Assembly: GCA_021234155.1 (NCBI GenBank)
Contig: JAJEKV010000011.1
Coordinates: 6,403,132 to 6,467,131 of the forward strand
From: Isoetes taiwanensis
Lineage: Eukaryota > Streptophyta > Lycopodiopsida > Isoetales > Isoetaceae
DNA: 64,000 nt
Reading direction: 5' to 3'
Every line of letters starts with the position of its first letter. The stretch's first letter is position 1. The notes beneath the pieces were generated by a model. That model was not told the origin of the DNA. It ran no database searches and saw nothing but the letters and a program-made list of their open reading frames with translations. Of the stretch, positions 1 through 64,000 are shown one piece after another. The position numbers and the translations under genes were made by a program.

Positions 1-1572
1 ACAAATTATGTACATTCCAAAGGCATGGGAGACAGCACAAACAAAACACCGAGAAGATATTATTGGAATTCCAAGAACAGATGCGCAGATGACCGCACCA
101 ACCCCCAAACAACCGAAAGTACACTAGCAAGCTTTGGATGCCCACCTCTGATCAAGGTCAATTCCCCAAAGATGGAGACAAGAATTCTCGACTATCAAGT
201 CAAAGAACATGCATTGGACACCCACGGCAATTGCAGCAGACAAACGTTGGGGACCCACGCTTCATCCGGACAGACGAAATGGCGGAGGATGAAACTTTGG
301 ACAACACCAACAACCGGATATACATGCCCAATGCGTGTTCGTGGAAGACCGCCGTAATGCAATTTCGGTCTTGTAACCTTCCTTGCCAAGGCCAAAACTT
401 CAGCTGATCCATCCAGATTTCGCAAGCGTAATTCGCGGCAAAGACTCATGACCATACTCCAGTATGCGTAAACGCTAGTGCCGATCCATTTTTGCAACCC
501 CAATGCAAATGCTGGAAAGTTCGGGTTGGACCTTGTCTTATACATGGAGATCACAAATCTTCCATCTCGAGATCCACGCCACGCCGAGAACATGATTTCT
601 CAAGGCTTTCTCATAGGAGCAACCAATGTTTGGCATCCGTGACTCAAGCAAATCTGAAAAGAGACGAACAACACTCGAATAATAAGATGGTCGAGCCTCC
701 CCTCATCTCTATGTTCAAGATCGAAAGAAGAACGAGGATTCCCACCCCCGAATTCATGCCCCTTTTCTAGCCAATAAGTGTAGTTTGGTAGGGGGAGTTA
801 GCCCCGCAGGCCCCGTGATACACACGTCTATACTTGTCGCATGAGGGCGCAGGCCCCACCGCCACGGTGTCCAAGAAGAGGGATCTACAAGGCAGCCACG
901 GGCGGGTCAAAGCTCCTCCAAGAAGCGTAAGACCCAAAGGTAGGGACCCACTCATGGCCACTACTTGTCTGTTAGCACGGGCCGCCACAGCTTCAGATTC
1001 CCTGCTCGAGTGCCCAAGTAGTGGAGCACGCGTTGTCATGATGAGGATCAGATTCAGGCCCGTGAGGGCCACTTTCGTTCCTATATATTGTAGCATTTTT
1101 GCTCCTTCAAAAGGAGGGTTCAGAGTGTTCTTTTGTGTCACTACAGAAAGCGTACATGCCGGTCGCCCGTTGTGCCTTTTTGAGCCTTCATTGTACACTT
1201 GTTTTGATCAATGGATTGTCGTGTTCTCCACAAGTGTCTTGTGTGTTTCATTGTGTATTGCCATTGCTGTTTTATCCGAAGTTTTCTTGTTCTTTTCCTC
1301 GCTAGCAAAAATCCCGCAAGACAAGAGTGTCTCAGATTTGCCCTCGGCCGGACTTCACGGATCTCACAGAGATCTGTCCCTCAGCGATCCTCGAGCCCGG
1401 ACCCCAAACAAGATGTTTTTGGTACCATGAACAATTTTTTACCAGATATAATGGTCTCTTGATGTCGCAGATGGCTCTCCTTCGCACAAGATTCCTACTA
1501 TCCCTTCAGGGAATACCGATAGCATTGGCTTCCTATGAGAGGATCCGATCATCTCAGAATTTGTGTACCCCC
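1..1572. other. No gene recognised; LTR-like remnant
   Basis: No reading frame here resembles a known protein on either strand. The part from about 800 to 1440 is richer in G+C and has the look of a retrotransposon promoter/leader: a TATA-like CCTATATATTG near 1080, followed by T- and GT-rich DNA. I could not find a matching second LTR or a convincing primer-binding site, so this is only a suggestion. Confidence 0.25.
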
Positions 1573-1597
1573 TTTTTTTTTTTTTTTTTTTTTTTTT
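1573..1597. repeat. Oligo(T) tract, 25 nt
   Basis: An uninterrupted run of T. It lies about 300 bases beyond the 3' end of the pol frame of the minus-strand gypsy element, so on that strand it reads as a poly(A) tail. It may be a simple slippage tract or the tail of a retroposed RNA. Confidence 0.8.
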
Positions 1598-1889
1598 GAC
1601 GAATAGAAATTCTCTTTGCTCTTTTGAAATTGTCCGGTCTTGAAAAAATATTTACGCTTCAAACAGAACACACAATTAGCTCACCTCAAAGGAAAAATGG
1701 TCTTGATGGTACAAGTATTAAGAACCTTGAATACAACTAACCAAAACAACTTAGCAAATCCAATCAACAAGAATCTACAAAATTTTAAGCCTAAAGGGAA
1801 ATGAACAGAACCAATCAAAAGAGTTTTAAATCTTCAATTTTCAACAACAATTAACCTACTCTAAGTTAAAATAAGTATTCATATAGGAG

Positions 1890-2100
1890 CAAAAAGGCCT
1901 AAACATGCATGTTGAGGCCAATATCTTTTCAAATGCCGGATATTTGTAGGATTTGGTAATTCCAAACCTGTTTTGAGATCCTTAAGCCAATAGGATGAAC
2001 AATGCCAAACTTTTTTTAATCTGGTAAGGGCCTTCCCAAGGATTTTCAAATTTAGATAGCTTACCTTCATTTGCAACATCCCATTTGAGCACGAAGTTCC
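1890..2100 (-). pseudogene. Integrase C-terminal tail (gypsy pol end)
   Basis: The minus strand encodes the typical closing segment of a gypsy polyprotein: a KFENPWEGPY-like motif, then a SYWLKDL-like stretch and an NIRHLKRYW-like ending. This tail follows the integrase core and probably helps in target DNA binding. There is a frameshift next to an A-rich run (about 2012-2018). A stop soon after the HLKRYW motif marks the end of pol. Similar wording of the tail, on the plus strand, is found at 63.1-63.3 kb in an unrelated remnant. Confidence 0.75.
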
Positions 2101-2356
2101 AATGGAGCCAATCTATCCCCGAGCTTGTGAGCTGCTTTAAAAGTCACTTTGCACTCCTAGCCTTCTTAAGTAGATTGAAGTTTTCTCATCAAATCTATCC
2201 TCATCCAATTTTAGCAAAACTTCATACCTGTTTGTAATGCTTCAAGAAACTCGTGATCCAACTTGAGTGCCATTCTCAAAGAGGGAATCTCCAACTCAAC
2301 AGAATAACCGCTTCAACACCATAAACCAAATCAAGGGAGAAGCATTAGTGGCAGCT

Positions 2357-3276
2357 TTAGCAAAGGATTCTATGAGCCCAAAGGGCATCATATAATTTCA
2401 AATGCCAATCTTTTTGGTTTTGGCAAACCGTTTTCTGCAAAATTCCCTTAAGCACTTTGTTAGTAGACTCAGCTTGACCATTTCCTTGAGGATAATAGGC
2501 TGAGCTTTTCACATGTCTGATTTTGAGACTTGAGACAAGAATTTGAATAACCTCATTAATAAAAGTAGAGCCTCTATCAGTCAAAATTTTGAAAGGGATT
2601 CCAAACCTAGAACAAATATTTTCATGCAAAAACCTAGCAGTAGTATATGCATTTGCTTTTCTCAAGGGTGCTGCTTCTGACCATTTGGTAAATAAATCTG
2701 TGGCCACAACAATGTATTCATGCTGAGCAGAAGATGGGGGATTTATAGGGCCAACATAATCTAGCCCCCAAACTTGAAATGGGCCTGGGGACACAATCCC
2801 AGTAAGAGGGGCAGGATGCAAAATTTTCTTACCAAAGATCCGCATTGATGGCAAGTTTTAATGACATCATAGCAATCTCTAAATAAATGAGGCCGAAATA
2901 ACCGTATCTTAATATTTTTTTGGCGCTTGTATCTGCCGCAAAAATGACCACCACAAACACCTTTTTATGATTCTCGCCAAGCACTAAGGCAGCCTCCTCT
3001 TCATCAACACACCTTAAAAGAACACCATCCCCTGCTTACCTTGCACAAAATATCTCCAATCAAAGTGTAAGTTAAACATTTCAGCCTAAACTTGTAAGCT
3101 TGACTTTTAGAAAATTCAGGAGGTATCTCTTGATATTTGAGGAATTTTCTAATAGATTGCTGCCAACCTTGAGCCTGTTTATCTGAAAGATCTTGTTCAT
3201 TTGCCACAAGATTAGCCATCTCTCCTTCTTCCTGCACAACTTCTTCGTGCTCAAAATAGGCAGCAGGTAAATACAA
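2357..3276 (-). pseudogene. Gypsy integrase (zinc-binding region and catalytic core)
   Basis: This is the integrase, which inserts the cDNA copy into the genome. The best-preserved stretch (2357-2854) has the three acidic catalytic positions of the DDE core: Asp in VWGLDYVGP, Asp in KILTDRGSTF, and Glu in GNGQAESTNK, with spacing normal for retroviral-type integrases. The upstream piece (3004-3276) is the linker and N-terminal part, in a separate frame. The core frame ends early in HRILC, so the module is broken, and the zinc-finger region between about 2854 and 3000 is degraded. Confidence 0.88.
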
Positions 3277-3341
3277 ACTCGATTATTCACCACATGGATG
3301 ACCTTAACCTTTAGATCATAAGATCGAGCCTACAAGCCCAC

Positions 3342-3829
3342 CTATGAAGCTTGGGTTTTTCCAATTTCTACCATACAAAAAGGCATGGGATTCTCACAGC
3401 ATATAAACAAAGAGCTTGGGATTTTTGTAGAAGATGTCCTTGCCTTTCTATTAAAAAAAAAAGAGCAGCAAAGACTCCTCTCTATCTTAGGATACCTCTC
3501 CTCGCTTTGAGACCATTGTTTGCTTGCAAAAGCAATGGGGTGCTTTTCCCCAAAAATAGCAATCCCAACAGCTCTTTTAGTAACAAGAATGTAAATTGTG
3601 AATGGCGTGAGAGATCTGGGGTTTTCAATCGAGTGGCATGGCAAATAGCTTCTATAATCTGCACAAAAGCCTTCTCACATTCATCAGTCCAAACAATAGC
3701 TTTGTATTTACTTTCTTTTTTACTAACATGGCCCACTCTGGTTAATTTGGAAATAGGACTAACATGGTGAGAGAAATTAGGCACATAAATTCTCAAAAAA
3801 GAAGTCATCCCCATAAATTCTTTTAACAT
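3342..3829 (-). pseudogene. Gypsy RT thumb/connection and RNase H
   Basis: Starts with LKEFMGMTSFLR and YVPNFSHHVSPISKLT, the conserved connection after the RT palm in Ty3/gypsy, and continues into RNase H. The RNase H frame shifts at about 3600 and shows PIAFASKQWSQSEERYPKIE, matching the family pattern around the catalytic Glu. RNase H removes the RNA strand during reverse transcription. At least one frameshift and an A-rich run (about 3452) interrupt it. This is the normal position of RNase H, so the domain at 4.8-5.2 kb is an additional one. Confidence 0.85.
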
Positions 3830-4009
3830 CTCTAAGTGTCTTGGGGGTCTGAAGCTTCTTTAAGGCAATGATTTTTTCCTCAGCTACTTGAAGACCCTGG
3901 GCAGAAACTTCATGGCCTAACAGTTGGCCTCTAGATGATAAAAAGATGCACTTCTTTGGATTTAGATTAACTCCAAAATTGTCACAATATAAATATTCTT
4001 GTTAGCTCA

Positions 4010-4505
4010 AACATGGTCATTTCCTTCAAGCCTAGGCATAAATCATCCAGAAGACTCTAAACTGCTCGAGTCATGCTTGCAAAGACAAGTCCATGGCCCT
4101 TTGAAATGTAGCAGGGGCATTCATTAAACCAAAAGGCATCCTTTTCATTGCAAAAGTTCCCCATGGGGTGATAAAAGATGTCTTGGGCTGATCTTCTTGT
4201 TTAATGCTTATCTGATTGAACCCAGAGAAACCATCCAAAAATGAGTACATGGATTTACCCGCCTCTTGCATAAAGGATTTCTTCTAAAAAGGCAAGGGAT
4301 AACAATCTTTAATGGTAGCCTTATTAAGATCTCTATAATCTACACAAAAATCCTCAAAGAACCATTTTTTTTTTAAAACTGGGACAATGCATGAAACCCA
4401 GGAAGGATTCACAATAGGCATTATCAGACCTGACTCCTGCATTTTAGACAACTCTTGTTTGATAAGATCCAAGAGTGAAGAATTAATTCTCCTCAATTTC
4501 TGCAT
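4010..4505 (-). pseudogene. Gypsy reverse transcriptase, fingers and palm
   Basis: Reverse transcriptase copies the element RNA to DNA. Visible motifs in order are NPSWVSCIVPVLKKK, FCVDYRDLNKATIKDCYPLP, SFLDGFSGFNQI with the first catalytic Asp, PFGLMNAPATFQRAM, and a degenerate active site reading LLDDLCL where YVDD or YLDD is normal (about 4045). The frame is broken near 4275 and again after the PATFQ motif. Its neighbours are the extra RNase H upstream and the connection/RNase H downstream. Confidence 0.88.
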
Positions 4506-4567
4506 AACAGGTTTAGCATCTTCTCGAACTTTTTATTTCAAACTCACAAATATTTTTATCAATCCCT

Positions 4568-4831
4568 TTAGTTCTGAATATTCCCAAGCAAAACATCCAC
4601 CCAATCCTCAAACAACTCAACCATTTTACCTCTGTCATCCTCTTCATATAGGTCTCCCATTTGCAAAGTCCTAGGCACACCTTCTTTATTCACTTTAAGC
4701 TCCTTGTATGATTCTTCTTGGGCTAAGTTTATAGTTAAGATAGGATGAAGTTGAGAAAGCTCGTCTTCATCTAAGAAGTCTTCTTGGATAGCTCCTTCAG
4801 ATAAGTGCTCCAATAATGTTTCCACGCACAA
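4568..4831 (-). pseudogene. Acidic linker between first RNase H and RT
   Basis: An open segment of 87 codons rich in Glu, Asp and Leu. It sits between the upstream RNase H domain and the RT fingers and has no motif I recognise. In gypsy polyproteins, such spacers connect protease or RNase H to RT. It probably belongs to the same pol frame, separated from its neighbours by frameshifts. Confidence 0.45.
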
Positions 4832-5220
4832 TAAATCAGCCTCAAAGTTTTTAGATCTTGGAATATGATGAATCTCCCAATGATCAAAAAAGTTAACAAA
4901 TCTCGAGCTTGAGTGTTCAAATCCTCCATCTCATGATGCTTTGTTTGGTATTCTCCCAAAATCAATGCGCAAAAAACCAGCCGTGAGTCTCCATAAATAA
5001 TAATATAGGAAATATTCATGAATTTTGCTTCCCTGTAGGGCTGCAATGAGGGCTCTATATTCTCTCACTGCATTAGAGGAAATATTAGGATGAATTCTCC
5101 CTATTTTTGGTCATTAGTTTTAAATTTGTATCCTTTAGAATAGCAAAAGAAAGAAGCAATTCCTAATTTTTTTGGACATACCTCCATCAAACCAAAGGTA
5201 GGCCTTATTTCCTTCCAGCA
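4771..5220 (-). pseudogene. Extra RNase H domain located before the RT
   Basis: Translation of the minus strand gives, in order, a GNKAYLWFDGGMSKK segment (first catalytic Asp), NAVREYRALIAALQG (catalytic Glu region) and IIYGDSRLVFCALILGEYQTK (Asp in GDS), followed by a helical tail. This is the signature order of an RNase HI domain of the archaeal or plant-cellular style. A stop and frameshifts break it. In the gypsy groups known to me that carry a second RNase H (Tat/Ogre-like), it normally follows the first one, just before integrase. Here it precedes the RT. I cannot rule out a rearranged copy. Confidence 0.7.
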
Positions 5221-5277
5221 TCGAAGATTCAAAGATGAGCAAAGTTGACCACTTCTTTTTTATACCAACATCCGGAC

Positions 5278-5849
5278 CTAAACTATAAATTCACGGCTCC
5301 TCTTCCCCAAAATATCCACACCTATGAACCTAATATTAGCAGAGGGATCAGTCTTGTTTACCAATTTAATGGAGGTTGCTCCATTTGAAATAGTGCAGAT
5401 GCCTTCGCACCATATCGGCCTAGCATCTACTGTTTTCATCCATCTTCTTCCCAATAATAAATCATAAATGTTAGAATGATGAACATTCTCAAAATCAACA
5501 ACCACAAATGTAGCTAGCACAATAATACCTCCTCAGATATCAGACACATTCCTCACAATTCCCTTTGGCACTACCTTAGCATTGGAAAAGATTTTAGAAC
5601 AATAGAAGTATTGTCTTCTACCTTGAGATCCAATGCTTTCATGACATGGTAAGGCATGACATTTAGAGAGGAACCTCCATCTAGCAAAACCTTATCCGGA
5701 TGGAAAGTACCTATGGTGGCATTACAAGTAAAAGCACCCGGATCTTCGGTTGCTCGTAGGGCTTCAAAATATTGTGACAAGTCTCTCGCAATGCTTTCTT
5801 CAACATTTTGAGTGCTCTTGATAAGCTTTTCCCCTATAAGATGGTGCAA
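5278..5849 (-). pseudogene. Gypsy aspartic protease
   Basis: The protease cuts the polyprotein. The flap and active-site region reads DKVLLDGGSSLNVMPYHVMK, matching the plant gypsy pattern around D-S/T-G, but the second active-site residue is Gly rather than Ser/Thr. After a break near 5550, the second half has SNIYDLLLGRRWM, the conserved ILLGRPWL-type motif. The changed active site and the stop between the halves indicate loss of function. Confidence 0.75.
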
Positions 5850-6104
5850 TTCTCAGTGAGAGTTAATAAGTCTACATAACTTTGGAGTTTTTCATGAGCA
5901 ATTCAAATTCATCAAGTTCGTAATCCTTCATTTATACCTTTGGGACGGGAGGAGGGGCTATACTCGGGATCTGGTTGAAATGTTACCTTATGGGGTGTAG
6001 TTGGTGGAATAGAACCCCGCAGGGGTTACCCGAATAAGGCCCGCACGTGTCCGCACAACCATAACATCTTGCTCCTCTTGTCCCCCTCACAAGTCTCAAT
6101 AAAA

Positions 6105-6374
6105 CTAACATTTGACACTGTTTATCCTTTTCTTGTCTTGCAAAGTAATTCTTGACAACTGCAGAACCTCGTCATCATGACCTACCTCTTTACAAAAAGG
6201 AAACGTATGACATTCTCTACCAAAATGGCCTTTCCTGTTGCATTTAGGACAAGGCCTAGCATAACAATTCTCAGCCCTATGAAAAGGCTTACCACAGGTT
6301 TTGTACAATCGGGTGAGGCAGCTAGAAGAAGAAGTACCATTTCCATTTTTCAACTCCATGAGTTGTTTAGTCAC
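6105..6374 (-). pseudogene. Gag nucleocapsid, CCHC zinc knuckles
   Basis: A perfect knuckle CPKCNRKGHFGREC (C-X2-C-X4-H-X4-C) lies in the centre. Upstream is a second knuckle, YKTCGKPFHRAENC, in which the first Cys has become Tyr. Downstream, FPFCKEVGH looks like a third, partial one. Zinc knuckles bind the element RNA for packaging. The segment follows the gag capsid region and precedes the protease, the normal order. Confidence 0.85.
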
Positions 6375-6440
6375 CTCTAAAAGAGCTTGAGATATTTACT
6401 TATCTCAGATTTCATCTCTCAAACCCGAGGGTTTAATTCC

Positions 6441-7383
6441 TCAACTTTTGGCTTTTTCTTTTCTTTCCGAATCGCATATCTGAACAAAGATTAGTATAGT
6501 GTAGCTCATGCTCGTAATCATGATGAGAAGGATAGAATGGGTCTCGATTTCTTCATCGGGCAAATAGCTTAGCAATTCTACTAAATCCACAAATTTTACA
6601 AATGCTTTATGAATAGAATCTAGTTCACCAAATCTCTGAAGTTTTAGCAATTTCCTATAAATCCTGGGTCTGGGCATCAAACCTTTGATAAAAGAAGCAA
6701 CCAAATGCAAAGTTGGGTGAGAGACTTGGTTCCTGTTACAAACTAGCAAATAAGAGTTAAATCTTTCCACATACTGCTTCACACTTTCACCAGGTCTAAT
6801 AGAGAAAGAATTGAGTTCAAAAACAAGATCCTGAGGCGAAGTAGTCTTACCAAACCTTGATAGAAACTTTTGTTCCAATTCATCCCACTTAGTACCAATG
6901 GAGAGCTCAAAATCCAACCAAGACCTGGCCTCATCACCCTTCATGCACTTGGTGAACTTCGAAAATCTGAGCCTTTTTTTTTTTTCTCCCATGCTCCTCA
7001 TAGTATTCTTCAAAATTCTTCAAAAAATGGTTGGCATTCATGGAAGAATCATAATAAGGAGGAGAAACAGGTACAGTTAGCTCAAAATGATAAGGGGCTG
7101 GTGGAGGAGTTGGCTCAAAAAGATTTTGAACTTGTGAAGACGAGGGCAAGGTAGAAATATTTGTAACATTGGTAGACTGATAGAGAGGAGCTTGTGGAGG
7201 AATAGGCACATTGGGAGTGTTTGTGGCATTGGTTATAGATCTGGTAGCCACTCTCATGCTTACTCCTACTAATTCTGGTTGATTTGTCTCCTCGGGTGGT
7301 TCAAGAAGCTCAAAGATGCTTCTTTGGCCCCATTTGAGTTCAATTTCCGTGTAAAGATCTCCATTAGGACCTCCAAAATGTTA
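6441..7383 (-). pseudogene. Gag capsid-like protein of gypsy element
   Basis: Gag forms the particle that packages the RNA. From about 7383, the frame runs through a Pro/Thr-rich N-terminus, then FLKNFEEYYEEHG. It shifts at the T13 run (about 6972-6984) and continues as KFTKCMKGDEARSWLDFEL, KWDELEQKFLSRFG and SIRPGESVKQYVERFN, the Retrotrans_gag pattern. The homopolymer frameshift could be real or a sequencing error. The reading frame remains open upstream of the ATG at 7257, to about 7383, so the true start is uncertain. Confidence 0.8.
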
Positions 7384-10300
7384 GCCTAAAACCGGAATTT
7401 TAGCCTAACCTCAAAGGAAGTGTAAACAAACTGGTCAGGACCTCCAGATCACTTAGGGTGATCAATCCTTAATCATATAAAGCAAAAGAACTCAATTTCA
7501 AATGCTGGTTTTGTCAAAATCACTACAGTCCCTGAAGCAGAAAAAACTGTCAGAACAAAAATCAATCTTGCAGTCACACCCTTTAAGATTTTTGAGTTTT
7601 GGTTTTTGGTATGAGTTATAGACAAGTAGAGGGAACTACTGATGAAAGTCTGTCTCGATTTGGATAGGGAAGACCAAGAAAATCAATGTCAAAGTTCATC
7701 AAAAATTGGTCAATGCCAAAGCAGAGCCAAAATTTGCAAATGGAGTTTGGTGATGAATTTTGAGTTGGAATTTGTGCAAATGACCTCGTAATGAACTCTA
7801 AATCACGTGCATAGGGTTTTCTTGACAAGCAAACACTATGATATTTACCGAGACGTAACCAAAGTCTTGAATTACATCACAGCTTGTGACGATATGAAAA
7901 AATTATTTTTTTTTGTTTTCTTTGCATATAAACAATACTCAATCCTATTTAAGGCTTTGGACACAACTATTTAGCCGGGATTCAACTTAAAATATCTGAT
8001 TTCTATTGGTCTAGACAGGGCATTAATGATTTATAACTTGAGAAGATGGCAACACTATTTTTCCGTGCAAAGAATATGCATTAAGATCATAAAATATCAC
8101 AGGGAGTTCAGAAATCTCGGGAGAAAATATCCAAAATAATGCTTGAGAGTAACTCCCAAAGCATAGTAAGCTTCCGATAATCTAGAAATTGTCCGAAGAG
8201 AAAGTAATAAGGAATTTTGAATTGCGATAGACGTTTTGGTGTCGTAGGTCACAACACGGTCGGTCTTCGATCAAAATACAATCAATCTTCAATCTCGAAT
8301 GATTAGCTGAATTTGGAGTAGAACAGATCAATAAAATATCAAAGATATAGAAAGCCGCCCGATCACGAGAGGTATATCTCCGAGGGGTGAAGAAAATGAT
8401 GTCCATTCTTGGATAAAAACCTGTCCCTCCCAAAACCAGCTCGGTTGAGTGATTTTAGGCTTAATTTGAGCAAATTCCCTTGAATCAAGTGCCACGGGGG
8501 TTCCAGAGGGTCTCTAAAAGGTTCGGAGATGATTTCGGGGAGCAAAAGGGCTGGATTCAATCAGATTTGGGCACGAATTTGCCGATTTAGCGTGCTCGGT
8601 TTAGGGTTTTTTTCAAAGCTCGATATATCCCACGGCCCGAATGACTCGGAAGATAAGGATATAAATTGAATAATCCGAAGTCAAGATGTTGAATTTGGCG
8701 TGCCACGCAGTAAGGGTTGTGCCACTTCGTGTTACGGAGGCCCCCCTAACGCCACGTGGACCAATGGGGAGAGAGAGGTGGAATTTAGGCTGAGGTGGAA
8801 AATAGAAAAATAGGGTAGATAGGCTAGAATAGGTTTTTTTTGCTATATTTTTTTTTTATTTTTTTGGCACGCATCCCAAGAAATAATATTTGAGGAATTT
8901 TCCAAGGTCTTTTTTGAATTTTGGAAAGGCCAACATAGCTATTTTTTGCCAAGCTCCAAATCTAGAGTGTTTTCAAGTCAAATTGAGATACTTGAAATTT
9001 TGCCCATTTTGACCATGGTCAATGAGTTTTCAACCTTGGGAATGGTGAAAAAATCATAGGAAGAGGGTGAAAAGATAGGAAAAAAAAAAGGCTATGGCAG
9101 GATTTAGGGAAATAAGATGAAAGTAAAATTCAAGCCTCCTTGTTCTTGAAGTTTTTCATGATCTCTTGAGAGCAATTCACAAGTGGTGGTGAGGCCAATA
9201 AAAATATAGGTAGTGAAGTAATGAAAGAAGGCATGACAAGGTGGAAATGGGGTATAAAAAGATGAAAGGAAAGTGGATATGGAATGGATGAAATGGATAA
9301 AGGATGGAAACCCCTGTAGCACATGATCTTATCTCCAAAGCTCAAATCATACCTCATAACTTTGCTCAAGGCCCTAGGGTCTTCCAAACTTCTAAAAAGG
9401 CCTTCCAATCTTCAAGGCCTAAACAAGAGCAAAATTCACCTTTAAAGTGACATCTTTATAGGTGTGACTTCCAAACCATTGGTGCAACTCCATTTAGCTC
9501 CATATGAGTGAATATGAGCAACATGCTTATAACTCCTTGTATAGCTTGCTATATCCTTTGCCTGGTCTTCAAGAAATAAGAATGTAACTAGAAAATTTCC
9601 TCAAAGGAAAGAATTAGGCTATACAACCAAGATCCCAAGGGTCTTCCAAACTTGAGCCAATTTCTTCCAAACTCTAGCAGGATCAAAATAACACTAACTC
9701 TTACCATATGAGTAATAGGAAAGTAACTTAAGATGAAACCTCAAAAGAAACCACAAGTCTTCCAAACTCTGACAAGTATCTTCCAATCTTGAAACTCTAG
9801 GTATCATGATGGTCCATGTTGCCCAAAAAGGGGCAACATACTGTCTCAAATAATTGCACCTCGCGAAGTTTCAAAATTTACCAAAAGACATTCCTTCACC
9901 GTAAATCTTCTAAAGAAAAATGCCCAATGTTGTTGGGCTATTCGTCAGGCATAGATTTGGAAATGAATCTGGAGGGCCATTTCTCGAAGGGTTGCCATAT
10001 AGAACTTGGTTTTCCAAGAGTTTCGGAGAGGTGAATCTTTTTTATTCTTTATAATCTAGAACATGCATGATACTTACAAACTCTTTGCAATTATTATTTT
10101 GAATAAAAATCTCAATTCGGATCTATATAGCCAGTGGTAAACTATCTCTAAATTATTGGGAATATAAAAGTAATAATTTAGGACATTGTTCTATCAATTG
10201 ATTTGAGCAATAAGTATTAATGTTTGCATTCATAAACCTACATTCCTCTAAAAACATATTTGTGCTTTATTCTATTTTATTGTATTCCGTTTGAACGAAG

Positions 10301-11137
10301 CTAATTTAGCAGCAGAAAGCTGCTAAGCCAATTTCAATATGATATACATGATAAGAGAGTAAAATTGTAGAATCACATTCGTTTTCTCTACAAGCATAAT
10401 AAGCTCTTCTTATGTTCTTTAAACTTGGCTACATAGAAAATATTTGGCCATATTAATAGAATAGCTTCTGATGGTAGACAAAAATGCCAACATCTTTGAG
10501 AATGCTCAACATTCCCATGGTTGGTGAGGATATACAAGCTGAAAAACTGTTGCACACAACTAGTGTCTACAATGGAGACAAGCAGGGCAAAAGCACATAA
10601 TGCGAATGCTTATATCACCCACCATCATTTGATGAAGTGGAATTTTAGAAGAATAATTAAATTTCACTAGAGAGAGGAGCATAAACTGGCAAAGGTAACT
10701 TATTTATAAAAATAATGTCAAATGTGAAGTCTACCCCTCTGATTAAGCATTTAATGACGTCTTAATATAATGTGCAATCATCTTGATGTCGTATGGAAGT
10801 ATTATATGTTATTTATGTTGATTAGCATTGTGCATAATAAAACTAGCCTCCAAACCATGTCACAAGTCTTAGATCGATTTTAGCAAATCATTATTAGTTT
10901 CAATGAACCACTATAATATGCACAAACCATGTTATAAAATATAAATATTTTGGCAAAACACTATGGCATTGATTACTAGCATTGATAACCATGCCATAAA
11001 CCACTATTAGTTTTGATAAATCACTATGGCATATGGTTTTCTGTTGTCAAGTATATTCATGCATAAAAAACCAATATTATTATGGTTTATAGCTGATATG
11101 ATACTAGTTAAATATAATAGTTCGATTTTGGGGGCCT
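7384..11137. other. No gene seen; AT-rich intergenic DNA
   Basis: About 3.7 kb with no credible coding frame. The first 1.5 kb is probably leader or LTR of the minus-strand gypsy element, since it lies just upstream of gag, but no second copy is visible to prove it. From 10.8 to 11.1 kb, short degenerate repeats around CACTATGGCAT and AAACCACTAT recur. The rest is AT-rich and featureless. Confidence 0.5.
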
Positions 11138-12461
11138 TGTGACATGCCTAAAGGGGATAATTGGAAACCCTAGCCAACCCCTTGTCTATTTAAGTAGGAG
11201 AACCCTAACTTGCCCATTTTCGTTTCTAGGGTTTTAGAGCTCTGTTTTGACTGCCCCAAGGGTCAAAACCGCCTCCCAGACTCTGTCTGAGAGAATTGCA
11301 TCATTAGTTTTCCTTCATTCGAGCATCTCAGCATGATGGTCGAGCTCAGGTCAGGAGGAGGAACTCAAGGATCAGGTATTTAGGCAATTTAATAGTCTAA
11401 ACCCCATTTCAGCCATCAAATCAGTAGGTTTAGCCTCTTAAATTGCCCAAGCAGCCCTCTAGATCTCTAGATAGCAGATTCTAACTAAAGAACCTAACTC
11501 TATGATGTAGATTAGATCTAGTTCTTTAGTTCTCTGTGAAGTATATGGATGATGTATCTCTATGAACTCCTTGTATTGGGAAGGGGGGTAGAGACCTAAA
11601 GCTTTATAGTTGATGCTCCTAGAGTAGCCTCTCTAGCACACTTGTAGATTCGCCTGTGTACAAGAGCCACACCGGGTTGTGGGTGAAGGGGCTAGGACTG
11701 GCTCATAAGGAGGTTCGTCCCGACTCTTGAACGATCCCTCCGGGCGCAAAGTCTACCGGATCATTGTGACTAGGTCTAATGGCCCCCGCCACCGAGTGTG
11801 GGGTGGGGCATGGGCTCGACACCCGTGGGGTGGGGTTCACCTTCCGTGGGGTTCACCGAATAAGGGCAAAGTGGCCCTCTAGTCACCTTGAGTCAAGATG
11901 TAGATCTCGGAGAGGAGTGATCCCTACACCCCCCATCTGGCCGGGAGATGTAACCCAAGTGACGCGTAGCCCCTTTGGCTATGCACCCGGCGGGCTACAG
12001 TCAGGTCCCAACACTTTTCAGCCTACTCTGCAAAGTGTGCACAGGAGGGGCGGATGGAGTGGACAACCCTAAGCCATGTTCTTATGCCAGCCAAATCCAT
12101 TGCCATGAATTCTGTCTGCAATGAACTCTGGAGACCCAAGCCGTCAGTCATCCCTTTGAGTCTGAGCCTTGGGTAGGATTTCCCTTATGTATGATGCTGA
12201 TCATTGTCTATGCAGATGTTGATGCACCACCCTTCGAGGTGGATATGTGATTATGTTGTATACTGACATGTATGTTTACGCTTCCGCAGCTAGGTAGGCC
12301 CTGAGGGAGACGGGGTAAAATGACCCCTTCACTCTTCCCACTGGGACTCGTTACGGTGCGCGATGATTGTGGAGGGCCCCAGATCGCGATGGAGCTGGTA
12401 TGGGGGATGAACTCCTGTTTGTATACGGTGGGTGCACCGTATACGAGTAGGGGACGTCACA
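11138..12461 (+). repeat. LTR 1 of long non-coding retroelement (5' copy, internally deleted)
   Basis: Near-identical in order to 19464-21094 in the second half of the complex. It starts TGTGACATGCC and ends GGGGACGTCACA, so its ends are short inverted repeats as in LTRs. Compared with the other copy, it lacks about 307 bp after the first few bases. It contains a perfect 10-bp-arm hairpin, GTATACGGTG/CACCGTATAC, at 12421-12444. Many small GC-rich indels separate the copies, which makes simple dating from LTR divergence unreliable. Confidence 0.75.
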
Positions 12462-14313
12462 CACAAGTATTAGATGCGAATACACTCTTGATGAGACCGA
12501 CAGAAGAAGCAAAGACTCTAGGTGAGGCTGCGGGATCCGTGATACAGTGGCCCAAGGAATTACTGCATGAAGAGGTGAGTTTCAGAGATGCCTATGTTAT
12601 TTCGCTTGTAGAACATGCCGCCCGCGTGTTTAAATAATGGAACTGGCCGATAAGCTCGACGGATTCATCGTTTCCTTGTCCAACATTTTTCAGCTTCGAG
12701 ATGATTTACTCTCTCGGGTTGAGAGATGCTCTACGAGGAAACAATGGATCGGGGTAAAGAACGATTCCGCTTTTAGGTGTATTTTTTCATGGACTGCTTT
12801 TCTTGGAATGTTGTACATAGATCGTGCTAGGTCTAAGGCCCAAGAGATGCGGTTCAAATGCATCCTCTTGTAGTTAGTCTGAGGGGCCTCCACCCGGTCC
12901 GCCGAACCACTCCTCTTCGCAATATTCGAGGAAGATGGTTCAAGGAGCGTGGCTCAAGAGAGAATGCAAGCCTTGGCTTCCTCTGGTTTCCCGGGTTTCC
13001 CCTTGAAGAGACTCCATTCCAGCCCGAGCCCTCCCCTCGCAATATTCGGCTAAGATGGCTCAAGGAGAGTGACTCGACCGGGTCGAGGCAACCGCCTGGG
13101 ACACGTGAGAATTGGCTGTAAGGGATTCTCGACTTGTGAGTCGAGAATGCTTGGTTTCCTGTCTACATTCTCGACTCGCAAGTCAAGAATGCATGTGCCA
13201 GCTCGTGGTTTCCCTGTGGTTAGTTGTAGAGGCCTCCACCCAGTCCGAGCCCCTCCCCTTCGCGATATTCGTCGAAGATGGTTCGAAGGAGAGTGGCTAT
13301 GAATGGGTAGAGGCCACCACCACCACGTGAGAATTGGTTGGTTAGAGGATTCCTCGACCAGCGAAGTCGAGAATGCATCGCTGGCTTTCAGCCTACGATT
13401 CGACTTCGCAAGTCGAAATGCCTTAGCCATCGAGAACTCCGGATGGTACACATGGAGTGCCGGTTGGGTAAGGCATTCCCGACTCGCGAGCCGAGAATGC
13501 ATACAGCAAGCTCTGTGGTTTCCCTGTGGTTAGTTGTAGAGGCCTCCACCCAATCAGAGCCCATCCCCTTCGCAATATTCGACGAAGATGGTTCGAAGGA
13601 GACGGTCTTTGATTGGGTAGAGGCCACTGCGACCACACACAGAAGAATTGGGTTGCTAAGAGTTGGCCTGCAGACAGTCAAAACCACTTCCCTTCGCAAT
13701 GTCCGAGGAAGATAGAAGGAGAGTGGTTAAGACTGTCTGCAGGCCAGCTCTAGAGTGCACTAGAGCCTGCGTTTTCTCGACTCACGAGTCGAGAAAGTCG
13801 GTTAGTCGCCGAGGCCTCCACCCAGTCGGAGCCAGTCCTCTTCGCAATATTCGATGAGCATGGTTCGAAGGAGAGTGACTCAGACTGGGTGGAGGCACCT
13901 GCGACTGCACAAAGGGCCATTGACAGGGAATGACATTCTCGACTCACGAGTCGAGAAGGCTGCGAAGCAGTTTAAAAAGAATGTGAAGACATTGGGTAGT
14001 CGTGGTGCAATCCCGAATCGCGAAGTCGAGAATCCCTCAACCGCCAACAAATCGTAGTGTACACTCCCTCTTCTCGCCTCGAAGTCGAGAAGTTCTCGAC
14101 TCGCGAAATGAGAAGAAGGCCTCAGCATTTCGGATCGCTTGGCAAGTCAAGTATTCTCAACTCGCCACCCTGCATGTGTCCCGCAGCGGGAGGATATCTT
14201 TGTGAGTTAGAAATGCAGATTCTGTGAAGCAATTCCTATTCTTAGTTCTTACTGGGAGAAAAACATTCCTAGTTATGTTCTGTTATGAAACATTCTTAGA
14301 CAGTTTAGCTATA
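12462..14313 (+). repeat. Segment A: array of foldback units after LTR 1
   Basis: This 1.85-kb segment recurs at 21095-22937. It holds about six imperfect copies of a hairpin-forming unit with the core TTCGCAATATTCG, flanked by arms such as GCCTCCACCCAGTC (13814-13827) and GACTGGGTGGAGGC (13883-13896). Between units lie palindromes of the TTCTCGACTCnCGAGTCGAGAA type, for example 13776-13797. No reading frame is conserved between the two copies, so it appears non-coding. No primer-binding site is visible right after the LTR end, a weak point for the LTR model. Confidence 0.75.
13664..13746. repeat. Near-perfect hairpin within segment A
   Basis: TGGCCTGCAGACAGTC (13664-13679) is exactly complementary to GACTGTCTGCAGGCCA (13731-13746), with inner arms ACCACT and AGTGGT adding to the stem. 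A transcript would fold into a stem-loop of about 83 nt. In the second copy (22278-22360), the right arm has two substitutions. It could be a source of small RNAs or just a product of repeat expansion. Confidence 0.85.
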
Positions 14314-17300
14314 TAATGAATGAAGCAAAGCCCAAGCAACAGGAGTCGCACTCAGAAATTCAACCTGCGAAGGAATGACAACGCCTGCCTATCGACAACG
14401 ATCTCAGAGCTTCGAAGACATTCAAGAATGCCCGACTGCAACAGCCAGGTGACCCTATTCAAGCTCGATCAATGGCACCGCACATCAGCAATCTTGCAAC
14501 GACACACCGCATGTAGGGACGTGAGCGGTCACCGCATTCCTTACGACGGACATACACATTAAGGAGGAGCATCTTTCTCAAGGGATCACATCGACGAACG
14601 CTCTTCGCAACTTGGGGTGACGAGATCGGATCAGAGATGAAGCTCAACAATAGTAGCAGCATCTCAAGGAATCCCGGAGTCAACCAGAACGAAGAAGATG
14701 CAGCAAAACTGAAGGATCAAACGCGATAGGAGGAGGGGAAACCCTAAAGGAGTATAAACATTTAAGTAGATCTTCGTAGTTGTTTTGAAAAAAGTGGATG
14801 AATTAAAATCCCAATGTAAATGCGTATATGTCTATTGTATATCTCGAGTGTTCACATATATAGTGGAGAAACATAAGTTTAGAGTCATGTTTTATGGATT
14901 TAGCGCTTAGATCAGGAAGCTCCTTCACTTCGACTGCTAAAGGAGGACGCAAGGAAGCACAACTATAGCCCAAGGTCAAAATGGAAGAGCAGGTACGAGG
15001 GAGAAACGACCAGAGCCCAAGCAAACCTTCGACTCCAAACACCTCGGGAAGTGCCCTCAAGTAGAAGACCGCTCATCGACCCAATGTCAGAATAAGAGAC
15101 AACACCAGTCATGTCAAGATCATCAGCGCTGCACCAGGACATCGTCAGGACGCAACACTACATCTTGTGGCAGCAGCAACACTTGACGAACTTATGACAC
15201 GAGTGGCCTCAACAATAGAAGGAGGAACGCCCCGACATCAATGAGCCAACTAAGAAGGCAACATCTCGACGACCATAATTCCACCTTGTGGTAATATAGG
15301 GTGATGCGCTATGACACGTGTATTAGATAGAGATGCACTTACGAAAGGCACCGCGACGAGGAGATATGCCTTCAACAACTAGGTGATGGCTTCGTCAGGT
15401 ACTCCTACCAGTAATTAGAAGAGAAGAAGCCGATCACATCTCCGACATGGGCACATCAAACGCCCAAGGTAGAAGCATTCGACACCTTAACGACAAGGAT
15501 AGCAACTGAAGCACCTTCGGCGAAAAGAGAGTTCAAAATAATAGCCAGGCTATTCAACGACAAGAGTATATCTAAGGCAGGTACTTCTTCAACTCAAGGG
15601 TCAAGCTGTGCAGATACAAGGATCCATCATCCCGACAACATAGCCAGCAGGGAGGAGAGCCATGATGCTTTACTTGCCATAGAGACCGACATGCATAGAG
15701 GGACAAAGGTCAGGAACTGAAAGCTGGAGAAGTGCTAGCAACCGACTTCTTCCACGAGCTCCCTAGAGGCAACAGGAAGATCCAAACTGACGAGCACAAT
15801 CAAAGCCACCGGAAGGTACCTCAAGACAAGAAGACGGCATAGCACTGTGGAACGTGACAACGTCCAAGCCATGTGATCGAGGGGATCAAATAAGGAAGAT
15901 TGGAAGCTCGATGGAGAAGCAACTAGGTGAGGCGAGGCGAGCCGATGACTTGCACGCGGACTTGCATGCAACTTGGTGAATCCAAGGAGGGACGATTCAA
16001 AGAACAACTGCAGAAGAGAACAACTCCAGAGGAGTATAGCAAAAGGAAGCGCGCACAACCTCAAGAGACGCCTCCAAATAGCTTCAAGTATCATGAAGGA
16101 GGAACAATTACAGCCCAAGTACATCAACAAATTACCCCGGAGTACGAGCTGACGTACAAATAGGAGGATATAGATCGTCAACACCATTGCACCAGGAGGA
16201 ACACCGATGACATTGCCAAGGAGTAGGGGCGCAACTCGAAGGGAGGCACAAGGGAGACCTAATAGCTCTAGTAGTAATTGTAATTATGTAAGCTATATGT
16301 TTTGCATGTATAGTTCCCTTGTTATTCCTTCCCCCATAGCGTAACAAATCAAAGGAAGAGATGTCATGCAAGTTGCAGGGGTGAAGCAATCAACATCGTC
16401 AACACTCTTCGGGCAACACGATAACGACAAGAGGACTCGACGTGTGAGACATCGATGGAGTCGAAGAAACAATATCGGACACAGGGTCGTCCTTTAGCTG
16501 CCAAGACAAAGAGTTCAAGATAAAAGATCTTTTTCAACGGCGCCACCTTCAGGCTTTTGAAAAGCGGCATGGAAGATTTCAAGTGATCAACTACACCATC
16601 AAGCAACAATGAGAGGCTTCTAACGAACAAAGTCAACCTCAAAGAGGAGCCACCGTCAAGGAGACTGAAGTATCGAGCGAATCGGAAGAACGTCACCTTG
16701 CTACTTCAAGCAGGCAACGAGTGGATGAGCTTCTAGCAAGCTCAAGCATCTAAGGCCATGGGGCCTAGGAGGTTAAATGTATGGACGGTAACATCCATAT
16801 TGGGATTAGAAGGCATTTCTAGATATTATCGCTGAAAGGATTGCCCCAATATTGAGCTAAGCGTCAAGGATTGGGAAGGAAATGCATAGGAGTGACTATA
16901 ATTATACACGATTGTTAACAGACATCCAACGTATTGAAACCACTTGGTGAGATTGATCTCCTCGCTAAGAAGGAATCATTACTAGGATAATTGTTGACCA
17001 TGTATAAATCTAGTATCTCCAAAAGAATAATCCAACCGAAAGAAAAGAAGTAATCTAACAAGTCCGGCCAACTTGTTACGATGACATCAATTCGATTGGT
17101 AGGAATATTCCAAGAGTTTAAATAGCTAAGAAAGGGGGAATCTCTAGAACATAAAAGAATAGTACATAAAAGGTACATCTAAAATAAGAATTATAGTAAT
17201 CAAATAGTCTTTTGAGACAAAAGGAATTGTCATGATGACAAAACCTTGTGGTTTGGAATTGTTCTAACTGAGTAGGTAACCCGTAACTATATTGAAATAA

Positions 17301-18835
17301 ATGATAACATAATATGTGCATCCATCTTAGATGATTATATATGTTAGCTAAGGCTAGTAAATTAATGCGCTAAGTAAGAAGCGTATAACCTCTTAAGGGG
17401 AGAGAATAGATATGACGTGGTGTACAACGTCATTGAAGGGGTGCAGGACCATTTTCTTTCCGAAGAAAGTGGGAGGGCTCAATCTTATGATTGAACGTAC
17501 TTGCATCGAATTGACCGACCCGTAGAATAGAGTTCACGCCGGCAATGGCCGAAGCGAATAGAGCGTAAGATAGATAGATAGATAGCTCAGGAGGCCTTCA
17601 ACGTGCGAGACCGACGTGGTAGCTAACTACACCAATGAAGTGGAGCAAAAGTATGGGAGCAATGCAACGACCAAGTCATCTCCAAATTACTCGACGCCGG
17701 CTCAATGGGTGGATGCGTTCTAGCCTTAGGTAAGGTGTGCGCATATATTATAAGCTTTAATGTGTCTTATAGATAAGTTAAATATAGATCCTAATAACTG
17801 CATAGAAATTGTTGTACGTATATGTATCATAGGGAAATAAGTTAAATAACAACGATAATATGAGGTAACATGTTAATTAATCCTTCGCAAGGATGCAATT
17901 CCTTCCAAGGATAGCTACATGACCTCGGGGTCCTTATAAATATAATATAAATAGAAAATAGAATTCAGATATACTTAAGTGCATCTTAGGGATATACTTC
18001 CAAGGGTAATGCAGGACCCAAGGAAGAGAATAAGAAGCACATCTAATTCTTGTGTATGATAATTAAAACCTTATCTATGATACAATAGGTCTAAATCAGG
18101 GTTATTGTTTAAATAATCGCAATCTAAAAGTCATTAAATATTGCAAAGCTTAGAGTAAATATAATTGTACTATCAGAAGTAATGTATCCGATACTATGAT
18201 AATGTTAATTCATAAATATTACCTTAGGGTAATTATGTTAATCACATGCATTAAAGGAGCCAGTAAAAATCGGCTCAGGCATGTCGATTTGTGTAGATTA
18301 ATTCTATGTGTAGTTAAGATTAGTCTACGCATGCAACCGATGCTAGGTATGGATTGCATGCGTTGTAACCGATGATGAGACCGCTACGGTGATCTCTAGG
18401 GCGTGGTGTAATGTCGATGTAGGCATGACCGCTTTCGCTTGATGAGTGGAAGGTAGATTAGAAAGTCTACTTCTGTTCCACGGAAGTAGACGACCTCGAG
18501 AGAAAGGAGGTCATTGAGGAATGCATTGATAGGAAAAGCACCTCTAGCCCCATATATGCTTTGATAGGAGGAATCTGGCCTTCACGCCCCATATACGGGA
18601 AAGACCTATCCTCCACGCTGGGCAACTAGGGTGTAGGTATGAGCGGCATATAGGCATATAGGCGCTGTCTCCACGGCCATAATGGAAGATTCACCCTCTT
18701 CCTACGCCGGGAGATTAGCCATGCATCCATGTAGATAGGTGGGGTGGTCACCATATAACCAAAATTTTATTAATAATTAATAATAGGTAGTGTGGACCAA
18801 TGCGCAGCCAATAGAGCGCTCCGGAGGGCAAGGAG

Positions 18836-19370
18836 GTCGAACTACGAAGGCTTGCAACACAAATTTTGTTATAATGTGTTGCAAGGGATGAAGAGTACCT
18901 TAGAAGTGTAAATTTTGTATGAAATTGATAAACTTTGATTAACTTAAATGTTGTATTAAGTAAGGTTAATAATTACCTTGCGTGGATTAAGTTATGAAGT
19001 GATAAGTTAATTGGATAATGAAATAGTACAGTAATGTCTTAAACATTACCTTAGAGTAATTCTAATAATTAAGATAGTAAGTATGTAATTATAGATATTG
19101 TAAAATTAATGCAGGATTTTAAGGTGCGAAGACTTGCAACACAAATTTGGTTGGAATGTGTTGCAAGGAATGAAGAGTACCTTAAATAATAATGGTATAT
19201 GAAAGTGTTAAATTGTGATAAACTAAATGTTATGATAACGGGAACTAATAAGTACCTTGTTTAATAGAAGTTACAAATTGACAAGTTATTTGATAATGTA
19301 ATGGCGTAATAATGATTTAAAAATATTACCTTAAGGTAATCGTAATAAATGTGTAAGTATTATAGTAGTA
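18836..19370. repeat. Two diverged tandem units near the element's 3' end
   Basis: Two units of roughly 260-280 bp. Each starts near CTTGCAACACAAATTT, then GTGTTGCAAGG and GAAGAGTACCTTA, and ends in AT-rich DNA with TTACCTTA(a/g)GGTAAT. A more degenerate version can be sensed at 17.8-18.25 kb. They are non-coding and lie just upstream of the polypurine tract. Confidence 0.65.
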
Positions 19371-19448
19371 TATCGTATGCATCAGGTTGATTGCAGGTTA
19401 GGAAAATTCCAAGGTGGGGAGACCCACGATGCTGCGGACAGCATCATT

Positions 19449-19463
19449 TCAAGGTGGGGAGAA
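19449..19463 (+). other. Polypurine tract before LTR 2
   Basis: TCAAGGTGGGGAGAA directly precedes TGTGACG, the start of LTR 2. This is the usual plus-strand priming site form of plant gypsy elements. A second copy of CAAGGTGGGGAGA lies about 40 bases upstream, near 19410, so the tract is duplicated. Confidence 0.75.
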
Positions 19464-21094
19464 TGTGACGTTCCAGCACAGTATACGGTCCCAGGGCGTA
19501 TACTGTACTGCCTCGTCACGCGTACACGCCACCCCGACTGACGTGTACGCCGACGTGTAGCCAGGCTAGTAGCCCCTAGGGGGCAACTTGCTAGGAATGT
19601 GCATTTCTTATTAATGTGCACATGCACATTTATTAAGGTGCACACATTTCCATGTGGGCACATTTAGGTGCACACATTTCCATGTGGGCCCATTTAGGTG
19701 CACACATTTCCATGTGGGCACATTTGGCCACCTAGCCCTTAAAGGCAAGTGGGCCCATTTCCAATTATCCCACATGCCTAAAGGGGATAATTGGAAACCC
19801 TAGCCAACCCCTTGTCTATTTAAGTAGGAGAACCCTAACTTGCCCATTTTCGTTTCTAGGGTTTTAGAGCTCTGTTTTGACTGCCCCAAGGGTCAAAACC
19901 GCCTCCCAGACTCTGTCTGAGAGAATTGCATCATTAGTTTTCCTTCATTCGAGCATCTCAGCATGATGGTCGAGCTCAGGTCAGGAGGAGGAACTCAAGG
20001 ATCAGGTATTTAGGCAATTTAATAGTCTAAACCCCATTTCAGCCATCAAATCAGTAGGTTTAGCCTCTTAAATTGCCCAAGCAGCCCTCTAGATCTCTAG
20101 ATAGCAGATTCTAACTAAAGAACCTAACTCTATGATGTAGATTAGATCTAGTTCTTTAGTTCTCTGTGAAGTATATGGATGATGTATCTCTATGAACTCC
20201 TTGTATTGGGAAGGGGGGTAGAGACCTAAAGCTTTATAGTTGATGCTCCTAGAGTAGCCTCTCTAGCACACTGTAGATTCGGCCTGTGTACAAGAGCCAC
20301 ACCGGGTTGTGGGTGAAGGGGCTAGACTGGCTCATAAGGAGGTTCGTGTCCTGACTCTTGAACGATCCCTCTGGCGTGTAAAGTCTACCGGGGATCATTG
20401 TGACTAGGTCTAATGGCCTGCCACTGAGTGTGGGCAGGGCATGGGCTCGACACCCGTGGGGTGGGGTTCACCTTCCAGTGGGTTCAGTCGAATAAGGGCA
20501 GTGGCCCTCTAGTCACCTTGAGTCAGCATGTAGATCTCTGGAGGGAGTGATCCCTACCTGCCCCATCGGGGCTGGGGAGATGTAACCCAGTAGACGTAGC
20601 CCCTTTGGCTATGCACCCGGCGGGCTACAGTCAGGTCCCAACACTTTTCAGCCTACTCTGCAAAGTGTGCACAGGAGGGGCGGATGGAGTGGACAACCCT
20701 AAGCCATGTTCTTATGCCAGCCAAATCCATTGCCATGAATTCTGTCTGCAATGAACTCTGGAGACCCAAGCCGTCAGTCATCCCTTTGAGTCTGAGCCTT
20801 GGGTAGGATTTCCCTTATGTATGATGCTGATCATTGTCTATGCAGATGTTGATGCACCACCCTTCGAGGTGGATATGTGATTATGTTGTATACTGACATG
20901 TATGTTTACGCTTCCCAGCCTAGGTAGGCCCCGAGGGAGACGGGGGTAAAATGACCCCTTCACTCTTCCCACCGGGACTCGTTCACGGTGTGCGATGATT
21001 GTGGAGGGCCCCAGACGCGGTATGGAGCTGGTATGGGGGATGAACTCCTGTTTGTATACGGTGGGTGCACCGTATACGAGTAGGGGACGTCACA
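19464..21094 (+). repeat. LTR 2 of long non-coding retroelement
   Basis: A 1631-bp copy with matching terminal inverted repeats: it begins TGTGACGTTCC and ends GGGGACGTCACA (10 of the first 11 bases complementary). It is preceded by a polypurine tract. It retains about 307 bp that LTR 1 lost, including a tandem triplet of a 30-bp repeat and the CCAATTATCC/GGATAATTGG inverted pair (19761-19794). The sequence CTTGTCTATTTAAGTAGGAG is a plausible TATA region, followed by a transcribed-looking leader. Confidence 0.8.
19636..19725. repeat. Three tandem copies of a 30-bp repeat
   Basis: The unit AGGTGCACACATTTCCATGT plus GGGCACATTT repeats three times with one or two substitutions. It lies in the LTR 2 segment that is missing from LTR 1, upstream of the likely TATA region, so it could be a promoter repeat. 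Confidence 0.9.
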
Positions 21095-22937
21095 TACAAG
21101 TATTAGATGCGAATACACTCTTGATGAGACCGACAGAAGAAGCAAAGACTCTAGGTGAGGTCATGATCCGTGTGATCTGATGGCCCAAGGAATTACTGCA
21201 TGAAGAGGTGAGTTTCAGAGATGCCTATGTTGCCGTCTGTGTTTAAATAATGGAACTGCTGATAAGCTCGACAGATTCATCGTTTCCTTGTCCAACATTT
21301 TTCAGCTTCGAGAGATGATTTACTCTCTGGGTTGAGAGATGCTCGGCGAGGAAACAATGGATCGGGGGTAAAGAACAGTTCCGTTTTAGGTGTATTTTTT
21401 CATGGACTGTTTTCTTGGAATGTTGTACATAGATCAGGCTAGGTCTAAGGCCCAGGAGATGCGGTTCAAATGCATCCTCTTGTAGTTAGTCGGAGGGGCC
21501 TCCACCCAGTCGGAACCACTCCTCTTCGCAATATTCGAGGAAGATGGTTCGAAGGAGCGTGGCTCAGTAGAGAATGCAAGCCTTGGCTTCCTCTCGTGGG
21601 TTTCCCCTCGCGGTTAGTTGTAGAGGTTTTCCACTCAGCCCCAAAGCCCCTCCCTTCGCAATATTCGACGAAGATGGCTCAAGGAGAGTGACTCGACCGG
21701 GTCGAGGCCACCGCCACCGACACAGAGAATTGGTCGTAAGGATTCTCGACTGTGAGTCGAGAATGCTTATTTTCGTTTACATTCTCGACTCGCAAGTCGA
21801 AATGCGCATGCCAGCTCTCGTGGGTTTCGCGGTTAGTTGTAGAGGCCTCCACCCAGCCCGAGCCCCTCCTTCGCAAGATATTCGGCCGAAGATGGTTCAA
21901 GGAGAGTGGCTCGACCGGTAGAGGCCACCATGCGACCACAATACGTGAGAATTGGTCGGTTAGAGGATTCTCGACTAGCGAAGTCGAGAATGCGACCGTT
22001 GGTTTTCAGAGCCTTTCGACCGCAAGTCGAAATGCCTTAGCCATCGAGAACTCCGGATGGTACACATGGAGTGCCGGTTGGGTAAGGCATTCCCGACTCG
22101 CGAGCCGAGAATGCATACAGCAAGCTCTGTGGTTTCCCTGTGGTTAGTTGTAGAGGCCTCCACCCAATCAGAGCCCATCCCCTTCGCAATATTCGACGAA
22201 GATGGTTCGAAGGAGACGGTCTTTGATTGGGTAGAGGCCACTGCGACCACACACAGGAGAATTGGGTTGCTAAGAGTTGGCCTGCAGACAGTCAAAACCA
22301 CTTCCCTTCGCAATGTCCGAGGAAGATAGAAGGAGAGTGGTTAAGATTGTCCGCAGGCCAGCTCTAGAGTGCACTAGAGCCTGCGTTTTCCCGACTCACG
22401 AGTCGAGAAAGTCGGTTAGTCGCCGAGGCCTCCACCCGGGCCGGAGCCCGTCCTCTTCGCAATATTCGGCGAGCATGGTTCAAGGAGAGTGACTCGACCG
22501 GGTGGAGGCACCCGCGATTGCAATAAAGGGCCATTGGCGTGGAATGACATTCTCGACTCACGAAGTCGAGAAGGCTGCAAAGCAGCTTAAAAAGAATGTG
22601 AAGACATTGGGTAGGCGTGTGCAATCCCGAATCATGAAGTCGAGAATCCCTCAACCGCCAACAGTCGTAGTGTACACTCCTCTTCTCGCCCGCCCAGTCG
22701 AGAAGTTCTCGACTCGCGAGTCGAGAAGAAGGCCTGTACTTCCTGAAGTGGACTGTTGGCAAGCTGAAGTATTCTCAACTCGCCACTCCTGCATGTGTCC
22801 TGCAGTGGAGGATATGCTGTGAGTTAGAAATGCAGATTCTGTGAAGCAATTCCTATTCTTAGTTCTTACTGGGAGAAAAACATTCCTAGTTATGTTCTGT
22901 TATGAAACATTCTGAGACAGTTTAGCTATATCTTTTG
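21095..22937 (+). repeat. Segment A': second copy of the foldback array
   Basis: Collinear with 12462-14313 and similar throughout, but located downstream of LTR 2, where host DNA would be expected. The match ends at GTTTAGCTATAT (about 22937). It contains a perfect 22-bp palindrome at 22706-22727 (TTCTCGACTCG and its complement). The arrangement LTR-A-B-LTR-A' suggests a tandem element that lost its last part, or LTR-LTR recombination. Alternatively, A belongs to a 3.2-kb LTR. Confidence 0.75.
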
Positions 22938-23250
22938 TGAATCTCTTCTGTTAATGCTCTGCAATATCTTACTTCCTAACACCTGTCTCTGATGAGTGAC
23001 ATCTCGGTTGCTTGCTACTACTCTAACCACTATTCTCACTTGTGCCTGTACAATGTATTCAATTCAACCACAAGCAAGAAAAAGATAACAAAAACAGAAA
23101 ACAATACAAAAGGAAAACAGATAACAGAGAGATTAGTGAGATTAATGAGAAAACAGAGAACAGTGGAGACAAATGAGATTAATGAGAAAACAGAGAACAG
23201 TACAGAGAAATGAGATTAAATCGACTGTGGTAATCCAGGGTGCACCTCAT
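22938..23250. other. No gene seen; short A-rich stretch
   Basis: About 310 bp between the retroelement copy and the PPR pseudogene. It contains a duplicated A/G-rich motif, GAGATTAATGAGAAAACAGAG (about 23138 and 23170), and no coding frame I trust. Confidence 0.5.
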
Positions 23251-24491
23251 TTAGAATATGTAGCCAAGAAGAGATGTCCATAAAATTAGAGTTGTTTCGA
23301 GTGTCATACTACTCATCATATCCATTGTCTCGTCTAGAAAGCCTCTACGACCAAGAAGATCAATCAGGCAAACATAATGATCTACTGATAATGAAAAGCC
23401 ACTATAGGTAAAATAGTAAATTCCTTCATCTACAAGACAAGCATGACCACATGCACTCATGATAGATATGAATGTTATCTCATTTGGCCTCAAACTTTCT
23501 TGCTGCATTATCTTAAAGAGCTTGATGGCTTCTATGTCGTTCCCATGCTGGGCACATGCAAATATTAGCCCATTCCAAGAGACCACATTTCTTATCAGCA
23601 TTCTGTCAAAAATTTGATAGACAATGCAAATGCTTCCACACTTGGCATACATATCAGCAAGCGCATTGGTGACAAATGTATCATCTGCACAATCACCCCT
23701 CATGGTTTGAGCATGGATCCACTTACCAGCTTCTAGTGCTGCTGAATCTGCACATGCATCCAGAATGCTCACAAATGCAATGGCATTTGGTTTGGCTCCA
23801 TTGTCCTGCATTTATGAGACGACCTTAAGTGCATGTAAAAACATGCATATTGAGCATACCCACAAATCATTGTTGTCCATGAAAACACATTATTATTACT
23901 TATCCTATTAAACAAATGGCCAGCATCTTTGATGCCTCCACATTTAAGATACATGTCAACAAGACTACCACAAATAACAAAGTCCAACTTGCATGTGATT
24001 ACTAGGGCAATGGCATGAACTAACTTCCCTTGCATTAACGTCATATTACCAATACATGCAGCAAGGACAGTGCTCAATGTTACATCATCTGCTTTAAGCC
24101 TTCACAACGCATTAAATGAAACATATTGAGAGCTTCTTTGCAATGACCATCTTGAACAAGGCAAGAAATTATTGTACTCCATGAAACAACATCAAGTGTA
24201 GGTAATTTTCTGGAAAATTTCCATGCACCATTCTTGCTGTCACAATTAGCTTACATATCAAATAAATTGGTACCAACAAACACATTTGCCTCACATCCAG
24301 AACTTACCACAACAGCATGAATGTATTTGCCCTGCGATAAAGCTCCTATAATAGAACAGGCATGTAAAACAGTGGCAAATGTAACATTGTTTGGCTGAAA
24401 ATAATCCTGATCTATTTGCTGAAACAGTTCTAGGGTTCTTTCATACAGCCCATTATGCACATATCCTGCAAGCATAACATTCCAAAATACC
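23251..24491 (-). pseudogene. PLS-class pentatricopeptide repeat (PPR) pseudogene
   Basis: PPR proteins of this class bind organellar RNA and often guide its processing or editing. The minus strand gives repeated helix pairs such as FWNVMLAGYVHNG, TFATVLHACS, VSWSTIISCLVQDGH, FVICGSLVDMYLKCGGI, VSWNGLIFACAQHGND and ITFISIMSACGHA, followed by the start of an E-like region (LIDLLGRRGFLDE). At least one nonsense codon (LFDM-stop, near 24253) and two frameshifts (about 24090 and 23800) split it. It ends soon after LILWTSLLG, before any E+ or DYW part. The N-terminus is cut by the satellite array at 24491. Single exon, as PPR genes often are. Confidence 0.85.
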
Positions 24492-27400
24492 GGCTTTATG
24501 ATTTCATAAACCCTTAGCACTAAATGTGCCGTCTGGCGTGGGAAAGGCCCTCCCCGTCCGCCCTAGTAGAGCGTGGCGACACGCACCACATGTAATGGGT
24601 AAGCACAGTTTGCTCCGCCATGGTTCCCAAGTGGACAAAAGGGCATGGAGTATACATGCCATTACCACCTCCGGCTTGAGGTTTTGTGGTTACAAGAACT
24701 TGCCTAAGGTACTACCCTTTGTCATAGATGAGGGTTCAAGTCCTAGGTGCAACAAAGATTATGCTATATGCACCCGCTAGTCCTAGGCTAGCCCGCCCGC
24801 TTGGCGGTGTTGCTTAATGGTTGTTCTCTCATGGGCGCGGCTTTATGATTTCATAAACCCTTAGCACTAAATGTGCCGTCTGGCGTGGGAAAGGCCCTCC
24901 CCGTCCGCCCTAGTAGAGCGTGGCGACACGCACCACATGTAATGGGTAAGCACAGTTGCTCCGCCCATGGTTCCCAAGTGGACAAAAGGGCATGGAGTAT
25001 ACATGCCATTACCACCTCCCGGCTTGAGGTTTTGTGGTTACAAGAACTTGCCTAAGGTACTACCCTTTGTCATAGATGAGGGTTCAAGTCCTAGGTGCAA
25101 CAAAGGTTCTAGTCCTAGGCTAGCCCCCGCCCGCTTGGCGGTGTTGCTTAATGGTTGTTCTCTTGTGTGGCGCTTTTATGATTTCATAAACCCTAAACCC
25201 TAAACCCCAAACCCCTAAAACCCTGAACCATGAACCCTGGCGGTGTTGCTTAATGGTTGTTCTACTGTGTGGCGCGGCTTTATGATTTCATAAACCCTTA
25301 GCACTAAATGTGCCGTCTGGCGTGGGAAAGGCCCTCCCCGTCCGCCCTAGTAGAGCGTGGCGACACGCACCACATGTAATGGGTAAGCACCACTGTTGCT
25401 CGCCCATGGTTCCCAAGTGGACAAAAGGGCATGGAGTATACATGCCATTACCACCTCCCGGCTTGAGGTTTTGTGGTTACAAGAACTTGCCTAAGGTACT
25501 ACCCTTTGTCATAGATGAGGGTTCAAGTCCTAGGTGCAACACTGCTATATGCACCCGCTAGTCCTAGGCTAGCCCCGCCCGTTGGCGGTGTTGCTTAATG
25601 GTTGTTCTACTGTGTGGCGCGGCTTTATGATTTCATAAACCCTTAGCATTAAATGTGCCGTCTGGCGTGGGAAAGGCCCTCCCCGTCCGCCCTAGTAGAG
25701 CGTGGCGACACGCACCACATGTAATGGGTAAGCCCAGTTGCTCCGCCCATGGTTCCCAAGTGGACAAAAGGGCATGGAGTATACATGCCATTACCACCTC
25801 CCGGCTTGAGGTTTTGTGGTTACAAGAACCTGCCTAAGGTACTACCCTTTGTCATAGATGGGTTCAAGTTCTAGGTGCAAAAAGATTGCTATATGCACCC
25901 GCTAGTCCTAGGCTAGCCCGCCCGGATTGGCGGTGTTGCTTAATGGTTGTTCTCTCGTGTGGCGGCGGCTTTATGATTTCATAAACCCTTAGCATTAAAT
26001 GTGCCGTCTGGCGTGGGAAAGGCCCTCCCCGTCCGCCCTAGTAGGCGTGGCGACACGCACCACATGTAATGGGTAAGCCCAGTTGCTCCGCCCATGGTTC
26101 CCAAGTGGACAAAAGGGCATGGAGTATACATGCCATTACCACCTCCCGGCTTGAGGTTTTGTGGTTACAAGAACTTGCCTAAGGTACTACCCTTTGTCAT
26201 AGATGAGGGTTCAAGTCCTAGGTGCAACACTGCTATATGCACCCGCTAGTCCTAGGCTAGCCCGCCCGGATTGGCGGTGTTGCTTGATGGTTGTTCTCTT
26301 TGTGTGGCGGTGGCTTTATGATTTCATAAACCCTTAGCACTAAATGTGCCGTCTGGCGTGGGAAAGGCCCTCCCCGTCCGCCCTAGTAGGCGTGGCGACC
26401 GCACCACATGTAATGGGTAAGCCCGGTTGCTCGCCCATGGTTCCCAAGTGGACAAAAGGGCATGGAGTATACATGCCATTACCACCTCCCGGCTTGAGGT
26501 TTTAGTGGTTACAAGAACCTGCCTAAGGTACTACCCTTTGTCATAGACGAGGGTTCAAGTCCTAGGTGCAACAAAGGCTATATGCACCCGCTAGTCCTAG
26601 GCTAGCCCCCCGCTGGCGGTGTTGCTTAATGGTTGTTCTATCGTGTGGCGGCTTTTATGATTTCATAAACCCTTAGCACTAAATGTGCCGTCTGGCGTGG
26701 GAAAGGCCCTCCCCGTCCGCCCTAGTAGAGCGTGGCGACACGCACCACATGTAATGGGTAAGCCCAGTTGCTCCGCATATGGTTCCCAAGTGGACAAAAG
26801 AGCATGGAGTATACATGCCATTACCACCTCCCGGCTTGAGGTTTTGTGGTTACAAGAACTTGCCTAAGGTACTACCCTTTGTCATAGATGAGGGTTCAAG
26901 TCCTAGGTGCAACAGTGCTATATGCACCCGCTAGTCCTAGGCTAGCCCCGCCCGTTGGCGGTGTTGCTTAATGGTTGTTCTACTGTGTGGCGCGGCTTTA
27001 TGATTTCATAAACCCTTAGCACTAAATGTGCCGTCTGGCGTGGGAAAGGCCCTCCCCGTCCGCCCTAGTAGAGCGTGGCGACACGCACCACATGTAATGG
27101 GTAAGCCCAGTTGCTCCGCCCATGGTTCCCAAGTGGACAAAAGGGCATGGAATATACATGCCATTACCACCTCCCGGCTTGAGGTTTTGTGGTTACAAGA
27201 ACTTGCCTAAGGTACTACCCTTTGTCATAGATGAGGGTTCAAGTCCTAGGTGCAACAGTGCTATATGCACCCGCTAGTCCTAGGCTAGCCCTGCCCGTTG
27301 GCGGTGTTGCTTAATGGTTGTTCTACTGTGTGGCGCGGCTTTATGATTTCATAAACCCTTAGCACTAAATGTGCCGTCTGGCGTGGGAAAGGCCCTCCCC

Positions 27401-28735
27401 GTCCGCCCTAGTAGAGCGTGGCGACACGCACCACATGTAATGGGTAAGCCCGGGTTGCTCAGCCCATGGTTCCCAAGTGGACAAAAGGGCATAGAGTATA
27501 CATGTCATTACCACCTCCCAGCTTGAGGTTTTGTGGTTACAAGAACTTGCCTAAGGTACTACCCTTTGTCATAGATGAGGGTTCAAGTCCTAGGTGCAAA
27601 AGTGCTATATGCACCCGCTAGTCCTAGGCTAGCCCTCGCCGCTGCGGTGTTGCTTAATGGTTGTTCTACTGTGTGGCGCGGCTTTATGATTTCATAAACC
27701 CTTAGCACTAAATGTGCCGTCTGGCGTGGGAAAGGCCCTCCCCGTCCCGCCCTAGTAGAGCGTGGGCGACACGCACCACATGTAACGGGTAAGCCCAGTT
27801 GCTCCGCCCATGGTTCCCAAGTGGACAAAAGGGCATGGAGTATACATGCCATTACCACCTCCCGGCTTGAGGTTTTGTGGTTACAAGAACTTGCCTAAGG
27901 TACTACCCTTTGTCATAGATGAGGGTTCAAGTCCTAGGTGCAATAGTGCTATATGCACCCGCTAGTCCTAGGCTAGCCCCGCCCGTTGGCGGTGTTGCTT
28001 AATGGTTGTTCTATTGTGTGGGCGGGCTTTATGATTTCATAAACCCTTAGCACTAAATGTGCCGTCTGGCGTGGGAAAGGCCCTCCCCGTCCGCCCTAGT
28101 AGAGCGTGGCGACACGCACCACATGTAATGGGTAAGCCCAGTTGCTCCGCCCATGGTTCCCAAGTGGACAAAAGGGCATGGAGTATACATGCCATTACCA
28201 CCTCCCGGCTTGAGGTTTTGTGGTTACAAGAACTTGCCTAAGGTACTACCCTTTGTCATAGATGAGGGTTCAAGTCCTAGGTGCAACAGTGCTATATGCA
28301 CCCGCTAGTCCTAGGCTAGCCCCGCCCGTTGGCGGTGTTGCTTAATGGTTGTTCTACTGTGTGGCGCGGCTTTATGATTTCATAAACCCTTAGCACTAAA
28401 TGTGCCGTCTGGCATGGGAAAGGCCCTCCCCGTCCGCCCTAGTAGAGCGTGGCGACACGCACCACATGTAATGGGTAAGCCCAGTTGCTCCGCCCATGGT
28501 TCCCAAGTGGACAAAAGGGCATGGAGTATACATGCCATTACCACCTCCCGGCTTGAGGTTTTGTGGTTACAAGAACTTGCCTAAGGTACTACCCTTTGTC
28601 ATAGATGAGGGTTCAAGTCCTAGGTGCAACAGTGCTATATGCACCCGCTAGTCCTAGGCTAGCCCCGCCCGTTGGCGGTGTTGCTTAATGGTTGTTCTAC
28701 TGTGTGGCGTGGCTTTATGATTTCCTAAATCCTAA
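24492..28735. repeat. Satellite array, 12 units of about 344 bp
   Basis: Tandem units start with GGCTTTATGATTTCATAAACC at 24492, 24839, 25276, 25621, 25967, 26312, 26650, 26994, 27337, 27680, 28025 and 28368, with a terminal stub at 28711. Periods are 338-347 bp, except one of 437 that includes a telomere-like insert. Units are very similar. Each contains a conserved ATG-started frame of about 60 codons that is frame-broken in several units, so it is not a gene. Each also carries CTTGCCTAAGGTAC and, about 30 bases on, GAGGGTTCAAGTCC, which resemble the A and B boxes of tRNA-type promoters. Confidence 0.95.
25187..25240. repeat. Interstitial telomere-like repeat inside the satellite
   Basis: ATAAACCCTAAACCCTAAAC is followed by degenerate CCCCTAAAACCCTGAACC units. 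CCCTAAA is the plant telomere repeat on the C-rich strand. It replaces most of one satellite unit. A related stretch closes the array at 28727-28770. Confidence 0.85.
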
Positions 28736-28770
28736 ACCCCAAACCCCTAAAACCCTGAACCCTAAACCCA
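28727..28770. repeat. Telomere-like repeat at the array end
   Basis: CCTAAATCCTAAACCCCAAA followed by CCCTAAAACCCTGAACCC and CTAAACCC. It starts within the first 20 bases of what would be the 13th satellite unit, similar in position to the internal one at 25187. Confidence 0.85.
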
Positions 28771-28779
28771 AAAAGAATT

Positions 28780-30500
28780 AGATTTCTTTTTGGGCATCTC
28801 AGAATTTGCGAGCTTAACACATCCTCTTTGTTTCACCGACTTCTATTTTTCCTGTTTTCCTAGATACGCAGCTGCGGCCTTGGCAAACCCTGCCCTCATC
28901 GGAAGTTTGCAGACTTGGGGTTCGCTTCATTTCTTTGAAGGAAAGATTTCGTCAATGCTTTGAAGGTAAGAGTTCTGCTTCTCATTCCGTTCCTTTGCTT
29001 CTCAGACTGGGAATGTCGCCACATTCATCGGCATTTTTGTTTTTAGAGAAATCGCTGGAGGAGGTACATTTTCTTTGATGCGGGTTAATCCAGCTCTTGC
29101 AATCTGTGAATCGGTTAAGGCCGTTTTTGTAAGCTCTTACTTGATGTTTTGGCTTCGTCTCAAATTTTTACATGGAATGGCCATGATATTGCTCAGCAAG
29201 CTGGCAAATCTGGGTAGGTTAACCCATTTCTTGCAATCTGTAAATCGATTCAGGCCAAGATGGGTCAAGGTTTCCTTGCAGCTTTCAAGAGTTTCGCATT
29301 GTTTCCAGCAATATTTTAATTCTCCGGCCCCTTTTTATGTAATAATGACGAGTGTCTCCCTAATAACGAGTGTCTGCAAACGGCAAAATAGTCAGATAAT
29401 CCCTTTTTGTTTAGGCACCGCTTTGAGTGATCCCCTTCAAATTGCCATAGCAAGTAAAGGTAGAAACTTTACTCTTCTTTTTTTCTTCTTTTTAGATCTT
29501 TCGATTATATGGAATGTTTTCCAATTTTACAGAAGGTTTTCACTTGATTTTGTATCTCTGAGCTTTCTCTAGGCGATCTACATTTCAGCTTATCTGAGAA
29601 GTAAAAATCAGCATATCCAATCTCCATTAGGTCCTCATTGTTTATTTGTTGTCATGAGTACCACCCAAATCCGGCTCTGCCATAGCCATATCTGGCATTT
29701 TTTAATGCCTTGGCATATTTACCAGCTTATTCTTATGTCCTATTAACTTTCTTTTCAGGTTTTCTTCTCAGGGTTCTGCTATGCGTGGAGTAGGCTTAGG
29801 AGTAAATCAGGTCTTAGTCTCAGGTAGATCCTCACTTTTATTTATTGTCATGCCTACATGCAAAGCCAAATCCGGTCCTGCCCTAGCCATGAATCTGGCA
29901 TTTTTTATTTCTTTCCTAACCGTGTCCTTTATTTTCAGGCTTCAGCACGAAACAGTTTTCAATTGCTTTTCTACTGGTTTAATGCAGTAGCAATTTGTTA
30001 CTTCTTTGCATGTACAAATCCAGGATGTGCGTATTTGAGTTGGATTTGGTCTGGACTTTATGCTTGTGTGCATTTTTCAATCAACAGCAAATATTCAGGG
30101 TGTTGAGGTGGAATCTGCAGCCATTTCAAGGTGAAAATAATAATATGCCAGAAGCAGTTAATGAAGGTCTCCAATGGATTAGTACAGCAATGGGATTGTA
30201 AAATCTACAGGCTTCTGTACATATTCATGTATTTGGTAAGTGCATTCATATAATTTACCAATGGATTGTCGATACTACATTTTACTTCATGCATGATTTG
30301 CTACCACCTGCCACATCTCATATCATAGAAGACTCTGTATTTGCATTTTCTTTCTTTGTCCTGAAGCTATCTATGGATGAGTTGCCTTGCATCTGTTTTT
30401 TAATAAATATCTACTTTTCCATGTTTGCTTTGCATATTATTTCCATGGCCCGTACTTTATGCTGCTACATGCTGGTGAGAAATGGATTCTGACTTTCTGC
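28780..30500 (+). other. Transcript-like region without a convincing ORF
   Basis: T-rich DNA with several good splice-like signals (GAAG|GTAAGAG near 28965; CTTTTCAG near 29758; TTTATTTTCAG near 29938). Two partial direct repeats are visible: CTTGCAATCTGTgAATCG at about 29095 and 29231, and an intron-like block of about 120 bp at 29630-29758 and 29823-29938. Open frames of up to 165 codons exist but match nothing known to me. It may be a spliced non-coding RNA or a gene's leader. Confidence 0.25.
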
Positions 30501-30654
30501 ATCCCAGTTTTAAGAAGCTCAAAGATTGGAGGGCTTGAAATATCTTGAGGGAACACTTTTCATTCTTCTGCTTGGAAAATCATGCAATATGATATATTGT
30601 AACCTTTTGGCTCTGCCTTATCGTGTGCTCAAAGTTATTTGGCCTTCTGCAATC

Positions 30655-30705
30655 TTTTGATAGCCAAAGTCAGAAGTGCACTCAAGGGATCTGCGGTTCA
30701 AATCC
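30655..30705 (+). repeat. Possible tRNA-derived SINE fragment
   Basis: TTGATAGCCAAAGTCAG resembles an A box, and GCGGTTCAAATCCCC about 30 bases later matches a B box. No acceptor stem can be formed, so it is not a functional tRNA gene. Confidence 0.3.
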
Positions 30706-31838
30706 CCATCCAAATTATGAGTTATTGTTTTACATTCAATACTACAATTACTTAAATGTTCTCCAACATTCGAGGATTGTACAAGTTTCCTTGCTATCAA
30801 TTAAATTAGGATGTAGTTGCAAATACTTAATTATTAGTTTCTCAAATGCATCTCTAAATGCATCTCCAACTTATATGATAAGAGATGTAACGTCAAGCAT
30901 CATTGAGATTTAAAGTGGTCTTGATCTAGGGTAAGTAGGAATGGGTTGAAATATCTATCAATAAATCAAGTTGTTGGTTGCCAACAATAACCATGATAAC
31001 ATTTAAGTTTTTGTACGTATTTGATCTGCTTAATTAGTGTTACTTTATGCACTTATCAATAGATTGGGAAAAGATAATTTGGTATGAACACAAAAAAAAA
31101 GTCATAAAGGTCAAGTTATTTTGCGTACCCAACCTTTAGACTATAAGCACACAATACGACTTTAGAAATGCTAAGCCACGTTTGAAAACAAGTGAATCTT
31201 CAGATAAGATAATACTGAAATACACTGAGAATTGGATTTTAACTTATACATGTTATATACACATAACATGTATTGAGTTGCCTGTCGATATGGCAGAGAG
31301 CATGAGCCATTCTTCCCTCTGCTCCCTTCTCTGGATCGGAATGAAAATATGAGGTACTGTATGATGAGGATTGTTTTAATGGGTCTTCTCTGATTAACAG
31401 GGTTTTATGTTGCTTAGGCAAAGGAGAATGACAAAACTCTGGATTGGAAAAAAAAATACAATATTGCAATACAGAGCTTGAATCACGAGAGCGGGTAGAT
31501 CCTTCTTTTTTATTCATTATGAATCTGGTTTTCTACTTTACAACCTATAGAAGGGTTTCACTTCATTTTCGTTGAGACTCCACCATTTACATTGTAACGG
31601 GTCTGCTTAGGACAGAAAAAAAAAATCTGCTCTTTTGGAGTGTCCTTTCTCTTCTAATGTAGTTCTGGTGTCCTTTCTTTTCAAGACTGCCTCTTCCTCT
31701 GCCAATATTGTGTGACATTTGCCAATTATTTGGGGGTTTCAGCATCTATTTTTATCTCTTGATTGCTCAATGTTACATTGCCTCCACCGCTGCCTTCTAA
31801 TTTTTGAACTCAGAGCTATGAGGAGTTAACTTCCTACA
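30706..31838. other. No gene seen
   Basis: AT-rich DNA with A tracts (31089-31097, 31615-31625). No protein family is recognisable. The right end carries the left arm of an inverted repeat that lies at the 3' end of the Crinkler-type gene. Confidence 0.5.
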
Positions 31839-31925
31839 TCATTGTCCCTTCAGATTTTTCCACAATAAGCCCTTCCAATGCTGCCCTGGAGTGACAATGA
31901 TGTAGGAAGTTAAGTCCTCATAGCT
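31814..31925. repeat. 33-bp inverted repeat at the 3' end of the Crinkler-type gene
   Basis: The arm at 31814-31846 (AGCTATGAGGAGTTAACTTC...) is complementary to 31893-31925 with one mismatch, around a 46-nt loop. The right arm is coding sequence for a TSYEDLTSYI-type segment. The left arm is an inverted copy, and the protein frame runs into it and stops. Confidence 0.9.
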
Positions 31926-33655
31926 CGTCATCTCCCACATGAATGCTGCTGTCTCTAATAGTTTCTGCTCCAAAATGCTGTGCGTCTCGGATATTGTAGC
32001 CTGGCCCATAATATTTGGTTTGAATAGCAGAAAGTCCACTAGAGGGTTGTGCATCCTTGGGAGCCAAAGGTACTGTGTTAAATCCTCTCTAGCTTCTCTT
32101 GCCTTCTCAATATCAGCCAGATGTTTGTAATGCCTAATCTTCCTCTTCCCCACCTCAAGTATCAACTGAGAAGGATAAGCATTTACTGCCCGCGCCCGCT
32201 CAGGAGTATCACCAATTGATACTGCTACCAGTCTAGTCTGCCTCTCCGACCAGAAACGAGCCATACAATATTCGTACACCACCCACCTTGAACTTCTCAC
32301 AGAGAAACAGGGAAGCATGTTGCAGAGTCACCTTGTCAATGAGAAGCTGCAGCCTTGATATGTCTTTTTCTAGCGAGTCTTCTCTGAAGATCACTCTCGG
32401 AACATAGCCCCATTTTTGAGCAATTTTCTCCACATCCTCTGTGCTGAGATCCAATTCTATCTGCATTAGCTCATAAAATTCGTCTTTGTCTTTCCTCCAT
32501 GGGGGCAGAATCTTCGTGACCACTGGCACTCCCCCACTTTTTCCAAAAAACTTCGTATTATTCTCATCTGGACTGGCAAAGAGCATAACATTCCCCAAAT
32601 GGTCCCCCATGAACTTCTGATCAACCAGATGCAAAAATTTCCTGCCTGCTAACGGGGGGATGCTGTCGTTGTAGCTTCAGACCCATTGCGATAAAAGCAC
32701 ACCCATGACTTGGTTAGGTACCCAACAACGAGCTGCACTACCAAATCGTAGTCCAAGTCCCAGTCTGCCTCTAACCCAGGATTTCCTGTGACTGCCCCTA
32801 CCATCATAACCACGTACCACATAAAAGCAGACTTCCCAATGCCTGGCGGCCCGTTAACATGGACATGCTTAAGTCTAGGTTCTTGATATGCCTTCAAGGC
32901 CACTTTAAGAAAGTCAGAGAAGCATCTTCTTACGTATAGCCCTTTCCTACAAGGAACATCCATGTATTTCGTGTAGAGTTGATGCCATTCCTTTACAACA
33001 ATGTGGCCGGTGATCTCGTTTGGCTTGCGACGTCTGCATGCCAACCAGAAACTCCGGAGCAAAGCTAATCTCTCAGCATCTGCAATCAGGTAGCCTTAGC
33101 ACTCCACACAAAAAGAAAGAATAGACAAGGGACTACAGAAAAGGAAACAAAAGACACAAACTATGAGGCCATAAAACAGTGTAAGAACCTCCAGGAGGAA
33201 AAACCTCTTGTCTTACAGAGAATGTAAACAAAAAAAACTCTGCTCTAACAGAACATATAGATTTATCTCTGTTTTAAGTTGAGTTTGACGGGAGTAGCTT
33301 ATTTGTTCCTTTAACTGCTGCAAGAAAGGACTACAAGCAAGGGCCCTATCATTTACCTATGAACAAGATTCAGAACCATAATAAGAATAGATATGGGTGG
33401 TTAACCAGGTCAGAGTTTTGCAGGCATAGTATTCACACAACTGCAGACTCGACATATTCTGGACCATAAGGATCATACCAACTAATTTGGCGGGTTCATT
33501 CCTTATAAGTAAGACGAATGGAATATACAAAAAGGGAGGAAGTGAGAAAAACATATTCTATCTTCTTATATTCCCATAGGACAAAATACATGCACAAACG
33601 AACAAAAAAACAGAAACACAAATGGTATTTCCAAGGAATCCAAACACGTTCTTAC

Positions 33656-33682
33656 CGTATCCCGGGGCTCCAACAACTGGGC
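33656..33682 (-). other. 27-nt microexon, copy a (GPVVGAPGY)
   Basis: A TTGTAG acceptor and a GTAAGA donor flank exactly 27 nt. Entered in phase 1 and left in phase 1, it encodes GPVVGAPGY and keeps the frame between exon 1 and exon 3 of the Crinkler-type gene. The flanking intron DNA is shared with copy b. Confidence 0.7.
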
Positions 33683-34134
33683 CTACAACATTCGAAACAA
33701 ATTTAAGTTAGAATGAGAAACAAAAAAATCAACAGCAAAAAACACGAAAACAAAAAAGACCATAGCTCCTGCTATGTAAAAATGCCATAGCTATGGCCAA
33801 TGCCCTTAGGAAAAAGGAGTAGAAAAAGGAGTTCTGTACCTTTTTAGTTGATTGAATTAGGAGCCCAACAATCCATACTATGAGCATTTCTCACTTGTTT
33901 TATGGCCAAATGCAACTAATTTCGACAAAAGAACATGATTTCAATCCAAGAAATGCACAGAACAATGCAAACATTAATATCTCAAGAAATATCTAAGACG
34001 AATGGAATATAGAAAAAGGGAGGAAGTGACGAAAACATCTTCTATCTACTTATCTACAGGACAAAATACATGCACAGAAGAACAAAAAACAGAAATACAA
34101 ATAGTATTTCCAAGAAATTCAAACACGTTTTTAC

Positions 34135-34161
34135 CGGATCCGGCGGCTCCAACAACTGGGC
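34135..34161 (-). other. 27-nt microexon, copy b (GPVVGAAGS)
   Basis: A TTGCAG acceptor and a GTAAAA donor flank 27 nt encoding GPVVGAAGS in the same phase as copy a. About 200 bp of surrounding intron, starting at 33999-34000 and at 33515, is similar between the two, so the microexon was duplicated with its intron. Confidence 0.7.
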
Positions 34162-35013
34162 CTGCAACCTTCAAAACAGACTTAAGTTAGAATGAACAGC
34201 AAAAAAATAAAAATAAAAGGGCAAGCATTCAAGGAAAAAAAAATGAAAACAGTTTAAACAAAAAAATAGGTGCCGCAAAGCAAAAGAAAAAAGATTGTGT
34301 CAATGCAATACAACTACCAGAGTGTCTTTATGGGCATATAATTTTCAACACAAACTTAAAATTAATAGTAGATGGCTGAATTCGTCGTGAGGGCTATTAA
34401 AAATGGCATAAGAGATAAAGAAACAGTAAGCTCAGCAATGGCAATGAAGGAACATCAATTCACATGTTATTAGGTATTTTATTTTGATCCTGTCATAAAA
34501 AATGAAGAGTGAAGACAGAAGCTAATGCTGATAAATGAACCATCTTACATAGAAGACAAATCTAGGAAACAAAAAATAAGTATCAAACAAGCACTCAAGA
34601 AAGGGGAATGGGAGAAACTTTTTGGTACATTAATTGGTACAGGCAGCAAAATTGAGGATCTGCGAACTAAAATCATAAAAAGAGAAGAGAAGTTGGGCCT
34701 GGAGGGACTTTTGCACATGGAACACCATTTCCCATGGACTGCGAGACTCTAGGTTGTTGTTATGTGGAATCAAGAGAACAGAGGTCAAAGGAACACATCT
34801 GGGATCGATGGACTCACCAGTTTCGTACGTGTAGCAGCCCGCCTGCATCGTCTCTTCCAAGACAGAATACCCAGCATTGTCAACAATGTCCCCAGCGCCA
34901 AACAACTCCTTAAGCCGCTCTTTGACCTTCGCAGTTGCCGCTGGAGGCCTGAATTTCTTCTTTGGGCCGTCTGACACCTCCACAATCACCTGCCCTTCGC
35001 CGGAGCTCGACAT

Positions 35014-36454
35014 GGCCTTGGCCGGAGCTCACCTTTTCTGGGTCAAAAGAATAGATGGGAGGGAGGCTTGGTTCGGGAAATTTTTGAACTACTCAAGGAA
35101 AATATCCTCCTGCTAATTGCTAATTCCTACCTACAACTTCCTGTAGCTTCGAATTCAACAAGCTAATTTCCTGCAAGTTAAAACCTTGCCTACAAAATAC
35201 AAAACGAACAAGCAAAATTTACAACTTAAAATTTGATTCACAGTTCAAAATACAAATTAAATGTAATATTAATAAAGCATTGAAGAAATTACAGAAACAT
35301 AATTCTTTCTCCTTAAAAGGAAATAGTTGCAACAATTAATTGTGCAAGTGTAAAGTTATGGTGCTGCAGGAGCATATGAAGGGATAATGGATATGATGCC
35401 AGCAGCTATAGAGCCTGCAAAACCAACCAAGACATAACATTCAATTAATTGTCCTAAAAGTTCAAAAGACAAAGACCAAGTGCATTCTAATAAGGCAACA
35501 ACATGCATCCATAAAATCTTTAAATCCATTCAAGAAAATGACAACAGAACAGACCAGATAGAATACATATGAACTTTAAAGAGAAAAAAAGAGTGAAAGA
35601 AAAAGCAAAAATGTTCCTGCTCCAGCTTTTCTGAAATAGGGCATTCAACTTGTAAAGCAATGGCTTCAAGCAAAGATGTATCACTGTATCCATAATATCA
35701 AACTTAATCCGAAGACTCAAGCCATCTGCAAACATCATATTGTTGCAAAACAGCTCAAAACTGAGTCACCACCAGCCTGATATCCCAGCGCTATTCAGCT
35801 TCAGAAAGCACAATCTACATATATAGAGTACAAGCATTACCTACAAGAACATGAGTTGCTCATCTCCTCCTATTAGAACTTGGAATTTTCCTGCGCAAAG
35901 ATCTGCTCCTGTCAAACCTGCAGCAAACAATGGTACAATATAAAATGTAACAGAATCAGAGCATATAAATCGGGGCTAACCTTTGCAGAGCACATTTTCG
36001 AAAGCAAGGAGGGCGGTGACAGACCACATTGCATCCACATTCCGGCCTTCTTGTTGGTCGTAGAAAGGAAATATGAAATGAGAGACATACACTGGTTGTT
36101 TATTTGCTAAAATGCATCACAGCATCATTTAGAAAGAGCGGCATCAACCACCAGTATATAAAACTTGTGCTAGATAATGCTGGCATGCTGCTTCCACTAA
36201 ATGATAAGAGTGGCGCCATCTAGACAAGGCATTTACGCATATCCTTCAACAATCGTTCCTTCCTCTTTCTGCTGCAATGAAAAATATAGGCAAGCACAAG
36301 CAAAATAGAGGCAGGCTCAAGCAGCAAGCAAAAGCAAAGAGGAGCAGAGCGGCTGCCCTGTTTGAAGTCTAATCTTAGATTTGCAAAAGCAAATGTAAAA
36401 TCTTGGATGGAGGAGCAGAGCGGCGCCGTCCTGAAGATAGAATCGAAGTAGCCC
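35014..36454. other. No gene seen; 5' flank of the Crinkler-type gene
   Basis: Upstream region of the minus-strand gene, followed by AT-rich DNA. No coding frame is convincing. A plant-like TATA box for the minus-strand gene could not be singled out. Confidence 0.45.
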
Positions 36455-36457
36455 TAA

Positions 36458-36844
36458 GGGTGAGATTCGACTAGGACTTTAAAATGTTTAATTTTAATTA
36501 ATTGCCCAATATAATTTTGCCATGTCAAAAAGTCGTTGTTGTGATTTATTCCACTTGAGTGGAAGTTAATTAAAAATACTTATGTGGCGTTGCCATGAGT
36601 TTTTTTTAAAGGACAGCCAATATTGGCTGGCCCTAAAAATAATATATGTGTCCCTTGCTCAAATATTGCCACGTGGATCTCTATTTTGTTTTTTTGTTCT
36701 ATTTTGCTTTCTTGATCCTTTAATGTGTCCTACGTGGATTTTTTATGTTTCATATGTGGAATCACCCCGTAGAAATTGCTACTTAAATTAAGGAACTTTA
36801 ATGCCACGTCATTAAAGAATGTTCACCGTAATGGAATCTCACCC
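36458..36844. mobile_element. Tourist-like (PIF/Harbinger) MITE, 387 bp
   Basis: Perfect 11-bp terminal inverted repeats, GGGTGAGATTC (36458-36468) and GAATCTCACCC (36834-36844), are flanked by TAA on both sides (36455-36457 and 36845-36847). A TWA target duplication with TIRs starting GG is the PIF/Harbinger pattern. The interior is AT-rich with no ORF, so it is non-autonomous. Confidence 0.85.
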
Positions 36845-36847
36845 TAA

Positions 36848-38700
36848 AAAAAACCTAAAAAAGGAGACGAAATCGGGTCTCGTGGGAATTCCGGAAAAAA
36901 AACATCATTATTGCTAAATTTCCGCCTGTTAAACTTAGACACGTATGTTTTCCTATAGAGTGGTATTTTTGATCGGGAGCAGATCCGGTTAACTTTTTGT
37001 TAACAAGAGTTTTCTCAATTTTGCACGGTAGTTTGCTATTGTTACCCGAAGCAAGGAGGGAGGTGAGAAATAGACGTTTAAGAGAGCTAGAGAGTGTAAA
37101 TATCTGTAAGCGAATGTAATTTGGGACCCCTTTCTGGTGTGGACGGTGGGGTCCCGCGACCGGCGGGTCACCGGCCCACCGGAAAGGGGGACCAAGTGAG
37201 GTTCCCCCACAATATAGAAACATGGGAGATTTTTTTTCCCCCTTTCTCTTCTGGCTTCGTCGAGGCGCGAGGGGCGGCCGCCTCGTCCTCCGGCGAGCTT
37301 ATCTTGTTAAATGACTGCGCTGGCTCCTTAGAAGCATTTCAACGGCATTTTTCTGTTATTTCTTGTAGTTGTGGAGGCTTTTCTTGCGTTTAAATCTCTG
37401 ATGCTTTTTCTCTTGTATAGGGGAGGGTGCCCATGAAGCGCCCACTTAAGGAAACATATTTTATTATGATGGACGAATTTTTTTTTAAGTCCTCTTTTTA
37501 ATATACCATATTGAAGCTTAAGTCCTTAGGTTGCATTTGATTCCATACAACAAAGTTTTCGATAAATCTGGAGTTAGCTAGCAAGGCTTTAAGTCAGAAG
37601 ACTAATTTAACCCCAATAGACCACATGTACCCTTTAATGGACCACAAAGTGCCCTTTAATGGACCACTAAGTACCCTTTAATGGACCACATGGGACCTTC
37701 AATGGACTATGTTGGAACCTTTAAGAGCCAACCATCTACTTGCGAGGTAACAATAATTATACATCTAACTTTTTTATAGATATATGTCTCACACTAATCT
37801 AGAAGCCTGGTATGGCCCTAAATCTCCTAATCTCCACCATAACTGTAAGGTTTTCAACCTTCATGGTCTAAGGTTAACACAATCTGTAAACCATCCAAAC
37901 AACATATCTTGATGTTTCAGTATTTTTATAGTTCAGAATAAATACAGGAATAACTATACATCAAAAAATAATGTACATGATTCAATGTACAATAAAAAAG
38001 TTTAAATGTGTCACACCAACCACTGAAGCAAACTTTCTGATCTTCCTATACAATGGCAGATGTTCTCTTTAACATTCTCAATGATATACTTTCTACCTTC
38101 TTCAATGATTTACTGCTTTTGGGATGTTTGAAAACATAAACTTGTCTGCATTCATGCCCTCCAACTTCATTTTAACAGTATACATGCCTGAGAATCTTTT
38201 TCTCATTCCCTGAGTCTCTGATATCTTATCTGATGGCTGATAGATCAGAATAACGAGAGAAAGATCTGCGGAGTGCAACTATGTATATACAGAACCCCTT
38301 TTGAAGTCTTTATTTTTGCTGAATGGTAATGGACATATCTATCCTGCACACGAAACAGCAGTTAGAAACATTCCATGATACATACAATTAGTTACAAGAA
38401 GAAATAGCTTCAATGTATTATATAGTCCACCAGGAACAATGATAGCAGCCAAAACATGCTAAAAACAGTGTCTTTGCCTGATATAATTAAGATGCACTAG
38501 CTCTGAGATATGACATTTATACAAGACAGAATATGTGAAATTTACCTATTGATACATGGCGATCCCTTCAACTTTTTGGCACCCAAGAGTCCAATGCATT
38601 GGTGCTGTAAGCCCAAATGGGATCCTGAGACTAAAAGGAACATGTACAATTATTGCAGATATGCCCTTGTAGTAGATTGATCCAAACCTTTCCCTGCTTC
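36848..38700. other. No gene seen; GC-rich patch and tandem repeat
   Basis: A GC-rich patch at 37120-37310 could be a promoter or leader, but no ORF follows it. At 37622-37702, the motif CCCTTTAATGGACCAC repeats four times at 23-27-bp spacing. The rest to 38.7 kb is AT-rich without protein motifs. Confidence 0.45.
37622..37702. repeat. Short tandem repeat, CCCTTTAATGGACCAC-type
   Basis: Four imperfect copies of a unit of about 25 bp with the core (t/g)(a/g)CCCTTTAATGGACCAC. No function is evident. Confidence 0.8.
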
Positions 38701-38709
38701 TCTGAAATA

Positions 38710-39190
38710 TTATGCCAGGGGTGTTGGTGGTGGTTCAATTGGTGGTTGTTCATTCTCTTCTTCCTGCCTCTTCTTTCTTCTCCATAACGCGAACAATAAA
38801 CAACAACAATACGCAAGGATAGCAACTACTACAATAACAATGGTAAGAATTGCTGATTTAGCCTTAGCAGGTAGGCCAGGTAGGGCCAAGGGGCCCAAGC
38901 GGCCGCCTGTAGCTTTCGTTAAGGTCACAGATATGGCTGATATCATGGGACCTCCACGCTTAACATACTTATCTCCTCTGGCTCTGCCTTCAAATAATAG
39001 TTGGACAGACACTATGCCATTCTTAACTTCCAACTCCTAAGAGATAACATAAGAAGCATTACTTTTTACCGTAGCAGCCACATCCAAATCTTTCTTTACC
39101 AGTACTCCTTGGATATACACATCAAACACTCTATATCCAATATGACCATCTTCAATCTCTGCAAAATAAAGTGTGACATTGTAAAACCCT
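38710..39190 (-). pseudogene. Malectin-domain receptor fragment with TM, no kinase
   Basis: Malectin-type receptor kinases sense cell-wall or extracellular signals. The minus strand reads GFYNVTLYFAEIEDG, YRVFDVYIQGVLVKKDLD and RGGPMISAISVTL, the second half of a malectin domain. A membrane helix (AILTIVIVVVAILAYCCCLL) and a basic stop-transfer segment (WRRKKRQEE) follow, then a Pro-rich tail ending at 38710. A TAG at 39037-39039 interrupts the malectin part. No kinase domain follows. It is most likely a truncated LRR-malectin receptor pseudogene. Upstream LRRs are not visible in this window. Confidence 0.7.
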
Positions 39191-40610
39191 AAGCTAAATA
39201 TTTTTCTGATGTGCGCATGGACTCATATAGTATGAGATCTTGTACTAAACTCTTGGATAGAAGACATTGACAATTTATGTTTGTGAACAGCAATGAGGAT
39301 CAATATTTATTTTTTATCTGAACTGATATACCAATGATCATGATGCATTGTCGAGGTAACAGATGAAAAGGACAGAGGACTGGATAAACAAGGGCAAAGT
39401 ACCTACATTGGGAAAAAGATCAATGATAAATTGTTGAGATGATAGAGAAAAAAGACAGAGGTCTGCTTAGCAAGTCAGTTGTGGTACAAGCATAGATCAA
39501 GAATAACTAGTCAGTGTGATGAAGCTGGTACACAGAAAGAACAAGGATATATATAACCAGTGCGTTGGAGGAGTACACAAGAAGACTGGTGTGATGAAGC
39601 GATTCTAGAAGAAAAACAAACCTGATGCCAAAGAGAGCTCCTCTCTGCTGCTCCATCGGATCCATAGCCTACCGGAACTACTGCTCCGTCGCCAAAATGT
39701 GCTCTGTCGCCAACCGTCGGTGGTCCAAATGGAGGAAACAGGTGGGCGTAAAAGGGTCAAAGGGTGGGCGAAGGAAGGGCAAAAAATGGGCGAAAAATGG
39801 GCGTTGGGCGGAAGAAGGGCACCCTCCCCTAACCGGATTTGGAGCAGAAAAATATGCTACAGAACATATATTCGTGGCATTGAACGACTATGGAGATGGT
39901 TGGAGTGTGCATTGAGCGGCTATGGAGATGGCGAGGAAGAAGCAGTGCTATTATACTAGTTTTACAGCGTTTCCATTTGCTGGCAAGTCTATATTTGCTG
40001 CATTTTATAGTTTTCTAGTTTGCGCATATGCTAGTTATTTTGATCTTTCTTGTTTTCTACACCGATTGTGCAGCAAGCGTGATAGTAAGCATGCAAGTAT
40101 TCTTAGCGGAACCCTCTGTTTCTCAAGCAAAGTGCTTTGTTTTTTGTAAAATGCTCTGTTTCAAGCTACATGTTATGTTTTAAGCAAAATGATCTGATTT
40201 TTCATAGCTAAATGCTCTGTTTCTAGTTAAGGGACTCTGTTTTTTGTGAAGTTGTCTGCTTTGCATGTTGAAGCTCTGCTTTTTCATGTTTATGAATATG
40301 TTTATGCCAACACAAAAGCTCCACGCCATAGCCATATTCTCGTCGAATCTGTTCCAAAGTAGTTTTCTACTGTTCAGCCGTTAGATCTTGTCCCATACCA
40401 TCCTGTTTTGCTTCATTTCTTGCCCTTCCAAGACTATATGTGCCTAATCTTTGATTCCCGTGGCTCCCTGGCCGCCCAAAAGCTTAATTCATCTTACTTG
40501 ATCTATTTATTCATTTCTTTCATCTAAAAATCCATTTTGCGTTGTCATCTGTGGGTTCTGATCAGCAGTTGTTCTATTCTGTAAACCATCTACGAAGTTC
40601 GTATTTAACG
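39191..40610. other. No intact gene; TGGGCG repeats and a CTCTGTTT-rich stretch
   Basis: At 39743-39811, TGGGCG-type motifs recur about five times. At 40100-40290, the motif (c/t)TCTGTTTt recurs loosely. A possible short exon on the minus strand lies near 39625-39680 (start MDPMEQQRG, then a GT donor), which might be a first exon of the malectin receptor; this is speculative. Confidence 0.3.
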
Positions 40611-40831
40611 AAATTTTTAACACCTTGAAATTATAGGGCAAATCATCTTGATTTTACAACCCGAAATTTCAAGGTGATTTTGAGGTGATTGTGAGTTGAT
40701 TTTCAGCTTCAATGTTTCACACAATTTTATTGCAACAGAATTACATTTTACAACAGAATCACATTGAACTTCAGAATTACATTGAGCCACATTGAACTTC
40801 AAAATTTCATTTGAGTTCACAGTTTCATTGA

Positions 40832-40915
40832 GTTCACAGTTTCACAGTTTCAAAATTCCACAATTTCATTGAATTCACAGTTTCACAGTTTCAAAATTCC
40901 ACAATTTCACAGTTC
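40832..40915. repeat. Degenerate tandem repeat, CACAGTTTCA-type
   Basis: About 45-bp units, CACAGTTTCACAGTTTCAAA plus ATTCCACAATTTCA, repeat just downstream of the recombinase stop codon. They may be 3' UTR or a subterminal repeat of the element. Confidence 0.75.
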
Positions 40916-40970
40916 AACTTCCAACATTTAAAACAAAACAATTGACAGAGAAACACTTCAAACTGCTGCA

Positions 40971-43415
40971 TCAAGTGTTGTGCAACTTTTTCAGGATATC
41001 AGAAGCTATGGCAGGATTATCACACGTAACAAAGACGCAACCAGAAAATGTGGCACTAAGGAAATTTTGCCCACCTGCATTGCTAACCGTATTTCCCTTT
41101 GTAACATTATAGTGTCCTCCCTGTAACGCTCTCCTTGCCAATGGATCTGCCCTCATCAACTCGTTGATAACGCCTTCATCAATAAAATCCAATTCGTCCT
41201 GTATCTGCTTGTCAGGTAATTCTATGTTTTCTTTTCCAGACAAACAAACGACCTGAAAAAATAAAGAACGAAACACATTCATACGAAGATAGTGATTCAA
41301 AATTCAAAATAAATCAGATAAAATTACCTGCTTTTTACACTTGGTTGAACATTCGCCTTCCATAAAAATTCCAGAATCAACCTGTTCAACATGATCTTCA
41401 GAATTTACAGCACCAAGAGTTGAAGAACCCATAACAACCTGCTACACAACATGAAACTATAAATATCGAATGCAAGACAATGCAAGACAACATCAAAATG
41501 TAAATATGGAATGCAAACTGTACCTGCTTGGGAACAGCAAGACAATTTGGACTTCGATCATCCTGAACTCCAAACAATACCTTGCGCTTACTGCTCATTT
41601 GCTCGCCAAGCACGTCGTTATATGCTCGAAGCTTCCCATTATCATCAAGAGGCTTCGACAGAATAGACATAGCTGCATCAACTTGAATTTCTTTGCTCCT
41701 GTCATATCTAATTACAGAAAAAATAAACAAAAAATCAATACTTTAAAAAACAATAACAAATAAATTATACACTTACTTGCGAAAGCCATCGTATGTGTTA
41801 TGTCCTCAGAACCCGTGATAAATCGACTTCACCGGTACACCAAATTATGCCAATTGCGTCACCAAAGTTACGCGTCCAGACTTGTTGCATATCTCAGCAT
41901 TCACGGTCTGACCCATGATTTTTAGCCATTTTGTCACCTGATTCGTCCCAACCCTCTGCTTATGGTACCAAACCTAAAACAGAAAAAACATATTAACCTT
42001 ATGCAAATGAATGAAGATTTAAAGCAAAAAAAAAAAAGAAAGAAATAAAAGAACAACTTACATTACTGCAGAAGTTATCAATCGCAGTAAAAAACAAAGC
42101 ACCCTCCGTCTTGTCCTGAGCCCCAAGTTGCCTAGAAGGTAAATGCCTGATGTACTGTTTGTACGTGAAGACGAAATCTTCCTCATAACTCCAAACCGGA
42201 TCTCTGAAATGATGGTCTTCAAAACGTGTAACAGAAGGATTATAATTTTTGCTTGTTGCTTCCTCATACTTCACAAACTCGCCAGTCTCACTTGTCTCCA
42301 ATGAAAATTGATAGATCTTTAAATTCCAGATTTCTTTAGCTGCCCTAATCCCGAACCTACTACAAATATAAAAGCAAAGACGCTTCTGACAACCCCTAGG
42401 ATGGTATATCTGATGGTCGACATCTGCAAGCAGGTCACGCTCGACACTAAATGGGATAACTGGTGCTTTCTTCTTCTTTCCCTTAACTCCAAGCAACCTG
42501 GACCTTCTAACAGCTACTACAAAAGCATACGTACTTTTTTTAAACACATCGGACTTCAAAATATTGAACGGACGCTCTTCAACACCAGTCTGACCAACCC
42601 TAACCTCCTGTTTCTTTCTCAGAATTCTGCCAAATGTCCTATACAGGACACTAAGACTGCAAAAAAAAAAAATAACCTGTCAGAAATAAGTAATTAAATG
42701 TTATCCTAACAACTACCTGATCCTAAACCCTAACAAGAACCTGACCCTATCCTATCCTAAACCCTAACAAATTAAAGAATTGAACCCTAAAAAATTAAAC
42801 TAAACTATAATAAAAACTTAATCAAACTAAAGTTAGAATCTTACCTTCCAGGTGGATAAACCTCTTTATTCTTTTTCTTGATCTGCAGCATAAACGTCAT
42901 GAGCATATCGGCCAATTCAACTACAGGGATGTCTTCAATTGGAATCCTGCAATCAAAGTTAAACTGTGATCTTCAGCTGTCAAACCTCCTTCTGGCCCAC
43001 CTTGTCAGGCCTTTAGAGCCATCCCTGCCTCCCCCTTCTGCTTCTTTAATCAAATTCGGATCCAAAGCAAAAAACTCATCCTTATCAACATTATCATCGC
43101 CACAAGGTTGGTCTTCTTGAAACCATGACTCATTTTGGATTTCTTCAACGAAGTTATCAAGTTCTTGGCTCTGAAACCTACTCAACAGACCATCAATGTC
43201 TTCAAACGCATCATCCACCGATTCAGATCCATTAGCAGGTAAGGTATTAAGACCACAAGCTTCTTGAGTTGCATTCAGTTGAAAGCTAGGGCCCGAACCA
43301 GTTAAACAGACGTCCATACTATAAAATACAGAAAACAAAATCAAGAACCCTTTCATTGCAGCCATTTCCACAAGAGAAGGTCAGCTTACTCCACTGTTTC
43401 TTCACCTAGCGCCAT
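40971..43415 (-). pseudogene. Crypton/DUF3504-like tyrosine recombinase, 7 exons, 3 nonsense codons
   Basis: Exons on the minus strand: 43415-43390, 43318-42845, 42656-42062, 41973-41777, 41707-41524, 41438-41328, 41252-40971. All introns are GT-AG, and the total is 1869 nt (623 codons), an exact frame. An acidic N-terminus leads into GLTRWARRRFDS, then VYPPGSLSVLYRTFGRIL, as in the SAM-like N-domain of this family. The catalytic domain has FGIRAAKEIWNL (first Arg), NKSGRVTLVTQL (second Arg, with Lys where His is usual), GHNTYDG (His) and KYDRSKEIQ (candidate nucleophile Tyr, at the exon 4/5 junction). In-frame stops are TGA at 42973-42975, TAA at 41845-41847 and TGA at 41806-41808. Such enzymes cut and rejoin DNA in transposition; some relatives are domesticated. 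The C-terminal 130 residues are of unknown kind. Confidence 0.72.
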
Positions 43416-43807
43416 CTGCAAGAAAAATTTACATTAAAATCCAAGAAAATATAAAAAACTAACAATCTGCAAGGCAAGATTACTTGCATGCAAGATTAAC
43501 AACAGGAACTCGCCTAAAATCGTCGAGATTACAACAAAAGCTCCAAGATCGCTCCCAAAACTTTGAAAAATCGCTCCACAAGCCTCAAAATGTGCCAAAA
43601 TTACGGCGCTCCAAGGCGCTCACACAGATTATGCTCGATTGCAAGGAAATGATGCTCAAAAACCAAAAAAATCACGCTCAAAAAGCTCCGGCAGCATGCC
43701 GGATTCGCAGAGAAAAGGAGAGAAGGATTGAGAATGTAAAAAAACAATGTTTTAGATTAAGGCCACGTAGGCGACACGTAGGACAAAATTTCAAGGTGTA
43801 AAAATTT

Positions 43808-44850
43808 GGCGACGAATCTTCTTTGAAATTTGGAAATTTAGCTGACGACGTATGGGCCACTTGGCGGGACGCCGCGGGCCCTCGCCACGTGGCCCGAAAT
43901 TTCGAGGCGAAATTTCCAGCTCAGCAAGATTACGCCTTCCTAAAAATTCAACAAGCTGAAAAAAAATCTTAAAAAAAAACAACATGACCTGTTAAACCTG
44001 CAGAATTAGGCATCACGGAATCAGGGCACCCAACTTCCATTCCGTGATGTAACATTGCCACGTGGCAGCATAGAAATGCACGCCAGCTAAAAAAACCGAC
44101 CCTGTTTCTATATTGTATTAGAAGAAATGAAGGAAGGTTTTGAGATATTAGATAAATCGGCAAAGTGTCTGTAATTGTCCTACAAAAAATGTCAATGACA
44201 TGAATATGAAATCGATGACTATGAATGTATTGTGTAAAGTGCAGAGGAAACCTAGAAAGAAATGACAAACATGCAGTAAAAAGCAGGTCCGGTCTGGCTC
44301 TCAAACTCCAAGGAACTGGTCCGGTCTGGCTCTCAAACTTAAAGGAACTGGTCCGGTTGCATTTTCGTGTTTTTTTTTTTTCAGCAAAAAAATATTAGCT
44401 CAAACAGAAAAAGGGAACTTCTTTATATATGTTGTGAAAATATATGATTGAACTCCATCTACAAAGAAATGCATCTTAGTAGTGCTCTTGTAATGTGTTT
44501 TAATTTTATTTTTTTTTGGTGGGGCGCGGGGGGAGGGGGGGAGGAGGGTACAGTCAGAAGTCATGCAGGAGATATTACATAGTATACAGAATTATGAACT
44601 AGCCCAAATTCAAGATAACAAAATCACCTTCATTGGAGGGAATATCCTGATAAACTTAGAACACTTTTAAAGTATCAGAGGTTTTATCCAAAGATGTAGA
44701 CCAATAGTTCAGTAGCCAAAGATCAACACACTATCAGTAGTCTATCACTTCGTTCAAGGAGATGATGGCAAAAGCATCCCGAATGTGCAGATGCAGCATG
44801 TCGTCCATCTTATTCGGGCCATAGCCAATGGAATCAAACAGATAAAGGAT
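43808..44850. other. No gene seen; duplicated 34-bp motif and G-rich tract
   Basis: CTGGTCCGGTCTGGCTCTCA followed by AACTCCAAGGAA repeats twice in tandem (about 44280-44355). A G-rich run at 44518-44549 (GGGGCG, GGGGGG, GGGGGGG) could form a quadruplex. No coding frame is recognised. Confidence 0.5.
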
Positions 44851-45465
44851 TCATGGGTCCCGAGCAGTCGGGTGAATCTGCAACTTCTCCCTGAAATACT
44901 TCTTTAGTTCCGGGTTGAATGTCCAGATGCCTTCATCTTTCAACACATGTTTCAAAGTGATAACGCTCAACACCTCGGTCTTAACCCAGTAAAGAGCCTC
45001 AATTGTCTCCTGGTGGTTTAGCATCTGGGTTGAAGGATCCACCCCATGCACATATTCTATCTTCTTATATTCCCATAGGACAAAATACATGCACAAACGA
45101 ACAAAAAAACAGAAACACAAATGGTATTTCCAAGGAATCCAAACACGTTCTTACCGTATCCCGGGGCTCCAACAACTGGGCCTACAACATTCGAAACAGA
45201 TTTAAGTTAGAATGAGAAACAAAAAAATCAACAGCAAAAAACACGAAAACAAAAAAGACCATAGCTCCTGCTATGTAAAAATGCCATAGCTATGGCCAAT
45301 GCCCTTAGGAAAAAGGAGTTAGAAAAAGGAGTTCTGTACCTTTTTAGTTGATTGAATTAGGAGCCCAACAATCCATACTATGAGCATTTCTCACTTGTTT
45401 TATGGCCAAATGCAACTAATTTCGACAAAAGAACATGATTTCAATCCAAGAAATGCACAGAACAA
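44851..45465 (-). pseudogene. Duplicated Crinkler microexon block plus unidentified exon
   Basis: 45050-45465 is almost identical to 33551-33965, including a third copy of the 27-nt microexon (45181-45155, GPVVGAPGY) and its splice sites. To its left (downstream on the minus strand) a different exon-like frame follows an ACCCAG acceptor at about 45024. It encodes IEALYWVKTEVLSVITLKHV and ends with a stop near 44851; further reading gives YGPNKMDDMLHLHIRD. I do not recognise this part. It may be the body of a paralogous gene or a chimera made by the duplication. Confidence 0.5.
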
Positions 45466-45727
45466 AATATCTAAGGGCCAGATTCGACTGTGGAAATTAG
45501 ACGTGTGTCAGTTCTGCGTGAACCAATTTTAGGATGGCACGTCGTAACTACCACTTGTCTTCTGATTCCATTGCAACATTTAGCAATTAGCAAAACACTC
45601 CTCCTAAAACCAAAAACACTGTCGCTTTAACTGCAAAACACTCGTTTAAGTGACAGGGGTGATCCCCTGGCTGTTAAAACTTGAATCAAGTGCCAGGCAA
45701 ATCTTGCCGTAAATTCCTTAGAAATTT
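45466..45727. other. No gene seen; flank of the LTR element
   Basis: About 260 bp of unique-looking DNA between the microexon duplication and the target-site duplication of the LTR element. Confidence 0.5.
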
Positions 45728-45732
45728 AGATC

Positions 45733-45959
45733 TCTTAAATATAGAACAATGGAGAATATTGGATAATCAGTGTATATAGATGAATGAAGCCAAACGTGGC
45801 TTGTACACAGATATAGGTAAGTACCTACAAAAGGACACGTCTCTATACTAGAGGACATGTCTCTTCACGTGACTAGGATTGCCACCTAGGCGTGGTCACA
45901 TGGCACTTGCCATGTCATCAATCCTTGATCTATATGATCACTAATATTATATTCTAACA
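45733..45959 (-). repeat. 3' LTR, 227 bp
   Basis: Matches 48364-48586 almost completely; it carries GGTAAGTACC where the other has GGTACC. The left edge is next to AGATC. Confidence 0.93.
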
Positions 45960-45968
45960 CTCCCCCTT
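45960..45968 (-). other. Polypurine tract
   Basis: CTCCCCCTT on the plus strand reads AAGGGGGAG on the minus strand, directly before the 3' LTR start TGTTAGAA. The same motif recurs at 46010 and 46124, so extra priming sites are possible. Confidence 0.85.
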
Positions 45969-46218
45969 GATCAATAGATCAAGAAGGATTGAACTCTCCT
46001 CTGGCAAATCTCCCCCTTAATGGAGAGAATTCAAATGCCCTTCAAATTTGAGAATTCAAACTCTACTTTAGCTTAATAGATCATAATGCTACGAGGATGC
46101 CTAGATCATATAAGTTAGGCCTTCTCCCCCTTGATCGAAAGCATCCGAGAAATGCTAAGATCATTACAATGGGATCCTCATTATTACGACTACTATCCAC
46201 TTCTCATTATTATGACTA

Positions 46219-48300
46219 CTATCCACTTACTGCACATAATTGAGTATAAATATTTCCCAACAAATATGGGCCTTCATCATGACATGAATTTCCAGCAATT
46301 AAAACAAATCTTTTATCATTCTTGTAGTTACCCATATATGCTGCATCATCAAAATTTGTTGCCACGTGTATATGAGTCTGTTCCTTCTCTCTGCATGGCG
46401 TTTTGAGTCTCGGCATTTTGAGTCTTGGTCGTATGTGAGCAATGGTTCCGGCAATTTTTAACACTGCAAGTACCTCGCGCATCCCATGCATCAGTGTTTC
46501 GTTTCCAGCATTGAAAGCATCGGCCAAAGTTCTATTGGAATATTTCTGTGCAGTCTGCAAATGCTTCATCGCAAAAGTACTCTGCAACAGCTCCATTTGT
46601 GCAAGACAAATCCGAAGTGCCCCTTCATGTATCAGGTTTAAATCCTCAGAAATTAAGGCGCGCTTCATTTCCGTGGCTTCTTCATGAATCGATTTATTAG
46701 TTCGAGCTTCTGTAATCGGCATGGCTCCAACTGCCTTTAATGCGCTTACGAGACAAATGTGCAAATTGCTCAATTTTTGTGGGGTTTCGAATCGATGATC
46801 CGCTGACCGCTCCTCTTGATTTACCATCGCCTACGGGATATGCTGCCTTCAATCTGCCATTTGCCCCAATATCTAGGGCTTCTTCTGCAGCTCCTATCAT
46901 AGCAAACGAATGGGCCTGCACAATTCTACTGGTATTCTGCTGGTGTTGGTTCTCTTGCATACTTAATTCGATATCTGCTATGCCCATTCTAGATTCAGGA
47001 GTTTCCAAGGTCTGTAGGATGCATGCCAGGGCATCTTCTTGAATTCCTTCTGGCAGGGACTCTAGCTTCACAGTGACTTCTTCTGCTCTCATAAGCATTA
47101 ATTCAGCGAATATAATAGCTGCCGCAGGGACTCTCATGATTTTTCCCCGCCCATCCGACTCTATGGTCTCGCGAACTTCATGCTTTGATTCAATGTTTCA
47201 TCTGTAGGGAAATTTCGGTCTACTGTCACGGCTTGCAAGGCATCAATATCTGCCTTTTCTTCCTGTGGGTCTATGCTTTTATCATTCCTCTGATCAGCAC
47301 CACGGATCCTATCTTCAACAAATATCTCTGCCTTGAGTTATTAATGATAACTCCCTTCAAATTTTTCTGCTACAGGTTCGCCTCTTTCCAGAAATTCCAT
47401 AACTTCTTTGGTGATAATTTCCCAGGTAGATCCTCCTACCGCTTGGTATTTTTCCTTATAAAATAATTTGTTTGCTTCGAAGGAATACCTTTTTATAATT
47501 TCTTGCAGGACCGCATCTTTGCCTTCTGCATCAACTGGAGGTAACTTAGACCATTGCACCTCCAACAATATAGCATTAATTCTCTTCAAGGAAATCGCAG
47601 TAAATTTGGGGCTTTCAATTATGATCCCATCACATCCATTTTTGGCTTTTGCAAACTCCAATTCCTCCTGCACATTTCGGCCTGCAGCATCTTTACTGGT
47701 CTTTGAGAATTCATTAGGCTTCAACTTTCTTGGTGCTACTGTTTCTGCATATTGTGTTTCCTCATCTTCATTTGGCAACATTTCTGCCTTTGGCTCACCT
47801 TCTGGAGCATGCCGAACTGCTTCGACCTTCTGTACTTCTGCTCCGGACCAAGTTACAGGGCTAGGATCGTCAATTATTTTGTTGAGATGATTTACATCTG
47901 CCGACATGTCCAATTTATCTACTTCCTTTTGCTGCTTTCTCACATTAACGACAGCAACTCCAGCCTCGACCTCTTGGCCGGGAGCCAGAAGATCTGCATA
48001 ATCTAATTTGTCCTGCCCTTGATTCTTTAGGATTATTTTCGGAGCTCTGTCTTCTGTAACCGGCACTAAACCCATACTGGTTTCCTTCTGGAACAATGAA
48101 ACGTCTTCCATTCTCCTTCTGCCTGGTTCATCCTGCTTCAGAAAATCTGTCTGCAACCATTCTTCTGCCTCCTTCTGCAAAAGATCGCACTGTTTGAGAA
48201 GTTCTTCTTCCTCCTCAATAATTTCTTCAAGGAATGAATTCGTCTATTCCATAATCAAACAATCTGATTCTTCAAATCCCTTACTTCTTTGTGATTGCAT
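46219..48300 (-). pseudogene. Long ORF of unknown family inside the LTR element
   Basis: From about 48300 (start MQSQRSKGFEES), the frame runs with a TAG at 48244-48246, then 300 open codons to a TAA near 47341. It continues in frame to about 47150, and then in shifted frames to 46219. In all, about 690 codons carry two stops and two shifts. The first half is Glu/Lys-rich (EEIIEEEEELLKQCD); the second half is helical, with AIIFAELMLMRAEEV and ALRICLAQMELLQSTFAMKH. No CCHC knuckle, protease or RT motif is present. It may be a divergent gag or a captured host gene; I do not recognise it. Confidence 0.5.
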
Positions 48301-48350
48301 TGCTGCATTGCTTGATGTTAAGTCTTCTCCCAGGATCGATTCAGAGCTCA

Positions 48351-48363
48351 GGCTCTGATACCA
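48351..48363 (-). other. Primer-binding site, initiator Met tRNA
   Basis: GGCTCTGATACCA on the plus strand is TGGTATCAGAGCC on the minus strand, exactly the standard plant PBS, right after the 5' LTR. It fixes the element's orientation. Confidence 0.93.
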
Positions 48364-48586
48364 TCTTAAATATAGAACAATGGAGAATATTGGATAATCA
48401 GTGTATATAGATGAATGAAGCCAAACGTGGCTTGTACACAGATATAGGTACCTACAAAAGGACACGTCTCTATACTAGAGGACATGTCTCTTCATGTGAC
48501 TAGGATTGCCACCTAGGCGTGGTCACATGGCACTTGCCATGTCATCAATCCTTGATCTATATGATCACTAATATTATATTCTAACA
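48364..48586 (-). repeat. 5' LTR, 223 bp
   Basis: Near-identical to the 3' LTR. The right edge is followed by the AGATC target duplication. Confidence 0.93.
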
Positions 48587-48789
48587 AGATCTTAAACGTT
48601 TATTTTGAATTGGCTTCAAACTGCCACTGCCGCAATGGAATCAGGGAGTTGTTGCCCTAAAAAAAGGGAGCCGGAAGTTGAGATATCAGAGAGAATTGCC
48701 GCTGCCGCATGTGGAATATGGCCGCATGTGGAATATAGAAAAAGGGAGGAAGTGAGAAAAACATCTCCTATGTTCTTATATTCCTACAG

Positions 48790-49320
48790 GATTATCTTGC
48801 AAAGGCAGCCTCTCAAACTCTTCGCAAGCATTCTTAATGTTTCCACATTTACTACATGTCAATCAAAGTATTACAAACAGAAATGACTGATTGACATCTA
48901 GCTTTCAGGACAATAGCGTGGATTTGTTTTCCATAAGCAAGGGTTGCAATCATGGCACATGCATTAAAAACACCAAGGAAGGTTATTTTATCTGGCTTCA
49001 CGCGCTTTTGCTACATTTCTTTAAACAGAGATAAAGCTTTCATGCTATGACCCTGATGGACATATCCCAAGATCATAATAGTCCAAAAGAAGATGTTTGG
49101 TTCGATCATTTGCTCAAATATTTGTCAGCTAGTTCTCTCTTTCCACACTTAATGTACATATTCATGATGGTATTGTTTATAAAAGTTCTATTTTCCAAGT
49201 GGAGGTTCTTGATGACGAGTTCATGCATTTGCTTTCCTTCTTCCAAAGATCTCATTTTTGTGCAACTTTGCAATAGGCATGCACATGCTTCCTGATATGC
49301 TCAATATCTTGTACATTCAT
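48790..49320 (-). pseudogene. PPR pseudogene fragment
   Basis: The minus strand gives ACACLLQSCTKMRSLEEGKQ, INNTIMNMYIKCGKRELA and, after many stops, CNTLIDM followed by KCGNIKNACEEFERLP. These are PLS-type PPR helix pairs. Several nonsense codons and shifts are present, and no start or C-terminal domain is seen. A scrap of the Crinkler intron repeat (GGAATATAGAAAAAGGGAGG) lies just to the right of the LTR element, near 48730. Confidence 0.75.
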
Positions 49321-49928
49321 GGACTTTAAAATTTGCAAGCCCCCCAAAAATTGCCCTTATCACACAAGGATCTTATCTTTGGGTCTATGGACACTGGCCA
49401 AGACGATCTTTCAAAGCTTTTGCTATAAGGGGGATATGATTGTATACCTTTAGCCATACTGCATATTTAATTTAAAGCACTGGTCAAAGATTGAAATTTA
49501 TTGCAGAAAAAAAAAATGCAAGTGAAGATAGTACCAGGCATCTGATAATTCAACACCATGTACTTTCTCCCAAAAACAGTTGCACCGATTCGCAACATTG
49601 CTGCTAATTATAAGGTAGGATATCACCAAGGAGATACAAGATCGCTTTCCGGCAATAATATTATGCCTCGTTGTTGTTTGCTAGTATGAGTATCCACAAA
49701 CATAATAGATAACGCCTATATCGTCAACATCTTAAAATCCCACAAGCTCAACAAATTAGATTCAATGGATCAAACATGGGCTAGAACATATTACGATTTC
49801 CAGGCTACAATTTCATGCATGGATATAGCAGGTAATGTCTTATAATTCCATAGCTCTACAATATTCACGCTTTAGCAAAAGGCTACGTGGGCTATAATGG
49901 GGCTTTGCAAAATTAGGCTCTACAAAAT
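49321..49928. other. No gene seen
   Basis: AT-rich DNA between the PPR remnant and the start of the tandem duplication; no recognisable coding sequence. Confidence 0.5.
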
Positions 49929-51035
49929 CACAAAAATGCATAAATGACTTACTATGTCTCCATGAGTAATAACATCAGCACTAAGAGAAGAACAAGCCCG
50001 CAATGGTAAGCTCTGTGATATACTGGCATTTTCGAACCGAGCCAATAACCCATTGTTGGCTTTTGATGACTACCTTCAGGACTTGATATGTTTACCTCCA
50101 GCTGGCATTGAAGTACCCAAGAGGATTGTAATTTATGACCCTGGAAGTATTTGCCTTGTGAAAATGCTTGCTCCCTCTACAACATGTATACACCTCCAGC
50201 TCCATGCTCGCTATTGTTTACTCCAAATTGCAAAAACGTCACAAGCAAATTCCAACAGAAATGAAGAAATGAAAGGCATAAAAAGAATGGATAGGCATGG
50301 CTTATAATATTCATGACTATTCAGAGTCTTTCCAATCTCTCGTCTATCTGGATGATGCTTTAAAAAATGTCCACAACAGACCATTATTCAAAATGATACA
50401 ACAACCTTCATCTGATGCGAGTTTCCACTAGTAGATGCAATGCACGTGAACATCTCAATTTTATGGTCCTTGGGGATGGCTGAGATATTCCTGACGATTG
50501 CATGGAGGCACTTGGCTTTGCAAAAATGCTATGTCTGAGCCTGGTACTTGTTACTGGTGCTTCTTCAAATGCTTGTTGATCACCCTCTAAAACGTTCTTT
50601 CACAAAGTAATCTGAATGATGTAAGCACTGATCATTCCTAACAATAAGAGAAGGTGCCAACAGAATCAAGCCAAAAAACAAACATCAGCGGATGCCCATA
50701 TCTTACTCTAGCATTTTATGAACCTCATCCAAAGACCCAATATCATCAACAGATGACCAACGATCATAAAGCTGCATCCAACAATCTGCCTTTGTCCACT
50801 GTTCGACCCGTTGATCAAGCAACTTAAGAAGATATTGAGCATCATACAACCAAAATATATCATATAAGATGGATCAAAGGTTAACGATGCCCACAGATCC
50901 CTGACAGGACCAACATAATCCTGAAGAGCAATGTTAAAGTAAATCCATAACTCCAGACACTCTGGAGTCACTCTGAAACCCAAAATATGATTAATCTTGC
51001 AATGGCTTCCGACATCCATCAATGCTGCAGCCTCG

Positions 51036-51172
51036 AGCAAGGAACGAGCACCGGTTTCCCGGTTTCCAGAGTCCCTCTCCAGCAACAGGGCAACCGATAT
51101 TTTACAGCCTATGATGGGTTTGGTGCAGTCTTTGGCATATTCTGGGTATATATTGGCATGTATCTAGAATAT
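51036..51172. repeat. 140-bp interspersed repeat, copy 1
   Basis: Begins GAGCAAGGAACGAGCACCGG and ends CATGTATCTAGAATAT. Other copies are at 51478-51618, 54358-54510 and 54808-54944. At 58776, the flanking DNA exists without it, so it looks like an insertion. No inverted ends are seen. Confidence 0.75.
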
Positions 51173-51332
51173 GCCAACATCAGGCCTAATGTTTGAAAGT
51201 TGTGCTCGTGTATAACAACATGTCAGTAGGGTTCCACCTCATTATGATAACGGTATGTCTGAATGAAACATTAACAATATACTAGACTTTTTGTTGTAGT
51301 GTGTCATTTGGGCTAAGAAAGTACCAATAAAC

Positions 51333-51480
51333 TCATGCAAGAAAACAAATGTGGGTAGTTCGGGAAGCTGGAGCAATGTAGCCACGGAAGCCTGCTACAA
51401 GAGGCATGGATTGCTTCTCCCCTGTGCCAAGGACCGGCTTAGCAAGACCAAAATCTGCAACATGAGCTTCGAAGTCCAAG
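51333..51480 (-). pseudogene. LRR receptor-kinase fragment, subdomain VII-VIII
   Basis: [16 protein letters not shown] (DFG motif) is followed by [16 protein letters not shown], a receptor-kinase activation loop and APE region in which APE has become APA. The catalytic loop upstream is missing; the 140-bp repeat sits exactly at that point. Confidence 0.75.
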
Positions 51481-51618
51481 AGCAAGGAACGAGCACCGGT
51501 TTTCCGGTTTCCAGAGTCCCTCTCTAACAACAGGGCAACTGACATTTTACAGCCTATGATGGGTCTGGTGCAGTCATTGGCATATTCTGGGTATATCGGC
51601 ATATATCTAGAATATACC
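51478..51618. repeat. 140-bp interspersed repeat, copy 2
   Basis: Second copy in the duplicated unit. It interrupts the kinase fragment right after the TCCAAGAG that is intact at 59046. Confidence 0.75.
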
Positions 51619-54357
51619 ACAAACCCACCTCAATGAGGGCTTGCCCCCTAGGGGCAACCCAAAAATTAACAATTTCAAGCAATCCACCAATTGTTATACA
51701 TGTTAAAACAAATGTTATTAAAACCAATGTCAAATTCATCACGAGAATCAATAAACAATGCATGGCTTAGTTTTCCCTTTGATAAACTTTCTAGGCATGA
51801 TTTAAGAATGGGACCAAAAGTGGACCGTCGAATCTTTACCACTCGACAGAGTTTAATCAAATTCTTAAAGGATTCTTCTTTAGAGTTGAATCCCCCTTAA
51901 CTCCGCTTATTGAGTATCCCAATAACACGTCGGCATCCATGTTTTAAGAAAAATATTTTGTTATGAGAAAAAAGCAGAGGGGCGTCATAGCTCCAATTTG
52001 ATACCCATTGCAGCAAAATTTGAGACTTCAAATCCATTGCAATATTGTAGCAATTATCAATTCTAATGCTGAGAGTGGAGGAACTGAGCCGACGATGAAG
52101 CCAAAGGTAAATTTGCCAATTGACATCTGCCTTTTGTTCCTCCAATTTCCATCTTTGCACCTTATGTCTCAGGTTTCCTTCCTTGAAAAGATGTTTGTAG
52201 CGATAGCTATAGCTATGGCATATTAAGGGTATCCACGACCATCAATATGTAGTTTAAATTACGGCTTGCAGAAGGGGAATATGAATAAAAATGATTCCAA
52301 TGGCATGCCAAATGCAAACCCAATTGTATAAGAGAATTCTTTCCACACAACTAAACTAAAGATAGGTTTGGATCATTAGAAGCCCAAGATACTTTATAAT
52401 CAAGATGCTTGGGCAATCAAGTACAAAAATGCTAACCTTAGGGGGGCCTATGCAAAATAAAGATGGTTGAACTTGAACTCCAGGAAGAGCCTGCAAACTG
52501 CAAATCCAGTACCAAGAAGCCTAAACGAAAAATCCACGAAACCTAAAAAAATCCACGACGCCACAATGGCAAACACCTTAGCACGACCTGATCAAACCCC
52601 GACCATATGATGCTGTAGAAATTCGCTTGATCAATTTGTAATGAACCTGGGTAATTACATCCTTAGAAATGCCATGGCCTCATGTAATATTGCTCCAAAC
52701 AGGATTATAGGAGAAAGAGATTATAACACAGGGATTTTACATTAAAGATGAAAGACTTGGAGCTTCAGGCTCTAAAAGAGAAGCTTCTCCTGCTGTTATA
52801 GCCCATCGAAGATTAGCCCTTTCAGATGCCGGGTTGCCATCGCTGTATCGCGGAGGAAAAAAGAAGGGAGGGTCTAGAAAAAAGGTAGGGTTTCGTCACA
52901 ACCATTGATCTCCTCAAGCAAAAGATCGTTAGATTTAGGGTTGGATATAAATCCAATACATTGTAGCATTATAATATAAGATTTCTTTCTTTGAGAATTA
53001 CATCTAGATTACTTGCACACGGCTGAGGGGGACGACCACTTCTCTTCTTTAGTTTGACATAATGTTATGGCAACACGGCAGTATACACAAGTTAACATGA
53101 TGAATTGTTACATTTGTGCTGGGAAAGCTTGAAGATACCAACGGCGGACATTAATGCGAAAGGTCAAAGATGGAACGATTTAAAGAATTTTCTACAACTA
53201 CTCACTTGTCTTTTGCTAAGGACACCACAAAAATGCATAAATGACTTACTATGTCTTCATGAGTAATAACATCTGCACTAAGAGAAGAACAAGCCCGCAA
53301 TAGTAAGCTCTGTGATATACTGGCATTTTCGAACCGAGCCAATAACCCATTGTTGGCTTTTGATGACTACCTTCAGGACTTGATATGTTTACCTCCAGCT
53401 AGCATTGAAGTACCCAAGAGGATTGTAATTTATGACCCTGGAAGTATTTGCCTTGTGAAAATGCTTGCTCCCTCTACAACATGTATACACCTCCAGCTCC
53501 ATGCTCGCTATATCACCAAACCCGTTCAAAAGTTCTTGTTTACTCCAAATTGCAAAAACGTCACAAGCAAATTCCAACAGAAATGAAGAAATGAAAGGCA
53601 TAAAAAGAATGGATAGGCATGGCTTATAATATTCATGACTATTCAGAGTCTTTCCAATCTCTCGTCTATCTGGATGATGCTTTAAAAAATGTCCACAACA
53701 GACCATTATTCAAAATGATACAACAACCTTCATCTGATGCGAGTTTCCACTAGTAGATGCAATGCACGTGAACATCTCAATTTTATAGTCCTTTGGGATG
53801 GCTGAGATATTCCTGACGATTGCATGGAGGCACTTGGCTTTGCAAAAATGCTATGTCTGAGCCTGGTACTTGTTACTGGTGCTTCTTCAAATGCTTGTTG
53901 ATCACCCTCTAAAACGTTCTTTCACAAAGTAATCTGAATGATGTAAGCACTGATCACAATTCCTAACAATAAGAGAAGGTGCCAACAGAATCAAGCCAAA
54001 AAACAAACATCAGCGGATGCCCATATCTTACTCTAGCATTTTATGAACCTCATCCAAAGACCCAATATCATCAACAGATGATCAACGATCATAAAGCTGC
54101 ATCCAACAATCTGCCTTTGTCCACTGTTCGACCCGTTGATCAAGCAACTTAAGAAGATATTGGGAATCATACAACCAAAATATATCATATAAGATGGATC
54201 AAAGGTTAACGATGCCCACAGATCCCTGACAGGACCAACATAATCCTGAAGAGCAATGTTAAAGTAAATCCATAACTCCAGACACTCTGGAGTCACTCTG
54301 AAACCCAAAATATGATTAATCTTGCAATGGCTTCCGACATCCATCAATGCTGCAGCC

Positions 54358-54510
54358 TCGAGCAAGGAACGAGCACCGGTTTCCAGGTTTCCAGAGTCCC
54401 TCTCCAGCAACAGGGCAACCGATATTTTACAGCCTATGATGGGTTTGGTGCAGTCTTTGGCATATTCTGGGTATATTCTGGGTATATATTGGCATGTATC
54501 TAGAATATGC
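54358..54510. repeat. 140-bp interspersed repeat, copy 3
   Basis: Counterpart of 51036-51172 in the second duplicate, with a TATTCTGGG micro-duplication. Confidence 0.75.
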
Positions 54511-54648
54511 CAACATCAGGCCTAATGTTTGAAAGTTGTGCTCGTGTATAACAACATGTCAGTAGGGTTCCACCTCATTATGATAACAGTATGTCTGAAT
54601 GAAACATTAACAATATACTAGACTTTTTGTTGTAGTGTGTCATTTGGG

Positions 54649-54808
54649 CTAAGAAAGTACCAATAAACTCATGCAAGAAAACAAATGTAGGGAAGCTGGA
54701 GCAATGTAGCCACGGAAGCCTGCTACAAGAGGCATGGATTGCTTCTCCCCTGTGCCAAGGACCGGCTTAGCAAGACCAAAATCTGCAACATGAGCTTCGA
54801 AGTCCAAG
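54649..54808 (-). pseudogene. LRR receptor-kinase fragment (duplicate)
   Basis: Same content as 51333-51480: [16 protein letters not shown] and [13 protein letters not shown] part of the sequence after the activation loop is deleted relative to copy 1. Confidence 0.75.
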
Positions 54809-54944
54809 GGCAAGGAACGAGCACCGGTTTCCCGGTTTCCAGAGTCCCTCTCTAACAACAGGGCAACTGACATTTTACAGCCTATGATGGGTTTGGTGCA
54901 GTCATTGGCATATTCTGGGTATATCGGCATATATCTAGAATATG
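54808..54944. repeat. 140-bp interspersed repeat, copy 4
   Basis: Counterpart of 51478-51618 in the second duplicate. Confidence 0.75.
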
Positions 54945-56554
54945 TCACAAACCCACCTCAATGAGGGCTTGCCCCCTAGGGGCAACCCAAAAATTAACAA
55001 TTTCAAGCAATCCACCAATTATTATACATGTTAAAACAAATGTTATTAAAACCAGTGTCAAATTCATCACGAGAATCAATAAACAATGCATGGCTTAGTT
55101 TTCCCTTTGATAAACTTTCTAAGCATGATTTAAGAATGGGACCAAAAGTGGACCGTCGAATCTTTACCACTCGACAGAGTTTAATCAAATTCTTAAAGGA
55201 TTCTTCTTTAGAGTTGAATCCCCCCAGAACTGCTTATTGAGTATCCCAATAACACGTCGGCATCCATGTTTTAAGAAAAATATTTTGTTATGAGAAAAAA
55301 GCAGAGGGGCGTCATAGCTCCAATTTGATACCCATTGCAGCAAAATTTGAGACTTCAAATCCATTGCAATATTGTAGCAATTATCAATTCTAATGCTGAG
55401 AGTGGAGGAACTGAGCCGACGATGAAGCCAAAGGTAAATTTGCCAATTTACATCTGCCTTTTGTTCCTCCAATTTCCATCTTTGCACCTTATGTCTCAGG
55501 TTTCCTTCCTTGAAAAGATGTTTGTAGCGATGGCTATAGCTATGGCATATTAAGGGTATCCACGACCGTCAATATGTAGTTTAAATCCACGGCTTGCAGA
55601 AGGGGAATATGAATAAAAATGATTCCAATGGCATGCCAAATGCAAACCCAATTGTATAAGAGAATTCTTTCCACACAACTAAACTAAAGATAGGTTTGGA
55701 TCATTAGAAGCCCAAGATACTTTATAATCAAGATGCTTGGGCAATCAAGTACAAAAATGCTAACCTTAGGGTAAATAAAGATGGTTGAACTTGAACTCCG
55801 TAAAAGAGCCCCGCAAACCCGCAAATCCAAAGTACCAGGAAGCCTAAACGAAAAATCCACGAAACCTAAAAAAGTCCACGACGCCACAATGGCAAACACC
55901 TTAGCACGACCTGATCAAACCCCGACCATATGATGCTGTAGAAATTCGCTTGATCAATTTGTAATGAACCTGGGTAATTACATCCTTAGAAATGCCATGG
56001 CCTCATGTAATATTGCTCCAAACAGGATTATAGGAGAAAGAGATTATAACACAGGGATTTTACATTACAGCCAGAGATGAAAGTCTTGGAGCTTCAGGCT
56101 CTAAAAGAGAAGCTTTTCCTGCTGCTATAGCCCATCGAAGATTAGCCCTTTCAGATGCCGGGTTGCCATCGCTGTATCGCCGAGCAAAAAAGAAGGGAGG
56201 GTCTAGAAAAAGGTAGGGTTTCATCACAACCATTGATCTTCTCAAACAAAAGATCGTTAGATTTAGGGTTGGATATAAATCCAATACATTGTAGCATTAT
56301 AATATAAGATTTCTTTCTTTGAGAATTACATCTAGATTACTTGCACATGGCTGAGGGGGACGACCACTTCTCTTCTTTAGTTTGACATAATGTTATGGCA
56401 ACACGGCAATTTACACAAGTTAACATGATGAATTGTTACATTTGTGATGGGAAAGCTTCAAGATACCAACGGCGGACATTAATGCGAAAGGTCAAAGATG
56501 GAACGATTTAAAGAATTTTCTACAACTACATCACTTGTCTTTTGCTAAGGACAC

Positions 56555-58775
56555 CACAAGTCAAAGTGTAAAAGGGCCCGAGTCAAAGATTGATAGCCCT
56601 AGTGCATCTATATGGTATTTTGCTTGGTTTTCGAAAAAATTTCTTATTAATCCATATCTTTAGTATGGCATTGCCTTGCAACTCCATTCACCTAGCCACT
56701 TCCTTTCTATTCTTCTATCATGTTTTCTATCCCACTTGTCCATGGTCATCCCCCCCCCCAATTTTTTCATGCTCCACACATATACTCAATTCCACACATT
56801 TTTCCATGATTAACTTTGAAGGGTTCCATCCCATTTTGTTTTGTGAAAACACGAAAAAGAAGGGGTGGCCGGGGGAGGGGAGGATAGATGATTTGGCATC
56901 ACGTTGTTGACAAGTCATCATCATGAGTGCAAACTTACAATGTGAGCCATATCAACTAGAAATATTGATTTTGAACTCTTGTTCTTACCTATGGATAGCC
57001 AATGATTACACGTAGCAACATTTTGAAAAAATAGATTCGAGCAACTTTGAAGGGTTCCATCCCATTTTGTTTTGTGAAAAACAAGAAAAGAAGGGGTGTG
57101 GGGGATGATAGATGACTTGGCATCACATTGTTGACAAGTCATCATCATGAGTGCCAACTCGTCTTTTAGTTGCCATCTCATGTTTGCCAAGTCATCATCC
57201 ACAAAAAAATGGGAAAGAAAGTTCTTGTCCACCTTTACCGTGCCACGTGCCGAATCATCCTTTGCGGCCACCATGCCATCTTTACTTAGGGTGCATTCCC
57301 ATGGGCAGAAAACCTCCAAGTTTCACAAGGTCCGGGTCTGCTATTCCGATGTTCCCATGATCTAAGAACCTGAGTGGCTGAGGTTAAGAACCTCATTTGG
57401 AAAGTAATCCCGACGATTACTTTTGGACCTATGGGAAAGCACCCTTAGATCAAAATGTGAGCCATGTCAACTAGAAATATTGATTTCGAAATCTTGTTCT
57501 TACCTATGTCCGTCCATGGGAAAGCACCCTTAGATCAAAATGTGAGCCATGTCAACTAGAAATATTGATTTTGAAATCTTGTTCTTACCTATGAATAGCC
57601 AATGAAGAAATACACGCACATCATTTTGAAAAATTAGGTTTGTGCTCGTTTGGGTATCGAAATTCATTTGGTATACTCCGAGACTGCAAAACCTATCTAA
57701 CCTATTCCCGTTATTTGTGGGGCCGAAAGACAAGCCATGTTTCTGAGCTAGGCCTGTGGGATATTGATCCATTGGGCATTTTCCCATTAAACCAGTAGGG
57801 GTCAGGGGATATTCACATTTTCCAACCCCGATATTCATCAATTTGTCATTTTCCGAACCCTAAACCTAAACCGCGGAACACTCCAAGGAATGATTAAGTT
57901 CTCTACCAGTGGATACGTATCAAGCTTTAAGACCTGTACAATTCGGATTAAGGGAGTAGATCACAAAGGGTTCAACTAGATGTCTAGTGGTCCGCATAAT
58001 TCGGTTAAAAACAAGGATGAAATCAGATCTATGAGACGAAATTATTGTCAACTAAAGGCACAACAATTCTGTTACAAATTGGATTTGGGAATTCAGTGTC
58101 TATGAGATGAAATAATTGGAGGCCAATTCTAGAGCTTGGTGGCAAAGTAAAAGGAGGACTACAAAGGCTTTACATGATATTACCGATGATTTTCCTTATG
58201 GAAATACAAAAAGAATTCCAAATTTTTTTGTGTGATTTGATCATCCACCTTAGGGGATAGTGTCATCTAGGATGACAAAGCCTAATGAAAGATGCTAGCT
58301 TTAAGCCCGAGACTCTTACTTGCACGTCATAAATTTTCAAACTGATATCAGCAGAAGGATCATTATAAAAGGATTGAGAATAAAATTAGCAATCATTGGA
58401 TCTTACATGCAGAGCCTGTTCCTTGCTAAACACTTGTAACTTTTCAGGATACAAATTCTGGCAGAGATCAACTTGAATGCGGATAAATCTTAAAAAGTTC
58501 ATTTAGGAACAAAACTTTACATTGTCAGATACAAGAGTTTATTGAAAGGTAAACACTAATTTTGGCAAATATGAAACTTGCAAATGACAATTCATATGAC
58601 CCTTTGGTGATTCACTGCTCATACAGGTAACCTTCATTATTCATCTGGTTCTTACCAGCCAACAAGTCTGAAGCCGCTTTGATCACATCATAATGGATTC
58701 TTACCATATTATTTCCCATCATAGAGATATTAAAGATGCACCAAATTTTTTAATTGCAAGAACTCGTAAAAACAT
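56555..58775. repeat. No gene; nested short tandem duplications
   Basis: A block of about 233 bp starting TTGAAGGGTTCCATCCCATT at 56816 recurs at 57049 (partial). An 84-bp block starting ATGGGAAAGCACCCTTAGAT recurs at about 57430 and 57514, and both share GAGCCATGTCAACTAGAAAT with the first block. The remainder is AT-rich, non-coding DNA with a C9 run at 56751-56759. Confidence 0.65.
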
Positions 58776-59215
58776 CTCCATATGCCAACATCAGGCCTAA
58801 TGTCTGAAAGTTGTCTCGTGTATAACAACATGTCAGTAGGGTTCCACCTCATTATGATAACGTATGTCTGAATGAAACATTAACAATATACTGGACTTTT
58901 TGTTGTAGTGTGTCATTTGGGCTAACAAAGTACCAACAAACTCGTGCAAGAAAACAAAGTTAGGGAAGCTGGAGCAATGTAGTCACAGGACCCTGTGCCA
59001 AGGACCGGCTTAGCAAGACCAAAATCTGCAACATGAGCTTCGAAGTCCAAGAGTTTATTATTAGATTTCACATCCCTGTAGATGATTTCTAGGATTGAAA
59101 TCATGGTGCAGATAGAAGAGACCATTGGCAGCTTGCATGGCAACTTTATATCTAGTATCCCAATAAATCAGGATCTTCTCTTGCCATGTAGCAGGTCTCC
59201 CAAGCTCCCATTAAG
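58776..59215 (-). pseudogene. LRR receptor-kinase fragment with catalytic loop
   Basis: The minus strand reads LGDLLHGK (subdomain V), a frame with [17 protein letters not shown], then [26 protein letters not shown] and a degraded [14 protein letters not shown] and HRDVKSNNILLD-type motifs are characteristic of plant LRR-XI-like receptor kinases. HRD has become YRD, frameshifts separate the pieces, and LRR and N-lobe regions are absent. The flanking DNA (58776-58930) matches the tandem duplicates, so this is a third copy that lacks the 140-bp insertions. Confidence 0.8.
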
Positions 59216-60600
59216 CTGGGTTGGACCATACAACAAACAATGAAGCTCACAGCTTAAACGAGATCGGACATGCTCGACAAAAATCCAGCCTCTCACATGT
59301 ATCAACATGCCCGATGCTCAAACAAATGACAAGATTAGGTTGTTTTGAAGCCAAAGTTTGCAGCAAACATGATTGAGACAAAAAACAAAGTGAAAAAAGG
59401 TCAAAGAGCCCTGCTTCTTGTTGCTCTGCATTTTAAGCAGTCACTTGTGAGAGACAACTCTAAGAAGATCTAGAAGAGAGAACCACTGGAAGTGGGGCAT
59501 TTCGAAAAGTTTATTACCAAATGAAAATTATGTGCAGTGACGACCTTAAATGCATTAACTCAGAAAGCCAAAGGCTTTTCTCATTTAAGCAAAGCTAGCC
59601 ACTTCAACGTGGTGCAGTTGCTCAGGTTCTGAAATAACAAAATTACCAGAGCTTTAGCATATGGCACTTGATCAGCAGCGGTTTTGCAAAAACTTCATTT
59701 CCACTTAGCTTCTAGACTAGTCAGGAAATAACTATAAGGTAGAGTGCCCAACTTTGGATCACTTAAGAGCAAACTGTTAATTTTGGGGCCTTCCTGTCAT
59801 CCAAATCCTGTTTTTTTGGACCAGCATCTTATTGAAGTGTCAAACAACAAAATGACTGGAAAATAATTGGACCACAAAACAGTTGAAGAGCATAATTTTT
59901 GCCTCAAAAAATGACCCATAATGGCTAACTTCACCATGGTTCTGTCCCAACACCCTGTTAGCACATTTGAAGACCCCATTGGCACACTTGGAGGTCTGAA
60001 ATGGCTCACCTGCATATCTCAAATGGCAAACAAAATGACATACAAGGCTCAAACGTAGGCATCCAATGGCACAAAAGGAATATGACTGCATTTAATTATA
60101 CTGCATTTAACGTCATGTTTGTTCTCCAATTGATGAAACCAAACCAGCCAAGCTATTGTTCTGTAAACAATCTCTCAATGGCCTACATGATAAGCAGCAC
60201 AACGGCACCCATCTTATGCTTGTGCTTGTTGTCTTGTCGCAACATGATCTTAGAGAACAGGTCCACAAAAGTTTGCTTAATGTATTGAAAAATTAGCAGA
60301 ATCATATAATGCACTATTACTAACATGGCAAAAGAATGGGATATGCATGCGTTTGACTATGTTCAGGCTGCAATTGTTGTCCTCTAACATTAACATTATT
60401 AATGCATCTAGCACCTAAATCTCTGAAATACAAACTAGTATCAGGTTTTTCTTTGCCATCCATGACCACCTAAATACAGAGAAAGTCAAACCTCTCAATA
60501 TTTCCACCGTAATACATCGTAAACAACATGTAAGACAAACAATTGAACACGATATTACAACTAAATAGTTAGATAAATCAAGCATTTGCTTTGGAAATGT
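59216..60600. other. No gene seen
   Basis: AT-rich DNA; no coding frame with recognisable motifs. It could include introns or LRR exons of the kinase gene, but I see no LRR consensus. Confidence 0.5.
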
Positions 60601-60620
60601 AATTGTTTGGAATAGGTTTC

Positions 60621-60626
60621 TTTATT
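60621..60626 (-). terminator. Poly(A) signal AATAAA for the small secreted-protein gene
   Basis: TTTATT on the plus strand, about 100 bases after the stop codon of the minus-strand gene. Confidence 0.5.
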
Positions 60627-60726
60627 AAAACAACAGAATTTAGTACAATAATTATTACTTAGGAAAAAAAACCTCAAGGGAAAAACCTTTGTAATAATTA
60701 AAATACTAAGTTAAACAAAATTAAAA

Positions 60727-61080
60727 CTACTTAACCATTTCCACCAGGGGCCACCTGCCCTCCTCACGCCTCCCTCCTCGAGCTCCATTTCCTCCCCGGA
60801 CCTCCGGGCCGCCAGGAGTTCCACAGAAGGGATTTGCATTGGCGCCAGCACCGCCTCGTTGACCTGCTTCACCTTGTCTACGTCCAGGGCGCCCAGGTCT
60901 TCCCTTGATCCTCAAGTGACGACAAATTTGATCTCTTGTGGGAGGTGGGGGTGCTGAGATAGGAGATGGAGCGGGTGAGAAAATTTCAGGTGAATAGGAG
61001 AGAGCAGGTGAATAGGAGAGAGCAGGTGAATGTAATGCAAAAAATGCTAATGCAATTATGAAAGCAAGTATAGAAGCCAT
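60727..61080 (-). CDS. Small secreted Pro- and Gly/Arg-rich protein, 117 aa
   Basis: An intact single-exon frame. Residues 1-22 (MASILAFIIALAFFALHSPA...) form a good signal peptide, so the product probably enters the secretory pathway. Residues 18-48 are Ser/Pro-rich with a YSPALSYSPA repeat and PSPISAPPPP, like wall-associated extensin or arabinogalactan backbones. The rest is Gly/Arg-rich (KGRPGRPGRRQGEAGQRGG) with two Cys (in QICRHLR and NPFCGTPGG). Coding GC content is far above its surroundings. A TATATATA lies 33-40 bases upstream of the ATG, and AATAAA lies downstream. I do not recognise a family; a processed signalling peptide or a cationic wall peptide are guesses. Confidence 0.6.
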   Translation of the reverse strand: MASILAFIIALAFFALHSPALSYSPALSYSPEIFSPAPSPISAPPPPTRDQICRHLRIKGRPGRPGRRQGEAGQRGGAGANANPFCGTPGGPEVRGGNGARGGRREEGRWPLVEMVK

Positions 61081-61112
61081 TGCTAAGCTACGAAATGGAT
61101 CCCATAATTTCC

Positions 61113-61120
61113 TATATATA
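61113..61120 (-). promoter_or_regulatory. TATA box of the secreted-protein gene
   Basis: CATATATATAGG on the minus strand, 33-40 bases before the ATG. With normal spacing, the leader would be only a few bases long, so the true start of transcription needs testing or a downstream ATG could be used. Confidence 0.5.
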
Positions 61121-61549
61121 TGCTTAATAATTAAAACAAGTCATATTAGTTGAATGATCCATTGTTTATTGTATTTCAAGAAACTACAATAGCATGTTAA
61201 TCTATACACTACAAAAAAACTCAATAAATACAAAAAATGATAAAATCATGTTAGATTAGTTAGAATCAATACAATAAAAACAAAATGGTGTAGAAAGCGT
61301 GATAGAAGTATAGGAAGTGGCTAGGTTTCTCTTAGTCATTTCATATTTTTAATATTGCATAGGCAACTCATGGTATCAGTGTGTGCAAAATACTTTTTTT
61401 GGCTTATAAAACATCGATTTGATGTTATTCACATATCTCGTATGATGTTCCCCTAAAATATATTGTATAAATACATATATTTCTAGGCCACATCACCATA
61501 CATGCCTACCTTAGTAGCCTTGTATATCGTAGAGTGTGGATAAGGGAGA

Positions 61550-62720
61550 TGGCTAAGTTATTTACATAACTTAGCCAACCTTAGGGATGGGACCATTTCC
61601 ACATGGCCCCATCCTATTGGGAACCCGCCACACGGACGCACCCAATTGGGCCACGTGGCATGACATAGCAACCCTAACCTAAAAATGGCCAAACCCTAAA
61701 CCTAGGCCATTTTCTTGGCTCCAACAGTCTTGGAACTTTGTTCCCGCTCGAAACTCCGTTTCAAGAACCGTCTAATGGCCGCATGGCATAGACCAAAGAA
61801 CCCCCAGAGCGTGCATGCATCAGAAGGAGGGGGAGCTACTTCGAACCCCTTGAAGGCGATGGAGACGCCGGGAGCAGGAGGGAGTTCCTCAGGATTTGGA
61901 ATAGAGTCCTTTGTAGATCATCTGGAAGTTAAGCTTCCAGATGAGTTAGCACTTCGTATCTCTAGTAGAGCCATTCTAGAACCCTCGGTCTTGATCTCGA
62001 ATCCTAATCAATGAACCCTAACTGCAAGTTAGATGTATGTGATTAGGATTAGATGTTACACTCATTATTTATCATGTTATGTGGATATATGATGTTGGTT
62101 GATCATGTTTGCTCCTCTTGTATACGGAAAGGAGATAGATACCTAGTAGCCATTATTTAGATGATGCTCCTAGTTTAGACCCCTTAATTCCTATTAGTTG
62201 CAGCCTGTACATAGAATACCACTCGGCTACGGGGCTATGGAGTGACTAAGCACCACATAACGGGGTCAATGGCAAACTGGAGGAAGGTCCCTGCTGAGCG
62301 CGGCTACTGTGGACCCATAGTGGGCTAGGCCTATAGTCGGTCACTTCGTAAGGGCCGGGTATGGGTCCGACACTTCCTAGATCAGTGGCGTCGCCCTGAC
62401 TCTCAAGAGTTGCAGGTGTCGGCCTGGCTCTTGTTTTGGGGAGTTCAGTCGGGTACGGATGTGTGTCACCATGATCCTCTAGCCACTCATGGATCCACTA
62501 TTCTTCGGGAAGCAGAGATGCAACCCTTCCTACCTTATTGGACATGGGAGATGCAACTCGGAGTAGTCCCAATGGGTGATACCATGAGACTACATCTCCG
62601 ACAGGTTATGGTCACGCCAAAGCCCGATTCAACACATATGTAAAGTATGCACATGAGGGGCGGATGGGGTGGGCAACCCTAGCCATTGTCTATAGCCAGC
62701 CCCGCAATTGTTAGATCAAT
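61550..62720 (+). repeat. Distant relative of the 11-22 kb LTR
   Basis: Shares ordered landmarks with LTR 1 and LTR 2: GATGCTCCTAG, an ACGGGG/CCGGG stretch followed by GGGGCTA, GAGATG(t/c)AAC, AAAGT(g/a)TGCACA(g/t)GAGGGG, CGGATGG(a/g)GTGG(a/g)CAACCCTA and AGCCATT. Overall similarity is low. Sharp ends are not visible. A 99-codon frame at 61715-62014 (start MAPTVLELCSRS) lies in what would be the leader and is unlikely to be a gene. Confidence 0.6.
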
Positions 62721-62951
62721 ATGAAGCTAGATGAAGCATACAAGGACATGTATGTGACGTTAATGCAACTAGAAGAACATAGGCAAGAGGCCGGGAATGA
62801 GGTATTGTTAAAGAAGTTCAAGGACATGACAACATTCAAAGCAGTATACAAGCTCCAAGGACATCTAAAAAGTGAAGAATTGGAACTCAAGTGGAACAAG
62901 GGAAGGGGGGCAAGTGATATTGGTGGCTGCGAGGTCACGATTCATGTATGA
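62721..62951 (+). CDS. Unidentified 76-aa frame
   Basis: MKLDEAYKDMYVTLMQLEEH begins a short Lys/Glu-rich frame predicted to be helical. Located between the LTR relative and an integrase tail, it is probably part of a retroelement gag or a random frame. No family recognised. Confidence 0.2.
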   Translation: MKLDEAYKDMYVTLMQLEEHRQEAGNEVLLKKFKDMTTFKAVYKLQGHLKSEELELKWNKGRGASDIGGCEVTIHV

Positions 62952-63124
62952 CCAACTAGACCTGTGGTAGAGACCTTAAATTCGCCATATGTATAAGATA
63001 ATCACATGCAAGAAGCTCAAGCATAAGGTATCATTGCTAGAAAAAAGATTGACTTCCACATGATATGTAGAATGTCATGTACCTACCGTACTTATAATGT
63101 GATGTGGATAGATTGACATCCTTC

Positions 63125-63300
63125 AATTAAAAAAAAGGGCAAGAGATAAGGCAACAGCTAAGTTTAAGAATATATGGGAAGGTCCTTTTGAAGTCACTTC
63201 TTCAGCTGGTGCAAATTCTTATCGGCTCAAGGACATCAACACAGACTAGAGGTTAATCAATATCCTATATTTAAAAGGCTTTGGGTGCAGCATATGATCT
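63125..63300 (+). pseudogene. Retrotransposon integrase C-terminal tail remnant
   Basis: The plus strand reads DKATAKFKNIWEGPFEV, then GANSYRLKDIN, a stop, and LINILYLKGF, matching the closing segment of plant gypsy pol. No other pol domains are nearby, so it is a scrap, perhaps from the element that owned the LTR relative at 61.6-62.7 kb. Confidence 0.7.
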
Positions 63301-64000
63301 TAAAGTATTTGAACGGTTTTGGTGTTTTTAGTAAGAGTGAGCCTTCGTATATTTGGTTTAATTGAGCCTTAAACCCGGGGGGGGGAGGGGGTTGAGCCAA
63401 TAATATCATGTTTTCAAGTTTTTCTAGTAGTGGTGTCTACTACATAATATCCTCAACATATTATTTCATGACAGGCTTCCAAGACCAATTCTGCTTCATA
63501 CAAGTATACACACTTGAGCATCGCACTTTCCTAATTTATCTTGCAAAGGACCTCTTCCACAAGTCTAACACTTGAGCTTCTTCCTTGAACCTTTTGATTT
63601 AGCTTGCATTCATGTCCTTTAGGAGCTTCCCATGTCGCAAATAGTTCAACATAGGATCTTTCCACAAGTATCTCTCATTGCACAACAAAACAATGGTTAA
63701 AATAAATATAAACAAACCAAAAGGCACAGAAGACATCTAAACCCCGACACCATCGTGGCGCCCTAGAAGATCTCGATTCATCAAACTAAAGTCTCTCCAA
63801 GGTAAATCGGCCCTTTAAATCTCCAATTCAAGAGCTAGTTTCGACTTGTTTCTGCATGTATCAAAACCAAATTTCATTTCGTCGCCGCAACCTTGAAAGC
63901 TCTTTAATCGATGTGGAAACTCTATGTCAATCTGGGATTCGACAAATTCGATACTTTCTTCTATAGTCTGACCCTTGTGATTGGATCATAGGTCCACCGT
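63301..64000. other. No gene seen; G-rich run
   Basis: A G-rich run at 63377-63391 is probably a polypurine-like or slippage tract. The remaining 600 bp has no recognisable coding sequence. Confidence 0.5.

Follow-up and report, generated by a model that had tools for sequence, protein, structure and literature searches.

The minus strand at positions 43415-40971 of a 64,000-nt stretch of the Isoetes taiwanensis genome, analysed in full and referred to here as the window, raises the question whether a land plant can carry a tyrosine recombinase of the Crypton/DUF3504 type, and whether such a sequence would represent a working gene, a host gene of transposon ancestry, or a transposon copy. The first-pass annotation, made from the letters alone, had favoured a recombinase gene of a possibly new lineage; the gene structure, the family membership of its product and the DNA that surrounds it are considered in turn.

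Gene structure and in-frame stops

Seven exons, separated by six GT-AG introns of 69-188 nt, join on the minus strand into a single reading frame of 623 codons and a stop (624 in all). Exon 1 (43390-43415) supplies the start codon at 43415; exon 2 (42845-43318) encodes an acidic N-terminus and the start of the N-terminal, core-binding domain; exon 3 (42062-42656) contains the remainder of this domain and the first half of the catalytic domain, with the box I arginine R271 and the hairpin lysine K303. Exon 4 (41777-41973) encodes box II (K396, R399) and H423, and exon 5 (41524-41707) the nucleophile Y432 and the beginning of a C-terminal extension, which continues through exon 6 (41328-41441) and exon 7 (40971-41252); the last exon includes a SATFSGC motif and the terminal TGA (40973-40971). 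The exons, introns and codon total are those of the first-pass annotation, which had described seven GT-AG exons amounting to exactly 623 codons, but the frame is not open, since three in-frame stops had been missed: a TGA in exon 2 (42973-42975), at a column occupied by tryptophan in all 109 non-gap sequences among 120 relatives, and a TAA (41845-41847) and a TGA (41806-41808) in exon 4, all on the minus strand. With three in-frame stops the full recombinase protein cannot be made from this copy, and we conclude that the copy is broken; what had been called a recombinase gene retains the anatomy of one, but not an intact frame. For scoring of the conceptual product, the stops were read as X.

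Additional introns that remove the stops would restore a functional gene, and suitable boundaries can be found: a 54-nt stretch with GT-AG ends (43000-42947) spans the first stop, and a single in-frame GT-AG stretch of 108 nt (41912-41805) spans the second and third. We regard this explanation as very unlikely, for the 54-nt stretch aligns with the N-terminal (first) helix of the relatives and is shorter than all six accepted introns, while skipping of the 108-nt stretch would remove box II; the profile score decreases from 76.7 to 74.8 bits when the 54-nt stretch is spliced out, which is a small difference. An initial eight-exon model that included the 54-nt intron, with a product 18 residues shorter, was dropped because this stretch aligned with the family helix, and exon 2 is read through codons 43000-42947 for the same reason. 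Deamination was considered as the origin of the stops and is not claimed, since the observed/expected CpG ratio of the element (0.66) is not below that of the window (0.56).

Family membership and catalytic residues

Direct protein searches with the recombinase product found no relatives, and relatives were therefore gathered with a hand-written consensus probe, a shorter form of which was checked against Pfam. Only the best 120 of 1,753 matches to this probe were used, with the consequence that the relative set is biased toward the probe and leans to animal-type Cryptons. Against the profile of all 120 the product scored 76.7 bits, where the best of 997 shuffles reached 2.0 bits; a profile built from 20 of them gave 78.2 bits (maximum over 500 shuffles, 5.0 bits), and four profiles from random sets of 30 gave 73.8-78.9 bits. 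When the window was cut into 2,162 six-frame segments, independently of any splicing model, the three that ranked highest were pieces of three exons of this gene on the correct strand (E = 0.0024, 0.0033, and 0.081); only two further segments were listed, both with E = 1.4. When the 20-relative alignment was used as query in the PDB, QRICH1 scored 114.1 bits and generic tyrosine recombinases reached at most 24.4 bits; judged by these profile scores against generic recombinases, the product belongs with the Crypton/DUF3504 proteins rather than being merely some tyrosine recombinase. The profile match extends from the N-terminal domain through the catalytic domain, which agrees with the resemblance to Crypton derivatives noted earlier for the N-domain; identity to the relatives is 19-25.5%, aligned over about 340 residues.

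The Pfam DUF3504 matches, at E = 0.0064 for the whole protein (residues 239-365 of the first model) and E = 0.00071 for the catalytic segment, both fell short of the 29.7-bit cut-off set by Pfam; the control sequences (four of the eight shuffles made, and one reversal) gave unrelated weak matches with a best E of 0.034. The Pfam scan of the product returned no match besides DUF3504 at E ≤ 1, a PHROGs search returned no match, and viral and prokaryote scans recovered no relative. A phmmer search of the first model against the PDB also had no match at E ≤ 1, although QRICH1 is in the PDB.

All four catalytic motifs that had been read from the sequence are present in the final frame and in the order given previously: FGIRAAKE at residue 268, NKSGRVT at 395, GHNTYD at 422, and KYDR at 431. 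The R, R, H, and Y positions match their family columns, with R271 aligned to arginine in 119 of the 120 relatives, R399 in all 120, H423 aligned to histidine in 119, and Y432 to tyrosine in 117; the lysine K303 is matched in every relative. K396 occupies a column that holds histidine, the H of HxxR, in 120 of 120 relatives; within the tyrosine recombinase superfamily, lysine may be tolerated in place of the box II histidine. The catalytic spacing pattern was matched, in its two forms, by 272 and 211 of 20,000 shuffles, and is weak evidence on its own. The modelled fold of exon 3 is similar to those of Cre, XerH and topoisomerases; a separate prediction from the single sequence had a pLDDT of 31.9 and gave no usable fold. 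The sub-cut-off DUF3504 matches, the relatives' profiles, the catalytic columns and the exon 3 fold all support the Crypton/DUF3504 identity originally proposed, and on this evidence the product is a clear relative of the Crypton/DUF3504 tyrosine recombinases.

The catalytic domain is followed by a tail of about 170 residues without a Pfam match; the extra C-terminal domain of the first-pass annotation is therefore present as a tail, but no Pfam domain is recognised in it. Its likeness to the tails of animal-type Cryptons would be tentative at best. The motif [SA]ATF..C occurs in the plant tail and in 8 of 113 relatives' tails; a looser form, chosen post hoc, was found in 11 of 113 tails and, when the plant tail was shuffled 20,000 times, in 17 of the shuffles. 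Scored with a tail profile, the plant sequence came 169th among 1,786, no better than shuffles, and 71 of 3,000 shuffles did as well with a tail motif matrix.

Host gene, retroelement fragment, or Crypton copy

The plant product shares the DUF3504 domain with QRICH1, ZMYM2/3/4, KCTD1, and WOC, and the solved QRICH1 structure (9hjt) was matched by the relatives' profile. A domesticated host gene of this kind, retained for DNA binding, could have the multi-exon structure and the extra C-terminal extension observed here, and would be consistent with a single copy in the window. These host genes have lost their catalytic residues, specifically the tyrosine and the second arginine in the animal DUF3504 genes (Kojima and Jurka, PMC3212892), whereas the plant copy keeps its catalytic R, K, R, H, and Y and has its frame broken by three stops; domestication is thus an improbable account of this locus. 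DIRS and Ngaro retroelements encode tyrosine recombinases too, and the plant ALOG domain is derived from DIRS-like elements (PMC3537659), so that a fragment of such an element deserves consideration. This origin is highly improbable: with the Crypton/DUF3504 profile the N-domain and catalytic domain score well above the generic tyrosine recombinases of the PDB that served for comparison; neither the product nor the neighbouring ORFs scanned contained a recognised reverse transcriptase; and the gypsy ORFs of the window are 33 kb distant from the recombinase gene.

The CryptonA-type proteins that make up the 120 relatives, one of them named to species (Patella caerulea), resemble the plant copy in the combination of N-domain and catalytic domain, in the residues R, K, R, H, and Y, and in having the recombinase as the sole recognised gene. 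The plant copy differs in its host, its seven exons, the lysine in box II, its low identity to these proteins, the inverted repeat around the gene, and the C-terminal extension of about 170 residues; a separate C-terminal domain is absent from CryptonA, and the extension, in which Pfam recognises nothing, may or may not amount to one. CryptonS of stramenopiles and CryptonF of fungi are likewise tyrosine recombinase transposons; a GCR1_C domain is found in CryptonF, and the C-terminal region of CryptonS is conserved (Kojima and Jurka, PMC3212892). The plant product differs in having no GCR1_C or peptidase match in Pfam.

The gene is enclosed by an inverted repeat of 21-22 nt, with a left arm at 40611-40632 and a right arm at 43787-43807 (plus-strand coordinates). 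The inverted match of the two flanks, which were picked for this test after the repeat had been noticed, has a score of 37 that was reached by none of 300 dinucleotide shuffles (best shuffle, 35); their best direct match was equalled in 39 of 300. The 12-mer core of the repeat, AATTTCAAGGTG, is found without mismatch at only three places in the window, each beside the recombinase gene: two within the repeat arms and the third at 40665-40676 on the plus strand; four one-mismatch copies are located elsewhere in the window. The ends expected of a Crypton are short direct repeats, without TIRs or a target-site duplication; here AAATTT is found within the repeat at both candidate ends. As this hexamer is its own reverse complement, an inverted repeat that contains it necessarily shows it at both ends, and its double occurrence adds no independent evidence. 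Tyrosine-recombinase sites consist of 11-13 bp inverted repeats and a 6-8 bp spacer; in Cryptons the termini are described as direct repeats of 4 or 6 bp, TIRs being absent, and the boundaries as difficult to define (Kojima and Jurka, PMC3212892). The inverted repeat could be the paired binding site of the recombinase, with candidate element ends at 40611 and 43807, about 3.2 kb apart. No further copy of the element was found within the window; as a separate observation, a 416-nt stretch is present once on each side of the Crypton locus (33551-33965 and 45050-45465; 99.5% identical).

In our assessment the locus is, with a probability of about 0.8, a Crypton-type DNA transposon copy that has become defective. 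It would measure about 3.2 kb between the candidate ends 40611 and 43807, and the one gene recognised in it encodes a tyrosine recombinase related to CryptonA/DUF3504. The directly observed components of this transposon reading are the gene anatomy, the family membership, the conserved catalytic positions and the three stops. Intact members of the family would presumably follow the mechanism proposed for Cryptons: the DNA would be clamped by the N-terminal and catalytic domains, Y432 would attack the DNA backbone with the assistance of R271, K303, K396, R399, and H423, and the element would exit as a circle and re-join elsewhere without a DDE transposase. More speculatively, the circle junction may set the end arms as 13-15 bp inverted repeats flanking the 6-bp AAATTT, as is typical of tyrosine-recombinase core sites. 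The broken copy itself is dead, and could be mobilised only by an intact relative.

Possible Cryptons in land plants and the surroundings of the locus

Table 1 of Kojima and Jurka lists Cryptons of fungi, animals and stramenopiles only, and the same source notes a green alga with a mitochondrial DUF3504 protein (PMC3212892). Among the matches listed in our literature searches, no description of a land-plant Crypton was found, nor any literature on Crypton together with Ceratopteris; by title, the DUF3504 literature contained nothing on plants. The earlier statement that land-plant members are poorly described is in line with papers of 2024 and 2026, which regard Cryptons as not described in plants, but a table of 2015 has Crypton present in all groups, among them the land plants.

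One member each of CryptonA and CryptonI share less than 30% identity (Kojima and Jurka, PMC3212892); against this yardstick, the 19-25.5% identity of the plant recombinase to its relatives suggests that it could form a group of its own, and a new lineage is plausible. Tentatively, this could be a land-plant Crypton lineage distinct from those of animals, fungi and stramenopiles, characterised by a multi-exon recombinase and palindromic attachment-site ends, with intact, possibly mobile copies elsewhere in this or related plant genomes. With a clear Crypton relative in plant DNA, the range of these transposons would come to include another kingdom, which would raise the question of inheritance versus horizontal transfer; if the paired end repeats are the recombinase site, they would offer a direct handle on how Cryptons choose and join their ends.

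Retrotransposon gag and integrase ORFs are located between 2.4 and 7.0 kb of the window (Pfam); taken with the PPR and AAACCCT-type repeats described below, they fit a land plant. A 3.2-kb segment with many internal repeats is duplicated at 11142-14314 and 19772-22931 (91.8% identical), and a 3.3-kb head-to-tail duplication occupies 49929-53230 and 53226-56559 (96.4% identical). A tandem array at 25187-28774 comprises 10.2 copies of a 343-nt unit (96% matches) and has AAACCCT telomere-type repeats on both borders. PPR repeats were identified at 23254-23811 (Pfam PPR_2, E = 5.4e-17), and multi-exon gene-like ORFs with a GPPGIGKS P-loop on the minus strand at 31842-35028 (weak AAA_16 match, E = 0.0062), which may resemble Crinkler/RHS-type proteins.
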